Part shown: positions 1 through 39,882 of the stretch, in pieces
How the letters are laid out: every line of letters begins with the position of its first letter
Numbering within the stretch: the stretch's first letter is position 1
Source of the DNA: a virus
Reading direction: 5' to 3' (one strand)
Virus record (IMG/VR): IMGVR_UViG_3300037189_005209
Span: 1 to 39,882 of that record
Length of the DNA stretch: 39,882 nucleotides
The notes under the pieces: model-generated
What the model was told of the DNA's origin: nothing
The model's input: the letters and a program-made list of their open reading frames with translations, nothing else
Databases searched by the model: none
Program-made: the position numbers and the translations under genes

Positions 1-1
1 T

Positions 2-826
2 ATTACTGCTATTAATAGTTTAACAGGAGCGGCACAAACATTAGCAACAGGAACAAGTGGGACAGACTTTGGAATTAGTTCTACAGGTACAACACATACA
101 TTTAATTTACCCACTGCAAGTGCTACAAATAGAGGAGCATTAAGTTCAACTGATTGGAGTACATTTAATGCAAAAGGTAATGGAACAGTTACATCAGTAG
201 CCGCTTTAACTCTAGGAACAAGTGGTACTGATTTATCTTCTTCAGTTGCTACAGGAACTACAACACCTGTAATTACTTTAAACGTACCTACTGCTTCCGC
301 AACAAATAGAGGTGTTTTAAGCTCAACTGATTGGACCACTTTTAATGGTAAACAAAATGCTTTAAGTTTTACTCCATATAAGTATATAAATACAACACAA
401 GCTTCAGTAACAGGTACAACTTCTGAAACTATTGTAGCCACCGCGACTATTACAGGAAATACCTTTAATGCTAACGATGTAATGAAAATGTTTTTTTATG
501 TAACAAGAGCAGTTATAAGCACTACTGCAATTATGAAAATAAAAATAAATACTTCTAATACGTTATCAGGTGCATTACAATTAGCACAATATTCTATATC
601 TTCAACTAATATTTCTGCTTTAATGCAGAGAACATTTACAATTTCAGGTGGTAATATATATGGGTATCCAAATACAACAAGTGTTACATCTGATACTGCA
701 GTTTCAGTTTCAGGACCTACTGTTACGACATATAATCCTGCAAATACTATTTATGTATTTTTTACAATTACAAACGGAACTACAGTAGATAATAGTACAT
801 TTTTAATGGCTAATATAACAAACTAA
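2..826 (+). CDS. Tail fibre protein, C-terminal part (5' end outside window)
   Basis: The reading frame is open from base 2 with no stop until the TAA at 824-826, so the gene begins upstream of the window; the ATG at 482 is internal. The visible product is Thr/Ser/Ala/Gly-rich and low in charge, typical of a fibrous beta-structured adhesin. It holds two copies of a repeat with the core NRGxLSSTDWxTFNxK, 59 codons apart. Repeats of this kind recur in tail fibres of Bacteroidetes phages. The last ~115 residues are a non-repetitive, probably beta-rich tip. It lies beside small fibre-like genes and the lysis cassette, as expected for a late host-recognition gene. The receptor is unknown. Confidence 0.75.
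   Translation: MTAINSLTGAAQTLATGTSGTDFGISSTGTTHTFNLPTASATNRGALSSTDWSTFNAKGNGTVTSVAALTLGTSGTDLSSSVATGTTTPVITLNVPTASATNRGVLSSTDWTTFNGKQNALSFTPYKYINTTQASVTGTTSETIVATATITGNTFNANDVMKMFFYVTRAVISTTAIMKIKINTSNTLSGALQLAQYSISSTNISALMQRTFTISGGNIYGYPNTTSVTSDTAVSVSGPTVTTYNPANTIYVFFTITNGTTVDNSTFLMANITN
107..352 (+). repeat. Two diverged in-frame tail-fibre repeats
   Basis: Units at 107-175 and 284-352 encode near-identical peptides (core ATNRGxLSSTDWxTFN) with a 177-base period. The DNA has drifted mostly at third codon positions, which suggests the protein repeat is under selection. More copies may lie upstream of the window. Confidence 0.8.
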
Positions 827-987
827 TGAAATCAATAATAGACAAAAATACAGGTAAGTTAATTTGCGCAACTGCAATAGAGATTGATATTTTAGAAAAT
901 GAAATGTTAATCGATGAACTATTAACTGAAGAAATGGAAAATCCTTATTTTGATTTTGAAACAAAAACATTTTATAACAAACAATAA
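826..987 (+). CDS. Small acidic phage protein, 53 aa
   Basis: The ATG at 826 overlaps the stop of the tail-fibre gene (TAATG), a common translational-coupling arrangement in this window. The product starts MKSIIDKNTGKLIC, is rich in Glu and Asp, and ends FDFETKTFYNKQ. It has no signal peptide or membrane segment. Tiny genes directly behind fibre genes can encode fibre-assembly or accessory factors, but no family was recognised here. The call rests on the tight spacing, full-length frame and one-base overlap. Confidence 0.55.
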   Translation: MKSIIDKNTGKLICATAIEIDILENEMLIDELLTEEMENPYFDFETKTFYNKQ

Positions 988-1000
988 ACAAAAATAAATT

Positions 1001-1426
1001 ATGGCAATAATATATAGCTATCCAAAAGCTACAATACAATTAGTAGATTATTTAATAGGAACAAAAAAAGGTGAATCTGGAAATCCAACAAAATCATTTT
1101 TAATTTCCGATTTAGTGGATTTAATAAATAATTCAGCAGGCAATGTACCTTATGTAGGGGCTACTGAGAATGTAAATTTAGGTAGTAATGATATATATAC
1201 AACTGGAGGAGCAAGACTATATGACGATGGCACCGTACAGGGAAGCACCTTCCAATTTACAGGTAATGGGTCCTATATAACAAGCGCGGCTACGACTAAT
1301 AGAGTATGGACATTACCTAACGCAACTGGAGTCCTTGCTTTACAAACAGCAGCAAACGGATCTTTTACTTCTGCAAATGGTAAGACAATAACAGTTGTAA
1401 ATGGAATAATAACTTCTATAGTATAA
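1001..1426 (+). CDS. Small tail-fibre-like / appendage protein
   Basis: 141 residues. The N-terminus (MAIIYSYPKATIQLVDYLIGT, then KKGESGNPTKSFLISDLVDL) matches the attachment motif 'IYSYP..D.LIGT...TKSF...L' that I recall from the start of many fibre or appendage proteins in Bacteroidetes phages. The remainder is Gly/Thr/Asn-rich with VWTLPNATGVLAL, a pattern of short beta repeats. It probably joins or extends a tail fibre. It follows the fibre genes by 13 bases and precedes the lysis cassette. Assignment is by composition and the N-terminal motif only. Confidence 0.55.
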   Translation: MAIIYSYPKATIQLVDYLIGTKKGESGNPTKSFLISDLVDLINNSAGNVPYVGATENVNLGSNDIYTTGGARLYDDGTVQGSTFQFTGNGSYITSAATTNRVWTLPNATGVLALQTAANGSFTSANGKTITVVNGIITSIV

Positions 1427-1429
1427 ATT

Positions 1430-1612
1430 ATGAGTAAAGAGCAATTAGATATATTATTAAACAAATGGATAAGTAGAAAACTGTTAGTATTCGTAGTTGC
1501 ATGCGGAGGACTATTCTCTGGGTATTTAACTTCATCTGACTGGGTGATAATTGCTACGGCTTATGTAGGAATTCAAGGATTTACAGATATTGTTAATAAA
1601 TTAAAAAGATAA
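1430..1612 (+). CDS. Small membrane protein, candidate holin
   Basis: 60 residues. Two hydrophobic stretches (about residues 18-33 and 37-51) are separated by a short SSDW turn. The N-terminus is charged and the C-terminus basic (NKLKR). A very small two-helix membrane protein directly upstream of a candidate endolysin and a spanin-like gene is what one expects of a class II-like holin, which would permeabilise the inner membrane and time lysis. The stop overlaps the start of the next gene by one base. Position and topology are the only evidence; no family match is claimed. Confidence 0.5.
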   Translation: MSKEQLDILLNKWISRKLLVFVVACGGLFSGYLTSSDWVIIATAYVGIQGFTDIVNKLKR

Positions 1613-1809
1613 TGGATCAGCCTAGTTTACGCGTATATTTATTAAACACTTTAACACTCGCAATGAGTTTTACAGATTTGGAAGCAAAATTAAAAATTAT
1701 GTTATTGTTAATATCAATAATATATACCTCAATGAAAATATGGGATTGGGTACAAATAAAAATAAATAAAAAAAATGAAAATAACAGTAAAAAGAATACA
1801 CAAGACTGA
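1612..1809 (+). CDS. Small membrane protein, possible second holin/antiholin
   Basis: 65 residues. One clear hydrophobic helix spans about residues 28-46 (KIMLLLISIIYTSMKIWDW), with a weakly hydrophobic N-terminus and a very basic Lys/Asn-rich tail. It starts on the last base of the previous gene and its 3' end overlaps the next gene by 35 bases. Paired small membrane genes in a lysis cassette often act as holin and antiholin, but the sequence does not show which is which. Confidence 0.45.
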   Translation: MDQPSLRVYLLNTLTLAMSFTDLEAKLKIMLLLISIIYTSMKIWDWVQIKINKKNENNSKKNTQD

Positions 1810-2158
1810 TATTTCAACTACAGGAGAATTATATATAGATGGAGTATTTGAGTGTTACACATTAGAAGACGTAGAAAGAGAAGTAAAAATAAAATGTGAG
1901 ACAGCGATACCAAAAGGAACCTATAAGGTTATAATAAACCAGTCTAATAGATTTAAAAAATTAATGCCTTTATTATTAAATGTACCAAATTTTGAAGGAG
2001 TGCGTATCCATAGCGGAAACACTAATCACGATACGGAGGGGTGTATACTGGTTGGTCAAACAAGAAGTAAAAATTTTATTGGGCAATCTAGGAAAGCATT
2101 TGATAAATTATTTAAAAAAATGCAAGAGGCAAAAAATATAATTATAATAATTGAATAA
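1775..2158 (+). CDS. DUF5675-like protein, candidate endolysin
   Basis: 127 residues. It has the features I associate with the DUF5675 phage family: an N-terminal beta region (GELYIDGVFECYTLEDVERE), then AIPKGTYKV, then a conserved block at residues 77-91 with HSGN, DTEGCILVG (His79, Cys90). The His...(S/T)xGC pattern resembles the active site of L,D-transpeptidase-like (YkuD) proteins, suggesting a peptidoglycan-acting fold; that is inference. It lies between the holin-like genes and the spanin-like gene, so a role in wall degradation at lysis is the best guess. No other lysozyme, amidase or peptidase candidate is in this cassette. Confidence 0.65.
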   Translation: MKITVKRIHKTDISTTGELYIDGVFECYTLEDVEREVKIKCETAIPKGTYKVIINQSNRFKKLMPLLLNVPNFEGVRIHSGNTNHDTEGCILVGQTRSKNFIGQSRKAFDKLFKKMQEAKNIIIIIE

Positions 2159-2160
2159 CA

Positions 2161-2649
2161 ATGAAAAATCTTACACTATTATTATTAGTGGTTTTAACTT
2201 CATGCGCCTCTCGCAAGGTTGATGTAAGTAAAATCGAAATAAAGAAAGACAGTATTGTAGAAGTAAAAGCTAAAGTAAAAACTTTAGAGACAAAAAATGT
2301 AGTTGATTCAACAAATATAATCACCGAAGTAAATACAAATGAAGTTTGTATTGAACCTTTAGATTCTACTAAAGAAATGGTTGTAGACGGGAGGATATAT
2401 AAAAACGTGTCTTTAAAGATAAAAAAAAATAAAGTTAATACTACGTATAGAAATAACAAAACAGAGTCTAATATTAAGCATAAGGATTCCGTAGGAGTGT
2501 CTAAAACGTCTTTAAAAGAAAGTGCAATTAATAAAACAAAAAAAATAGATAAAAAAGCAAATTACTGGTGGATAATTTGCTGGTTAATACTAATACTAAT
2601 TATATATTTATTATGGCGAAACAGACGACGAATACTCAACGCGCTGTAA
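2161..2649 (+). CDS. Lipoprotein with C-terminal membrane anchor: candidate u-spanin
   Basis: 162 residues. The N-terminus is a lipoprotein signal peptide with lipobox LTSC (Cys15 predicted to be lipidated). The middle (~residues 20-130) is hydrophilic and Lys/Val/Thr-rich. A strong transmembrane segment at about 136-152 (WWIICWLILILIIYLLW) is followed by a basic RNRRR tail. An outer-membrane lipid anchor plus an inner-membrane C-terminal helix on one chain is the architecture of unimolecular spanins such as phage T1 gp11. These fuse inner and outer membranes in the last step of lysis of Gram-negative hosts. The gene sits two bases after the candidate endolysin. It implies a diderm host. Confidence 0.7.
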   Translation: MKNLTLLLLVVLTSCASRKVDVSKIEIKKDSIVEVKAKVKTLETKNVVDSTNIITEVNTNEVCIEPLDSTKEMVVDGRIYKNVSLKIKKNKVNTTYRNNKTESNIKHKDSVGVSKTSLKESAINKTKKIDKKANYWWIICWLILILIIYLLWRNRRRILNAL

Positions 2650-2747
2650 AAAGCATATCAAGGCCTGGAGTTCATGCAAAAAGCAAGACATCAAATTTAA
2701 AGTCTTCTAAGTTATATAAAAAAAGTTATAGAGGGCAAGGAAAGTAA
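2613..2747 (+). CDS. Small basic protein, 44 aa
   Basis: The ATG at 2613 lies inside the 3' end of the spanin-like gene (37-base overlap, other frame) and the frame ends with TAA at 2745-2747. The product is very basic, with RPGVHAKSKTSNLKSSK and a YRGQGK end. I recall short proteins with the same RPGVHAK...SK.YK..Y.GQGK pattern in other Bacteroidetes phages, which supports it being real. The charge suggests nucleic-acid or capsid-interior binding, but no function is established. Confidence 0.6.
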   Translation: MAKQTTNTQRAVKSISRPGVHAKSKTSNLKSSKLYKKSYRGQGK

Positions 2748-2805
2748 AAACCGTCAATAATAAGTAATATATACAATATAATTAAGTTTAATTAAATCAA
2801 ATAAA

Positions 2806-4350
2806 ATGTCAGATGCAATCGTTAAAAATCTAAACTTCGGAAAAGAAGCTAGTGAAAAAGTATTTGCAGGAATAGAAAAGTTAACAAAAGCTGTTAGTTC
2901 TACTCTTGGTGCAAGTGGTAAATGTGTTCTTCTAGAGGACTCTATGGGTAAGCCTGTTATTACTAAAGATGGTGTATCCGTAGCGGATTCAATTATTTTG
3001 TTAGACCCTGTTGAAAATATGGGTGCAACATTATTAAAAGAAGCGGCTAGAAAAACAGTTAGGGAAGCCGGAGACGGTACAACCACTGCAACAGTATTAT
3101 CTCATGCAATTTTAAGCGAAGCATATAAATCGCCTGAAATTAATACTAGAAAAATGAAAGAAGGTATTGAAACAATGTGTAATAAAGTTGTTGAATACCT
3201 TGAAAAAAATAAAATTGAAGTTAAAGGAGATATGATTGATCAAGTAGCAACCATATCTACAAATAACGACAAAGAATTAGGTAAACTTGTTGGAGATGCA
3301 TTTAGATCTGTAGGTAATACAGGAATTGTAATGATGGAAACATCAACTGATGCAGAATGTAGTTTACAAGTAGTTGAGGGTGTTCAATGTTCTATGGGTT
3401 TAACCACTCCGCATTTTGTTACAAATCAAAAAAGCAAAACAGCAGAACTTGATAGTCCTTTAGTATTGTTAGTGGAATCTGAAATAGAGAGTATACGACA
3501 AATACAGACTATATTAGAATATGTTATAAAAAATAATAAGTCCTTACTTGTTATTGCTGATATGGATCAAACAGTCTTATCTGCATTAGCAATGAATAAA
3601 GTAAAGGGCAATATAAAAATAAATGTTATTAATGCACCAGTTTATGGAGTTAATAGAAAAGAGATCTTTGATGATTTAGCTTTATTAACAGGAGCAACAT
3701 TAATAAACGAAGATTTAGGCGATGACTTAGATTTGATTCAGCCAGAACATTTAGGGCATTGCGTTAAAAGTATAACAAACCAAGAGGAGACAATTCTACA
3801 TGTAGGAGAATCCTCAGAAGAGGTTAAAGGAGTTATTGAGGAAGTAAAAAATACTTTACTACAAAATAATCCTCAACCAATGGTTGTTAAACTAGAAAAA
3901 CGATTAGCCAGACTTACTGCTAAAATTGCAATTGTAAGAGTTGGAGCTAATTCAGAAATAGAATTAAAAGAAAAAGCAGATAGAATAGAAGATGCAATTT
4001 GTGCTACAAAAGCAGCAATCAAAGAGGGCATTGTATCAGGAGGAGGAATTGCTTTATTAAATGCTTCTTATAATATAGACGCATTTGGAGATGGTCAATC
4101 TGTCTTATTAGACGCAATACGAGCTCCTTTTAATACTATTCTTAGAAATGCGGGTATAGAAGAAGTGCCATTAGATGTAGTCTCAAAAGTAGGTTACGGA
4201 TTAAATGTAGTGACAGGAGAAACAGTTAATATGATTGATGCTGGTATTATTGATCCATTATTGGTTACAAAAAGTGCATTAAAAAATGCAGTATCTGTTG
4301 CAACAACAATATTATCAACTGATTGTGTAATTAATAATTTAAGAGCATAA
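2806..4350 (+). CDS. groEL: Phage-encoded GroEL chaperonin (Hsp60), divergent
   Basis: 514 residues, full-length GroEL organisation. The equatorial start has ITKDGVSVAD and the ATP-binding motif GDGTTTATVL (Asp90, equivalent to E. coli Asp87). The apical domain starts near VVEGVQCSMGL and includes INAPVYGVNRKE where E. coli has KAPGFGDRRK. The return to the equatorial domain has LKEKADRIEDA (Asp396, equivalent to catalytic Asp398) and GIVSGGGIALL. ATPase residues are therefore kept, while several apical substrate/GroES-contact positions differ from bacterial consensus. The C-terminal GGM repeat tail is missing; the protein ends CVINNLRA. It probably folds phage virion proteins in place of, or alongside, host GroEL. 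The stop overlaps the groES start. Host GroEL is normally ~545 aa. Confidence 0.95.
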   Translation: MSDAIVKNLNFGKEASEKVFAGIEKLTKAVSSTLGASGKCVLLEDSMGKPVITKDGVSVADSIILLDPVENMGATLLKEAARKTVREAGDGTTTATVLSHAILSEAYKSPEINTRKMKEGIETMCNKVVEYLEKNKIEVKGDMIDQVATISTNNDKELGKLVGDAFRSVGNTGIVMMETSTDAECSLQVVEGVQCSMGLTTPHFVTNQKSKTAELDSPLVLLVESEIESIRQIQTILEYVIKNNKSLLVIADMDQTVLSALAMNKVKGNIKINVINAPVYGVNRKEIFDDLALLTGATLINEDLGDDLDLIQPEHLGHCVKSITNQEETILHVGESSEEVKGVIEEVKNTLLQNNPQPMVVKLEKRLARLTAKIAIVRVGANSEIELKEKADRIEDAICATKAAIKEGIVSGGGIALLNASYNIDAFGDGQSVLLDAIRAPFNTILRNAGIEEVPLDVVSKVGYGLNVVTGETVNMIDAGIIDPLLVTKSALKNAVSVATTILSTDCVINNLRA

Positions 4351-4610
4351 TGAGAGCAATTGGTAAATGTTTAATAATAGAGAAAATAAAGGAAGGCACC
4401 ACTAAAACAAAAGGCGGTTTAATGCTAGCCGAAAGCCAACGTGAGGACATTAGATATATTAGAGCTAAAGTTCTTAAAATTGGGGATGAAGTTGTTGGCG
4501 TTAAAGAGGGTGATGAAATTTTTTATGATCGCCATGCCGGACACAAAATAGAGGTGGATAAAGATACATTTCATGTAATCAGATTAGGTGACGTTGTAGT
4601 AGTATTGTAA
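4350..4610 (+). CDS. groES: Phage-encoded GroES co-chaperonin
   Basis: 86 residues, slightly shorter than bacterial GroES (~97). The cpn10 features are in order: a GKCLIIEKI strand, a mobile loop with Gly-Gly-hydrophobic tip (TKGGLMLAES, equivalent to GGIVL), a VLKIGDE strand, the GDEIFYDR strand, and the ending VIRLGDVVVVL like bacterial 'ESDILAIVE'. It caps the GroEL ring and regulates release of substrate. It is translated from an ATG overlapping the groEL stop, so the two are a coupled pair. Having both subunits suggests a self-sufficient phage chaperonin. It is distinct from the tandem GroES-like gene at 9775. Confidence 0.9.
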   Translation: MRAIGKCLIIEKIKEGTTKTKGGLMLAESQREDIRYIRAKVLKIGDEVVGVKEGDEIFYDRHAGHKIEVDKDTFHVIRLGDVVVVL

Positions 4611-5071
4611 TGAGATTAGAGCCTAAAGACATAAAAGATATTGGGTTATTAAAACATTATAGAATAATTAGGCGATGGGCTTGCAGAAATAATAATTTAA
4701 CAGATGCAGATCTAGAATTATTAATTTACTTTGATTGCATGGATTTTTTTACCAAACAGGATTATAAGATAGGTACATACGCATATAGTTGGGACAATAA
4801 GCGCTGGAACAATTTATTAAAAGAAGGGTGGATAGTAGTATGGCGAAATAGAAACCGTACAACCCAAAAGTATAATATATATAAAGTTTCATTTAAGTGC
4901 AAACAACTAATAAATAAAATGTACCGTATAATGCTGGGGAAAGATGATTTACCAACAAGTGAATCTAGAAATGTTATTATGAGAGGTAAAACTTATATGG
5001 ATAATGTAATGATTACCGCTATAGAAAATGTAAACAAAGATAAAACAAGAAATAGATATGATGAATTTTAA
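4610..5071 (+). CDS. Winged-helix (MarR-like) protein
   Basis: 153 residues. The first ~110 residues have a MarR-type pattern: a helix with YRIIRRWACRNNNLT, 'DADLELLIYFDCMDFF', a putative recognition-helix region with WDNKRWNNLLKEGW, a beta-wing (IVVWRNRNRTTQKYNIYKVSF), and a helix KQLINKMYRIMLG resembling the 'LT.KG..L' helix after the wing. The C-terminal ~45 residues are polar and unassigned. It may bind DNA as a transcription or packaging regulator, or be a virion component that kept the fold. It is coupled to groES by a one-base overlap, so it belongs to the chaperonin operon. The fold call is by eye. Confidence 0.5.
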   Translation: MRLEPKDIKDIGLLKHYRIIRRWACRNNNLTDADLELLIYFDCMDFFTKQDYKIGTYAYSWDNKRWNNLLKEGWIVVWRNRNRTTQKYNIYKVSFKCKQLINKMYRIMLGKDDLPTSESRNVIMRGKTYMDNVMITAIENVNKDKTRNRYDEF

Positions 5072-5456
5072 TTCAATACCTACGCAAGGCGCTGCAAATC
5101 AAGTACAGCAGCCAAATATGCAACAACAAATGCAACAATCAATGGCTGATACAGGCATTATTGGGCAAATAACACCAAGACCTCAAACACCTATTAGCCC
5201 TCAAGCAATGTCTAACCAAGGTACTGTTGCGGCAATGTTTGGTCAGGCTATGCCGGGTACATTTAATAGAAATGTTGGAGGCAGTCCTTTTATGCAAATG
5301 ACAAGCCAAGGTTATGTTCCGCCAGCAGATCCAACAAATGATACTGCAGGTCCAGATGTTAATGCATTAGTTACAGGTAATACAGGGCAACCAATTATGC
5401 CGCCAACAGGAGTACAACAATCAATTACACCATATTACGATCTTTCAAATCAATAA
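5058..5456 (+). CDS. Gln/Pro-rich low-complexity phage protein
   Basis: 132 residues, dominated by Gln, Pro, Met, Gly and Asn with NMQQQMQQSM near the N-terminus. The two adjacent ATGs (5058 and 5061) both overlap the end of the previous gene. The composition predicts an intrinsically disordered protein. It begins the run of small orphan genes that leads to the terminase, so a virion-associated or assembly role is plausible. No homologous family was recognised. Confidence 0.6.
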   Translation: MMNFNSIPTQGAANQVQQPNMQQQMQQSMADTGIIGQITPRPQTPISPQAMSNQGTVAAMFGQAMPGTFNRNVGGSPFMQMTSQGYVPPADPTNDTAGPDVNALVTGNTGQPIMPPTGVQQSITPYYDLSNQ

Positions 5457-5458
5457 TT

Positions 5459-5677
5459 ATGAATATAAATGCAAAACTACATCCGATAACGGAATTTGAC
5501 AAAGAAGCTAGCCGCCAGGGCGTGGGAGCAAATGCTTTATGGAACGGGCCATTAGATACCACTGCTTACCCAAAAGGTAAAGGAAGTAGTTCCGGTATAA
5601 AAGGTATTATCTTGAATAATGATAAACCTGAATACAATCCAATGCCAATTACTCAAAAAGCAAAAGGTAGATTTTAA
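5459..5677 (+). CDS. Small hypothetical phage protein, 72 aa
   Basis: 72 residues, polar and without membrane segments. It contains HPITEFDKEASRQGVGANALWNG and ends in a basic QKAKGRF. The gene starts two bases after the previous stop. Position in the late operon suggests a minor virion or assembly protein. No family recognised. Confidence 0.55.
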   Translation: MNINAKLHPITEFDKEASRQGVGANALWNGPLDTTAYPKGKGSSSGIKGIILNNDKPEYNPMPITQKAKGRF

Positions 5678-5681
5678 TATT

Positions 5682-6146
5682 ATGTCAATAGGGCTAATTA
5701 AAAAAAATACATCTTCTCCATTTCATTTGCAAAGGAGTATAGTGCCTCAATCAGAGGATAGTGCTTACCAGCGTGGTGGATTTAATCCAGATGCTGTTTA
5801 CAATAATGATGCTGCCAATGAAGCTGTGGAATCATTTAGTAAAACTATGGGTGAAGCTATTTCCAATATGGATTTTAAAAGAAAGAAAAAAGAGGATGCA
5901 AAAACTCCTGTTGAAACAAAAAAATCCCCTAAAAACCAAGGAGAAAAAGTATTTGATATAGAAAAACAAACTATGTCAAATTATTCGGATTATTCAGAAC
6001 AAGCAATGGCTCCTGAAAAACTTAGAAAGCAACAAACCAAAGAAAGAAAAGCTCAAGAAAAAACAAAAGGGTTTGAAGCTGCAAGAGAAACATATGAAAA
6101 AAATCAAAAGAAAATAGGTGATTCAGTGCCTAACTTTTATTTTTAA
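5682..6146 (+). CDS. Charged, probably disordered phage protein
   Basis: 154 residues from the ATG at 5682. This start is preferred over the in-frame ATG at 5619, which would overlap the preceding gene by 59 bases; 5682 follows that gene's stop by four bases and has an A/T-rich leader. The product is Lys/Glu/Gln-rich with KRKKKEDAK and a predicted coiled-coil-like stretch near LRKQQTKERKAQEKTKGFEA. The sequence YQRGGFNPDAVYNNDAANEAVESF could be a short conserved segment. No domain recognised; possibly a scaffold-like or internal head protein. Confidence 0.6.
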   Translation: MSIGLIKKNTSSPFHLQRSIVPQSEDSAYQRGGFNPDAVYNNDAANEAVESFSKTMGEAISNMDFKRKKKEDAKTPVETKKSPKNQGEKVFDIEKQTMSNYSDYSEQAMAPEKLRKQQTKERKAQEKTKGFEAARETYEKNQKKIGDSVPNFYF

Positions 6147-6200
6147 TAAATATAAATAATAAACAACAAAAATAACTAAAACTAAAACAACTAAAACAAA

Positions 6201-6482
6201 ATGGTAAAATTTATCTACATTCCAAACACATTAAGCGCTGCGGCTCCATTCCTTTTCAATGTGGCAAACATCTTAGGTGTAATTTATGCATCAGCTACTA
6301 CTTTTATAATCTATGCTGACGGTAAAACTTACACTTTTACAGTAACCAGTGGTACTGCTGCTCTTACTGCTCAATTGGTTAATAATATTAACAAAGCAAT
6401 TTTAAATCCTGCTGGACCTACTGCCGTTACTGTAGAAATTCCTGCTGGACTTTCTTTAGCTGCTGCTCCAACTGTAGCATAA
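6201..6482 (+). CDS. Small abundant virion protein candidate (capsid decoration/auxiliary)
   Basis: 93 residues, Ala/Thr/Val-rich, beta-type sequence (TTFIIYADGKTYTFTVTSG) with almost no charged residues. Codon choice is unlike the neighbours but like the major capsid gene: GCT and ACT dominate for Ala and Thr. It has its own 54-base A-rich leader with three AACTAAAAC-like repeats and is followed at once by a strong hairpin terminator. This combination suggests a very highly expressed structural protein, such as a capsid cement or decoration protein. The functional call is inference from expression signals, not homology. Confidence 0.5.
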   Translation: MVKFIYIPNTLSAAAPFLFNVANILGVIYASATTFIIYADGKTYTFTVTSGTAALTAQLVNNINKAILNPAGPTAVTVEIPAGLSLAAAPTVA

Positions 6483-6490
6483 TTATTAAT

Positions 6491-6528
6491 TTAGATTCCC
6501 TATAGATTTTCATTTATAGGGAATTTAA
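6491..6528 (+). terminator. Hairpin terminator after the 93-aa gene
   Basis: TTAGATTCCCTATA (6491-6504) pairs with TATAGGGAATTTAA (6515-6528), a 14-base-pair stem with one G-T wobble and a 10-base loop, nine bases after the stop codon. There is no long T-run after it, so it may be a partial terminator or an RNA-stabilising hairpin. Confidence 0.6.
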
Positions 6529-6541
6529 TAATACCTTAAAT

Positions 6542-6889
6542 ATGGCAACTAAAAAAATTGTAGAGAAAAAAACAGGTGAAAAATATGCTTCTAAAAAAGC
6601 TATGATGAAACACGAAAAAAGTGAGTCTAAAGCTGAAATGAGAAGAGAGTATGGCAAACCTAAAGGACCAATGCAAACTAGAGATCCTAAAACTATGGTA
6701 AAAACAAAAGCAACCGTAGACAAAGCACAATCTCCAGTTATGATGAAAAAAGTATCTAAGAAAACAGCTTACGATATTAAACAAGCAAGTAATCAAAAAT
6801 TAACGGCAGGAGCTAGAAAACATTATGCTGAAAATGCTCAAGCAGCAATGAAGAATAAAAAATCCCCAGCTAAAATGAAAAATTGCTAA
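6542..6889 (+). CDS. Lys/Met/Ala-rich basic protein
   Basis: 115 residues, extremely basic (many KK and KxxxK), with Ala and Met and no hydrophobic core; the protein ends KSPAKMKNC. The first part (KKIVEKKTGEKYASKKAMMKHEKSES) and the last resemble histone-tail-like or DNA-compacting composition. It starts 13 bases after the hairpin that ends the preceding unit. It could package or neutralise DNA inside the head, or be a minor virion protein. No family recognised; the function is a guess from charge. Confidence 0.6.
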   Translation: MATKKIVEKKTGEKYASKKAMMKHEKSESKAEMRREYGKPKGPMQTRDPKTMVKTKATVDKAQSPVMMKKVSKKTAYDIKQASNQKLTAGARKHYAENAQAAMKNKKSPAKMKNC

Positions 6890-6890
6890 T

Positions 6891-7205
6891 ATGGCATTTA
6901 TAATGAGAGGAGCACCGTATAGCGCGGACCATACACCAATATATAGTGTAGACATGGATGATAACATTTTGGGCATGGCTCAAAATAATGGAACCATCCT
7001 TATAAACAAGAATGTTTCTCCATTAGAATTGCAAGCAAATAAAACCATAGAACATGAGAAAGTCCATATAGATCAAATGAAACGAGGGGATTTGGATTAT
7101 ACGGATACTCATGTTATATGGAAAGGCAAAAAGTATTCAAGGACTAAAATGAAAGAAGGTTCAAAAAAATTACCTTGGGAAATAGAGGCTTATAAAAAGC
7201 AGTAA
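6891..7205 (+). CDS. Small HExxH zinc-metallopeptidase-like phage protein
   Basis: 104 residues. It carries a consensus zinc-protease helix, TIEHEKVHIDQM (His55, Glu56, His59). A third acidic ligand candidate is Glu97 or Glu99 in LPWEIEAY, the layout of gluzincin-type peptidases. The segment GDLDYTDTHVIWKGKKYSR lies between. Short proteins with this HE.VHIDQMKRGDLDY...PWE.EAY pattern are familiar to me from Bacteroidetes phage head-gene clusters. It could be the head maturation protease or process another virion component; no other classical prohead protease was seen in the window. Starts one base after the previous stop. Confidence 0.6.
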   Translation: MAFIMRGAPYSADHTPIYSVDMDDNILGMAQNNGTILINKNVSPLELQANKTIEHEKVHIDQMKRGDLDYTDTHVIWKGKKYSRTKMKEGSKKLPWEIEAYKKQ

Positions 7206-7249
7206 ATATACGTAATTATAATATTATATAAATCTAATATTATTTAATT

Positions 7250-7630
7250 ATGAAAAAATTACTTTTTGTTATCGCAATTGTATTATTTAGTTTAAATTTA
7301 TTTTCACAAGGATTAAATTTTAAACAAAAAATTAATACTACTAATTTAATGGGTTATTGGAAAGCGGATAAATGTTTAAATGGTTTATTCTTTTGGAAAG
7401 ATTATAAAGGAAATTTACATATGGCAAAAACCATTAGTGGTAATGTTTCTGATTTAGAATTAATTAAATTTAAAATTAATAGAACTAATATTATTAGTGA
7501 AACTATTTCCGAAAATAATAATTGTAAAGTAAAAAGCATTTATAAATTAATTAACAACAATACTATTCAGTGCATTACTAATGATGGCAATAATGATCTT
7601 ATTATAATTTATACAAAATCAAAACAATAA
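7250..7630 (+). CDS. Secreted protein with signal peptide, moron-like
   Basis: 126 residues. The N-terminus is a classic Sec signal peptide (KK, then LLFVIAIVLFSLNLF), with likely cleavage near FSQ-G, the 'SQ' form common in flavobacteria. The mature part is a small polar, probably beta-rich domain starting NLMGYWKADKC; 'LxGxWK' openings occur in lipocalin-like host proteins. The gene is more AT-rich than its neighbours, has its own 44-base leader, and interrupts a run of virion genes. It looks like a host-derived moron that alters the infected cell surface or periplasm. Function unknown. Confidence 0.6.
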   Translation: MKKLLFVIAIVLFSLNLFSQGLNFKQKINTTNLMGYWKADKCLNGLFFWKDYKGNLHMAKTISGNVSDLELIKFKINRTNIISETISENNNCKVKSIYKLINNNTIQCITNDGNNDLIIIYTKSKQ

Positions 7631-7655
7631 TAAACAAATACTAAAAATAAAAAAA

Positions 7656-8045
7656 ATGGCATACGTACAAAAACCAGGTAGAGGTAATAGCGCAAAAACA
7701 GGAAATGGGCTTCCTAGCGTATTTAAATCATCTCCAATGCACCAAGAAAATTTTAAAACTTGGTATGAAGCAAAAGATATTGCTAAGTCTAGAAAAGGAT
7801 TTAATAAATTAAGTGAACTTGAGCAAGGAATTGAATTAGCGGCAACAAATGATAGTTTAGTAGCCTCTAGACCTAAAAACCCAGAGTTTTCTACATTAAA
7901 AGAAAAACAAACCATGGGTCATAACGCTGCTAATAAAACTAGACAAGTTAATAATTCTAATTATACTGTTGAAAAAAAGGATGAATTAATTAGTCCAACA
8001 AAAGGTTACAAAACCGTATATAATAAGGTAAAAGTAAAAAAATAA
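7656..8045 (+). CDS. Hypothetical phage protein, 129 aa
   Basis: 129 residues, polar and basic, opening QKPGRGNSAKTGNGLPSVF and closing NKVKVKK. The middle (FKTWYEAKDIAKSRKGFNKL) may be helical. There is no signal peptide, membrane segment or recognisable domain. It follows the secreted gene with a 25-base A-rich leader and is followed three bases on by the next gene. Position in the head-assembly region suggests a minor virion protein. Confidence 0.6.
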   Translation: MAYVQKPGRGNSAKTGNGLPSVFKSSPMHQENFKTWYEAKDIAKSRKGFNKLSELEQGIELAATNDSLVASRPKNPEFSTLKEKQTMGHNAANKTRQVNNSNYTVEKKDELISPTKGYKTVYNKVKVKK

Positions 8046-8048
8046 TAA

Positions 8049-8309
8049 ATGAAAAATCTATCAACAGAAGGCTATAAAAAAAATAGCCCTGACAAAGATA
8101 GACCTTATAATGTGATACCAAGCGGGGATATTACTATGGAAAACGTAGAATTCCCCGTTTTAGGTATTGACAATAAAGGTAATAAAAAAATGATGGAACC
8201 TGGTAAAAACTATAAGTTTCCAGGTGATATTGTATTAGAGTTCCCTATGACAAAAAGAGGATTCTTAAAACAAAAACAAGGTATATATAACAAAATATTT
8301 AAAAAATAG
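8049..8309 (+). CDS. Hypothetical phage protein, 86 aa
   Basis: 86 residues with a conserved-looking core: IPSGDITMENVEFPVLGIDNKG, then PGKNYKFPGDIVLEFPM, and a basic tail. The 'IPSGxITMxxVxFPVxGxDNxGN' type of sequence appears in my memory of other Bacteroidetes-phage small head-region proteins, but no function is attached to it. It ends with TAG, one of the few non-TAA stops in the window. Confidence 0.6.
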   Translation: MKNLSTEGYKKNSPDKDRPYNVIPSGDITMENVEFPVLGIDNKGNKKMMEPGKNYKFPGDIVLEFPMTKRGFLKQKQGIYNKIFKK

Positions 8310-8312
8310 ATT

Positions 8313-8618
8313 ATGGGACAATACGGTAATCAACCAGATTTTGGAACAAGAGCACTAGGAATAGTTCCTACAGGCAATATTAGTAGTTTACCAGAAAACT
8401 TGCAAAAATTGAACAGTGCAGCTTTATATATTGGCACAGGAGGTACATTAGTCTGTAGAGTAGTTGGGGGGAATTATGATGTTAATACCACTAATGAACA
8501 AACTGTGTTTAAAAATATTCCTGATGGCACCTTTTTTCCAGTAATTGTTGATTATGTATATGAAGACAATGATGACGAGTTATATACTACTTGTGCTGAT
8601 ATTATAGCTTTATACTAA
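8313..8618 (+). CDS. Spike-base-like small virion protein
   Basis: 101 residues. The layout ALYIGTGGTLVCRVVGGN, then TVFKNIPDGTFFPVIVDYVYE, then CADIIALY matches the short phage proteins with 'ALYVGTGGDL.V.......F.NVP.G.ILPV.V..V...T.A.DI.ALY', some annotated as spike base proteins. The fold would be a small beta-barrel that sits on or near a capsid or tail spike. Its stop overlaps the next ATG by one base. The family call is from memory and moderate. Confidence 0.55.
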   Translation: MGQYGNQPDFGTRALGIVPTGNISSLPENLQKLNSAALYIGTGGTLVCRVVGGNYDVNTTNEQTVFKNIPDGTFFPVIVDYVYEDNDDELYTTCADIIALY

Positions 8619-8893
8619 TGGGATGGGGTAATGGTATGGCTATTGGATGGCCAAATGCTTCTTATCAACAAGGTGGTCCTACTATATATGAAATACCATT
8701 ATTTAATTGTATAGATACCGCTCCTATTATAACTTGTTATAGCCTGTCACCTAGTTTTGCAGAGGGAATTTATTTATATCAAAGCCCAGATTTGACACAT
8801 CCATATACTGGAGAGGCTGGAGAATACCAAGGAGCAAATCAATATGTTATAATAGAAGGTTTAGTTACAGTAGATAACCATAGTTGCGGGTAA
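8618..8893 (+). CDS. Small hypothetical protein, probable appendage component
   Basis: 91 residues, Gly/Tyr/aromatic-rich with four Cys residues, opening GWGNGMAIGWPNASYQQGG. No membrane segment. It is translationally coupled to the spike-base-like gene (TAATG overlap), so the two products may act together at a capsid or tail appendage. No domain recognised. Confidence 0.55.
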   Translation: MGWGNGMAIGWPNASYQQGGPTIYEIPLFNCIDTAPIITCYSLSPSFAEGIYLYQSPDLTHPYTGEAGEYQGANQYVIIEGLVTVDNHSCG

Positions 8894-8911
8894 AAAATAA
8901 AATAATATAAA

Positions 8912-9274
8912 ATGACAACAGAAGAAATAGCAGGAAAATTGGCGTTCTTTCACGAACAAATTCATATGATACATTGGCAAACAAGAAGTTTTGCTGAACA
9001 TAAAGCTACAGGGAAATTCTATGAATTTCTACAAGACTTTAAAGATGATGTAGTAGAAAAACTAATGGGTTATACGGGTAAAAGAATTCAATCTATGAAA
9101 ATTGAATTAATTGGGAATAATGCTGATGCAATGGATGTTGCAGATAAAGTAATGCAATTCTCAAAAGAGTTAGAAGCATATGGAGACTCTAGATCATTCG
9201 GAGATATATCAAACTTAGCACAATCATTATCAGGAGAAACAGCAAAGTTAAAATACCTTTTAACTTTATCATAA
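8912..9274 (+). CDS. Dps/ferritin-like helical protein
   Basis: 120 residues, all-helical pattern. The first half has HEQIHMIHWQTRSFAEHKATG and FYEFLQDFKDDVVEKLMGY. His18, His30, Asp45 and Glu49 reproduce the spacing of the Dps ferroxidase ligands (12, 15 and 4 residues; His31, His43, Asp58, Glu62 in Listeria Dps), and Tyr37 matches Tyr50; the Asp47 ligand is replaced by Gly34. At 120 aa it is shorter than Dps (~155), lacking roughly the last helix. It may bind iron, protect phage DNA from oxidation, or keep only the four-helix fold as a virion protein. A similar phage family is, I believe, catalogued as DUF5856. Confidence 0.55.
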   Translation: MTTEEIAGKLAFFHEQIHMIHWQTRSFAEHKATGKFYEFLQDFKDDVVEKLMGYTGKRIQSMKIELIGNNADAMDVADKVMQFSKELEAYGDSRSFGDISNLAQSLSGETAKLKYLLTLS

Positions 9275-9302
9275 TAAATTAATAACAATTAAATTTAATA
9301 AA

Positions 9303-9551
9303 ATGGAAGTAGTTAAACAAATTACAAAAGAACAATTAGAAACAATCACAAATCAACAAAAAGATCTATCAACGTTATTAACTAACATTGGATTAGTGGA
9401 ATCACAAAAACATGGATTCCTACATCAGTTGAGAGATCTTAATGAGGCTATCGAAACATTTAAAATGGAATTGCAATCGCAATATGGTGCAATAAATATT
9501 AACCTAGAAGATGGCGCATACACTGAAATAAAAGAAGAGAAGCAGGAATAA
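9303..9551 (+). CDS. Small coiled-coil phage protein, conserved type
   Basis: 82 residues. A long amphipathic helix (about 8-60) includes LLTNIGLVESQKHGFLHQLRD, followed by a short acidic end, QYGAININLEDG. The pattern 'IG.LE.QKH.LLH.L..LN..IE.FK..L...YG...I.L.DG' is one I recognise from small proteins encoded near terminase or head genes in many phages, with no known role. A multimeric coiled coil in head assembly is plausible. The stop overlaps the next start by one base. Confidence 0.6.
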   Translation: MEVVKQITKEQLETITNQQKDLSTLLTNIGLVESQKHGFLHQLRDLNEAIETFKMELQSQYGAININLEDGAYTEIKEEKQE

Positions 9552-9775
9552 TGGAAGTTGTTATTAGAAAAATCAGTATAGGTACTGATTATAAAAATGA
9601 AGCAATGCATTATTCGGTTGGACAACAGGTATACGGGGGTCATGAGATTGCCTGTATACTTGAGAACAACGATAACTCTTGCATGATTTATATAAAAAAA
9701 TCTGATGAAGTAATGCCGTGGAAAAAGTTTAATCCTAATATGGCAATTGCTCTTGAATACGATTTAGAATATTAA
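9551..9775 (+). CDS. Small hypothetical protein, 74 aa
   Basis: 74 residues, mixed beta-type sequence with HYSVGQQVYGGHEIACILENN and an acidic end. 'VGQxVYGGHxIxxI' suggests a compact beta fold. It is coupled by one-base overlaps to both the coiled-coil gene before it and the tandem GroES-like gene after it, so it belongs to the same assembly unit. No family recognised. Confidence 0.55.
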   Translation: MEVVIRKISIGTDYKNEAMHYSVGQQVYGGHEIACILENNDNSCMIYIKKSDEVMPWKKFNPNMAIALEYDLEY

Positions 9776-10395
9776 TGAGAAGTGTATTTGATTTTATTGT
9801 AAAACCTGTTGGAGCAAGATACGAAAATAAAGTAAATATTGATGGTAAAGAATTAATTATAAATACCAAGATAGAAAGCTTTAAATCTGTGAATAATCTA
9901 GCGGAAGTTGTTGAAGTGCCATTAGCATACAACACAATAATTGGAAAAGGTGATTTAATTATAATACATCACAATGTATTTAGAAGATTCTATGATATAA
10001 GAGGTAACCAAAAAAATAGTAGATCGTATTTTCAAGATGATCTTTATTTTGTAGGGGTTGACCAAATTTACTTATATAAAAAAAGTGAAGATAAATGGAA
10101 ATCTTTTGGTGATAGATGTTTTATAAAACCATTAAAAAATACATCGCATTTAAGTCACGAAAAAGAACGTAAGCTTATTGGTATATTAAAATATGGTAAT
10201 GATTCCTTAAACGAGCTTAAAATAAACGAGGGAGACCTTGTTGGTTATACTCCTAATGGAGAATTTGAGTTTATTGTTGATGGGCAAAGACTCTATTGTA
10301 TGAAATCTAATGATATTGTAATTAAATATGAATATAAAGGAGACGAAGCAGAACATAATCCACGCTGGGCACAAAGCAGTATTGGAATTAATTAA
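9775..10395 (+). CDS. Tandem GroES-fold (cpn10-like) protein
   Basis: 206 residues that read as two cpn10-like halves. Half one (~1-103) has FDFIVKP, then SVNNLAEVVEVP, then IGKGDLIIIHHNVFR and ends VGVDQIYLYKK. Half two (~110-195) has GDRCFIKPL, then KLIGILKYG, then INEGDLVGYTPNGEFEF and ends CMKSNDIVIKYE. Both follow the GroES order: 'RVLVKP', a 'G.V..VG' strand, 'VGD.V.Y', and a final 'E.DI.A'. Neither half shows a clear GroES mobile loop with a GG-hydrophobic tip, so it may no longer bind GroEL. It sits just upstream of the terminase genes and could act in head assembly. Overlaps the next gene by 68 bases. Confidence 0.6.
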   Translation: MRSVFDFIVKPVGARYENKVNIDGKELIINTKIESFKSVNNLAEVVEVPLAYNTIIGKGDLIIIHHNVFRRFYDIRGNQKNSRSYFQDDLYFVGVDQIYLYKKSEDKWKSFGDRCFIKPLKNTSHLSHEKERKLIGILKYGNDSLNELKINEGDLVGYTPNGEFEFIVDGQRLYCMKSNDIVIKYEYKGDEAEHNPRWAQSSIGIN

Positions 10396-10603
10396 AGTTG
10401 CTGAAGAAGCAATTTTAGATAACGGCGAAGATGATTTATCAGCAGACAAATTAAAAAATGCGGCTGCTACAAAGAAATTAGCAATATTTGATGCTTTTGA
10501 AATATTAAGTAGAATACAAGAAGAGGAAAGAATATTACTAGAAGATAGTAAAGAGGTTGAGGTTAAAGTGTTTAAAGGATTTGCAGAGGGGAGATCTAAA
10601 TAA
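10328..10603 (+). CDS. Candidate small terminase subunit
   Basis: 91 residues, helical and charged: KAVLELIKVAEEAILDNG, then LSADKLKNAAATKKLAIFDAFEILSRIQEEER. It lies immediately before the large terminase gene with a one-base overlap, the usual place for the small subunit that recognises DNA and regulates packaging. The only ATG gives a 68-base overlap with the previous gene; a TTG at 10382 would remove most of that but is less likely. It has no obvious helix-turn-helix, so the call is positional. It could instead be a packaging accessory protein. Confidence 0.5.
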   Translation: MNIKETKQNIIHAGHKAVLELIKVAEEAILDNGEDDLSADKLKNAAATKKLAIFDAFEILSRIQEEERILLEDSKEVEVKVFKGFAEGRSK

Positions 10604-12825
10604 TGTACAAACAAACACTTTATAGAATAGTACCGGATTACGTTAAATCTAGTGTTATAAAACAAAACAACCGACTTAATAAATGGAAGTATGGGTATAA
10701 TAAAGACCATGATATGGTTGTTATTAGTAAGACTGGAAAGATTGGTGAAATATATGAAATCCAAAATCTAAAAATAGCATTACCATTAATAGAGTCAGTT
10801 TATTCTAGATCAAAGAATAAAGAAGAACAATACTGGGAACAAATGCAATTCCCAAAAGAATTAAATAGAATTAAAAGCACCTTTGATTGGGCAAAACAAA
10901 CCGAAGCATTTAAAGATCGTTGGTATGATTATATAGACAACGAATTTAAATATAGAGAAGAAGGCTTCTCATTCTACAATAACGGAAAACCAACTTATGT
11001 AACAGGTACGCACTATATGTACTTGCAATGGAGCAAGATAGACGTTGGTGCGCCTGATTTTAGGGAATCAAATAGATTATTCTTTATATTTTGGGAAGCT
11101 TGTAAAGCAGATCCAAGATGTTACGGAATGTGTTATTTAAAGAACAGACGTTCTGGATTCTCATTTATGTCTTCCGCTGAATTGGTTAATCAAGCAACTA
11201 TATCTAGTGATTCTAGATTTGGTATATTATCAAAGTCTGGAGCTGATGCCAAAACAATGTTTACCGATAAGGTTGTACCAATCTCAATTAATTATCCTTT
11301 TTTCTTTAAACCAATCCAAGACGGTATGGATCGTCCTAAAACAGAATTGGCGTATAGAGTTCCAGCTTCTAAATTCACAAGAAGAAAATTAGACGCAAAC
11401 GAGAACACTCAAGAGTTAGACGGGTTAGACACTACAATAGATTGGAAAAATACTGGTGACAACAGTTATGACGGGGAAAAATTAAAACTTTTAGTACATG
11501 ACGAAAGTGGTAAATGGTTAAAACCTGATAATATATTAAACAACTGGAGGGTTACAAAAACCTGTTTACGTTTGGGTAGTAGAATTATTGGTAAGTGTAT
11601 GATGGGTTCAACATCAAATGCTTTAGATAAAGGAGGAGATAACTTTAAAAAATTATATTATGATTCCGACGTCACAAAAAGAAACCGCAATGGACAGACT
11701 AGCTCAGGATTATATAGTTTGTTCATACCTATGGAATGGTCGTACGAAGGATTCATTGATACTCATGGCTTACCTGTATTCGACACTCCAAAAAAAGCCA
11801 TTTTAGGAATAGATGGGAATGAAATAGATTATGGGGTTATTGAGCATTGGCAAAATGAAGTTGATGGATTAAAAAATGATTCTGATGCATTAAATGAATA
11901 TTACCGCCAGTTTCCTAGAACAGAACAGCATGCATTTAGAGATGAAACAAAACAATCTTTATTTAATCTTACAAAAATCTATGAACAGATTGATTACAAT
12001 GAAGATCTAAGAAATACGGCTGTATTAACACAAGGAAGTTTTCAATGGGAGAATGGAATACCAGATACTCGTGTAATATTTTATCCAAATAAAGACGGAA
12101 GATTTTTGGTTTCTTGGATTCCACCTATACATTTACAAAACCGCGTGATAATAAAGAATGGGATGAAGTATCCCGGTAACGAAGATTGCGGTGCGTTTGG
12201 CTGTGACCCTTATGATATATCAGGTACAGTTGATGGTAAAGGATCTAATGGAGCCTTGAGTGGATTAACTAAATTCTCTATGGAAGATGTTCCGCCAAAT
12301 ACATTCTTTTTAGAATATATTGCAAGACCTCAAACAGCTGAAATATTTTTTGAAGATGTTCTTATGGCCTGCATATTTTATGGGATGCCTATATTAGCAG
12401 AGAATAATAAACCAAGATTACTATTTCACTTTAAAAGAAGAGGTTATAGAGGTTTCTCAATGAATCGTCCAGACAAAGTTTGGAATAAATTATCTATAAC
12501 AGAAAAAGAAATTGGCGGAATACCAAATTCAAGTGAAGATATAAAACAAGCTCATGCCGCGGCCATTGAATCGTATATAGAAGATCATATAGGTATTACA
12601 GAAAATGGTTATGGCAATATGTACTTTAATAGAACATTAAATGATTGGGCTAGATTCAACATAAACGACAGAACAAAATATGATGCTGCTATTAGTTCAG
12701 GATTAGCAATTATGGCTTGCAACAGAAATAGATATGTCCCAACAAATCCAATAATTAGACAAAATTATAATTTAGGTATTAAGAAATACGATAATACAGG
12801 TTCTTTATCAAAAATACACAAATAG
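10603..12825 (+). CDS. terL: Large terminase subunit (DNA-packaging ATPase/nuclease)
   Basis: 740 residues. The ATPase domain has a deviant Walker A, KNRRSGFS (180-187), preceded by GMCYL, and a Walker B with acidic pair, LKLLVHDES (Asp300, Glu301). A downstream MMGSTSNA is the likely coupling motif. The C-terminal nuclease shows FGCDPYD (Asp535, Asp538) and a late acidic residue in TKYDAAISSGLA, as expected of the RNase H-fold headful nuclease. It translocates DNA into the prohead through the portal and cuts the concatemer. The arginine-rich Walker A (RRxGFS) resembles those of crAss-like and marine phage terminases. The TAG stop is followed directly by the portal ATG. Confidence 0.9.
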   Translation: MYKQTLYRIVPDYVKSSVIKQNNRLNKWKYGYNKDHDMVVISKTGKIGEIYEIQNLKIALPLIESVYSRSKNKEEQYWEQMQFPKELNRIKSTFDWAKQTEAFKDRWYDYIDNEFKYREEGFSFYNNGKPTYVTGTHYMYLQWSKIDVGAPDFRESNRLFFIFWEACKADPRCYGMCYLKNRRSGFSFMSSAELVNQATISSDSRFGILSKSGADAKTMFTDKVVPISINYPFFFKPIQDGMDRPKTELAYRVPASKFTRRKLDANENTQELDGLDTTIDWKNTGDNSYDGEKLKLLVHDESGKWLKPDNILNNWRVTKTCLRLGSRIIGKCMMGSTSNALDKGGDNFKKLYYDSDVTKRNRNGQTSSGLYSLFIPMEWSYEGFIDTHGLPVFDTPKKAILGIDGNEIDYGVIEHWQNEVDGLKNDSDALNEYYRQFPRTEQHAFRDETKQSLFNLTKIYEQIDYNEDLRNTAVLTQGSFQWENGIPDTRVIFYPNKDGRFLVSWIPPIHLQNRVIIKNGMKYPGNEDCGAFGCDPYDISGTVDGKGSNGALSGLTKFSMEDVPPNTFFLEYIARPQTAEIFFEDVLMACIFYGMPILAENNKPRLLFHFKRRGYRGFSMNRPDKVWNKLSITEKEIGGIPNSSEDIKQAHAAAIESYIEDHIGITENGYGNMYFNRTLNDWARFNINDRTKYDAAISSGLAIMACNRNRYVPTNPIIRQNYNLGIKKYDNTGSLSKIHK

Positions 12826-15231
12826 ATGAATATATACACAAATACAAATAGTGCATTTCCAAGCCAGGTAGTACCTGATGCGGTAAAAGCATCTGAAGAA
12901 TACGGACTACAAGTATCACGTGCTATTGAACAAGAATGGTTTGATCAAGGTAGAACAACTCAGAATAGGTATTTAACTAATTGGAATAACTTTCATCAGT
13001 TAAGATTATACGCAAGAGGAGAACAATCTGTACAAAAATATAAAGACGAATTAGCAACAAATGGAGATGTTTCCTATTTAAATTTAGATTGGAAGCCAGT
13101 TCCTGTAATATCAAAATTCGTTGATATTGTTGTTAATGGAATGTCGCAAAAAGGATACGATATTAAAGCGTATGCCCAAGATCCTGAATCAATAAAGCAA
13201 AAAACAAATTATGCTCAAGCTATTTTGCGTGATATGTATGCTCAGGATCTTATTAATAAAGCAAACTCTTTAACGGGAGCAGACTTTTCTAATTCACCAT
13301 TAGGTAAAGAAGATTTACCTGAGACAAAAGAGGAATTAGAATTGCACATGCAACTTAATTATAAGCAATCCGTTGAAATTGCAGAGGAAGAAGCTATTAA
13401 TAATGTTCTTGCTCAAAACAAATGGGACTTAGTTAGAAGAAGACTTAATTATGATTTAACTGTATTAGGTATTGCTTGTGTTAAAACAAATTTTAATGTA
13501 AGTGAAGGAATTAAAACAGAATATGTAGATCCTGCTTATTTAGTTTATTCTTATACAGAAGACCCTAACTTTGAAGATATTTATTATGTTGGAGAAGTAA
13601 AAGCAGTGACTATTCCTGAATTAAAAATGCAATTTCCTGATATATCAGAAGAAGAATTGTATAGAATACAACAAATGCCAGGTAATAGACAATATATTAC
13701 TGGATGGGGTAACTACGACGAAAACACAGTTCAAGTTTTATATTTTGAATATAAGACTTATATGAATCAAGTGTACAAAATAAAATACAATGAAAATGGA
13801 ATGGAAAAAGTTATCGAAAAAACAGATGACTTTAATCCGCCAATGAATGATAAATTTGATCGTGTAGCTAGAACAATAGAAGTATTATATACAGGAGCTA
13901 AAGTTCTGGGGACAAACACAATGTTGGAATGGAAGTTATCTGAAAATATGTCTCGCCCATATTCTAACATGACAAAAGTTGAAATGAATTATGTAATTAC
14001 AGCGCCTAGAATGTATAAAGGTAGAATTGATTCTATCGTTAATAGAATTACAGGTTTTGCAGATATGATTCAGTTGACACATTTGAAATTACAACAAGTG
14101 ATGTCAAAAATGATACCAGATGGAGTATTTGTTGATGTTGATGGATTAGCAGAAGTCGATCTTGGCAATGGAACAAATTATAATCCAGCGGAGGCATTAA
14201 ATATGTATTTCCAAACGGGGAGTATTATTGGTAGGTCCATGTCTCAGGATGGTGGATTTAATCAAGGCAAAATACCTATTCAAGAATTAACAAGTTCATC
14301 AGGTCAAGCTAAGATTGCATCATTAATACAAACTTACCAATATTATTTACAATTAATACGCGATGTTACGGGACTTAATGAGGCGCGTGATGGAAGTATG
14401 CCAGAGCAAGATACATTAGTTGGTTTGCAAAAAATGGCGGCCAATGCTTCGAATACTGCAACAAAACATATATTACAAGCAAGTATGTTTTTAACATTAA
14501 GAACTTGTGAAAATATATCTCTTAGAATTGCAGATGTATTGGATTTCCCGTTATTGGCAAAGACATTGGAAGAAAGTATTACAGTTTATAATACTGAAAC
14601 ATTAAAAGAAATTAAATACCTTAATCTTTATGACTTTGGTATTTATTTAGAACTTGAGCCAGACGAAGAAGAAAAAGCAATGCTTGAACAAAATATTCAA
14701 GTTGCATTACAAAGTGGAAGTATTGACTTAGATGATGCTATCGATATTCGTCAAATAAAGAATTTAAAGTTAGCAAATCAAACTTTAAAGTTTAGAAAAA
14801 AGAAAAAAGCCCAAGCTGCTCAAGCTGCTCAAATGGCAAATATCCAAGCGCAAGCACAGGCTAATCAACAGACTGCTGAAAAAGCAGCAATGTTTGAAGT
14901 GCAAAAACAACAAGCATTAACACAAGAAACTGTAAACGTAGAACAAGCAAAATCGCAGTTTGAAATTCAAAGACTCCAAACAGAAGCGGAAATCAAAAAG
15001 CAATTAATGCAAATGCAATTTCAATTTGATATGCAATTAGCGCAATTAAAACAACAAGTTGTTAATAAAAACCTTGAAGAAGCTGAAAATAGAAAAGACA
15101 ATAGAACAAAAATACAAGCTACACAGCAATCAGCATTAATAGATCAGCGTAAAAATAATACATTACCTCAAGATTTTGAAGACAATGGAGTCAATTTTTT
15201 AGAAAACTTAGGTGATCAATTAAATGCATAA
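12826..15231 (+). CDS. Portal protein
   Basis: 801 residues. The body has the portal signature of a long alpha/beta wing, RMYKGRIDSIVNRITGF, then a helical stem region and the segment YLQLIRDVTGLNEARDGSMP, typical of portal crown/stem transitions in podovirus-like portals. The last ~120 residues are an Ala/Gln-rich coiled coil (KKKAQAAQAAQMANIQAQAQ), probably the barrel. Twelve copies would form the ring through which DNA enters and leaves the head and to which the tail attaches. It abuts terL without spacing and is followed by the scaffold candidate and the capsid gene, the usual packaging/head order. Confidence 0.88.
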   Translation: MNIYTNTNSAFPSQVVPDAVKASEEYGLQVSRAIEQEWFDQGRTTQNRYLTNWNNFHQLRLYARGEQSVQKYKDELATNGDVSYLNLDWKPVPVISKFVDIVVNGMSQKGYDIKAYAQDPESIKQKTNYAQAILRDMYAQDLINKANSLTGADFSNSPLGKEDLPETKEELELHMQLNYKQSVEIAEEEAINNVLAQNKWDLVRRRLNYDLTVLGIACVKTNFNVSEGIKTEYVDPAYLVYSYTEDPNFEDIYYVGEVKAVTIPELKMQFPDISEEELYRIQQMPGNRQYITGWGNYDENTVQVLYFEYKTYMNQVYKIKYNENGMEKVIEKTDDFNPPMNDKFDRVARTIEVLYTGAKVLGTNTMLEWKLSENMSRPYSNMTKVEMNYVITAPRMYKGRIDSIVNRITGFADMIQLTHLKLQQVMSKMIPDGVFVDVDGLAEVDLGNGTNYNPAEALNMYFQTGSIIGRSMSQDGGFNQGKIPIQELTSSSGQAKIASLIQTYQYYLQLIRDVTGLNEARDGSMPEQDTLVGLQKMAANASNTATKHILQASMFLTLRTCENISLRIADVLDFPLLAKTLEESITVYNTETLKEIKYLNLYDFGIYLELEPDEEEKAMLEQNIQVALQSGSIDLDDAIDIRQIKNLKLANQTLKFRKKKKAQAAQAAQMANIQAQAQANQQTAEKAAMFEVQKQQALTQETVNVEQAKSQFEIQRLQTEAEIKKQLMQMQFQFDMQLAQLKQQVVNKNLEEAENRKDNRTKIQATQQSALIDQRKNNTLPQDFEDNGVNFLENLGDQLNA

Positions 15232-15261
15232 AAAAAATAACCAATTTTATATTATTATATC

Positions 15262-16440
15262 ATGTCAGAAACAATTAAACAAGAAGGGGATTTTAAAATC
15301 TCTAAGGGTAGAAAGCCAAAAAGCTTAAATACCCCTGCTCAAGTTACAAAAATAGACTTGTCAGAAAAAAAAGAATTTGAAGAGCCAATTAAAGTAGTAA
15401 TTCCTAAACAAGAAGAAAATGCCATTCAAGAACAAAGCACAGAGAGCGGCGTGTTACGCGCAGAACAATCCGAAGTGGGATTGCAAGAAGTGGGACAAGG
15501 AGACGAAGGGTCCTTTGAAAATGTTATTCAAGAAATCACTGAACAAGAAATAGTTCAAGAAATAAAAGAAACCACCGAAGAATTAAAAGAACATATTCAA
15601 GAAAATGTTAATACAGGTAAGCCATTACCGGAAAACATCGAGAAATTAGTTGCTTTTATGGAAGAAACCGGGGGATCTGTAGAAGATTATGTTAGACTTA
15701 ACACAGATTATTCTACAATAAATAACGAAGCATTATTAAAAGAATATTATAAAAAGTCAAGACCGCATTTAGATGCCGAGGAAATAGAATTTCTTATGGA
15801 AGATGAATTTAGTTACGACGAAGACGAAGATGATGAGCGAGACATCAAAAAGAAAAAACTCGCATTCAAAGAAGAGGTTGCTAAAGCTAAAAAGTTTCTT
15901 GAAGATCTTAAAGGGCAATATTACGACGAAATCAAGTTGAGACCAGGCGTATCCAAAGAACAGCAAGAAGCTTATGACTTTTTCAATCGCTACAAGAAGA
16001 ACGAAGAGCAAACCAAATTGCAACACGAACGCTTTAAACAAAATACTAAAAATTTATTTAACCAAGATTTCAAAGGTTTTGAATATAATGTTGGGGATAA
16101 AAGATTTAGATATGGAGTTCAAAATAACAATCAACTTGCAGAGAAACAATCTGATATTAGTAATTTTATAGGGAAGTTCCTAGATAAAGAAGGTAATATC
16201 GCTGATATGAATGGTTATCATAAAGCTCTATACACTGCTATGAACTCTGATAAAATTGCACAACACTTTTACGAACAAGGTAAAGCCGATGCAGTTAAAG
16301 AGGTCATCACAAATTCTAAAAACCCTGGAATGAATCAACCAAGACAAGCGCCAGGAGATGTTTTTATAAATGGATTAAAGGTTAAATCAGTTAGTGGGTT
16401 CGATTCTTCTAAATTAAGAATACAAACTAAAAAATTTTAA
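15262..16440 (+). CDS. Acidic coiled-coil protein, candidate scaffold
   Basis: 392 residues, rich in Glu, Gln and Lys. An N-terminal disordered acidic region (EQEIVQEIKETTEELKEHIQ) leads to an acidic stretch YDEDEDDERDIKKKK and helical segments with FKEEVAKAKKFLEDLKGQYY. A Pro-poor C-terminus ends in SKLRIQTKKF, a basic tail of the kind that contacts capsid subunits in many scaffold proteins. Location between the portal and the major capsid gene is the classic scaffold position. It would guide procapsid assembly and then leave or be degraded. No homology claimed beyond composition and position. Confidence 0.7.
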   Translation: MSETIKQEGDFKISKGRKPKSLNTPAQVTKIDLSEKKEFEEPIKVVIPKQEENAIQEQSTESGVLRAEQSEVGLQEVGQGDEGSFENVIQEITEQEIVQEIKETTEELKEHIQENVNTGKPLPENIEKLVAFMEETGGSVEDYVRLNTDYSTINNEALLKEYYKKSRPHLDAEEIEFLMEDEFSYDEDEDDERDIKKKKLAFKEEVAKAKKFLEDLKGQYYDEIKLRPGVSKEQQEAYDFFNRYKKNEEQTKLQHERFKQNTKNLFNQDFKGFEYNVGDKRFRYGVQNNNQLAEKQSDISNFIGKFLDKEGNIADMNGYHKALYTAMNSDKIAQHFYEQGKADAVKEVITNSKNPGMNQPRQAPGDVFINGLKVKSVSGFDSSKLRIQTKKF

Positions 16441-16459
16441 CAATTAAAAAACCAAAATT

Positions 16460-17938
16460 ATGTCAAACATGATTAATGCCCTTACGGGTACAAACTATGG
16501 GACAATTAAACCGTCTCAAAGACAGCAAGCGTTAGAAACTAACTATTTAAATTTTACTAACGGAACTAATGACTTTGCTCAACAATACTTACCAGAAATC
16601 TACGAAGCTGAAGTAGAGCGTTATGGAAACAGAACTTTATCTGGATTCTTACGTATGGTAGGCGCTGAAATGCCAATGTCTTCTGACCAAGTTATCTGGT
16701 CTGAACAAAACAGATTACATATTGCTTATACAGGTGTTACTTGTGCTTCAGCTACAACTTTAACATTTCCTGTATCTGCTACTGCAAGTGTTAGTGGATC
16801 TTATGTAAGTAATGTAATTTCTGTAGGCCAAACTTTAGTAGTTATGAGCCCTTCTACAGGAAAAGAATTAAAAGTATATGTTACTGGATCTACAACTACT
16901 GCTACAAGTGGTTCATCTGGTACTGCTACAATTACTTGTAAACCATACACTCAATTAGATTTAACTACTGGCTCCGGTAATGTTGTTAACTTTGCAAGTG
17001 CTACAGATCTTAAAATCTTTGTTTATGGTTCTGAGTTTAAAAAAGGAACTACAGATGCTACTATTAATTCTGTAACTCCATCTTTCACTCAATACAACAA
17101 TTCACCAATCATCATTAAAGAAAAATATCAAATCTCTGGATCTGATACTGCTCAAATTGGATGGGTTGAAATTGCTACGGAAGATGGTGCTTCAGGATAC
17201 TTATGGTATTTGAAAGCTGAATCTGAAACAAGATTGCGTTTTGAGGATTACTTAGAAATGTCAGTAGTTGAGGGTGAATTAGTTTCTGGAGGATCTACAT
17301 TAACTTCTGTTGATGGTATGAAAGGTACAGAAGGTCTTTTTGCTGCTGTTAAATCAAGAGGAAATATTGTAAACAACTTTACTGCAGCTTCAGGATTAAA
17401 TGACTTCGACTCTATCTTGAAAGGATTAGATACTCAAGGAGCTATTGAAGAAAACATGTTCTTCCTAAACAGAGCTACTTCATTAGATTTTGATGATATG
17501 TTGGCTTCTTTATCTGCTGGTGCTGCTGGTGGTGTTGCTTACGGTTTATTTGAAAACTCTGAGCAAATGGCACTTAATTTAGGTTTCTCTGGATTCAGAA
17601 GAGGATCTTACGATTTCTACAAAACTGACTGGAAATACTTAAATGATGCTTCTACTCGTGGTGGCATGGCTAATACATCTATTGATGGTATCCTTATCCC
17701 TGCTGGAACTAGCACGGTTTATGACCAACAATTAGGGACTAACATCCGTCGTCCATTCTTACACGTTCGTTATAGAGCTAATCAAGCTGATGACAGACGT
17801 ATGAAAAACTGGATTACTGGATCTGTTGGAGGAGCTTACACATCTGATTTAGATGCAATGCAAGTTCACTTTTTATCAGAAAGATGTTTAGTGACTCAAG
17901 GGGCTAATAACTTCGTATTATTTACAGCTTCTGTATAA
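16460..17938 (+). CDS. Major capsid protein
   Basis: 492 residues. The N-arm (residues ~1-60) leads to RYGNRTLSGFLRMVGAEMPM and SDQVIWSEQNRLHI, which resembles capsid proteins of crAss-like and related Bacteroidetes phages; the fold is presumably HK97. A Ser/Thr/Gly-rich insertion (~90-190, e.g. STTTATSGSSGTATIT) may be a surface domain. The C-terminal part has YGLFENSEQMALNLGFSGF and a late beta-rich region ending QGANNFVLFTASV. Codon use is strongly biased (GCT, ACT, TCT, GGT, more C-ending codons) compared with flanking genes, as for very highly expressed proteins. It is followed within ten bases by a strong terminator. Confidence 0.88.
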   Translation: MSNMINALTGTNYGTIKPSQRQQALETNYLNFTNGTNDFAQQYLPEIYEAEVERYGNRTLSGFLRMVGAEMPMSSDQVIWSEQNRLHIAYTGVTCASATTLTFPVSATASVSGSYVSNVISVGQTLVVMSPSTGKELKVYVTGSTTTATSGSSGTATITCKPYTQLDLTTGSGNVVNFASATDLKIFVYGSEFKKGTTDATINSVTPSFTQYNNSPIIIKEKYQISGSDTAQIGWVEIATEDGASGYLWYLKAESETRLRFEDYLEMSVVEGELVSGGSTLTSVDGMKGTEGLFAAVKSRGNIVNNFTAASGLNDFDSILKGLDTQGAIEENMFFLNRATSLDFDDMLASLSAGAAGGVAYGLFENSEQMALNLGFSGFRRGSYDFYKTDWKYLNDASTRGGMANTSIDGILIPAGTSTVYDQQLGTNIRRPFLHVRYRANQADDRRMKNWITGSVGGAYTSDLDAMQVHFLSERCLVTQGANNFVLFTASV

Positions 17939-17947
17939 TAACTAGTA

Positions 17948-17991
17948 GTAATTGCCCCTACTGAACTGGTGGGGGTAGTTATTACCTTTTT
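17948..17991 (+). terminator. Intrinsic terminator after the major capsid gene
   Basis: CCCCTAC (17955-17961) pairs with GTGGGGG (17969-17975). An outer stem of GTAAT (17948-17952) pairs with ATTAC (17981-17985), and CTTTTT follows at 17986-17991. It begins about ten bases past the capsid stop. A typical rho-independent terminator that would cap a short, abundant capsid transcript while allowing some read-through. Confidence 0.8.
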
Positions 17992-18017
17992 AAAAATTTA
18001 TTAAATTATATCATATT

Positions 18018-18872
18018 ATGGCAACAAGACAAATAGCGAAAGCAAAAGAAATTTTAGTTGACGAAGAAATCGCAACACAAGAATATACCGAAGTGGTTGA
18101 AAAGGCAGCGCCGGTAAAAAAAGAACCACAAAAACCACAATGGGAAATTAAAGATAGAACTTATATTTTAAGTGAAAGTCATTCTCCATTAACTTATACG
18201 CTGCAAAGCAAACATACATTAAGATACCCTTTACTTTGGTTTGATAAAGAAAAAGGAGAGCAAGAAGAATTAAGATATGCGACTAACCAAAATTCTCCGT
18301 TGGTAAGTCAACAAAAAGGACAAGTTACATTAGGGCATATTATATTTGAGAACGGTGTCTTGAATGTACCAAAAGAAAAACAAAACCTACAAAAACTATT
18401 ATCACTTTACCATCCTGGTTTAAATATTAAATATACAGAATTTGATCCAACAGGAGAAGCTGAAGATGATTTGGATTATTTAGAAATAGAAGTGGAAGCA
18501 TTAAATGCGGCATTTGACATGGACATCGATATGGCTGAAGCAATAGTTAGAGTAGAAGTGGGCTCTAGAGTGAATAAGATGAGTTCTAAGGAGATAAAAA
18601 GAGATTTATTATTATTCGCTAAAAAGAATCCTTATTTGTTCTTAGAATTAGCCAATGACGATAATGTACATTTACGTAACATTGCAATTAGAGCTACTGA
18701 ACAATATATTATAAAATTATCCCATGATAATAGAACATTTATGTGGGGTGAGAATGATAGAAAATTAATGACCGTCCCTTTTGATGAAAATCCGTATTCA
18801 GCAATGGCTGCGTTTTTCAAAACAGATGAAGGTATTGCGATTTTAAGATCTATAGAGAAAAAACTTAATTAA
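18018..18872 (+). CDS. Virion-associated protein downstream of capsid
   Basis: 284 residues. A charged, Lys/Glu-rich N-terminus (to ~45) precedes a compact domain with YILSESHSPLTYTLQSKHT, then GHIIFENGVLNVPKEKQNLQ. A later helical region (NAAFDMDIDMAEAIVRVEVGSR and KEIKRDLLLFAKKNPYLFLE) may be a separate alpha domain. The gene is a single-cistron unit between two hairpin terminators. Genes here in related phages encode capsid-associated or head-completion proteins, but I cannot assign a specific one. A role tied to capsid assembly is inferred from position. Confidence 0.55.
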   Translation: MATRQIAKAKEILVDEEIATQEYTEVVEKAAPVKKEPQKPQWEIKDRTYILSESHSPLTYTLQSKHTLRYPLLWFDKEKGEQEELRYATNQNSPLVSQQKGQVTLGHIIFENGVLNVPKEKQNLQKLLSLYHPGLNIKYTEFDPTGEAEDDLDYLEIEVEALNAAFDMDIDMAEAIVRVEVGSRVNKMSSKEIKRDLLLFAKKNPYLFLELANDDNVHLRNIAIRATEQYIIKLSHDNRTFMWGENDRKLMTVPFDENPYSAMAAFFKTDEGIAILRSIEKKLN

Positions 18873-18889
18873 TACGTAATAATAATGCT

Positions 18890-18927
18890 AAGGCGGTTAT
18901 TGTGCTTAAAACTGCAATAACCGCTTT
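18890..18927 (+). terminator. Hairpin terminator downstream of 284-aa gene
   Basis: AAGGCGGTTATTG (18890-18902) pairs with CAATAACCGCTTT (18915-18927), a 13-base-pair stem with one G-T pair and a 12-base loop. It ends in TTT followed by an AT-rich stretch. It lies about 18 bases after the stop and 22 bases before the next start. Confidence 0.75.
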
Positions 18928-18949
18928 AATATTATAATAAATATAACAA

Positions 18950-19663
18950 ATGGCAGTAAGTGTAGATACAGTTTATAAAACCGTTTTATTAATTCTTAAT
19001 AAAGAACAAAGAGGTTATTTAACGCCTGATGAATTTAACAAAACAGCAGCTCAAGTTCAACTTGAAATTTTCAATGAATACTTTGAAGATTTAAATCAAC
19101 AAATTAGAGTACCCGGTAATGACAGTGAATATAGCGATCGTATAAAAAATTTAGAAGAAAAAATAGCTATATTTCAAGAAGAGGCGGATTGCATTTATGT
19201 AACTGATCATTTTGAGGTAGATATACCTTTTACCACTCCTAGACCTGAGCTTTATAAGTTAGGTACTGTTATTTATGATACTGTAAAAGAAGTTCAATAT
19301 GTTCAACCAAATGAACTATTAGAAATTAATTTATCGCCACTTACAAAACCTACTGTATACTGGCCAATATATACATATAAAAACTTCAAAATAAAAGTAT
19401 ATCCTACAGATATTACTGATAGAATAAGCTGTACTTATGTTAGAAAACCATATAATCCTATATGGAACTTTACTGTAACACCTCCAAATTTTCAATATGT
19501 ATTTGATTCGTTTAATTCAGTAAATTTTGATCTTCACCCAACAGAACAAACTAATATAATAATTAGAATATTATTATACTCTGGGGTTATTATAAAAGAT
19601 CCACAAATTATTCAAGCTGCTTCACAGCAAATACAAGCTGAAAACATTAATTCAAAAAGCTAA
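18950..19663 (+). CDS. Head-tail connector / ring protein candidate
   Basis: 237 residues. It opens with a helical segment, TVYKTVLLILNKEQRGYLTPDEFN, then QVQLEIFNEYFEDLNQQ. The middle is beta-type with conserved-looking WPIYTYKNFKIKVYPT and SCTYVRKPYNPIWNF. This arrangement (helical base, beta sandwich, helical tail) occurs in phage adaptor and tail-completion proteins that bind below the portal. It lies directly before the larger structural gene at 19670. The annotation is positional and pattern-based. Confidence 0.6.
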   Translation: MAVSVDTVYKTVLLILNKEQRGYLTPDEFNKTAAQVQLEIFNEYFEDLNQQIRVPGNDSEYSDRIKNLEEKIAIFQEEADCIYVTDHFEVDIPFTTPRPELYKLGTVIYDTVKEVQYVQPNELLEINLSPLTKPTVYWPIYTYKNFKIKVYPTDITDRISCTYVRKPYNPIWNFTVTPPNFQYVFDSFNSVNFDLHPTEQTNIIIRILLYSGVIIKDPQIIQAASQQIQAENINSKS

Positions 19664-19669
19664 TAGAAT

Positions 19670-20902
19670 ATGCCAATACCTAATGACGGTTTAATAACCG
19701 AAACCAATAGACAATATTACGAAGGAGCCCAAGGCTTTATAGCCAGCGGAGGGGATTTTTACTTTACTTCTTTCAATACAGATTTAGTATATGGTAGTTA
19801 TAATCCATCAAACCCGGATTATGCTTTAAATAATTTTAAGGTTTTTACAAGTAGTCCTAGTAACGCTGGAGCGCCTGGAACTTTTAACGAATATTTTGGA
19901 GCATATGATAATACTTCAGGACCTAATATAAATACACTATATATTCCAGGATTAACAACTGGAACCCATGTGGTTGTTCAATTAAAGACTTTAGATGGGG
20001 GTAATTATGGATTGCAAAATGCTTATGGCAATACTGTAGAAAACAATTATGGTAGTTACGCTTATATATCATTAAAAGATGTTATAAACAACTTTATGGT
20101 TGCTTATGTTGGCGCAGGCAAATTAATTGGTAGCGTTAAAAGAACAGACGTAATATTCCATGCTAAACGTAGTTTACAAGAATTTAGTTATGATACTTTA
20201 AGAAGTATAAAATCTCAGGAATTAAATATACCCCCAAGTTTAAGTATTGTTTTACCACAAGATTATGTTAATTATGTAAGACTGTCGTGGATTGACGGAA
20301 ATGGTATAAAACATATTATATATCCAACAAACAATTTAACTATATCTCCCTATGAAAATTTAGTACAAGATAGTTATGGCGTGCCAATTCAAGATAATTT
20401 TGGGGACAATATAAGTGCGGAATCATTAACTGAAAAAAGATGGAGAGATAATAACTTTTTAGAAGTTACTGAAGAATTACAAAATTATTATATTGGTTAT
20501 GATTATTACAATGGATACTACCAAAATACATACTACGGTAGACGATATGGTTTAGATCCACAATATGCTAATATAAATGGGTATTTTACAATGAATGATC
20601 GTGAAGGTAAAATATCTTTTAGTAGCAATTTAATAGGTAAGTTGATTGTATTTGAATATATATCAGACGGTCTTGCATATGACTTGGATTCTAAAGTACC
20701 TAAATTAGCAGAAGAGGCTATATATGCATATATACTTCATGCTATTATATCAACCCGAATAAACCAACCAGAATACTTAGTCGCTAGACTAAAACAAGAA
20801 AAGAATGCTAAATTAAGAAATGCCAAAATTAGATTATCAAATATAAAACTAGAAGAATTTACTCAAGTGTTAAGAGGACAATCTAAATGGATTAAACATT
20901 AA
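19670..20902 (+). CDS. Tail/connector structural protein
   Basis: 410 residues. The N-terminal half is Gly/Asn/Tyr-rich and beta-like. The segment NNFMVAYVGAGKLIGSVKRT, followed by DVIFHAKRSLQEFSYDTLR, is a landmark I associate with connector or tail proteins of Bacteroidetes phages. Next comes LPQDYVNYVRLSWIDGNG, and a Tyr-rich segment (GYDYYNGYYQNTYYGRRYG) gives way to a C-terminal helical region (KVPKLAEEAIYAYILHAIIS). It probably forms part of the short-tail ring stack beneath the portal. Six bases separate it from the preceding gene and five from the next. Confidence 0.65.
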   Translation: MPIPNDGLITETNRQYYEGAQGFIASGGDFYFTSFNTDLVYGSYNPSNPDYALNNFKVFTSSPSNAGAPGTFNEYFGAYDNTSGPNINTLYIPGLTTGTHVVVQLKTLDGGNYGLQNAYGNTVENNYGSYAYISLKDVINNFMVAYVGAGKLIGSVKRTDVIFHAKRSLQEFSYDTLRSIKSQELNIPPSLSIVLPQDYVNYVRLSWIDGNGIKHIIYPTNNLTISPYENLVQDSYGVPIQDNFGDNISAESLTEKRWRDNNFLEVTEELQNYYIGYDYYNGYYQNTYYGRRYGLDPQYANINGYFTMNDREGKISFSSNLIGKLIVFEYISDGLAYDLDSKVPKLAEEAIYAYILHAIISTRINQPEYLVARLKQEKNAKLRNAKIRLSNIKLEEFTQVLRGQSKWIKH

Positions 20903-20907
20903 TAAAA

Positions 20908-23900
20908 ATGGCGGAAATAAAAAATAGTTTTCTATCGTCTAAAATGAATCAAGATTTAGACGATAGACTTATACCTAACGGTGAATATAGAACTGCACTT
21001 AATATTTCTATTGGTAAATCGGAAAATAGTGATATTGGTACATTACAAAATATACTTGGTAACACCATTGTTGGATTGGAAAATACTATAATTGGATTAG
21101 AGTGTATTGGGTATTATATGGATAGTACTGGAAACAGGATATTCCAATTCTTGACTAATGAAGGGGATAATGATACTGACCCTATATATCATCAAATAAC
21201 TGTTTATGATTTTACAAATAACACTTATACGGTATTAGTAGAGGGTGCTTTTTTAAACTTCTCAAAATCATATCAAATAACAGGAGTTACTCTTATTGAA
21301 AATTTATTATATTGGACAGATTATAACAATCAACCAAGAAAAATAAATATTAATTCCGCGTTAAATGCCCCTGCTTATAGTGCCGCTCCTTATTATACAA
21401 ATGAAGATCAAATATCTGTAGCAAAATATGCTCCGGTAGAAGCAATGTCATTGTATAAAAAGGTTGTAACAACTAATACGGCAATTGTTGCTGCTTCAAC
21501 TACAATACCTGTTGCAAGCACTAATGGTTTAGTAGAGGGAATGACTTTATTAACGGATGCGTATGCTAGTAATGAATTTGTATTCATAGAAAGTATAACT
21601 GGATCAAATGTAACAGTTTCAGTCCCTATTACATTATCAATTAATACGGAATTAACATTTTTAATTTCTACCATGTCTAATCAAAGTGAAGACCCTTACT
21701 GGCCTGGTGATCCGGCATATTTAAAATCAAGATATGTAAGATTTAGTTATAGATTTAGATTAGATGATGGGGAATACACTTTAATGGCTCCATTCACTCA
21801 AATAGCTTTTATTCCAAACCAAAAAGGATATTTTATAAATGGAAATGAGAATGAAGCTTACACAAGTACCGTATTAAATTGGTTTGAAAATAGCATTAAT
21901 AATATACAATTACTTGTACCATTTCCAGACTTAACTTCTAATGTAACTCAGTCTTATAAGATTCAGTCATTAGATATATTATATAAAGAATCAGATGGGC
22001 AGACCGTTAAAATATTAGACACAATTTTAAGTGCTCAGTTTGCTCAAAATACATTAAATAATAGTAATATATATATATACGATTATCAATCAAGAAAACC
22101 ATATAAAACACTTCCCCCTGATCAAATTACAAGAGTATATGATATAGTTCCTGTAAGAGCTAAAGGGCAGGAAACCTCTAGCAATAGAATAATATATGGT
22201 AATTTTGTTAGTGGATACACTGCTCCTCAATCATTAAACTATCAAGTTTCAGTTGGTGCAAAACAAGATTATTCATATAATTTTATAGAATATCCAAATC
22301 ATACCGTAAAACAAAATAGAACGTATCAAGTTGGATTTATATTGGCAGATAAATATGGAAGACAATCTTCTGTAATTTTATCTTCATTAGATACTTCCGC
22401 AACTTTAACAGCTAATGGGACTTATGGCGGATCAACAGTATATTCACCATATTACTCAGAAGCTGATATACCATCTATAAAAGATTGGTATGGAGACGCA
22501 ATATCTGTTTTAGTAAATAGTCCTATAGTTTCAAATTATAATAGACCTACAGGAGAGCCTGGATTATACGCAGAATCAACTTCAACAACTGGATTTACAT
22601 TAACAGGAACTACAACAATAACTAATACAACTTATATTTTTACTGTAAGTGGAGGAATTATACCTAATGAAGGGGAATATTTAAGAGGTCAATATACAGA
22701 TTATGTAAAAATAAAAACTATAACAGGCACTTATCCTGGACCGTTTACTGCTACAACAGAAGGTAGAGTTAATAGTATATATGCTAGAAATACGGATAAT
22801 GATCCGAATGATATTAAATACGTATATACTATTAATCCTTTAGGTTGGTATTCATATAAAATTGTAGTGCGACAACAAGAACAAGATTATTATAATGTTT
22901 ATCTTCCTGGGTTTTTAGATGGTTACCCAAAGGGACAGACCTATGGTTCCCAAGTTGTATACGATTCAACCGGAATACCATCTACACAGAATGGAATAAA
23001 TACTACTGTATTTCCAACTGCAGAATCTGGTACTGTGGCCCATACAGTATTAATAAATGATAATATAAATAAAATACCTAGAGACTTAGTTGAAGTTGGT
23101 CCAGATCAAAAATTATATAGAAGTAGTGTTCAATTATTTGGTAGAGTTGAAAATACTATTAATACTGGTGTTGCATCTAATACTCAATATTATCCATCTA
23201 AAAAGGCGGATACGGCTATTGCAATTGCTACAGCATCGGAATTAAGTTTTTTACCAGCAACAGTTGAGAACAAGAGAGGATCAGCTACTTATAATTTTTA
23301 TCAATTAGAAAGTAATCCATTAATTGCTCGTATATCTACAACAAATGATATAGGGGTAGTTGCTGTTGAAAATAGTGCAGTATCTCCATATCCGTCTAAT
23401 CCAAATAATATGCTACCTTATTTAGGGGTTTACGAAACTAAACCAGATTATTCTTTACTAGATATATTTTGGGAAACATCCACTAGTGGGTTAATATCAG
23501 ATTTAAATACTGATGTATTAACTGGTTATGATGGCGCAAATGGAATATCAGAAATAAATTGGAGTACTTTTACAGAAGATTTAGATCCTAATGACTCAGC
23601 AGACAAATTTATAACTGGATATTTTTATCCAATATCAAATACTGGTATGCCTGTAAACTCTACAAATGCAGCTATATCTGTAGTAAATGGATATGGTAAT
23701 CCTATAACTGGAGTTTTTGGATTAGAATCAACATACGTTGGTGGAGGTACTCCACATTATGAATATAGAATTTACATGCAACCTAATCAATACCAAGTAT
23801 TTAGAAATGATGTGAATCTAGGGAAATATACATTTATATTTTCTTTTATTCAAGACGGCCAAACCTCAACTACATCTTATAATTTAAATGCACAATTAAG

Positions 23901-25068
23901 GAATATTGCACCAACAATAACAGATACTGCTTTAAATCCATTAGCTGGACCAGTTAATGTATATTTGAATAGTCCTATTACAACAGGTACTCCTGTGTAT
24001 TCTTTATGGGGTAAAAATGGATCAAACCCTGGAGCTGCCCAAAACTTTACAGATCTTCGATGGAAAATAAATAATACCGGATCAACTTCAGGTTGGCAAA
24101 ATTATTTTAATATAATTACAGATCCTTCATTAAGCTTAGGTGGAATATACCAAATTAATCCATTAAATGATAATCAAATTATTACATTGAATGTTGAATT
24201 GCAAGATGCAATGAGTTCGTCCGGCGTGCCTGCTAATGGGAACGGCTATTACGGCTCTTTATCTGATAATATAACTATAAATATACAATTAGCATCTGTA
24301 TTAATTTGCGGAAGAAGATGGACAAGTCGTAATTATGATGGAGATCGATACCAAGATGGGACTATAATACCTCAAGCAATAAATGCAACACAATGGTCAA
24401 ACGCTACCACAGGTATGTGGTGTTACCCTAATTTTGATGAAGCAAATGCGTATTTAGGTAAGTTATATAATGTATATGCTATAAATGGTATATGGAGTGC
24501 ATCAAACCCGGGGGATAAAAAACAATTTGCCCCTACCGGATTTAGAGTTCCATTCTATCAAGAACAATGTATACTAAGTTGTACCAATACCACCCATATG
24601 AAATCATTAACTCCTGCTTATCCAGCTCCTGGATCATGGGTTCCAAGTGTACATTTAGGAGACAACTCTACTGGATTTTCAGCATTACCGGCTGGTTATA
24701 TGGATGAAACAGGCACTTGGGTAAATACTGGTGGTAATGGACAAATAGCTATATACCATATGTTACCTCCAACTGCTAGTTTCTTAGATAATAGTCCTGC
24801 TTATATGGCTATTTATGGAAATACTGATACAGCCGATATACAACAGGGTGTACCTATGAGATGGGGATTATCTGTAAGATTTGTAGATAATTTCTCTATA
24901 ACTAAAACAATAACAAATACAGCTTTACCTGGCGGACCTAATTGTATTGTTACATATAACGACACAAACTTTGGAAATCCACACGTAGATTCAATAGTTC
25001 CGGGACAATCTGAAGTAATTGTAGCCTGCGCTACTTGTACAATAGGTGGTAACTGTACAATTACATAA
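20908..25068 (+). CDS. Large tail protein: nozzle-like region plus C-terminal FISUMP domain
   Basis: 1386 residues. The N-terminus (KNSFLSSKMNQDLDDRLIPN, GEYRTALNISI) is a signature of large tail 'stabilization'/nozzle proteins of crAss-like and marine phages. Residues 132-145 contain a YWTD segment followed by NNQPRKI, suggestive of beta-propeller blades. The middle is Thr/Asn/Tyr-rich and beta-structured, with FWETSTSGLISDLN near 854-867. About residues 1132-1330 form a FISUMP-like domain: GRRWTSRNYDGDRY, then TTGMWCYPN, then LGKLYNVYA, then GFRVP, ending in RWGLSVRFVDN. A Cys-rich tail follows. It probably contacts the host surface. FISUMP domains are typical of Bacteroidetes surface proteins. 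Confidence 0.75.
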   Translation: MAEIKNSFLSSKMNQDLDDRLIPNGEYRTALNISIGKSENSDIGTLQNILGNTIVGLENTIIGLECIGYYMDSTGNRIFQFLTNEGDNDTDPIYHQITVYDFTNNTYTVLVEGAFLNFSKSYQITGVTLIENLLYWTDYNNQPRKININSALNAPAYSAAPYYTNEDQISVAKYAPVEAMSLYKKVVTTNTAIVAASTTIPVASTNGLVEGMTLLTDAYASNEFVFIESITGSNVTVSVPITLSINTELTFLISTMSNQSEDPYWPGDPAYLKSRYVRFSYRFRLDDGEYTLMAPFTQIAFIPNQKGYFINGNENEAYTSTVLNWFENSINNIQLLVPFPDLTSNVTQSYKIQSLDILYKESDGQTVKILDTILSAQFAQNTLNNSNIYIYDYQSRKPYKTLPPDQITRVYDIVPVRAKGQETSSNRIIYGNFVSGYTAPQSLNYQVSVGAKQDYSYNFIEYPNHTVKQNRTYQVGFILADKYGRQSSVILSSLDTSATLTANGTYGGSTVYSPYYSEADIPSIKDWYGDAISVLVNSPIVSNYNRPTGEPGLYAESTSTTGFTLTGTTTITNTTYIFTVSGGIIPNEGEYLRGQYTDYVKIKTITGTYPGPFTATTEGRVNSIYARNTDNDPNDIKYVYTINPLGWYSYKIVVRQQEQDYYNVYLPGFLDGYPKGQTYGSQVVYDSTGIPSTQNGINTTVFPTAESGTVAHTVLINDNINKIPRDLVEVGPDQKLYRSSVQLFGRVENTINTGVASNTQYYPSKKADTAIAIATASELSFLPATVENKRGSATYNFYQLESNPLIARISTTNDIGVVAVENSAVSPYPSNPNNMLPYLGVYETKPDYSLLDIFWETSTSGLISDLNTDVLTGYDGANGISEINWSTFTEDLDPNDSADKFITGYFYPISNTGMPVNSTNAAISVVNGYGNPITGVFGLESTYVGGGTPHYEYRIYMQPNQYQVFRNDVNLGKYTFIFSFIQDGQTSTTSYNLNAQLRNIAPTITDTALNPLAGPVNVYLNSPITTGTPVYSLWGKNGSNPGAAQNFTDLRWKINNTGSTSGWQNYFNIITDPSLSLGGIYQINPLNDNQIITLNVELQDAMSSSGVPANGNGYYGSLSDNITINIQLASVLICGRRWTSRNYDGDRYQDGTIIPQAINATQWSNATTGMWCYPNFDEANAYLGKLYNVYAINGIWSASNPGDKKQFAPTGFRVPFYQEQCILSCTNTTHMKSLTPAYPAPGSWVPSVHLGDNSTGFSALPAGYMDETGTWVNTGGNGQIAIYHMLPPTASFLDNSPAYMAIYGNTDTADIQQGVPMRWGLSVRFVDNFSITKTITNTALPGGPNCIVTYNDTNFGNPHVDSIVPGQSEVIVACATCTIGGNCTIT

Positions 25069-25097
25069 AAAAAAAGAAAAACAAGTAATTATAATAT

Positions 25098-26675
25098 ATG
25101 AGTGCAACAATAGAATTAAAATATTTCAATTCTTTTTGGCTTAAAAAAATGAAGTCAATCACAGATGTAACACCAAGCGCTCCGGATGCTAATCAACCGG
25201 CTATTGCGGTGCCATTACATGGAACATCTATAACTTTAGCAAGTGCTCAGCCAAATATAGGGCCAGGACAAGCAATATATTATACAATATCTGGTAATAC
25301 TTATACTTCTATAATAAAAAGTTCTGCAGGAGCCGTTATACAATTAATGTCTCCTACGGAAACCGCTATTGCAACTACTGTAAAACTTACGTTTGGCGAA
25401 ATTATAGATTTTAAATATGTACCAAGCTCTAGTGTATATAGTTATGATAAAGCAACTGACTGGTATATAGAGGAAGCTAGAATTAGAGGCGGTTATAACA
25501 ATACGACTGTTGACTTTGGTGTTAAAGCATATACTGTATTAGAAACCAATGCACAACAAAATAGACCAAATTCACTTATATATTCTGGTATATTTAATTC
25601 TAGAACAGGTGTAAATAATACAAATCAATTTTCTGTTGCTGATGATATAACTCGTTCGGTAGACCCAATAAATGGATCAATCCAAAAGTTATATGCGGAG
25701 GATACCAATCTTATTATATTCCAAGAGTTTAAAGTAAGTAGAGCGTTAATTGATAAAGATGCTGTATATTCCGCAGATGGTCAACCAATGACTACATCTG
25801 GTGCCGCTGTAATAGGTCAAATACAATCCTACGCGGGAAACTATGGTATAGGAACTAACCCTGAAAGTTTTGCTGTTTATGGATATAGAAAATATTTTGT
25901 TGATAGAAATAGAAATGCTGTTTTAAGATTATCACAAGACGGGATAACTGAAATATCTTCATATGGAATGTTGGATTTCTTTAGAGATCAACTTGGTGTT
26001 ATTGGTAGTACTGGTAAAATTGTTGGCGGCTGGGATATACATAACAAACAGTATGTTTTATCTTTACAGCCAAATGCATATTCAACTAATAATAAAGGAC
26101 AACAATTGCCATCATATACATTAGCATTTGATGAAGATTCTTTAGGATGGACAAGTTTCTTTAGTTATATACCTAATTATATGGACGGTATGCGTAATAA
26201 TTATTATAGTTTAAAAGACGGTAATATATGGGAACATTACTCTACAAATGTAAATAGGGGTAATTTTTATGGAGTAACATATACTTCCTATGTAACATTT
26301 GTATTCAATCCTAATCCTTCATTAGTTAAAAACTTTAACACTATAAATTACGAAGGTACACAAGGCTGGGTGATGAATAGTCTATATACAGATACTGACA
26401 AAGCTATCCCAATCAATGCAAATTTTACTGCTCAAAGTTTAGCTCAATTAGAAGCAAATTTGTTTACAAACAACTTTAAGCAAAAAGAAAATAAATTCTT
26501 TGGAAATATATTTAATAATACTACAGTATCTGGAGGAGATGTGATTTATGGACAATCGATGTCCGGTATAAAAGGATTATACGCTATAGTTACTATGACT
26601 TTAAATAATTCAATATATCCAAATCAAGCGGAACTTTATGCATGTTCTGCTGAATATGTGGAATCATCATATTAA
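25098..26675 (+). CDS. Tail nozzle-type structural protein (beta-propeller candidate)
   Basis: 525 residues. Successive blade-like units are visible: GSIQKLYAEDTNLIIFQEFK, FAVYGYRKYFVDRNRNAVLR, ITEISSYGMLDFFRD, and GGWDIHNKQYVLSL. The repeats of short strands ending in Asp/Asn turns fit a beta-propeller, the fold of the P22 gp10/T7 gp12-type nozzle at the end of short tails. It starts 29 bases after the 1386-aa tail gene in another frame. The two may be halves of one nozzle assembly that is a single protein in some relatives; that comparison is from memory. Confidence 0.65.
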   Translation: MSATIELKYFNSFWLKKMKSITDVTPSAPDANQPAIAVPLHGTSITLASAQPNIGPGQAIYYTISGNTYTSIIKSSAGAVIQLMSPTETAIATTVKLTFGEIIDFKYVPSSSVYSYDKATDWYIEEARIRGGYNNTTVDFGVKAYTVLETNAQQNRPNSLIYSGIFNSRTGVNNTNQFSVADDITRSVDPINGSIQKLYAEDTNLIIFQEFKVSRALIDKDAVYSADGQPMTTSGAAVIGQIQSYAGNYGIGTNPESFAVYGYRKYFVDRNRNAVLRLSQDGITEISSYGMLDFFRDQLGVIGSTGKIVGGWDIHNKQYVLSLQPNAYSTNNKGQQLPSYTLAFDEDSLGWTSFFSYIPNYMDGMRNNYYSLKDGNIWEHYSTNVNRGNFYGVTYTSYVTFVFNPNPSLVKNFNTINYEGTQGWVMNSLYTDTDKAIPINANFTAQSLAQLEANLFTNNFKQKENKFFGNIFNNTTVSGGDVIYGQSMSGIKGLYAIVTMTLNNSIYPNQAELYACSAEYVESSY

Positions 26676-26691
26676 AAATAAATTAAATTAA

Positions 26692-27099
26692 ATGGAATTA
26701 CAAGTAAGAGCACTACAAGAATCAGATTGGGAAGATCTGCAATCTTGGTGGAAATGGTGGCGTTGGCCAGAAGTATCAAAAGAAACATTACCGCTTAATG
26801 GATTAGGCGGTTTAATGGTATATAAAGGAGACGTTCCAATTGCAACAGGATTTTTATATCTTTCAAACTCGAAGGTGGCATGGTTAGATTGGATTGTATC
26901 TAATCCTCAATATAAGGAAAAAGATAGAAAGCAATCATTAGAACTACTTATAAATTCATTAGAGGAAGTTGCAAAACAGCAAGATTATAGTATTATAATA
27001 AGTATTACAAGAAGTAAACCTTTAATGGATATACATAAAAAATTAGGGTACATGGTGGATTCAAATCCATCATATGAAATTTCAAAAAAAATAAAATAA
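26692..27099 (+). CDS. GNAT-family acetyltransferase-like protein
   Basis: 135 residues, with the GNAT order: an N-terminal strand-helix opening (LQVRALQESDWEDLQSWW), a strand pair with GLMVYKGDVPIATGFLYL, then WLDWIVSNPQY, a helix with KQSLELLINSLEEVAK, and a C-terminal HKKLGYMVD like the 'F.kkLGF' motif. The canonical acetyl-CoA phosphate loop (Q/RxxGxG/A) is degenerate here (YKEKDRKQS), so catalysis is uncertain. GNAT-like genes recur inside tail gene clusters of aquatic phages. It might modify a virion protein or a host target. Two-base spacing to the next gene places it in the ejection-protein operon. Confidence 0.65.
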   Translation: MELQVRALQESDWEDLQSWWKWWRWPEVSKETLPLNGLGGLMVYKGDVPIATGFLYLSNSKVAWLDWIVSNPQYKEKDRKQSLELLINSLEEVAKQQDYSIIISITRSKPLMDIHKKLGYMVDSNPSYEISKKIK

Positions 27100-27100
27100 T

Positions 27101-27772
27101 ATGGCAGTAATAACAGCAGCAACAGTAGCCGTTGGAGCAACGGTAGTTGGGGGATTAGTTAATGCTAATCAAGCAAAACAAGCCGCAAGAGGCTTTGCTA
27201 ATGAAGCAGAAAGAAAACAATGGGAAATTGACCAAATAGAGGCCAGTAGACAAAAAATTCCAAATCCTTATGCAGACGTTAAAAGTATTGCAAGTACATT
27301 TAAAAATCCTTATGCTAATGTAGGTGTCGCTACTCAAGCTGCCGAAATGCAGGCAGAAGAAGCTGATATATCATTAGCAAATACATTAGATTTATTAAGA
27401 TCTACTGGAGCAAGTGCGGGAGGGGCAACAGCTTTAGCTCAAGCTGCATTAAATAGCAAAAAAGGTGTTTCGGCTAGCATTGAAGCTCAAGAGTCTAAAA
27501 ATGAACAATTAAAAGCGCAAGGGCAACAGGAACTTAATCAAATGGTACTACAAGATGAACAAAGAGTTCAAGGATTGAAAGCCGAAGGCATTAAATTCCA
27601 ATATGGAGAACAAGAGTCTCGTGATATTGCAAAACTTAATAGACTTTCTGGAATGCAAGCACAAGCACAAGCAAATCAAGCATCTGCACAAGCCGCACAA
27701 GGAGCTGCATATGGATCTATATTTAGTGGGATTGGCAATATTGCTAGTGGAGTTATAAGTGCTAGTAAATAA
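27101..27772 (+). CDS. Internal virion / ejection protein candidate (small)
   Basis: 223 residues. A glycine/alanine-rich hydrophobic N-terminus (ITAATVAVGATVVGGLVNAN) could insert in a membrane. A long Gln/Ala/Glu coiled coil follows (QAAEMQAEEADISLANTLDLL), and the C-terminus has a second Gly-rich stretch (GSIFSGIGNIASGVISA). This is the composition of small ejection proteins, such as T7 gp14, that exit the capsid first and form a channel in the outer membrane. The next two genes are larger candidate ejection proteins, so the three likely act together. Two bases after the GNAT gene. Confidence 0.65.
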   Translation: MAVITAATVAVGATVVGGLVNANQAKQAARGFANEAERKQWEIDQIEASRQKIPNPYADVKSIASTFKNPYANVGVATQAAEMQAEEADISLANTLDLLRSTGASAGGATALAQAALNSKKGVSASIEAQESKNEQLKAQGQQELNQMVLQDEQRVQGLKAEGIKFQYGEQESRDIAKLNRLSGMQAQAQANQASAQAAQGAAYGSIFSGIGNIASGVISASK

Positions 27773-27793
27773 TATAAATAAAATATATAAAAT

Positions 27794-29245
27794 ATGGGAT
27801 ATTATGAAAATCCTCCTATAATAAACTTCACAGAGGGATATAATAAAGTTACTGAGGGCATCGTCAATGCTTCTAAATCTATATCCGAAGCTTTAATTCG
27901 TAGAGGTGAAAGAGAAAGATTAACAATAGAAAAACTACAGCAACAAAAGAACGAAGTTGATCTAGCTTATAACTCAAAGTTATCTGAATGGGATGCTAAA
28001 ACGCCAATCGGTAATGATGAACTTAATTCAAAAATACACGGGTTATTACAGCAAAAAATACAATTAGCGGCGGATTCTAGGATTGCATTATTATCTGAAA
28101 CAGATAATGCAAAAAGAGCAGAGTATTTAAAGCATATTCGTAATGCTGATGTATTTATGTCTAATGCCTCTACCTTTGCGAAGAATATCGCGATGGATAC
28201 AGCAACATGGAGAGAAAATGCCGCAGCTATAACTGTAGGCTCACAAAACGGTTGGGTTGTTAATGGTAAAGATGCTCAAGAAATTGAAGCAAGAACTGGA
28301 GCGGTTGAAATATTAGGTGGACTAGATCAATTATATGATGAACGTAGTATTGATATAGAAGATACAGGAGATAGTTTTAGATTAAAGATTAAAGGTAAAA
28401 GAAAAGGATCAGAGCAAGGATTTGAATTACCAATTGATGCAAGATCATATATAAGTTCAGATGAAGGTGGCGCTGGAGGATTTTTACAAAAAGTGGAAAA
28501 CTTAGATGAGTTTACTAAAATGTCTAAGAAAAATATTGTTGATGAAAAAGGTAATTTAAAAGAAAACTTTTTAAGTCAAAATATTGAAACTGCAAAAATA
28601 AATGATCAATATCGAATTGTGTATGGCCAAAGATTAGATGCAGATGGGGTTAGAAAAGAAATACAAAAACAAGCCAGTATTAAAGCTTCTGGTTATTTAA
28701 GGGCAGATAAGGAATCTAGTTTACGATCTTTAATAAATTATACCTTAAAACAAGGACCAGAATTTTACGATACAAAATTTAAAGGTCTACAAACAGTTGA
28801 AGAAAAACAAGAAATGCTAACTGAGTTATTAACCAATCAAGCTTTTAATTCTATAACTTCTGATTTACATAGAACAAAAGAAGGGGATAAAGATGTTTAT
28901 TGGGGGCCAAATTCAAAAGTAGATTTAATAGAAACAGAAACCACAAGCAAAAGCAATAAGAAAGGTGGACTTAATTCTGGAAAAACAACTATTGTAAAAA
29001 ACTCTATATTAGATCCTGAGGAAATAGATGCCTATGCTAAAAATTTTAATATGCTGGTGCGTAATAGAGAAGGCCAATTTGTTGTAGATTATCCAGGACC
29101 AGAAGGCGGAACTGGAGAAAATGAAACTTTTGCTGTGGAAAAAGGAAAAATAATTAGTGACAAAAGAAATGTTCCGTTTAAAAGCACAGAAGAATTTAAA
29201 CAATATTTAAAAAGTAAAACTAGAAAAACAAAATTAATTAAATAA
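27794..29245 (+). CDS. Internal virion / ejection protein candidate (medium)
   Basis: 483 residues, mostly helical and charged. After GYYENPPIINFTEGYNKVTE comes a long coiled coil (~25-110: RRGERERLTIEKLQQQKNEV) followed by mixed alpha/beta segments such as GFELPIDARSYISSDEGGAG and a basic C-terminus (KSKTRKTKLIK). It resembles the middle component of three-protein ejection sets (small, medium, giant). It ends seven bases before the giant gene. No enzymatic motif was seen. Confidence 0.6.
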   Translation: MGYYENPPIINFTEGYNKVTEGIVNASKSISEALIRRGERERLTIEKLQQQKNEVDLAYNSKLSEWDAKTPIGNDELNSKIHGLLQQKIQLAADSRIALLSETDNAKRAEYLKHIRNADVFMSNASTFAKNIAMDTATWRENAAAITVGSQNGWVVNGKDAQEIEARTGAVEILGGLDQLYDERSIDIEDTGDSFRLKIKGKRKGSEQGFELPIDARSYISSDEGGAGGFLQKVENLDEFTKMSKKNIVDEKGNLKENFLSQNIETAKINDQYRIVYGQRLDADGVRKEIQKQASIKASGYLRADKESSLRSLINYTLKQGPEFYDTKFKGLQTVEEKQEMLTELLTNQAFNSITSDLHRTKEGDKDVYWGPNSKVDLIETETTSKSNKKGGLNSGKTTIVKNSILDPEEIDAYAKNFNMLVRNREGQFVVDYPGPEGGTGENETFAVEKGKIISDKRNVPFKSTEEFKQYLKSKTRKTKLIK

Positions 29246-29252
29246 TTATAGT

Positions 29253-32200
29253 ATGTTAGAATATGTAAATGAAAATGGTGAATCTTACACCGAGGATGAA
29301 ATAAATCAATTTGCAAAAGATAATAAAATTTCTATTGACGAAGTAATTAAAAAAAATAAGCTAACTGCTAAAAAACAAAGCCAAACCGTTAAGCCGGGAA
29401 AGCAAAAAACCGTTGCGGAAAAGGATGTAACTGTAACGGGAATAAATACGGCATCCAAATCGGGAAATACTTCTTCGGTTTCCAAAAAGCGTAAATCATT
29501 ATTTGACCAAGGTATAGAAACATTTGCTCCTGATCTTAAAGCCTCTTTTGAGGAATCTATGAATAAAACCATACAAAAAAAGAAAAAGGAGAAAGTTGCT
29601 TTTGAGACGTCTATAAAATCTAAAGGAATTCCAGGAACAGGTAGTAATGAAATAATTGAACCAACTATAGAGTCTGAAAAAGATTTACAAAAAACTATCA
29701 AAGAATCTTCTAAAGATAAATATTACCGATTACAACAATTAGGTAATGGATTACATCCTAGTTTATCCCATGAAGAAGGTGATGTAGCATGGGATGAAAA
29801 TGGTCTTAAAGGACCATCAAAATCTTATGTGCAAAAAGTTCAAGATGAAGCAGAAGCAAAAAAGCAAGAAGAAGAAGACTCAAAGTTAAATAATTATAGT
29901 GATAAATTAGGGGATAGCGTTTGGTCTACTCAAGAAGATTTAAACAATTACCAAAATAATGAAATATGGAATGCTTTAATTCCAGACGATCAAAAAAATC
30001 AATTAGGTAGTTCAATGGCTCCTGTGAAATTAACTAGCGAAACCTCTGTTAATCCATTAGGAATTGCGGATCAATCCCAAGAAATGGTAATTGACTGGAG
30101 CACAATACCAGATGGCGACTTAATTATAAAAGGTTTACCTACATTACAAAATAAATGGATTACTAAAAATGGACAAGTTCAATTGCAAAATGATCAGGCT
30201 GCTGGCATTGATCCTTATGCAAAAGCGCTGAACAATGGTAAATTATTTTTATCCACAAATGAAAAGAATTTACAAAAAAATCAAAGTTTATTATTACTTG
30301 CTAAAAAAAATAATAATAAGTCAGAAATAGACAGATTACAAAATGAAATCCAAAAGCAAAGAGACGAATTATCATTAGGTGGAAATTTATATGACCCTGC
30401 AACAGGTAAGTTGCTTACTGTAACTGATAAAAGAAAGGTTATTGCTAAAAGCAATGAAAAAGCAAAACAGATTGCAAATGATACACCATACACGGTGCTT
30501 AATCAAATGCAAGCTAAAACCTATTATGAGTTATTGGCATTGTCAAAAGAAGCTTATAAAAGGAAAGATAAAATTTATCGTTCTGAAACAGGATTAGAAA
30601 AAATAGGTACATTTTTAAAAAGTATTACACCAGGTATATCAAATGGATATTATGATGATGTTAAAAACTTAGAATCCATTGCAAAAACTGGGTACTTACC
30701 TAAAACATTAAATGAATTACCTGGCAAACATCCTATTTCTGCAGCTTTTAATAAAAAATTGCAACAATACATTACTTTAACAAAAGCAATGGAATTAAAT
30801 AATGATCCAATTACTACAGAATCTAATAGTAGAGCAGTAGACTTTTTAGATCAAACATTTAAAGCATTTACAAACCAAGGACATTATTCCGCTGTTGGGC
30901 CAGTTAATAGAAAAGAAGCTGCAGTTGCTTTTAATGATATGATGGCTACTGCGGGATTTGAATATAAAAATAAAGATGTAGTTGATAAAAAAGTTGAACA
31001 AACATGGAAAGATATTGCTATAGGGAGTACAGCTGAAATGACTCCTTTGATCGCGGCAATGTTCTTAACAAAAAAAGTTACTGGTCCCCAAATCACTCAA
31101 GCAGGGAATATTGCTACAAAAGTTGTACAGAATTCACTTGGAAATACTAAGGCGGTTAATACAGCCACAAGATTATTTATAGGTGGATTAAGTGAAGCTG
31201 CTCATATGAAAATAGCAGATAAAGTTTTACAACCAACCACCGGAGCGCCCGCAACAGACGGTACATTTGCTTTTTCATTAGGAGTAGGAAATGTAGTAGC
31301 AGAAGACTTAATAAAAACAATGGTAACTAAAAAAATACCTTTTGTTACACCTGTGTTAGCTACATTAGCAACCAAGTCTAAACTTGGGAGTAAGGTTGGA
31401 GAAGTAGCATTAGGGGCGGCAATTGGTACCGCTACTATGAAAGTTGCTGAAGGAGCCGCATTAGTTAAAGATCAATTATTAGCAAAAGGTCAATTAGATC
31501 AAGCAAAACAGTGGGAAGAACTTACTGATAAGCAACATTTAGCGGGTACTTTTTGGTCAATGACCTTATTAGGCGGATTTGCTCCTAAAGGATTTTATGA
31601 TGCATTAAAATCTGATATAAAATCTATCCCTGTGTTTAATACAGAATCTATAAGAGCAGGTAAATTATTAGATATAGATCATAAATTACCTGATAATACA
31701 AAAGATTTAGTAAATAGAGACAATGAAATAGATACTGCTGAACAAAAGGCTTTAGATAATTTAAATAAAAAATATAAAAATTCTACTGACTTTGAGACAA
31801 TGGCAAAAGAAGAAGTAGAAATTAGAAAAGCAGCTAATGTTTTAAGGGGTGATCTTGAAATAAAAAATGCTAAATTAAATATTGAAGCGGGTCATGAAAA
31901 TTCATCTTTAGCCGATGTATGGGTTGCAACTAATAAATTAAAATACGGTGAACAACTAAATGGTGCGGATGCTCATGCTTTATCTATCACTCCCTCTTCT
32001 ATAATTAAAAACCAATTAGGGCTTAATTCTAATGACCCTTTATATAAATTTATTAAAAGAGAACAACAAGAAGCTGAATCATATGGTAAAAAATTAGACG
32101 ATGCTGGCATATTTGGAGATACAGAAGAAAGAAAAGAATTACTAGGAAATTACTTTAAGGCAAGAGATATTTATAGAAAAATAAATGACTTAAAAATAGA

Positions 32201-35200
32201 CTCTAAATCAAATCCTGCTTTTGAAAATTTAAATAACTCAAAAATACAAGAATTTGAAAAACAATTAGAAGAATTAAACAATAATAATAATGAATTATTA
32301 GAATCCCATAAAGTAAGAACAGATAGAGATTTTAATATAGATTTACAAGCGGCTATTGATTTAGCAGAAAAAACCGGTAAAACACCACCTGTACAATATG
32401 GTACTACAAAAGAATTTATTGATGCTTATAAAGAATTAAATGAAGGAAAAGAGCCTTCTGCAGATTCTAATGCATTTTTTCATAATGGTGTTATGCATAT
32501 AAATGTTGAAAGAGGTAAAGAGCAAAGATTAGTCGGAACATCTACTCACGAGGGCACCCACAGTGTTTTATCAAATTGGATGAAAGATGAAAAAGGAAAT
32601 CTTACTCAAGAGGGAGTTGACTTTATTGATGACTGGAAAAATAAGTTATCGCCAAAAGAACGAAAAGTAATTGATGATCGTATAAATGAAAACTATAAAT
32701 ACGACAAAGATGAAGAAGGTAATATTATTTTAAGCACTGAAAAAGATAAAAAAGAATACTACGAGGAATATTTAACTGCTTTTGTTGAAGCAGTTAGAGA
32801 AGGTAAAATAACCTATAAGTCTGATTCATTTGCTAAATTAAAAGCACCATTTGAAAAAATACTGTCAAGCATCGGCTTTAAAAATCCTAAATTTTTACCT
32901 GGCGAAAAAGGTTTAAAAGAAATGTACGATATGTTAAAAGATATTGCTGAATCTGGTAAACAAGGCAAAGCAAGTGAAATGGCTGTTGAATTTGCCAATA
33001 AAAGAGGTGAAGCACCAGAAAATGGAAAAATATCTTTTTCAAAAGCAAAAGCAGCAGAAGTACAAAAGAAAATAGATAAATTGGAAGATCAATTTGATAA
33101 TGATGAAATTGATTATGATACCTATTCTAATAATCTTGATACTCTTGAAAAAGAACTTGAAAAAGCTAAAGCTTTACCTGAAGAGGAAATAAAACCTGTT
33201 ATTAAAAAAGAAGAATTATCAGACGAAGACGAAGTTAAAGAAATAATAAAATCTGAAAAAGGATCTATATCATCTAATAAAGTTCAAGAAATTTATGATA
33301 AAAAAGGCATTTCTGGCGCAGATGAAATTATAAATTTATTTAAACCAATTACAAAAAGGATTGTAGATAAACGTAGAGATGCTCCTGGGTTTGATAGAGA
33401 ATTATTTACAGATGAAATTGAAACTGGTAAAGGAGGTATTTTAGATTTAATTTCTAAATATGATCCAAAACAAGGCACTCCATTAGCGGCTTATATTAAT
33501 AAATATTTACCTGTAAGAGCAATTGCTACATCAAGAAGATTACTAGATAGTGACTTTAAAAAAGACATTACAGAAGAAAAAGGTTTAATGGCTGAAGAAA
33601 CTGCTTCTGAGGCAAAAGAAAAACCAAAATATAAGAATGCATTAGAGTCAAAAGTTTTTGAGCCAGAAGTCTTAAAAACAATGTCTGATAAGGTCTTGAC
33701 CACTCTTCGTACATTAAAGTCTCGTATTGATGCTCCAATATCCTTGAATCGTACAGTTACCCCGTTAATTGCAGAGATAAGAGATTCGATGGGTAAACAA
33801 TTGGACATTGATGTTAAAAAAGCAATGGGCGGTAAAAAAGATAATGAATTGGTAAATTGGTTATTGAAAAATAAACGTTACATGCTTGAAAACATGACCA
33901 CTACATGGTTGATGGGTGCAAATGGTCAAGGTGGTATTCCACAAGCAATACAAAAAAGAATTGATGGTAAATGGGTAAGTTATCCTGAATGGGTTGATAA
34001 AAAAATAGATAGAGAATCTGTTTCAACTGATAATGCAGGTAGAACGTCTGGCGCTGAATTAGTTAGAAGATTACCTAATGTATTTAATAATGTATCTGAT
34101 ACAGATTACTTAGGACAATTTGTTGGTCCTGATGGAAATCCACTTCGTGGAAGAAAAGAATCAGGAGCTAAAGCGGTTGCAGAAGAACTTGCGTTTGACT
34201 TAATTATTAAAGACTTTGAAGAAGATGGTCCATTATCACAAGCTTTATCAACAAATCAAGAAAGATTAGGAATTGAATTAAGTGGCGCTCTTGAAGCAGA
34301 ATTTAATAGACAAGTTGAAAGAGGTAATGTTAAATTTTCTAAAACATCTGATCGTAATACGGCTTTATTCTTATTAAAAGAAGGCAACTGGAATAAAGAT
34401 TATCCAGAGTTTGTTGAATTTAAAAATTCATTAAGACCTGAAGAACGAAGAAGTTTAAATGGCTTTTTAAATGGTACTAAATCATTACAAGATAAATATG
34501 ATGAAGTATGGAATAGAAATGCAGGAGTTAGATATGAAAAAAATACTTATTCTGCTCTTAGAACTCAATTAAAAGGGTATTTAAATAAAACAGGAATTGA
34601 ATTAAAGGAAACTGTTCCAGATAGATTTAATAGTTTAAAACCTGATTTAGAATTAGTAGATAAAAAATCAAATAATAATACTATTATTGAGTTAAAATCT
34701 AATGCAAGAGATTACATGGGAAGTACCAGTAATAGTTACTTTTTAAATTCGAATAGTAAATTTACAAAAGAATTTGAAGGATTAAATAATTTATTAGAAG
34801 CTCAAAAAGCAAATAAAAGTAGAACTGCATTTATTAATAATTTAATAAAATTAGCAAAAGAAGGAAGTAAAGATGTTAAATTAACAGAAGGAGGAGGAAT
34901 TTTAATAAGCAATAAATTATATAAGGAATTAGATAGAATAGATACTATAACAAATGCAAAAATTCCTGTTAAAGCACTTGCTGATATAAATCCAGGTAAA
35001 GATGTTTTACAAATAGAAAACGTTGGTGCTTTCGCTTTTCCTGGTAGTAATATGGCTGAAACAGGATTAATACCTATTCTTAAAGGTGATATATATGTTT
35101 CAACTGAATTTAGAACACGAAGTGTTGGTAAAGGATGGAGAAATTTAATAGAAAGGGCTTATTTCAATCTTGAGCCAAACTTTAGTGAAAAAACAACAAT

Positions 35201-38087
35201 TAGTTTAGACTCAACTCCAGAAAAATTTTTAGATGCCGTTAAATATTCTGGTGAATTAGTTAATGGTAGAAGGGATAATAATACAAGTGAATCTACATTA
35301 AATTCATTAACACCTGAAAGAGACACAAAAGGAATTGGAGTTTTTGATTTTGATGACACGGTAGGACTCACTAAGAGTAATGTGCTATACACAATGCCTG
35401 ATGGTTCCACTGGTAAATTAAACGGAGCGGAATTTGCAAGGGAAGGATCAAAATTATTAAGTGAAGGCGCGCAATTTGATTTTTCTGAATTTAGCAAAGT
35501 AGTTGAAGGTAGGCCTGGCCCAATGGTTGAAAAACTTAAAAAAATGTTAAGTAAGTTTGGAAATAAAGATATGTTTATTCTTACTGCACGTCCAGCCGAT
35601 TCTGCTGGTCCTATTAAAGCATTCCTAGACTCTATAGGTATTGATATTCCCATAGAAAATATTACTGGATTAGGGAACAGTAGCCCACAAGCAAAAGCAG
35701 ACTGGATGGTTGAAAAAGCAAATCAAGGGTATAATGATTTTTATTTTGCAGATGATCATTTAGGAAATGTTGACGCTGTTAGAAATGCTCTTGATGTACT
35801 TGATGTTAAATCAAAAATTCAACAAGCACGTGCTCAATTTAGTAAATCATTAAGTAGAGATTTTAACCAAATTATAGAGGATACTAAAGGAATTGAAAGT
35901 TATAAAGTGTTTTCAGATGTTGTCGCTAGAAGAAGAGGGGCTAAAAAAAATAAACTTGATTTATATGTTCCGCCATCAGCAGCAGACTTTGAATTGTTAT
36001 TATACAACTTCATGGGGAAAGGGGCTAAAGGTGAAGAACATAAAAAATTCTTTAATGATGCATTGCTAAAACCATATATAAATGGTAATGATTTAATGGA
36101 CGCAGCAAGACAATCAATTAAAAGAGAATATAAAAAATTAAATAATCAATTTCCTGAAGTACGAAAAGAATTAGAAAAATTAACGCCTGATGGAGATTTT
36201 ACTTATGATCAAGCAATACGTGTTTCTATATGGTCTGATAATAATGTGGAAATACCTGGCTTATCAAAAAGAGATCAAAGAAAATTAACTGATCTTGTAA
36301 ATAATGATCCAGAACTTTCTGCTTTTAAACAAGGGCTTATAATTACTGGCAGACAAGGTAAAGGATGGATTGCCCCCGGAGAGCATTGGGATTCAAGTAC
36401 TATTATATCTGATTTACATAATTTGACAGAAGGTGAAGGTAGAAAAAAATTCTTAGGTGAATTTATTGACAATGCAAAAGCCATGTTTGGTGAATGGGAT
36501 AATGGTAAATTAGTTGGTCCTAATATGAACAAGATCGAAGCTGTTTATGGAACTAATGTTAGAGAGGCTTTGGAGGATTCTATTTACAGAATGACTACTG
36601 GTAAAAATAGAAGTTTTGGTAAAGATGCGGAAACAAGTAGATGGAGCAATTGGGTTAATGGATCTACGGGGACTATTATGTTTTTGAATACTAGATCTGC
36701 TGCATTACAATTATTAGGAGCTGTTAACTTTTTAAACTTTAGAGATAATAATCCAATAGCCGCTGCAAAAGCTTTTGCTAATCAACCACAATATTGGAAA
36801 GATTTTGCCCGTATTTGGAATTCAGATAAAATGAAAGAAAGACGTGGCGGTTTGAAAGAGGATGTTGCAGCTGCTGAAATTGCTAATGCTGCTGCAGGAA
36901 GTAAAAATAAAGTTAATGCTGTAGTTTCTTATTTATTAAAAATAGGATATACTCCAACGCAAATTGCGGACAGTTTTGCAATTGCATCAGGGGGAGCGCC
37001 ATTCTATAGAAATAGAATCAAATCTTATCAAGCTGAATATGAAGGAAAACCTAGCGAACCAATACAAAGAAAATATACAGATGAAGAGGCAGAAAAATTA
37101 GCATGGCAGGACTTTACAAAAGTGTCAGATGAAACTCAACAATCAGGTGATCCAAAAGATATATCAAAACAACAAGCAAGTGGAGCAGGTAGGCTACTCC
37201 TCACTTTCCAAAATACTGCAATGCAGCAATCGCGTATTGTTAAGAAGGCTTATTTAGATTTAAAAAATGGAAGAGGTGATGTTAAAACCAATATATCAAA
37301 AATAGTTTATTACCTTACAGTTCAAAACTTAATGTTCTCTGCTTTACAACAAGGATTATTTGCAGTGGCTTTTGGAAATGAAACAGATGATTCAGATGAT
37401 GATAAAGAAAAAGCTAAAAAAGCAAATGATAAGAATAAAAAATTATTTGAAGTTGCAGATGGTGTATTAGATTCTATCTTAAGAGGAACTGGTTTCATTG
37501 GGGGTATAACTGCTACAACAAAAAACATGATCCTAAAATATATGGAGGAACATGAAAAGAAACAAGCTGATTATGCTAAAGTTGCATTTGAATTTGCAAA
37601 TATTTCACCACCAGTTGGATCCAAACTTAAAAAACTTTATAGTGGATTAAATCAAACTAAATATGATAAAGATCTTATAGAGGAAAGAGGTTGGGGGATA
37701 ATGCAAGATGGTAGAGTTCATTTAGGCCCAATGTATTCCGTAACCGGAAAAGTTGTGGAGGCTACAACAAACTTACCTATGGATCGTTTGCAAAACAAAA
37801 TAGAAAATGTTTCTCAAGCATTAAATTCACAAAATGAAGCATGGCAAAGAATGATGATTGCCGCTGGATGGAGTCCATATAGTGTTGGAATTGAAGGGAC
37901 GCCTGGTGATTTAAAAATCCAAGCTGCAGGAAAAGCTCAAAGAAAAGAAGAAGGCAAAATTAAAGCCGAAGAATCAAGAGAGCGTAAACGAGATTCAATA
38001 AAGAATTTGCCTTTTGGTGAACAATTACGTTTAAAAAGAGAAGCAAAAATGAAAAGAATGCGTAATAAATCAAGAAAAATGGGTTGA
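29253..38087 (+). CDS. Giant polyvalent virion/ejection protein, 2944 aa
   Basis: The longest gene here. Domains in order: N-terminal Lys/Gln-rich region; weakly hydrophobic Gly/Ala-rich segments (~590-800); an HExxH metallopeptidase-like domain (HEGTH, His1099-His1103; Glu1171 or Glu1172 as a possible third ligand); a sigma-70 region 2-like segment (~1340-1425, with LISKYDPKQGTPLAAYINKY, Tyr1403); a PD-(D/E)xK nuclease-like domain (Glu1762, Pro1797-Asp1798, Glu1813-Lys1815); a HAD phosphatase-like domain (Asp2032, Asp2034, Thr2111, Lys2148, Asp2167/2168); and a long C-terminal module with a membrane-like helix near 2684-2706 and a basic end. Enzymatic domains strung on one chain fit the published 'polyvalent protein' concept (Iyer, Aravind and colleagues) of effectors delivered with phage DNA. 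It ends in TGA. Confidence 0.8.
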   Translation: MLEYVNENGESYTEDEINQFAKDNKISIDEVIKKNKLTAKKQSQTVKPGKQKTVAEKDVTVTGINTASKSGNTSSVSKKRKSLFDQGIETFAPDLKASFEESMNKTIQKKKKEKVAFETSIKSKGIPGTGSNEIIEPTIESEKDLQKTIKESSKDKYYRLQQLGNGLHPSLSHEEGDVAWDENGLKGPSKSYVQKVQDEAEAKKQEEEDSKLNNYSDKLGDSVWSTQEDLNNYQNNEIWNALIPDDQKNQLGSSMAPVKLTSETSVNPLGIADQSQEMVIDWSTIPDGDLIIKGLPTLQNKWITKNGQVQLQNDQAAGIDPYAKALNNGKLFLSTNEKNLQKNQSLLLLAKKNNNKSEIDRLQNEIQKQRDELSLGGNLYDPATGKLLTVTDKRKVIAKSNEKAKQIANDTPYTVLNQMQAKTYYELLALSKEAYKRKDKIYRSETGLEKIGTFLKSITPGISNGYYDDVKNLESIAKTGYLPKTLNELPGKHPISAAFNKKLQQYITLTKAMELNNDPITTESNSRAVDFLDQTFKAFTNQGHYSAVGPVNRKEAAVAFNDMMATAGFEYKNKDVVDKKVEQTWKDIAIGSTAEMTPLIAAMFLTKKVTGPQITQAGNIATKVVQNSLGNTKAVNTATRLFIGGLSEAAHMKIADKVLQPTTGAPATDGTFAFSLGVGNVVAEDLIKTMVTKKIPFVTPVLATLATKSKLGSKVGEVALGAAIGTATMKVAEGAALVKDQLLAKGQLDQAKQWEELTDKQHLAGTFWSMTLLGGFAPKGFYDALKSDIKSIPVFNTESIRAGKLLDIDHKLPDNTKDLVNRDNEIDTAEQKALDNLNKKYKNSTDFETMAKEEVEIRKAANVLRGDLEIKNAKLNIEAGHENSSLADVWVATNKLKYGEQLNGADAHALSITPSSIIKNQLGLNSNDPLYKFIKREQQEAESYGKKLDDAGIFGDTEERKELLGNYFKARDIYRKINDLKIDSKSNPAFENLNNSKIQEFEKQLEELNNNNNELLESHKVRTDRDFNIDLQAAIDLAEKTGKTPPVQYGTTKEFIDAYKELNEGKEPSADSNAFFHNGVMHINVERGKEQRLVGTSTHEGTHSVLSNWMKDEKGNLTQEGVDFIDDWKNKLSPKERKVIDDRINENYKYDKDEEGNIILSTEKDKKEYYEEYLTAFVEAVREGKITYKSDSFAKLKAPFEKILSSIGFKNPKFLPGEKGLKEMYDMLKDIAESGKQGKASEMAVEFANKRGEAPENGKISFSKAKAAEVQKKIDKLEDQFDNDEIDYDTYSNNLDTLEKELEKAKALPEEEIKPVIKKEELSDEDEVKEIIKSEKGSISSNKVQEIYDKKGISGADEIINLFKPITKRIVDKRRDAPGFDRELFTDEIETGKGGILDLISKYDPKQGTPLAAYINKYLPVRAIATSRRLLDSDFKKDITEEKGLMAEETASEAKEKPKYKNALESKVFEPEVLKTMSDKVLTTLRTLKSRIDAPISLNRTVTPLIAEIRDSMGKQLDIDVKKAMGGKKDNELVNWLLKNKRYMLENMTTTWLMGANGQGGIPQAIQKRIDGKWVSYPEWVDKKIDRESVSTDNAGRTSGAELVRRLPNVFNNVSDTDYLGQFVGPDGNPLRGRKESGAKAVAEELAFDLIIKDFEEDGPLSQALSTNQERLGIELSGALEAEFNRQVERGNVKFSKTSDRNTALFLLKEGNWNKDYPEFVEFKNSLRPEERRSLNGFLNGTKSLQDKYDEVWNRNAGVRYEKNTYSALRTQLKGYLNKTGIELKETVPDRFNSLKPDLELVDKKSNNNTIIELKSNARDYMGSTSNSYFLNSNSKFTKEFEGLNNLLEAQKANKSRTAFINNLIKLAKEGSKDVKLTEGGGILISNKLYKELDRIDTITNAKIPVKALADINPGKDVLQIENVGAFAFPGSNMAETGLIPILKGDIYVSTEFRTRSVGKGWRNLIERAYFNLEPNFSEKTTISLDSTPEKFLDAVKYSGELVNGRRDNNTSESTLNSLTPERDTKGIGVFDFDDTVGLTKSNVLYTMPDGSTGKLNGAEFAREGSKLLSEGAQFDFSEFSKVVEGRPGPMVEKLKKMLSKFGNKDMFILTARPADSAGPIKAFLDSIGIDIPIENITGLGNSSPQAKADWMVEKANQGYNDFYFADDHLGNVDAVRNALDVLDVKSKIQQARAQFSKSLSRDFNQIIEDTKGIESYKVFSDVVARRRGAKKNKLDLYVPPSAADFELLLYNFMGKGAKGEEHKKFFNDALLKPYINGNDLMDAARQSIKREYKKLNNQFPEVRKELEKLTPDGDFTYDQAIRVSIWSDNNVEIPGLSKRDQRKLTDLVNNDPELSAFKQGLIITGRQGKGWIAPGEHWDSSTIISDLHNLTEGEGRKKFLGEFIDNAKAMFGEWDNGKLVGPNMNKIEAVYGTNVREALEDSIYRMTTGKNRSFGKDAETSRWSNWVNGSTGTIMFLNTRSAALQLLGAVNFLNFRDNNPIAAAKAFANQPQYWKDFARIWNSDKMKERRGGLKEDVAAAEIANAAAGSKNKVNAVVSYLLKIGYTPTQIADSFAIASGGAPFYRNRIKSYQAEYEGKPSEPIQRKYTDEEAEKLAWQDFTKVSDETQQSGDPKDISKQQASGAGRLLLTFQNTAMQQSRIVKKAYLDLKNGRGDVKTNISKIVYYLTVQNLMFSALQQGLFAVAFGNETDDSDDDKEKAKKANDKNKKLFEVADGVLDSILRGTGFIGGITATTKNMILKYMEEHEKKQADYAKVAFEFANISPPVGSKLKKLYSGLNQTKYDKDLIEERGWGIMQDGRVHLGPMYSVTGKVVEATTNLPMDRLQNKIENVSQALNSQNEAWQRMMIAAGWSPYSVGIEGTPGDLKIQAAGKAQRKEEGKIKAEESRERKRDSIKNLPFGEQLRLKREAKMKRMRNKSRKMG

Positions 38088-38121
38088 TAATAATAGGCAA
38101 CATACCTAAGTACCCATAAAT

Positions 38122-38153
38122 AAAAAGGGAAGCTGTAATTAGCCTCCCTTTTT
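38122..38153. terminator. Bidirectional terminator between convergent operons
   Basis: AAAAAGGGA (38122-38130) pairs with TCCCTTTTT (38145-38153). GCT (38132-38134) pairs with AGC (38141-38143) across one A-C mismatch, with a six-base loop. The A-run on one side and T-run on the other make it work on both strands. It lies 34 bases after the giant gene and 8 bases before the 3' end of the minus-strand operon. Confidence 0.85.
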
Positions 38154-38161
38154 TTATTTAA

Positions 38162-38374
38162 TTAAATTTCTAGTTTAGGGTCATCGCTGACCTTTTCTTT
38201 TGCTTTTTCTGTTAATGTTTTAATTGCTTCGTCATATCCAGGCATTAACTTAACGGCTTCTAATGTTCCAGCTGCTAATGTAGTTATATGTTGTTGCTCA
38301 TTCATTATTTGCTGAAGCACTCTAATTACTGCTTCAAGCTTATTTTTCATTTCAATTAAACTTTGTTCTTTCAT
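38162..38374 (-). CDS. Small coiled-coil protein at the end of the minus-strand operon
   Basis: 70 residues. It opens MKEQSLIEMKNKLEAVIRVL with a heptad-like helix (QQIMNEQQHITTLAAGTLEA), then PGYDEAIKTLTEKAKEK and an acidic end. No signal peptide or membrane helix. The start overlaps the stop of the oxygenase gene by four bases, so the two are coupled. Probably a small accessory protein that forms a helical bundle; no family recognised. Confidence 0.55.
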   Translation of the reverse strand: MKEQSLIEMKNKLEAVIRVLQQIMNEQQHITTLAAGTLEAVKLMPGYDEAIKTLTEKAKEKVSDDPKLEI

Positions 38375-38934
38375 TTATTTACTTTATAAAATATTACAAA
38401 TACTTTTCTGCTTTTTACAAATTCATTTGGGTATTTACTGTGAAAATAATTACATGGGTAAGATATTAACCTATTTTTTTTATGTCCTATTATAGACTTT
38501 AATGTCCATTTTTCAAGATCATTTGAATCTTCATTTATTAATTTATTAAATTTTTCAAGTGATATATTTTTAAATGTATCACCATAAAGTTTATGTTCCC
38601 AAAAAGCCGTGCCATTTAAATTATTATGGTTATTGTCTGAAATATACAATACAGCAGCTCGATCGGGTTGTTGGCCTTCTATAATAGAATCGTTATGTAT
38701 TCTCCAATCATTATCTTGTCCTTCTTTTGCCTCTCTAAAAAAACCTAGTATAGGCATCACCATGTTTCCTTCTATTTCAGAAATACGATTACATATCCAA
38801 ATAATAAAATCTGTAGAAGCGTGCTTCACCCAGAATGATTTTCCGGGTGTCACAACTTCCTCATAATTAGATCTATCTTCCTCAATACAATCTAATAACT
38901 TTTTTGGTAAAAAATCATCTTTTATATATATCAT
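38371..38934 (-). CDS. 2-oxoglutarate/Fe(II)-dependent oxygenase
   Basis: 187 residues, close to a minimal single-domain 2OG oxygenase. The Fe(II) facial triad is visible: His80 and Asp82 in RIHNDS, and distal His165 in NYFHSKYP. Arg176 (SRKVFVIFY), 11 residues after the distal His, is in the right place to bind 2-oxoglutarate. The strand AAVLYISD and the segment GTAFWEHKLYG complete the jelly-roll pattern. Such enzymes hydroxylate amino acids, proteins or nucleic acids; the substrate cannot be read from the sequence. It follows the ribonucleotide reductase by two bases, so a link to nucleotide metabolism or DNA modification is possible. Confidence 0.8.
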   Translation of the reverse strand: MIYIKDDFLPKKLLDCIEEDRSNYEEVVTPGKSFWVKHASTDFIIWICNRISEIEGNMVMPILGFFREAKEGQDNDWRIHNDSIIEGQQPDRAAVLYISDNNHNNLNGTAFWEHKLYGDTFKNISLEKFNKLINEDSNDLEKWTLKSIIGHKKNRLISYPCNYFHSKYPNEFVKSRKVFVIFYKVNK

Positions 38935-38936
38935 AA

Positions 38937-39882
38937 TTATGTTATTTCACAATTACCTCCGCCGCAAGCGACTGAATCACTAAAGTTAGTATTGTCTTGA
39001 ATTTCTACAACTTTTGATAGATCAACATTTTTTAATGTAGACATCATTTCTTCGTAAACTTCTTTAGTACAATCTTCAAATGGTGTTTGCTTGTAAGTTC
39101 CGCCGTGATAAGGCAATACAGATAAACCATTATAGTATTCTTTATTCGCCCACATCCATTCACCAATAATCTTCCACTCATCATCACGAACAGAAACTGT
39201 ACACGAAACATTGTGTGTATTATTACCTTTTGAATGACCTTGTTTAACCCAATCTTTAGAAATTAATTTAACTCTTTCTAATAAATCTAATGTTGATTCA
39301 TGTCTTGTTATGGCTCCATATGGAGACTTCTGTGGAACAGAAATAACTGACTGTGATGTTGGATTAAAATATTCATCTTCTAACAATTCTGGATGATTTA
39401 TAGCAAGGTAAGAATAGATTGCTTCATTCTTGCCCAATCGCATACGGCGGATATAATAATCATTATGCCAAGCATGAATCCCACTACTAGTACCAAGCAC
39501 CAAAGAAGTTGTCCCAGCTGGTTTAACAGCCGTTGTACGGGCCGCTCTGTTGATATTAATAACTGCTGAGATAACGTTATTGGTGTCTTTAACAACTTGA
39601 GCAGCTTCTTCATAGTTTAAATTTAAATTAGATTCTGATGCAATACCCGTCATTGATACTCCAAGTAATGCGTCTTTTTCTGTATTTTTTCTCCATATAT
39701 CACGTAAGTAATGAAAGTCTGAATATGACGCTTGTAAAGTTCCTAAGAATGCTGCAGCAGATGCACGAGCATTAAAGTCTTCCTGATTTTCAATGTCAGC
39801 CATATTGATCTCAGTTAAATTACAAAACTGATATGGTCTCAATGCAATCTCACAACAAGGATTAGTTCCCCAATCTTTATCA
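38937..39882 (-). CDS. nrdJ: Class II (B12-dependent) ribonucleotide reductase, C-terminal part
   Basis: The frame is open to the right edge, so the gene starts outside the window; the TTG at 39842 is internal. The end-most residues include NPCCEIALRPYQFCNLTEIN. Asn, Cys, Glu and the second Cys, eleven residues after the first, match Asn406, Cys408 (thiyl radical), Glu410 and Cys419 of the monomeric Lactobacillus leichmannii B12 enzyme. The C-terminus ACGGGNC has Cys residues five apart like its Cys731/Cys736 shuttle pair. PAGTTSLVLGTSSGIHA is the conserved substrate/cofactor loop region. It makes deoxynucleotides for phage replication independent of oxygen if adenosylcobalamin is available. 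It leads a coupled operon with the oxygenase. Confidence 0.9.
   Translation of the reverse strand, partial: DKDWGTNPCCEIALRPYQFCNLTEINMADIENQEDFNARASAAAFLGTLQASYSDFHYLRDIWRKNTEKDALLGVSMTGIASESNLNLNYEEAAQVVKDTNNVISAVININRAARTTAVKPAGTTSLVLGTSSGIHAWHNDYYIRRMRLGKNEAIYSYLAINHPELLEDEYFNPTSQSVISVPQKSPYGAITRHESTLDLLERVKLISKDWVKQGHSKGNNTHNVSCTVSVRDDEWKIIGEWMWANKEYYNGLSVLPYHGGTYKQTPFEDCTKEVYEEMMSTLKNVDLSKVVEIQDNTNFSDSVACGGGNCEIT

Follow-up and report, generated by a model that had tools for sequence, protein, structure and literature searches.

The presence of adjoining groEL- and groES-like genes in a viral genome raises the question of whether the virus owns a complete folding machine and, if so, which proteins such a machine would serve. 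The DNA considered here, an IMG/VR record of 39,882 bases (referred to as the window, at its full length), appears to be a partial genome of a phage whose relatives are podovirus-like; this phage belongs to a group of uncultivated aquatic viruses with Bacteroidota-type bacteria as hosts. A preliminary description of the window proposed a private folding machine encoded by a rare gene pair. The reading favoured here, with a probability of roughly 0.7, is an old, private phage chaperonin which folds phage proteins, probably the capsid, with a possible second lid. Thus, the idea of a private machine is retained on the grounds of a phage-owned pair under selection that is no recent host copy, while the supposed rarity of the pair is abandoned.

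The chaperonin gene row and its spread among phages

The groEL gene (2806..4350, + strand) encodes a 514-aa group I chaperonin subunit, which matches Pfam Cpn60_TCP1 (PF00118; E 2e-53, 182 bits against a cut-off of 34.3) over its full length (residues 26-510) as well as the PHROG groEL family (phrog_5725, E 3e-134). The following gene, groES (4350..4610, +), encodes an 86-aa co-chaperonin with both a Cpn10 domain above the cut-off (PF00166; E 4e-11, 43.2 bits against 21.1) and the hydrophobic mobile-loop triplet (motif KGGLML). Since adjacent reading frames match Cpn60 and Cpn10 at these E values, chance is excluded for the pair. At the junction (...gcaTAATGagagc), the stop codon TAA (4348-4350) and the start codon ATG (4350-4352) share a single base in a TAATG overlap, and an identical overlap at 4610 joins the groES stop to the start of a third gene, orf153 (4610..5071, +). 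The two genes described earlier at 2806-4610 are therefore confirmed by their reading frames, their Pfam and PHROG matches and their TAATG coupling, and together point to a phage-owned, complete and coupled group I chaperonin consisting of GroEL and its GroES lid.

Median dN/dS values (a simple Nei-Gojobori count over unsaturated pairs) of 0.16 for groEL and 0.24 for groES show purifying selection on both genes; the corresponding values are 0.115 for orf153, 0.116 for the terminase large subunit (TerL) and 0.245 for a tandem GroES-like gene discussed below. Across the clade, orf153 is kept 3' of groES; its predicted product is a winged-helix (MarR-like) protein (AlphaFold2 pLDDT 82.8), for which Foldseek gives weak matches among MarR-family proteins (best E 0.07). 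This slow-evolving gene may be the chaperonin row's own regulator. A ‘VpsT-like regulator’ occurs near a comparable spot in crAss-like phages. A scan of the sequence for sigma-70-type promoters returned fewer matches than in shuffles. On the 5' side of groEL lies a gene for a 127-aa DUF5675 protein (1775-2158), which is kept in many relatives.

Scanning of IMG/VR with the window GroEL yielded 80 closest loci (67-81% identity), and groEL is followed by groES in all 80, nearly always adjoining and with orf153 downstream; at one locus (L052) groES is displaced by about 360 bases. Among relatives of 50-67 kb, a single-domain Cpn10 is present in 14/14. When relatives were instead found through the terminase, groEL was seen in 8 of the 12 loci whose upstream sequence exceeds 8 kb. 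The position of groEL does not tie the chaperonin to a client: its start lies a median of about 6.5 kb upstream of TerL, and the gene is unfused to structural genes.

Both genes are also annotated in cultured phages, namely Cellulophaga phi40:1 and Calle_3 (Callevirus), Flavobacterium elemo (Elemovirus) and immuto, while groEL and groES likewise occur in the Manatee Spring podovirus MW202828 and in Maribacter phage Panino, the chaperonin pair of the latter having already been reported (PMC11590407). Bacteroides phage SJC03 carries an unannotated GroES adjoining its groEL. Furthermore, GroEL homologues were reported in 2017 from genomes of marine Flavobacteriaceae phages (PMC5332604), and chaperonins near polymerases in 2024 from immuto-like phages (PMC11348598). 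No GroES was found within 2.5 kb of groEL in five Vibrio phages, JM-2012, Goe21, MIZ-Pa99 or a 735-kb phage. The earlier generalisation that chaperonin-encoding phages mostly carry only one partner thus holds, over the 2.5 kb around groEL, for the loci tested from Vibrio, Bacillus, Pseudomonas and Halocynthia phages but fails for the Bacteroidota phages tested. With both partners in every one of the nearest IMG/VR loci and in cultured Elemovirus, Callevirus, immuto and Panino, the complete pair is an already known arrangement, and a usual one among the Bacteroidota phages tested.

Residue conservation, ring contacts and origin of the phage GroEL

Residue numbers follow an E. coli-like GroEL (Citrobacter). 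The window GroEL retains the GDGTTT motif together with D55, D90 and D396 (equivalents of D52, D87 and D398), which are invariant in the readable clade sequences (D87 in 89/89, D398 in 90/90). The preliminary description was accurate on these points: Asp90 and Asp396 do correspond to D87 and D398 of E. coli, the GGM tail, which 74 of 80 cellular GroELs possess, is absent from the C-terminus (...STDCVINNLRA), and the apical contact residues are changed (Y199L, Y203H, L234Q, V263A and V264M), F204, L237 and L259 being unchanged. The GroES/substrate groove of the clade differs from that of cells at L199, H or N203, Q234, A262 and M263, of which Q234 (90/90), A262 (90/90) and M263 (88/90) are fixed or nearly so. 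Mean entropy within the clade amounts to 0.04 bits at the ATP/hydrolysis sites and 0.27 bits in the groove, compared with 0.78 bits over all equatorial sites.

The canonical inter-ring sites (K105, A109, E434, R452, E461 and V464, taken from E. coli numbering) present a different picture, with a clade entropy of 2.55 bits and two more sites deleted, against 1.21 bits for the same sites in cells. In the window GroEL, the equivalents of A109 and E434 are gaps, R452 is replaced by N and V464 by P, so that the canonical contacts of a double ring, which are typical of group I chaperonins though not essential for membership, are lost. Mitochondrial Hsp60, in which the same inter-ring salt bridges are missing, occurs mostly as a single ring (PMC5575113). 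Based on this parallel and on the deleted or variable inter-ring sites, the clade GroEL is predicted to be a probable single ring, although the subunits may form a double ring through some alternative interface.

The GroES lid is distinctive in its mobile loop, where the clade has an L-x-L triplet (G-G-L-x-L type, KGGLLL being the commonest form), as against mostly GIII or GIVL in cellular GroES with a loop readable by the script. A phage-specific, gp31-like loss of the GroES roof hairpin was also considered and dropped, the roofs of Flavobacterium and Prevotella GroES being nearly as short.

With regard to origin, the best cellular GroEL reaches 41% identity to that of the window (genome scan) and the best plasmid-borne one 42%, compared with 60-81% for phage relatives. 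A quick tree (87 rows) recovers the clade with support 100 within a phage-only set beside Bacteroidota (97), with long-branch warnings, while a more careful tree (53 rows) recovers it at 100/99 on a branch between Bacteroidota and other phyla. In both, the clade is monophyletic and outside every cellular genus. Cellular identities of at most 42%, together with the trees, rule out a recent host copy, and the phylogeny suggested at the outset against host and phage GroELs points to an old phage-specific lineage, on whose possible donor phylum the quick and the careful tree do not agree. Two database entries deserve separate mention: the GroEL of a faecal ‘Bacteriophage sp.’ (L250, MT835992.1) lies beside Lachnospiraceae in both trees and is probably a bacterial sequence deposited among phages, if not a recently captured gene, and that of a ‘Rokubacteria’ contig (L245, OMJU01000080.1) lies inside Flavobacteriaceae, probably through a binning error.

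A predicted tandem GroES-like protein upstream of the terminase

A further GroES-like gene (9775..10395, +), which the preliminary description did not mention, encodes a 206-aa protein and belongs to the row of genes immediately upstream of TerL (10603..12825, +; phrog_6681, E 1e-167), the anchor gene for finding relatives; a small ORF (10328-10603) overlaps its end. Nearly its whole length matches phrog_13932 ‘co-chaperonin GroES’ (E 3e-24), whereas its match to Pfam Cpn10 is sub-threshold and confined to the C-terminal half (10198-10326). A GroES profile built in this analysis matches the protein at E 5e-4, and alignment to GroES with hhalign is significant for the C half (P 5e-7) and weak for the N half (P 0.003). 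The AlphaFold2 model (pLDDT 84.7, pTM 0.78) has as its top match, in both Foldseek and VIA, the plastid Cpn20 of the Chlamydomonas ClpP entry 7ekq (7ekq_R), covering both halves (Foldseek E 8.7e-6; VIA Z 9.8 over 160 residues, rmsd 4.5); the next-ranked matches are single GroES chains, which align mainly to the C half. The product is thus predicted from the model to contain two GroES-fold domains in one chain.

Homologues occur in Elemovirus and Callevirus, directly upstream of TerL in both, as well as in Panino and MW202828, and have been labelled Cpn10, GroES or hypothetical by their depositors. A profile of the tandem protein matched 7 of 10 phage records and, in cells, none of 198 genomes (class of a Flavobacterium genome). 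Among the relatives of 50-67 kb, 11 of 14 contain a second, sub-threshold Cpn10 match in a frame of 201-216 aa corresponding to this gene. Tandem GroES proteins are not known to have been described outside plastids and apicoplasts; no description of the double-domain architecture in phages was found in the literature searched, which does not prove absence, and prior work on viral chaperonins may be wider.

As for crAss-like affinity, the window TerL is 45% identical to that of Elemovirus and about 30% to that of cr108_1. The genes just upstream of TerL in phi14:2 (gp106) and cr108_1 (gp083) were considered as tandem GroES candidates and gave no match. Upstream of TerL in the same phages, gp107 (L164:7767-8156) and gp084 (L165:10998-11378), both annotated as hypothetical, are weakly GroES-like, and hence the GroEL of each phage may likewise possess a lid.

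Clients, alternative readings and known systems

On the favoured reading of a private phage chaperonin, GroEL and GroES would be translated as a coupled unit, a single heptameric GroEL ring would catch non-native phage polypeptides, and the phage's own GroES would cap the ring in a cycle driven by ATP. The main clients would probably be virion proteins, above all a capsid candidate of 492 aa (16460..17938, +; phrog_13704 ‘virion structural protein’, E 4e-97). This protein is the likely major capsid protein, its identity being inferred from its position after the portal (12826-15231), as in elemo; a sequence search against the PDB gave no match for it. Its mass, which its length puts at an estimated 54 kDa, comes close to the capacity of the cage, a capacity already slightly exceeded by the 56-kDa capsid protein gp23 of T4, served by the special lid gp31 (PMC6318259). 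By analogy with this precedent for a near-limit capsid protein, the capsid protein is a plausible client. The giant protein (2,944 aa, 29253-38087), which had also been proposed as a client, is a poor one on size alone, being too large for whole enclosure in a cage that gp23 already slightly overfills.

Several observations concern the remainder of the window. The giant ORF has zero Pfam matches and occupies the relative place of the giant structural protein of Elemovirus. A muzzle-like virion protein of 1386 aa (20908-25068) matches crAss_MUZ over 140 residues and Fib_succ_major in its C-terminal part, and the next ORF (25098-26675) aligns with a more distal portion of the muzzle PHROG, giving the impression of one muzzle protein divided between two genes (20908-26675). 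On the opposite strand at the window edge, a ribonucleotide reductase fragment (phrog_367; 38937-39842, -) adjoins a 187-aa protein with weak similarity to DUF6445.

The pair could alternatively be a general proteostasis supplement, which replaces or boosts the host GroEL/GroES during infection, for instance when the host GroEL falls at a late stage or under stress, and has no dedicated phage client. The retention of the ATP site and mobile loop, with no client identified, is in keeping with such a role; nevertheless, it is unlikely, as such hosts already own a Cpn10 (4/4 Bacteroidota genomes checked) and a GroEL, and the shift of the groove to clade-fixed residues looks more like specialisation. 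The altered intra-ring salt-bridge positions (D83 replaced by R or K, K327 lost) would suit a phage GroEL that mixes with or poisons the host GroEL, or moonlights, instead of folding clients, but this explanation is very improbable, since the ATPase site is conserved and a matching GroES is under selection, as a functional two-part chaperonin would require.

The role of the tandem protein is more evenly balanced. With less confidence than for the steps above, it may serve as an additional lid with a dedicated role, or else as an adaptor presenting capsid or packaging proteins. It may equally be a part of packaging or head assembly that re-uses the GroES fold, for example as a terminase partner, without acting as a lid, in which case the reading of groEL and groES as a folding machine is unaffected; this is given a little less than an even chance, and the choice between second lid and packaging part is close to even. 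That the gene neighbours TerL not only in the clade but also in Elemovirus and Callevirus argues for a packaging part, as do the short C-domain loop, devoid of the hydrophobic GroEL-binding triplet, and a relative (L135) that has both TerL and the gene for the tandem protein, while no groEL was found in the 14.6 kb upstream within its contig. Conversely, the N-domain loop (residues 21-40), the least confident part of the model (block means of pLDDT 60-71), carries a nearly invariant L-I-I-N (L27 in 134/136, N30 in 135/136), the pattern expected of a putative binding loop, and in gut crAss-like phages of the crAss001 type a ‘10kDa chaperonin’ with one domain is encoded slightly upstream of TerL. 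The fuller proposal of a three-part chaperonin, with a single-ring GroEL, an ordinary GroES and a Cpn20-like tandem lid specific for capsid or packaging proteins, is tentative and rather doubtful.

If the private-chaperonin reading is true, the clade offers a natural system for asking what a single virus requires of a complete folding cage of its own, and for testing whether single-ring chaperonins arise repeatedly once free of the cell's proteome. It would also raise the question of why a tandem GroES exists in a virus, and give a testable identity to a terminase-adjoining gene usually labelled ‘Cpn10’ or ‘hypothetical’. The cultured relatives elemo and Calle make deletion and biochemistry feasible.

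Compared with known systems, three features go beyond the known pair: a ring that is probably single, a groove fixed within the clade and the gene for the tandem GroES. The cultured Bacteroidota phages (phi40:1, Calle_3, elemo, immuto and Panino) likewise have both partners close together, with GroELs 36-41% identical to that of the window, although GroES comes first in Calle and immuto. Bacteroidota hosts possess the same two-gene machine with the same catalytic residues, but the window GroEL, at about 41% identity at most, lacks the GGM tail, has a replaced groove and has lost the inter-ring contacts, and its gene precedes groES, unlike in the hosts. Phages EL, OBP and AR9 also encode GroEL-type chaperonins, those of OBP and AR9 being single rings (PMC9598537); direct comparison with phage chaperonins was limited to the GroEL-like phage-type PDB entry 6tmt (E 7e-29). 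These chaperonins work without a co-chaperonin, whereas the window GroEL comes with a GroES, on which it would be expected to depend, since groES overlaps the end of groEL. T4 gp31 is likewise a phage co-chaperonin and a precedent for a capsid-specific lid (PMC6318259), but it uses the host GroEL, while the window phage brings its own, coupled to groES. Plastid Cpn20, the best structural match of the 206-aa protein, similarly has two GroES-like domains per chain, from which the tandem protein differs in being viral and encoded beside TerL, in its identity of 15% and in having a plausible binding loop in the N-terminal domain only.

Follow-up and report, generated by a model that had tools for sequence, protein, structure and literature searches.

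Very large phage proteins that carry disparate enzymatic domains and are predicted to be injected have been described as polyvalent proteins (Iyer et al. 2017, PMC5512222). In the accessible part of that study a zincin metallopeptidase is the commonest module, self-cutting of the chain by this metallopeptidase is predicted with no cutting site named, and a zeta-toxin-like kinase is found in such proteins and also fused to MuF in phages. For phicrAss001 the accessible text of PMC10172136 proposes that large cargo proteins, among them RNA polymerase proteins, are ejected with partial unfolding. In addition, the cultured phages phi40:1 and phi38:1 (gp101), phi19:3 (gp129) and elemo (QLF85284.1) all have a giant gene as the last gene of the structural operon, in the same place as the gene described below.

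The window (the whole stretch of DNA analysed, a viral sequence record 39,882 bases long and probably a fragment) contains an ORF without internal stop at 29253..38087 on the forward strand, encoding a giant polyvalent virion-type protein of 2944 aa. It shares with the polyvalent proteins its size, several domains of disparate activity in one chain (found by sequence and fold), a zincin-like metallopeptidase with HExxH and a downstream Glu, and its C-terminus appears structurally similar to some proteins named 'large polyvalent protein associated'. By contrast, the word sigma is absent from the main text of PMC5512222 and 'had' occurs there only as a verb; neither a HAD domain as a constant element, nor a kinase inserted into it, nor a seam motif that recurs is described in the accessible part of that paper. 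The initial annotation had proposed a multi-enzyme chain with HExxH peptidase-like, sigma-70 region 2-like, PD-(D/E)xK nuclease-like and HAD phosphatase-like domains; this is partly borne out, a multi-enzyme protein of polyvalent type being supported. Exchange of modules in the middle of the chain was not part of that annotation, nor were the two features new here, a VKFSK seam motif and a Zeta/PezT-like kinase inserted into the HAD domain of nine relatives.

The phage shows likeness to Pervagoviridae, Pachyviridae and Elemovirus and its hosts are aquatic bacteria. Two of its proteins, the terminase (phrog_6681) and a virion protein encoded at 16460-17938, have matches in elemo phages of Flavobacterium, in Cellulophaga phages of the phi38:1 and phi19:3 types, in the Maribacter phage Panino and in an uncultured Manatee Spring podovirus (64% for the terminase). 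Like phicrAss001 it has crAss-type muzzle domains, identified with Pfam in two forward-strand genes (20908..26675): crAss_MUZ (E 6e-14) in the first ~150 aa of the product of gene 20908-25068, which also has a Fib_succ_major domain (aa 1132-1326, E 1.8e-12), and crAss_MUZ_C (E 1e-10) in gene 25098-26675. These genes likely provide the exit route for the giant protein.

Relatives were collected by scanning IMG/VR twice; the first scan gave 6 loci and the second 272 relatives, 80 of which were retained. The resulting set consists of 84 giants from IMG/VR loci, the 2944-aa protein included (loci are designated by the prefix L below); 71 non-redundant giants remained after removal of 13 near-identical or short ones, and addition of five giants from named phages gave a set of 89 proteins. 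The alignments covered 40 of 42 sigma-like matches (A2), all 35 listed sequences (A3), 70 of 74 (A4), 56 of 58 slots (A5), 53 of 68 HAD segments (A6) and nine sequences (A7). Profiles made for the domains matched 84 (HAD), 83 (C-terminal module; among those missing, L006 is cut off), 54 (zincin), 42 (sigma-like), 29 (domain following the sigma-like one) and three (nuclease module, the 2944-aa protein being one) of the 89 proteins. Five named relatives were examined, in each of which the giant gene ends the structural operon; it encodes 3859 aa (MW202828), 3694 aa (elemoA), 1691 aa (phi38:1), 1829 aa (Panino) and 1871 aa (phi19:3), and none of the profiles just listed matched any of these five giants. 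The named-phage giants thus differ from the 2944-aa protein in domain content, and for gp101 also in its length of 1691 aa, while elemoA has an HExxH of its own. In that giant (L012, 2564-13648), where the profiles of the 2944-aa protein gave no match, a DUF3293 domain (E 1e-12) and an HEIFH motif were observed.

Pfam and PHROGs gave only weak matches over the entire 2944-aa protein (best E 0.12 and 0.021), tblastn against a phages collection gave a single match, confined to the HAD part and located in the record of a jumbo phage, and PADLOC gave none for aa ~1050-1350, 1461-2034 and 2020-2196. A pattern-based scan of genome_contigs revealed a single relative (L095), whose giant has 3323 aa; it lies on a MAG contig of 11.7 kb that was binned as Maricaulis and is probably phage DNA. 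One relative in this collection fits a protein of lytic phages.

The giant had been annotated initially as the last member of a small, medium and giant set of ejection-type proteins, and comparison with phi40:1 agrees with this. Genes for proteins of 223 aa (27101..27772) and 483 aa (27794..29245), both on the forward strand, precede the giant gene, and gp099, gp100 and gp101 of phi40:1 occupy the places of the small, medium and giant genes respectively, each with the note 'annotation based on experimental MS/MS proteomics analysis'; in phi40:1 the giant gene and the four genes preceding it carry such a note of MS/MS detection. Relatives of the small protein occur in 37 of the fetched loci, among which there is no named phage, and the medium one has a single relative among the fetched loci (L056, 45%).

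The N-terminal part of the giant (aa 1-1059, 29253..32429, forward strand) has weak hydrophobic stretches at aa 588-606 and 720-738, and its aa 120-1060 are similar only to L019 among the 89 proteins. A module of ~320 aa at the N-terminus is common to phi38:1 gp101 (99.9% identical to phi40:1 gp101), phi19:3 gp129, the elemo giant and many relatives of the 2944-aa protein; it is found in 42 other proteins of the 89, and an iterated search recovered it in 43 of the 89 entries, including phi38:1, phi19:3, elemoA and Panino. The chain of similarity runs from L005 to phi19:3 (E 8e-8) and from there to phi38:1 (E 4e-19), and through this shared module the named-phage giants are tied to the family. 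When searching for the module in the N-terminus of the 2944-aa protein no significant match was obtained (aa 714-856 with E 0.32; hhalign probability 3.5), and the profile match at aa 1226-1376, through which this protein enters the list of 43, was judged to be coiled-coil drift. The virion assignment is therefore made by synteny and by a chain through relatives. The accessible part of PMC13288928 lists methylated virion proteins of phi38:1 (GroEL, capsid), gp101 not being mentioned in it.

The putative zincin-like metallopeptidase is situated at aa 1060-1262 (32430..33038, forward strand) with the motif HEGTH at aa 1099 (base 32547). The residues H1099, E1100 and H1103 as well as the downstream E1172 (base 32766), a candidate for the third ligand, are invariant in all 35 sequences of alignment A3. 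An HExxH motif upstream of the HAD domain is found in all 71 non-redundant giants (mean 0.5 in shuffled sequences), which together with the active-site residues upholds the peptidase-like domain of the initial annotation. Among these giants 20 bear the HExxH and escape the zincin profile, and the surroundings of the motif differ, so that the peptidase itself seems to vary.

The next domain, aa ~1337-1462 (33261..33638, forward strand, with YDPKQG at 33459), was recognised by profile and, weakly, by fold as resembling sigma-70 region 2. When a profile of 40 relatives was compared with solved structures, sigma factors came first (E 0.0011 and 0.04) and made up seven of the 12 rows at E<=10, the alignment covering what we take to be regions 2.2-2.3. 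In the structure model the same residues align with a chain of a SigmaS complex (6omf_F, Z 8.8, 91 residues) and one of an E. coli initiation complex (8ftd_L, Z 8.7, 89 residues), which is weak for a helical fold, as according to the fold tool's own note helical folds with Z below 13 may reflect a common arrangement. The cut-off of Pfam Sigma70_r2 was missed, with E 0.24 in one of 40 members and no match for the copy in the 2944-aa protein, and the domain is for this reason called sigma-like only and not a sigma factor. Of the region 2-like domain first proposed, the profile side thus stands, with weak agreement from the fold. A chance helical resemblance with no binding of RNA polymerase seems rather unlikely to us: it would fit the missed cut-off, the Z below 13 and the conservation, which in 42 members reaches 85% only at P1405, R1422 and a few tail positions, and it sits poorly with sigma factors topping the profile search and with a fold alignment on those very residues. 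The residues by which sigma factors melt DNA are not evidently kept, a point against the effector reading given below. Directly after the sigma-like domain there is often a conserved domain of no known family (aa 1462-1695, 33636..34337, forward strand), found in 29 of the 89 proteins, and no Pfam family was matched in this slot of the 2944-aa protein.

The payload that follows (aa 1695-1935, 34335..35057, forward strand) appears to be PD-(D/E)xK nuclease-like. Its signature D1798...E1813-x-K1815 (bases 34644, 34689 and 34695) is kept in all three sequences bearing the module, the 2944-aa protein included, and predicted strands are located at the expected places, which by our reading would fit an alpha-beta-beta-beta-alpha-beta core; of the nuclease-like domain suggested initially the signature is thus confirmed, the fold side consisting of predicted strands only. 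Among 56 payload slots, that of the 2944-aa protein included, seven Pfam families were found at E<=0.01, each with one member.

In the HAD phosphatase domain (aa 2023-2197, 35319..35843, forward strand) the four HAD motifs D-x-D, T, K and DD are represented by D2032 (the nucleophile, base 35346), D2034, T2111 (35583), K2148 (35694), D2167 and D2168 (35751), invariant in 53 of 53 sequences. A regular expression for these motifs missed three of the 71 giants, of which L021 and L023 are in alignment A3, with D2167 and D2168 invariant, and L005 is gapped over motif IV. At aa ~2360 of L005 the stretch of motif IV is absent in comparison with aligned relatives, either a true loss or an assembly slip.

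An AlphaFold2 model of aa 1050-2200 was made from 35 sequences (mean pLDDT 74.2, pTM 0.37); Foldseek on PDB gave a best E of 0.12 for this central model, and the HAD and sigma fold matches come from VIA realignment. Structure prediction had been proposed in the initial annotation as the check on its domains, and it places the HAD part in a HAD fold and the sigma-like part, with the Z values given above, weakly in its own. The three best HAD matches are Pnkp 3'-phosphatases of the T4 type (4xru_D Z 12.1, 1ltq Z 11.8, 2ia5_E Z 11.4), followed by a narrow margin by Nir2 (Z 11.0) and others near 10, and two phage proteins with a PNKP phosphatase domain are among the matches in a viral library (E 6e-3 and 8e-3). 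With Pfam at E<=1 the region matched DUF2608 in 42 of 53 sequences (best 1.3e-5; 0.14 for the 2944-aa copy) and HAD in 27 of 53 (best 0.0075). By sequence and fold, the domain is a predicted phosphatase of the HAD superfamily, as first annotated. Membership of Pnkp was considered and found unsupported by sequence, no Pnkp being among the sequence matches and the hhalign alignment with T4 PseT being limited to motif I (31 columns, probability 31%).

Nine relatives (L002, L003, L004, L005, L006, L059, L074, L081 and L092) have their HAD domain interrupted, shortly past the DFDDT motif, by a P-loop kinase of ~198 aa that the 2944-aa protein itself lacks. In L002, L003 and L092 the P-loop reads GKG and not GKS. 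In Pfam the kinase matched AAA_33 (best E 1.5e-11) and Zeta_toxin (best E 4e-10) in five of the six first relatives, the five that possess it. A Pnk-type kinase was discarded, as the PDB search ranks shikimate kinase (E 0.0034) and PezT (E 0.0089). The family is like T4 Pnkp and bacterial Pnkp1 in that these are the best HAD fold matches and that relatives pair HAD with a P-loop kinase; it differs in the lack of a sequence-level match and in having the kinase inside HAD and nearer to PezT and shikimate kinase. In T4 Pnkp the kinase precedes the phosphatase. In the same region of HAD, L053 (aa ~2253) and L071 (aa ~2074) carry a different insert with the sequence YYHGTS, presumably ADP-ribosyltransferase-like by eye, on which Pfam is silent.

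The remainder of the chain (aa 2197-2944, 35841..38084, forward strand), found in 83 of the 89 proteins, was modelled from 70 sequences as an all-helical module of ~750 aa (pLDDT 81.8, pTM 0.76). In the viral library BFVD there are 43 matches to this model at E<=0.001, the first four being close relatives and several others named large polyvalent or ART-PolyVal proteins, those named polyvalent appearing from E 3e-6 and weaker; the LPD models of Pfam are not among the matches of the 2944-aa protein at E<=1. Comparison with PDB stayed at noise level, with the ejectosome chains 8vb2_A (Z 3.6) and 9k2v_A (Z 3.5) among the matches. The C-terminus had been thought to be membrane-associated, a view not borne out by hydropathy: past HAD no 19-residue stretch of the 2944-aa protein reaches a mean of 1.2, and only three of the 71 giants have one of at least 1.6.

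When analysing the borders between modules, homology in BLAST was found to end within aa 1693-1706 for 16 of the 24 relatives covering aa 1600-1650. This is the position of the sequence NVKFSK (FSK at aa 1695-1697, 34335..34343, forward strand), the sole site in the 2944-aa protein of the strict seam pattern, defined as [VIL][KRQ]FS. Two further forward-strand sites fall outside the strict pattern, a seam-like FSK after the peptidase (aa 1262-1264, 33036..33044) and AQFSK after HAD (FSK at aa 2196-2198, 35838..35846), homologous to the HAD-end seam of relatives. The strict pattern occurs at 91 sites in the 71 giants compared with 19.8 in shuffled sequences (maximum 33), 4.97-fold against at most 1.22-fold for nine altered patterns. 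These sites are located at the end of HAD (44), at the end of the post-sigma domain (14), just before HAD (12), elsewhere from peptidase/sigma to HAD (14), unplaced before HAD (4), in the N-terminal part (1) and in the C-terminal part (2), and the motif is scarce outside the middle, with one site in 61,150 aa up to the end of peptidase/sigma and two in 50,058 aa past HAD. For homology breaks between all pairs, the motif lies within 12 aa in 36 of 579 cases as compared with 7.8 at random (maximum 15), and the control dipeptides FT, YS, LS and FN are not raised near the breaks. After HAD there is a preference for V-K-F-S-K-[ST] that is absent from the N-terminal set and weaker at the other middle seams, where K precedes F in 48 of 154 and follows S in 63 of 154. 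Since the 44 HAD-end sites are one homologous place, and without them the densities are close (2.4 per 10,000 aa in the giants and 2.0 in the remaining ORFs of these loci, a single conserved protein of ~360 aa accounting for 18 of the latter's 25 sites), the case for the motif is a positional one. In L023 and L056 an extra module of ~170 aa (aa 2280-2469 and 2056-2247, respectively; weak DUF6934, best E 3e-4) is situated past the seam at the HAD end, and at its far end the seam segment of ~30 aa occurs once more. The middle modules, as judged from these sequences, are visibly exchanged between phages, and the VKFSK-like motif is enriched at the seams. The HExxH metallopeptidase and the HAD domain are the modules present in every non-redundant relative.

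Taken together, the protein is probably a polyvalent effector that is delivered by the virion and carries exchangeable payloads, and it may process itself. We infer storage, ejection and delivery, cutting, every target and the enzyme activities as follows. The virion head would contain the protein alongside the small and medium ones of 223 and 483 aa, and on ejection it would pass unfolded through the portal and the crAss-type muzzle tail, so that metallopeptidase, sigma-like domain, nuclease payload and HAD phosphatase would reach the cytoplasm together, the sigma-like domain likely docking on host RNA polymerase. From the peptidase as far as the conserved HAD/C-terminal end, the middle of the chain is an array of cassettes, with payload modules exchanged between phages at seams enriched in the VKFSK-like motif; the metallopeptidase may cut these seams and free modules that would then act in parallel. 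The presence of one strict-pattern site only (aa 1695) in the 2944-aa protein speaks against this. That the seams are only flexible linkers or places of recombination in an uncut protein, the peptidase being an effector against host proteins, has a chance that falls just short of even. The homology breaks near the motif and the duplicated seam in L023 and L056 are consistent with it, and according to the accessible text of PMC5512222 N4 vRNAP is packaged unprocessed despite such a peptidase domain; the same text has P1 DdrB cut before packaging, and recombination alone leaves the V-K-F-S-K-[ST] preference at differently flanked seams unexplained. A far more specific scheme, in which an injected polyprotein processes itself at V-K-F-S-K-like seams with its obligatory metallopeptidase, its released sigma-2-like subunit redirects host RNA polymerase, its nuclease or other payload is exchangeable and a Pnkp-like HAD (a kinase-phosphatase in relatives) repairs, ahead of any phage gene expression, the RNA or DNA ends that host defence nucleases leave, would be quite unlikely.

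On the model of T7 gp16, the giant could chiefly be an ejectosome protein whose helical parts form a periplasmic or inner-membrane conduit, the enzymes serving entry or assembly. Its position past the small and medium proteins, the MS/MS note of the counterparts, the widely kept helical C-terminus and the two ejectosome chains among its weak matches point this way; we nevertheless regard it as unlikely, as those matches have Z under 4, a conduit would have no evident use for sigma-like, nuclease and kinase modules, and a slot in which payloads are swapped, typical of effectors, would point to effectors here as well. An ordinary intracellular late protein outside the virion is very improbable; the virion link of the giant does go via relatives, yet the phi40:1 counterpart carries the MS/MS note and those of phi38:1 and elemoA are annotated as structural. 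For the virion-delivered effector favoured here, a border motif found across dozens of related phages offers a concrete and cheap test of cutting and a map to assayable modules, and there are cultured phages of Cellulophaga and Flavobacterium whose giant gene occupies the corresponding position. A sigma-2-like domain delivered with the virion and a HAD domain that takes up kinases would point to takeover of transcription and repair of nucleic acids at entry. Among titles and opening lines of abstracts in the open-access literature, neither a sigma-like domain in a polyvalent virion protein nor the seam motif was found, and the same holds for the accessible parts of PMC5512222, PMC10172136, PMC8776804, PMC13288928 and PMC12373910.

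Some minor observations concern other genes of the window. The gene at 38937-39842 (reverse strand), past the giant gene, gave a weak match to ribonucleotide reductase (E 2.4e-4, under the cut-off). A 135-aa protein (26692-27099) looks acetyltransferase-like by eye, Pfam being silent; it has relatives in many loci, and for a distant one, phi40:1 gp098, detection by MS/MS is noted. Ahead of the terminase a protein at 9775-10395 weakly matches Cpn10 (E 0.038), and GroEL (phrog_5725, E 2.6e-134) is encoded at 2806-4350.
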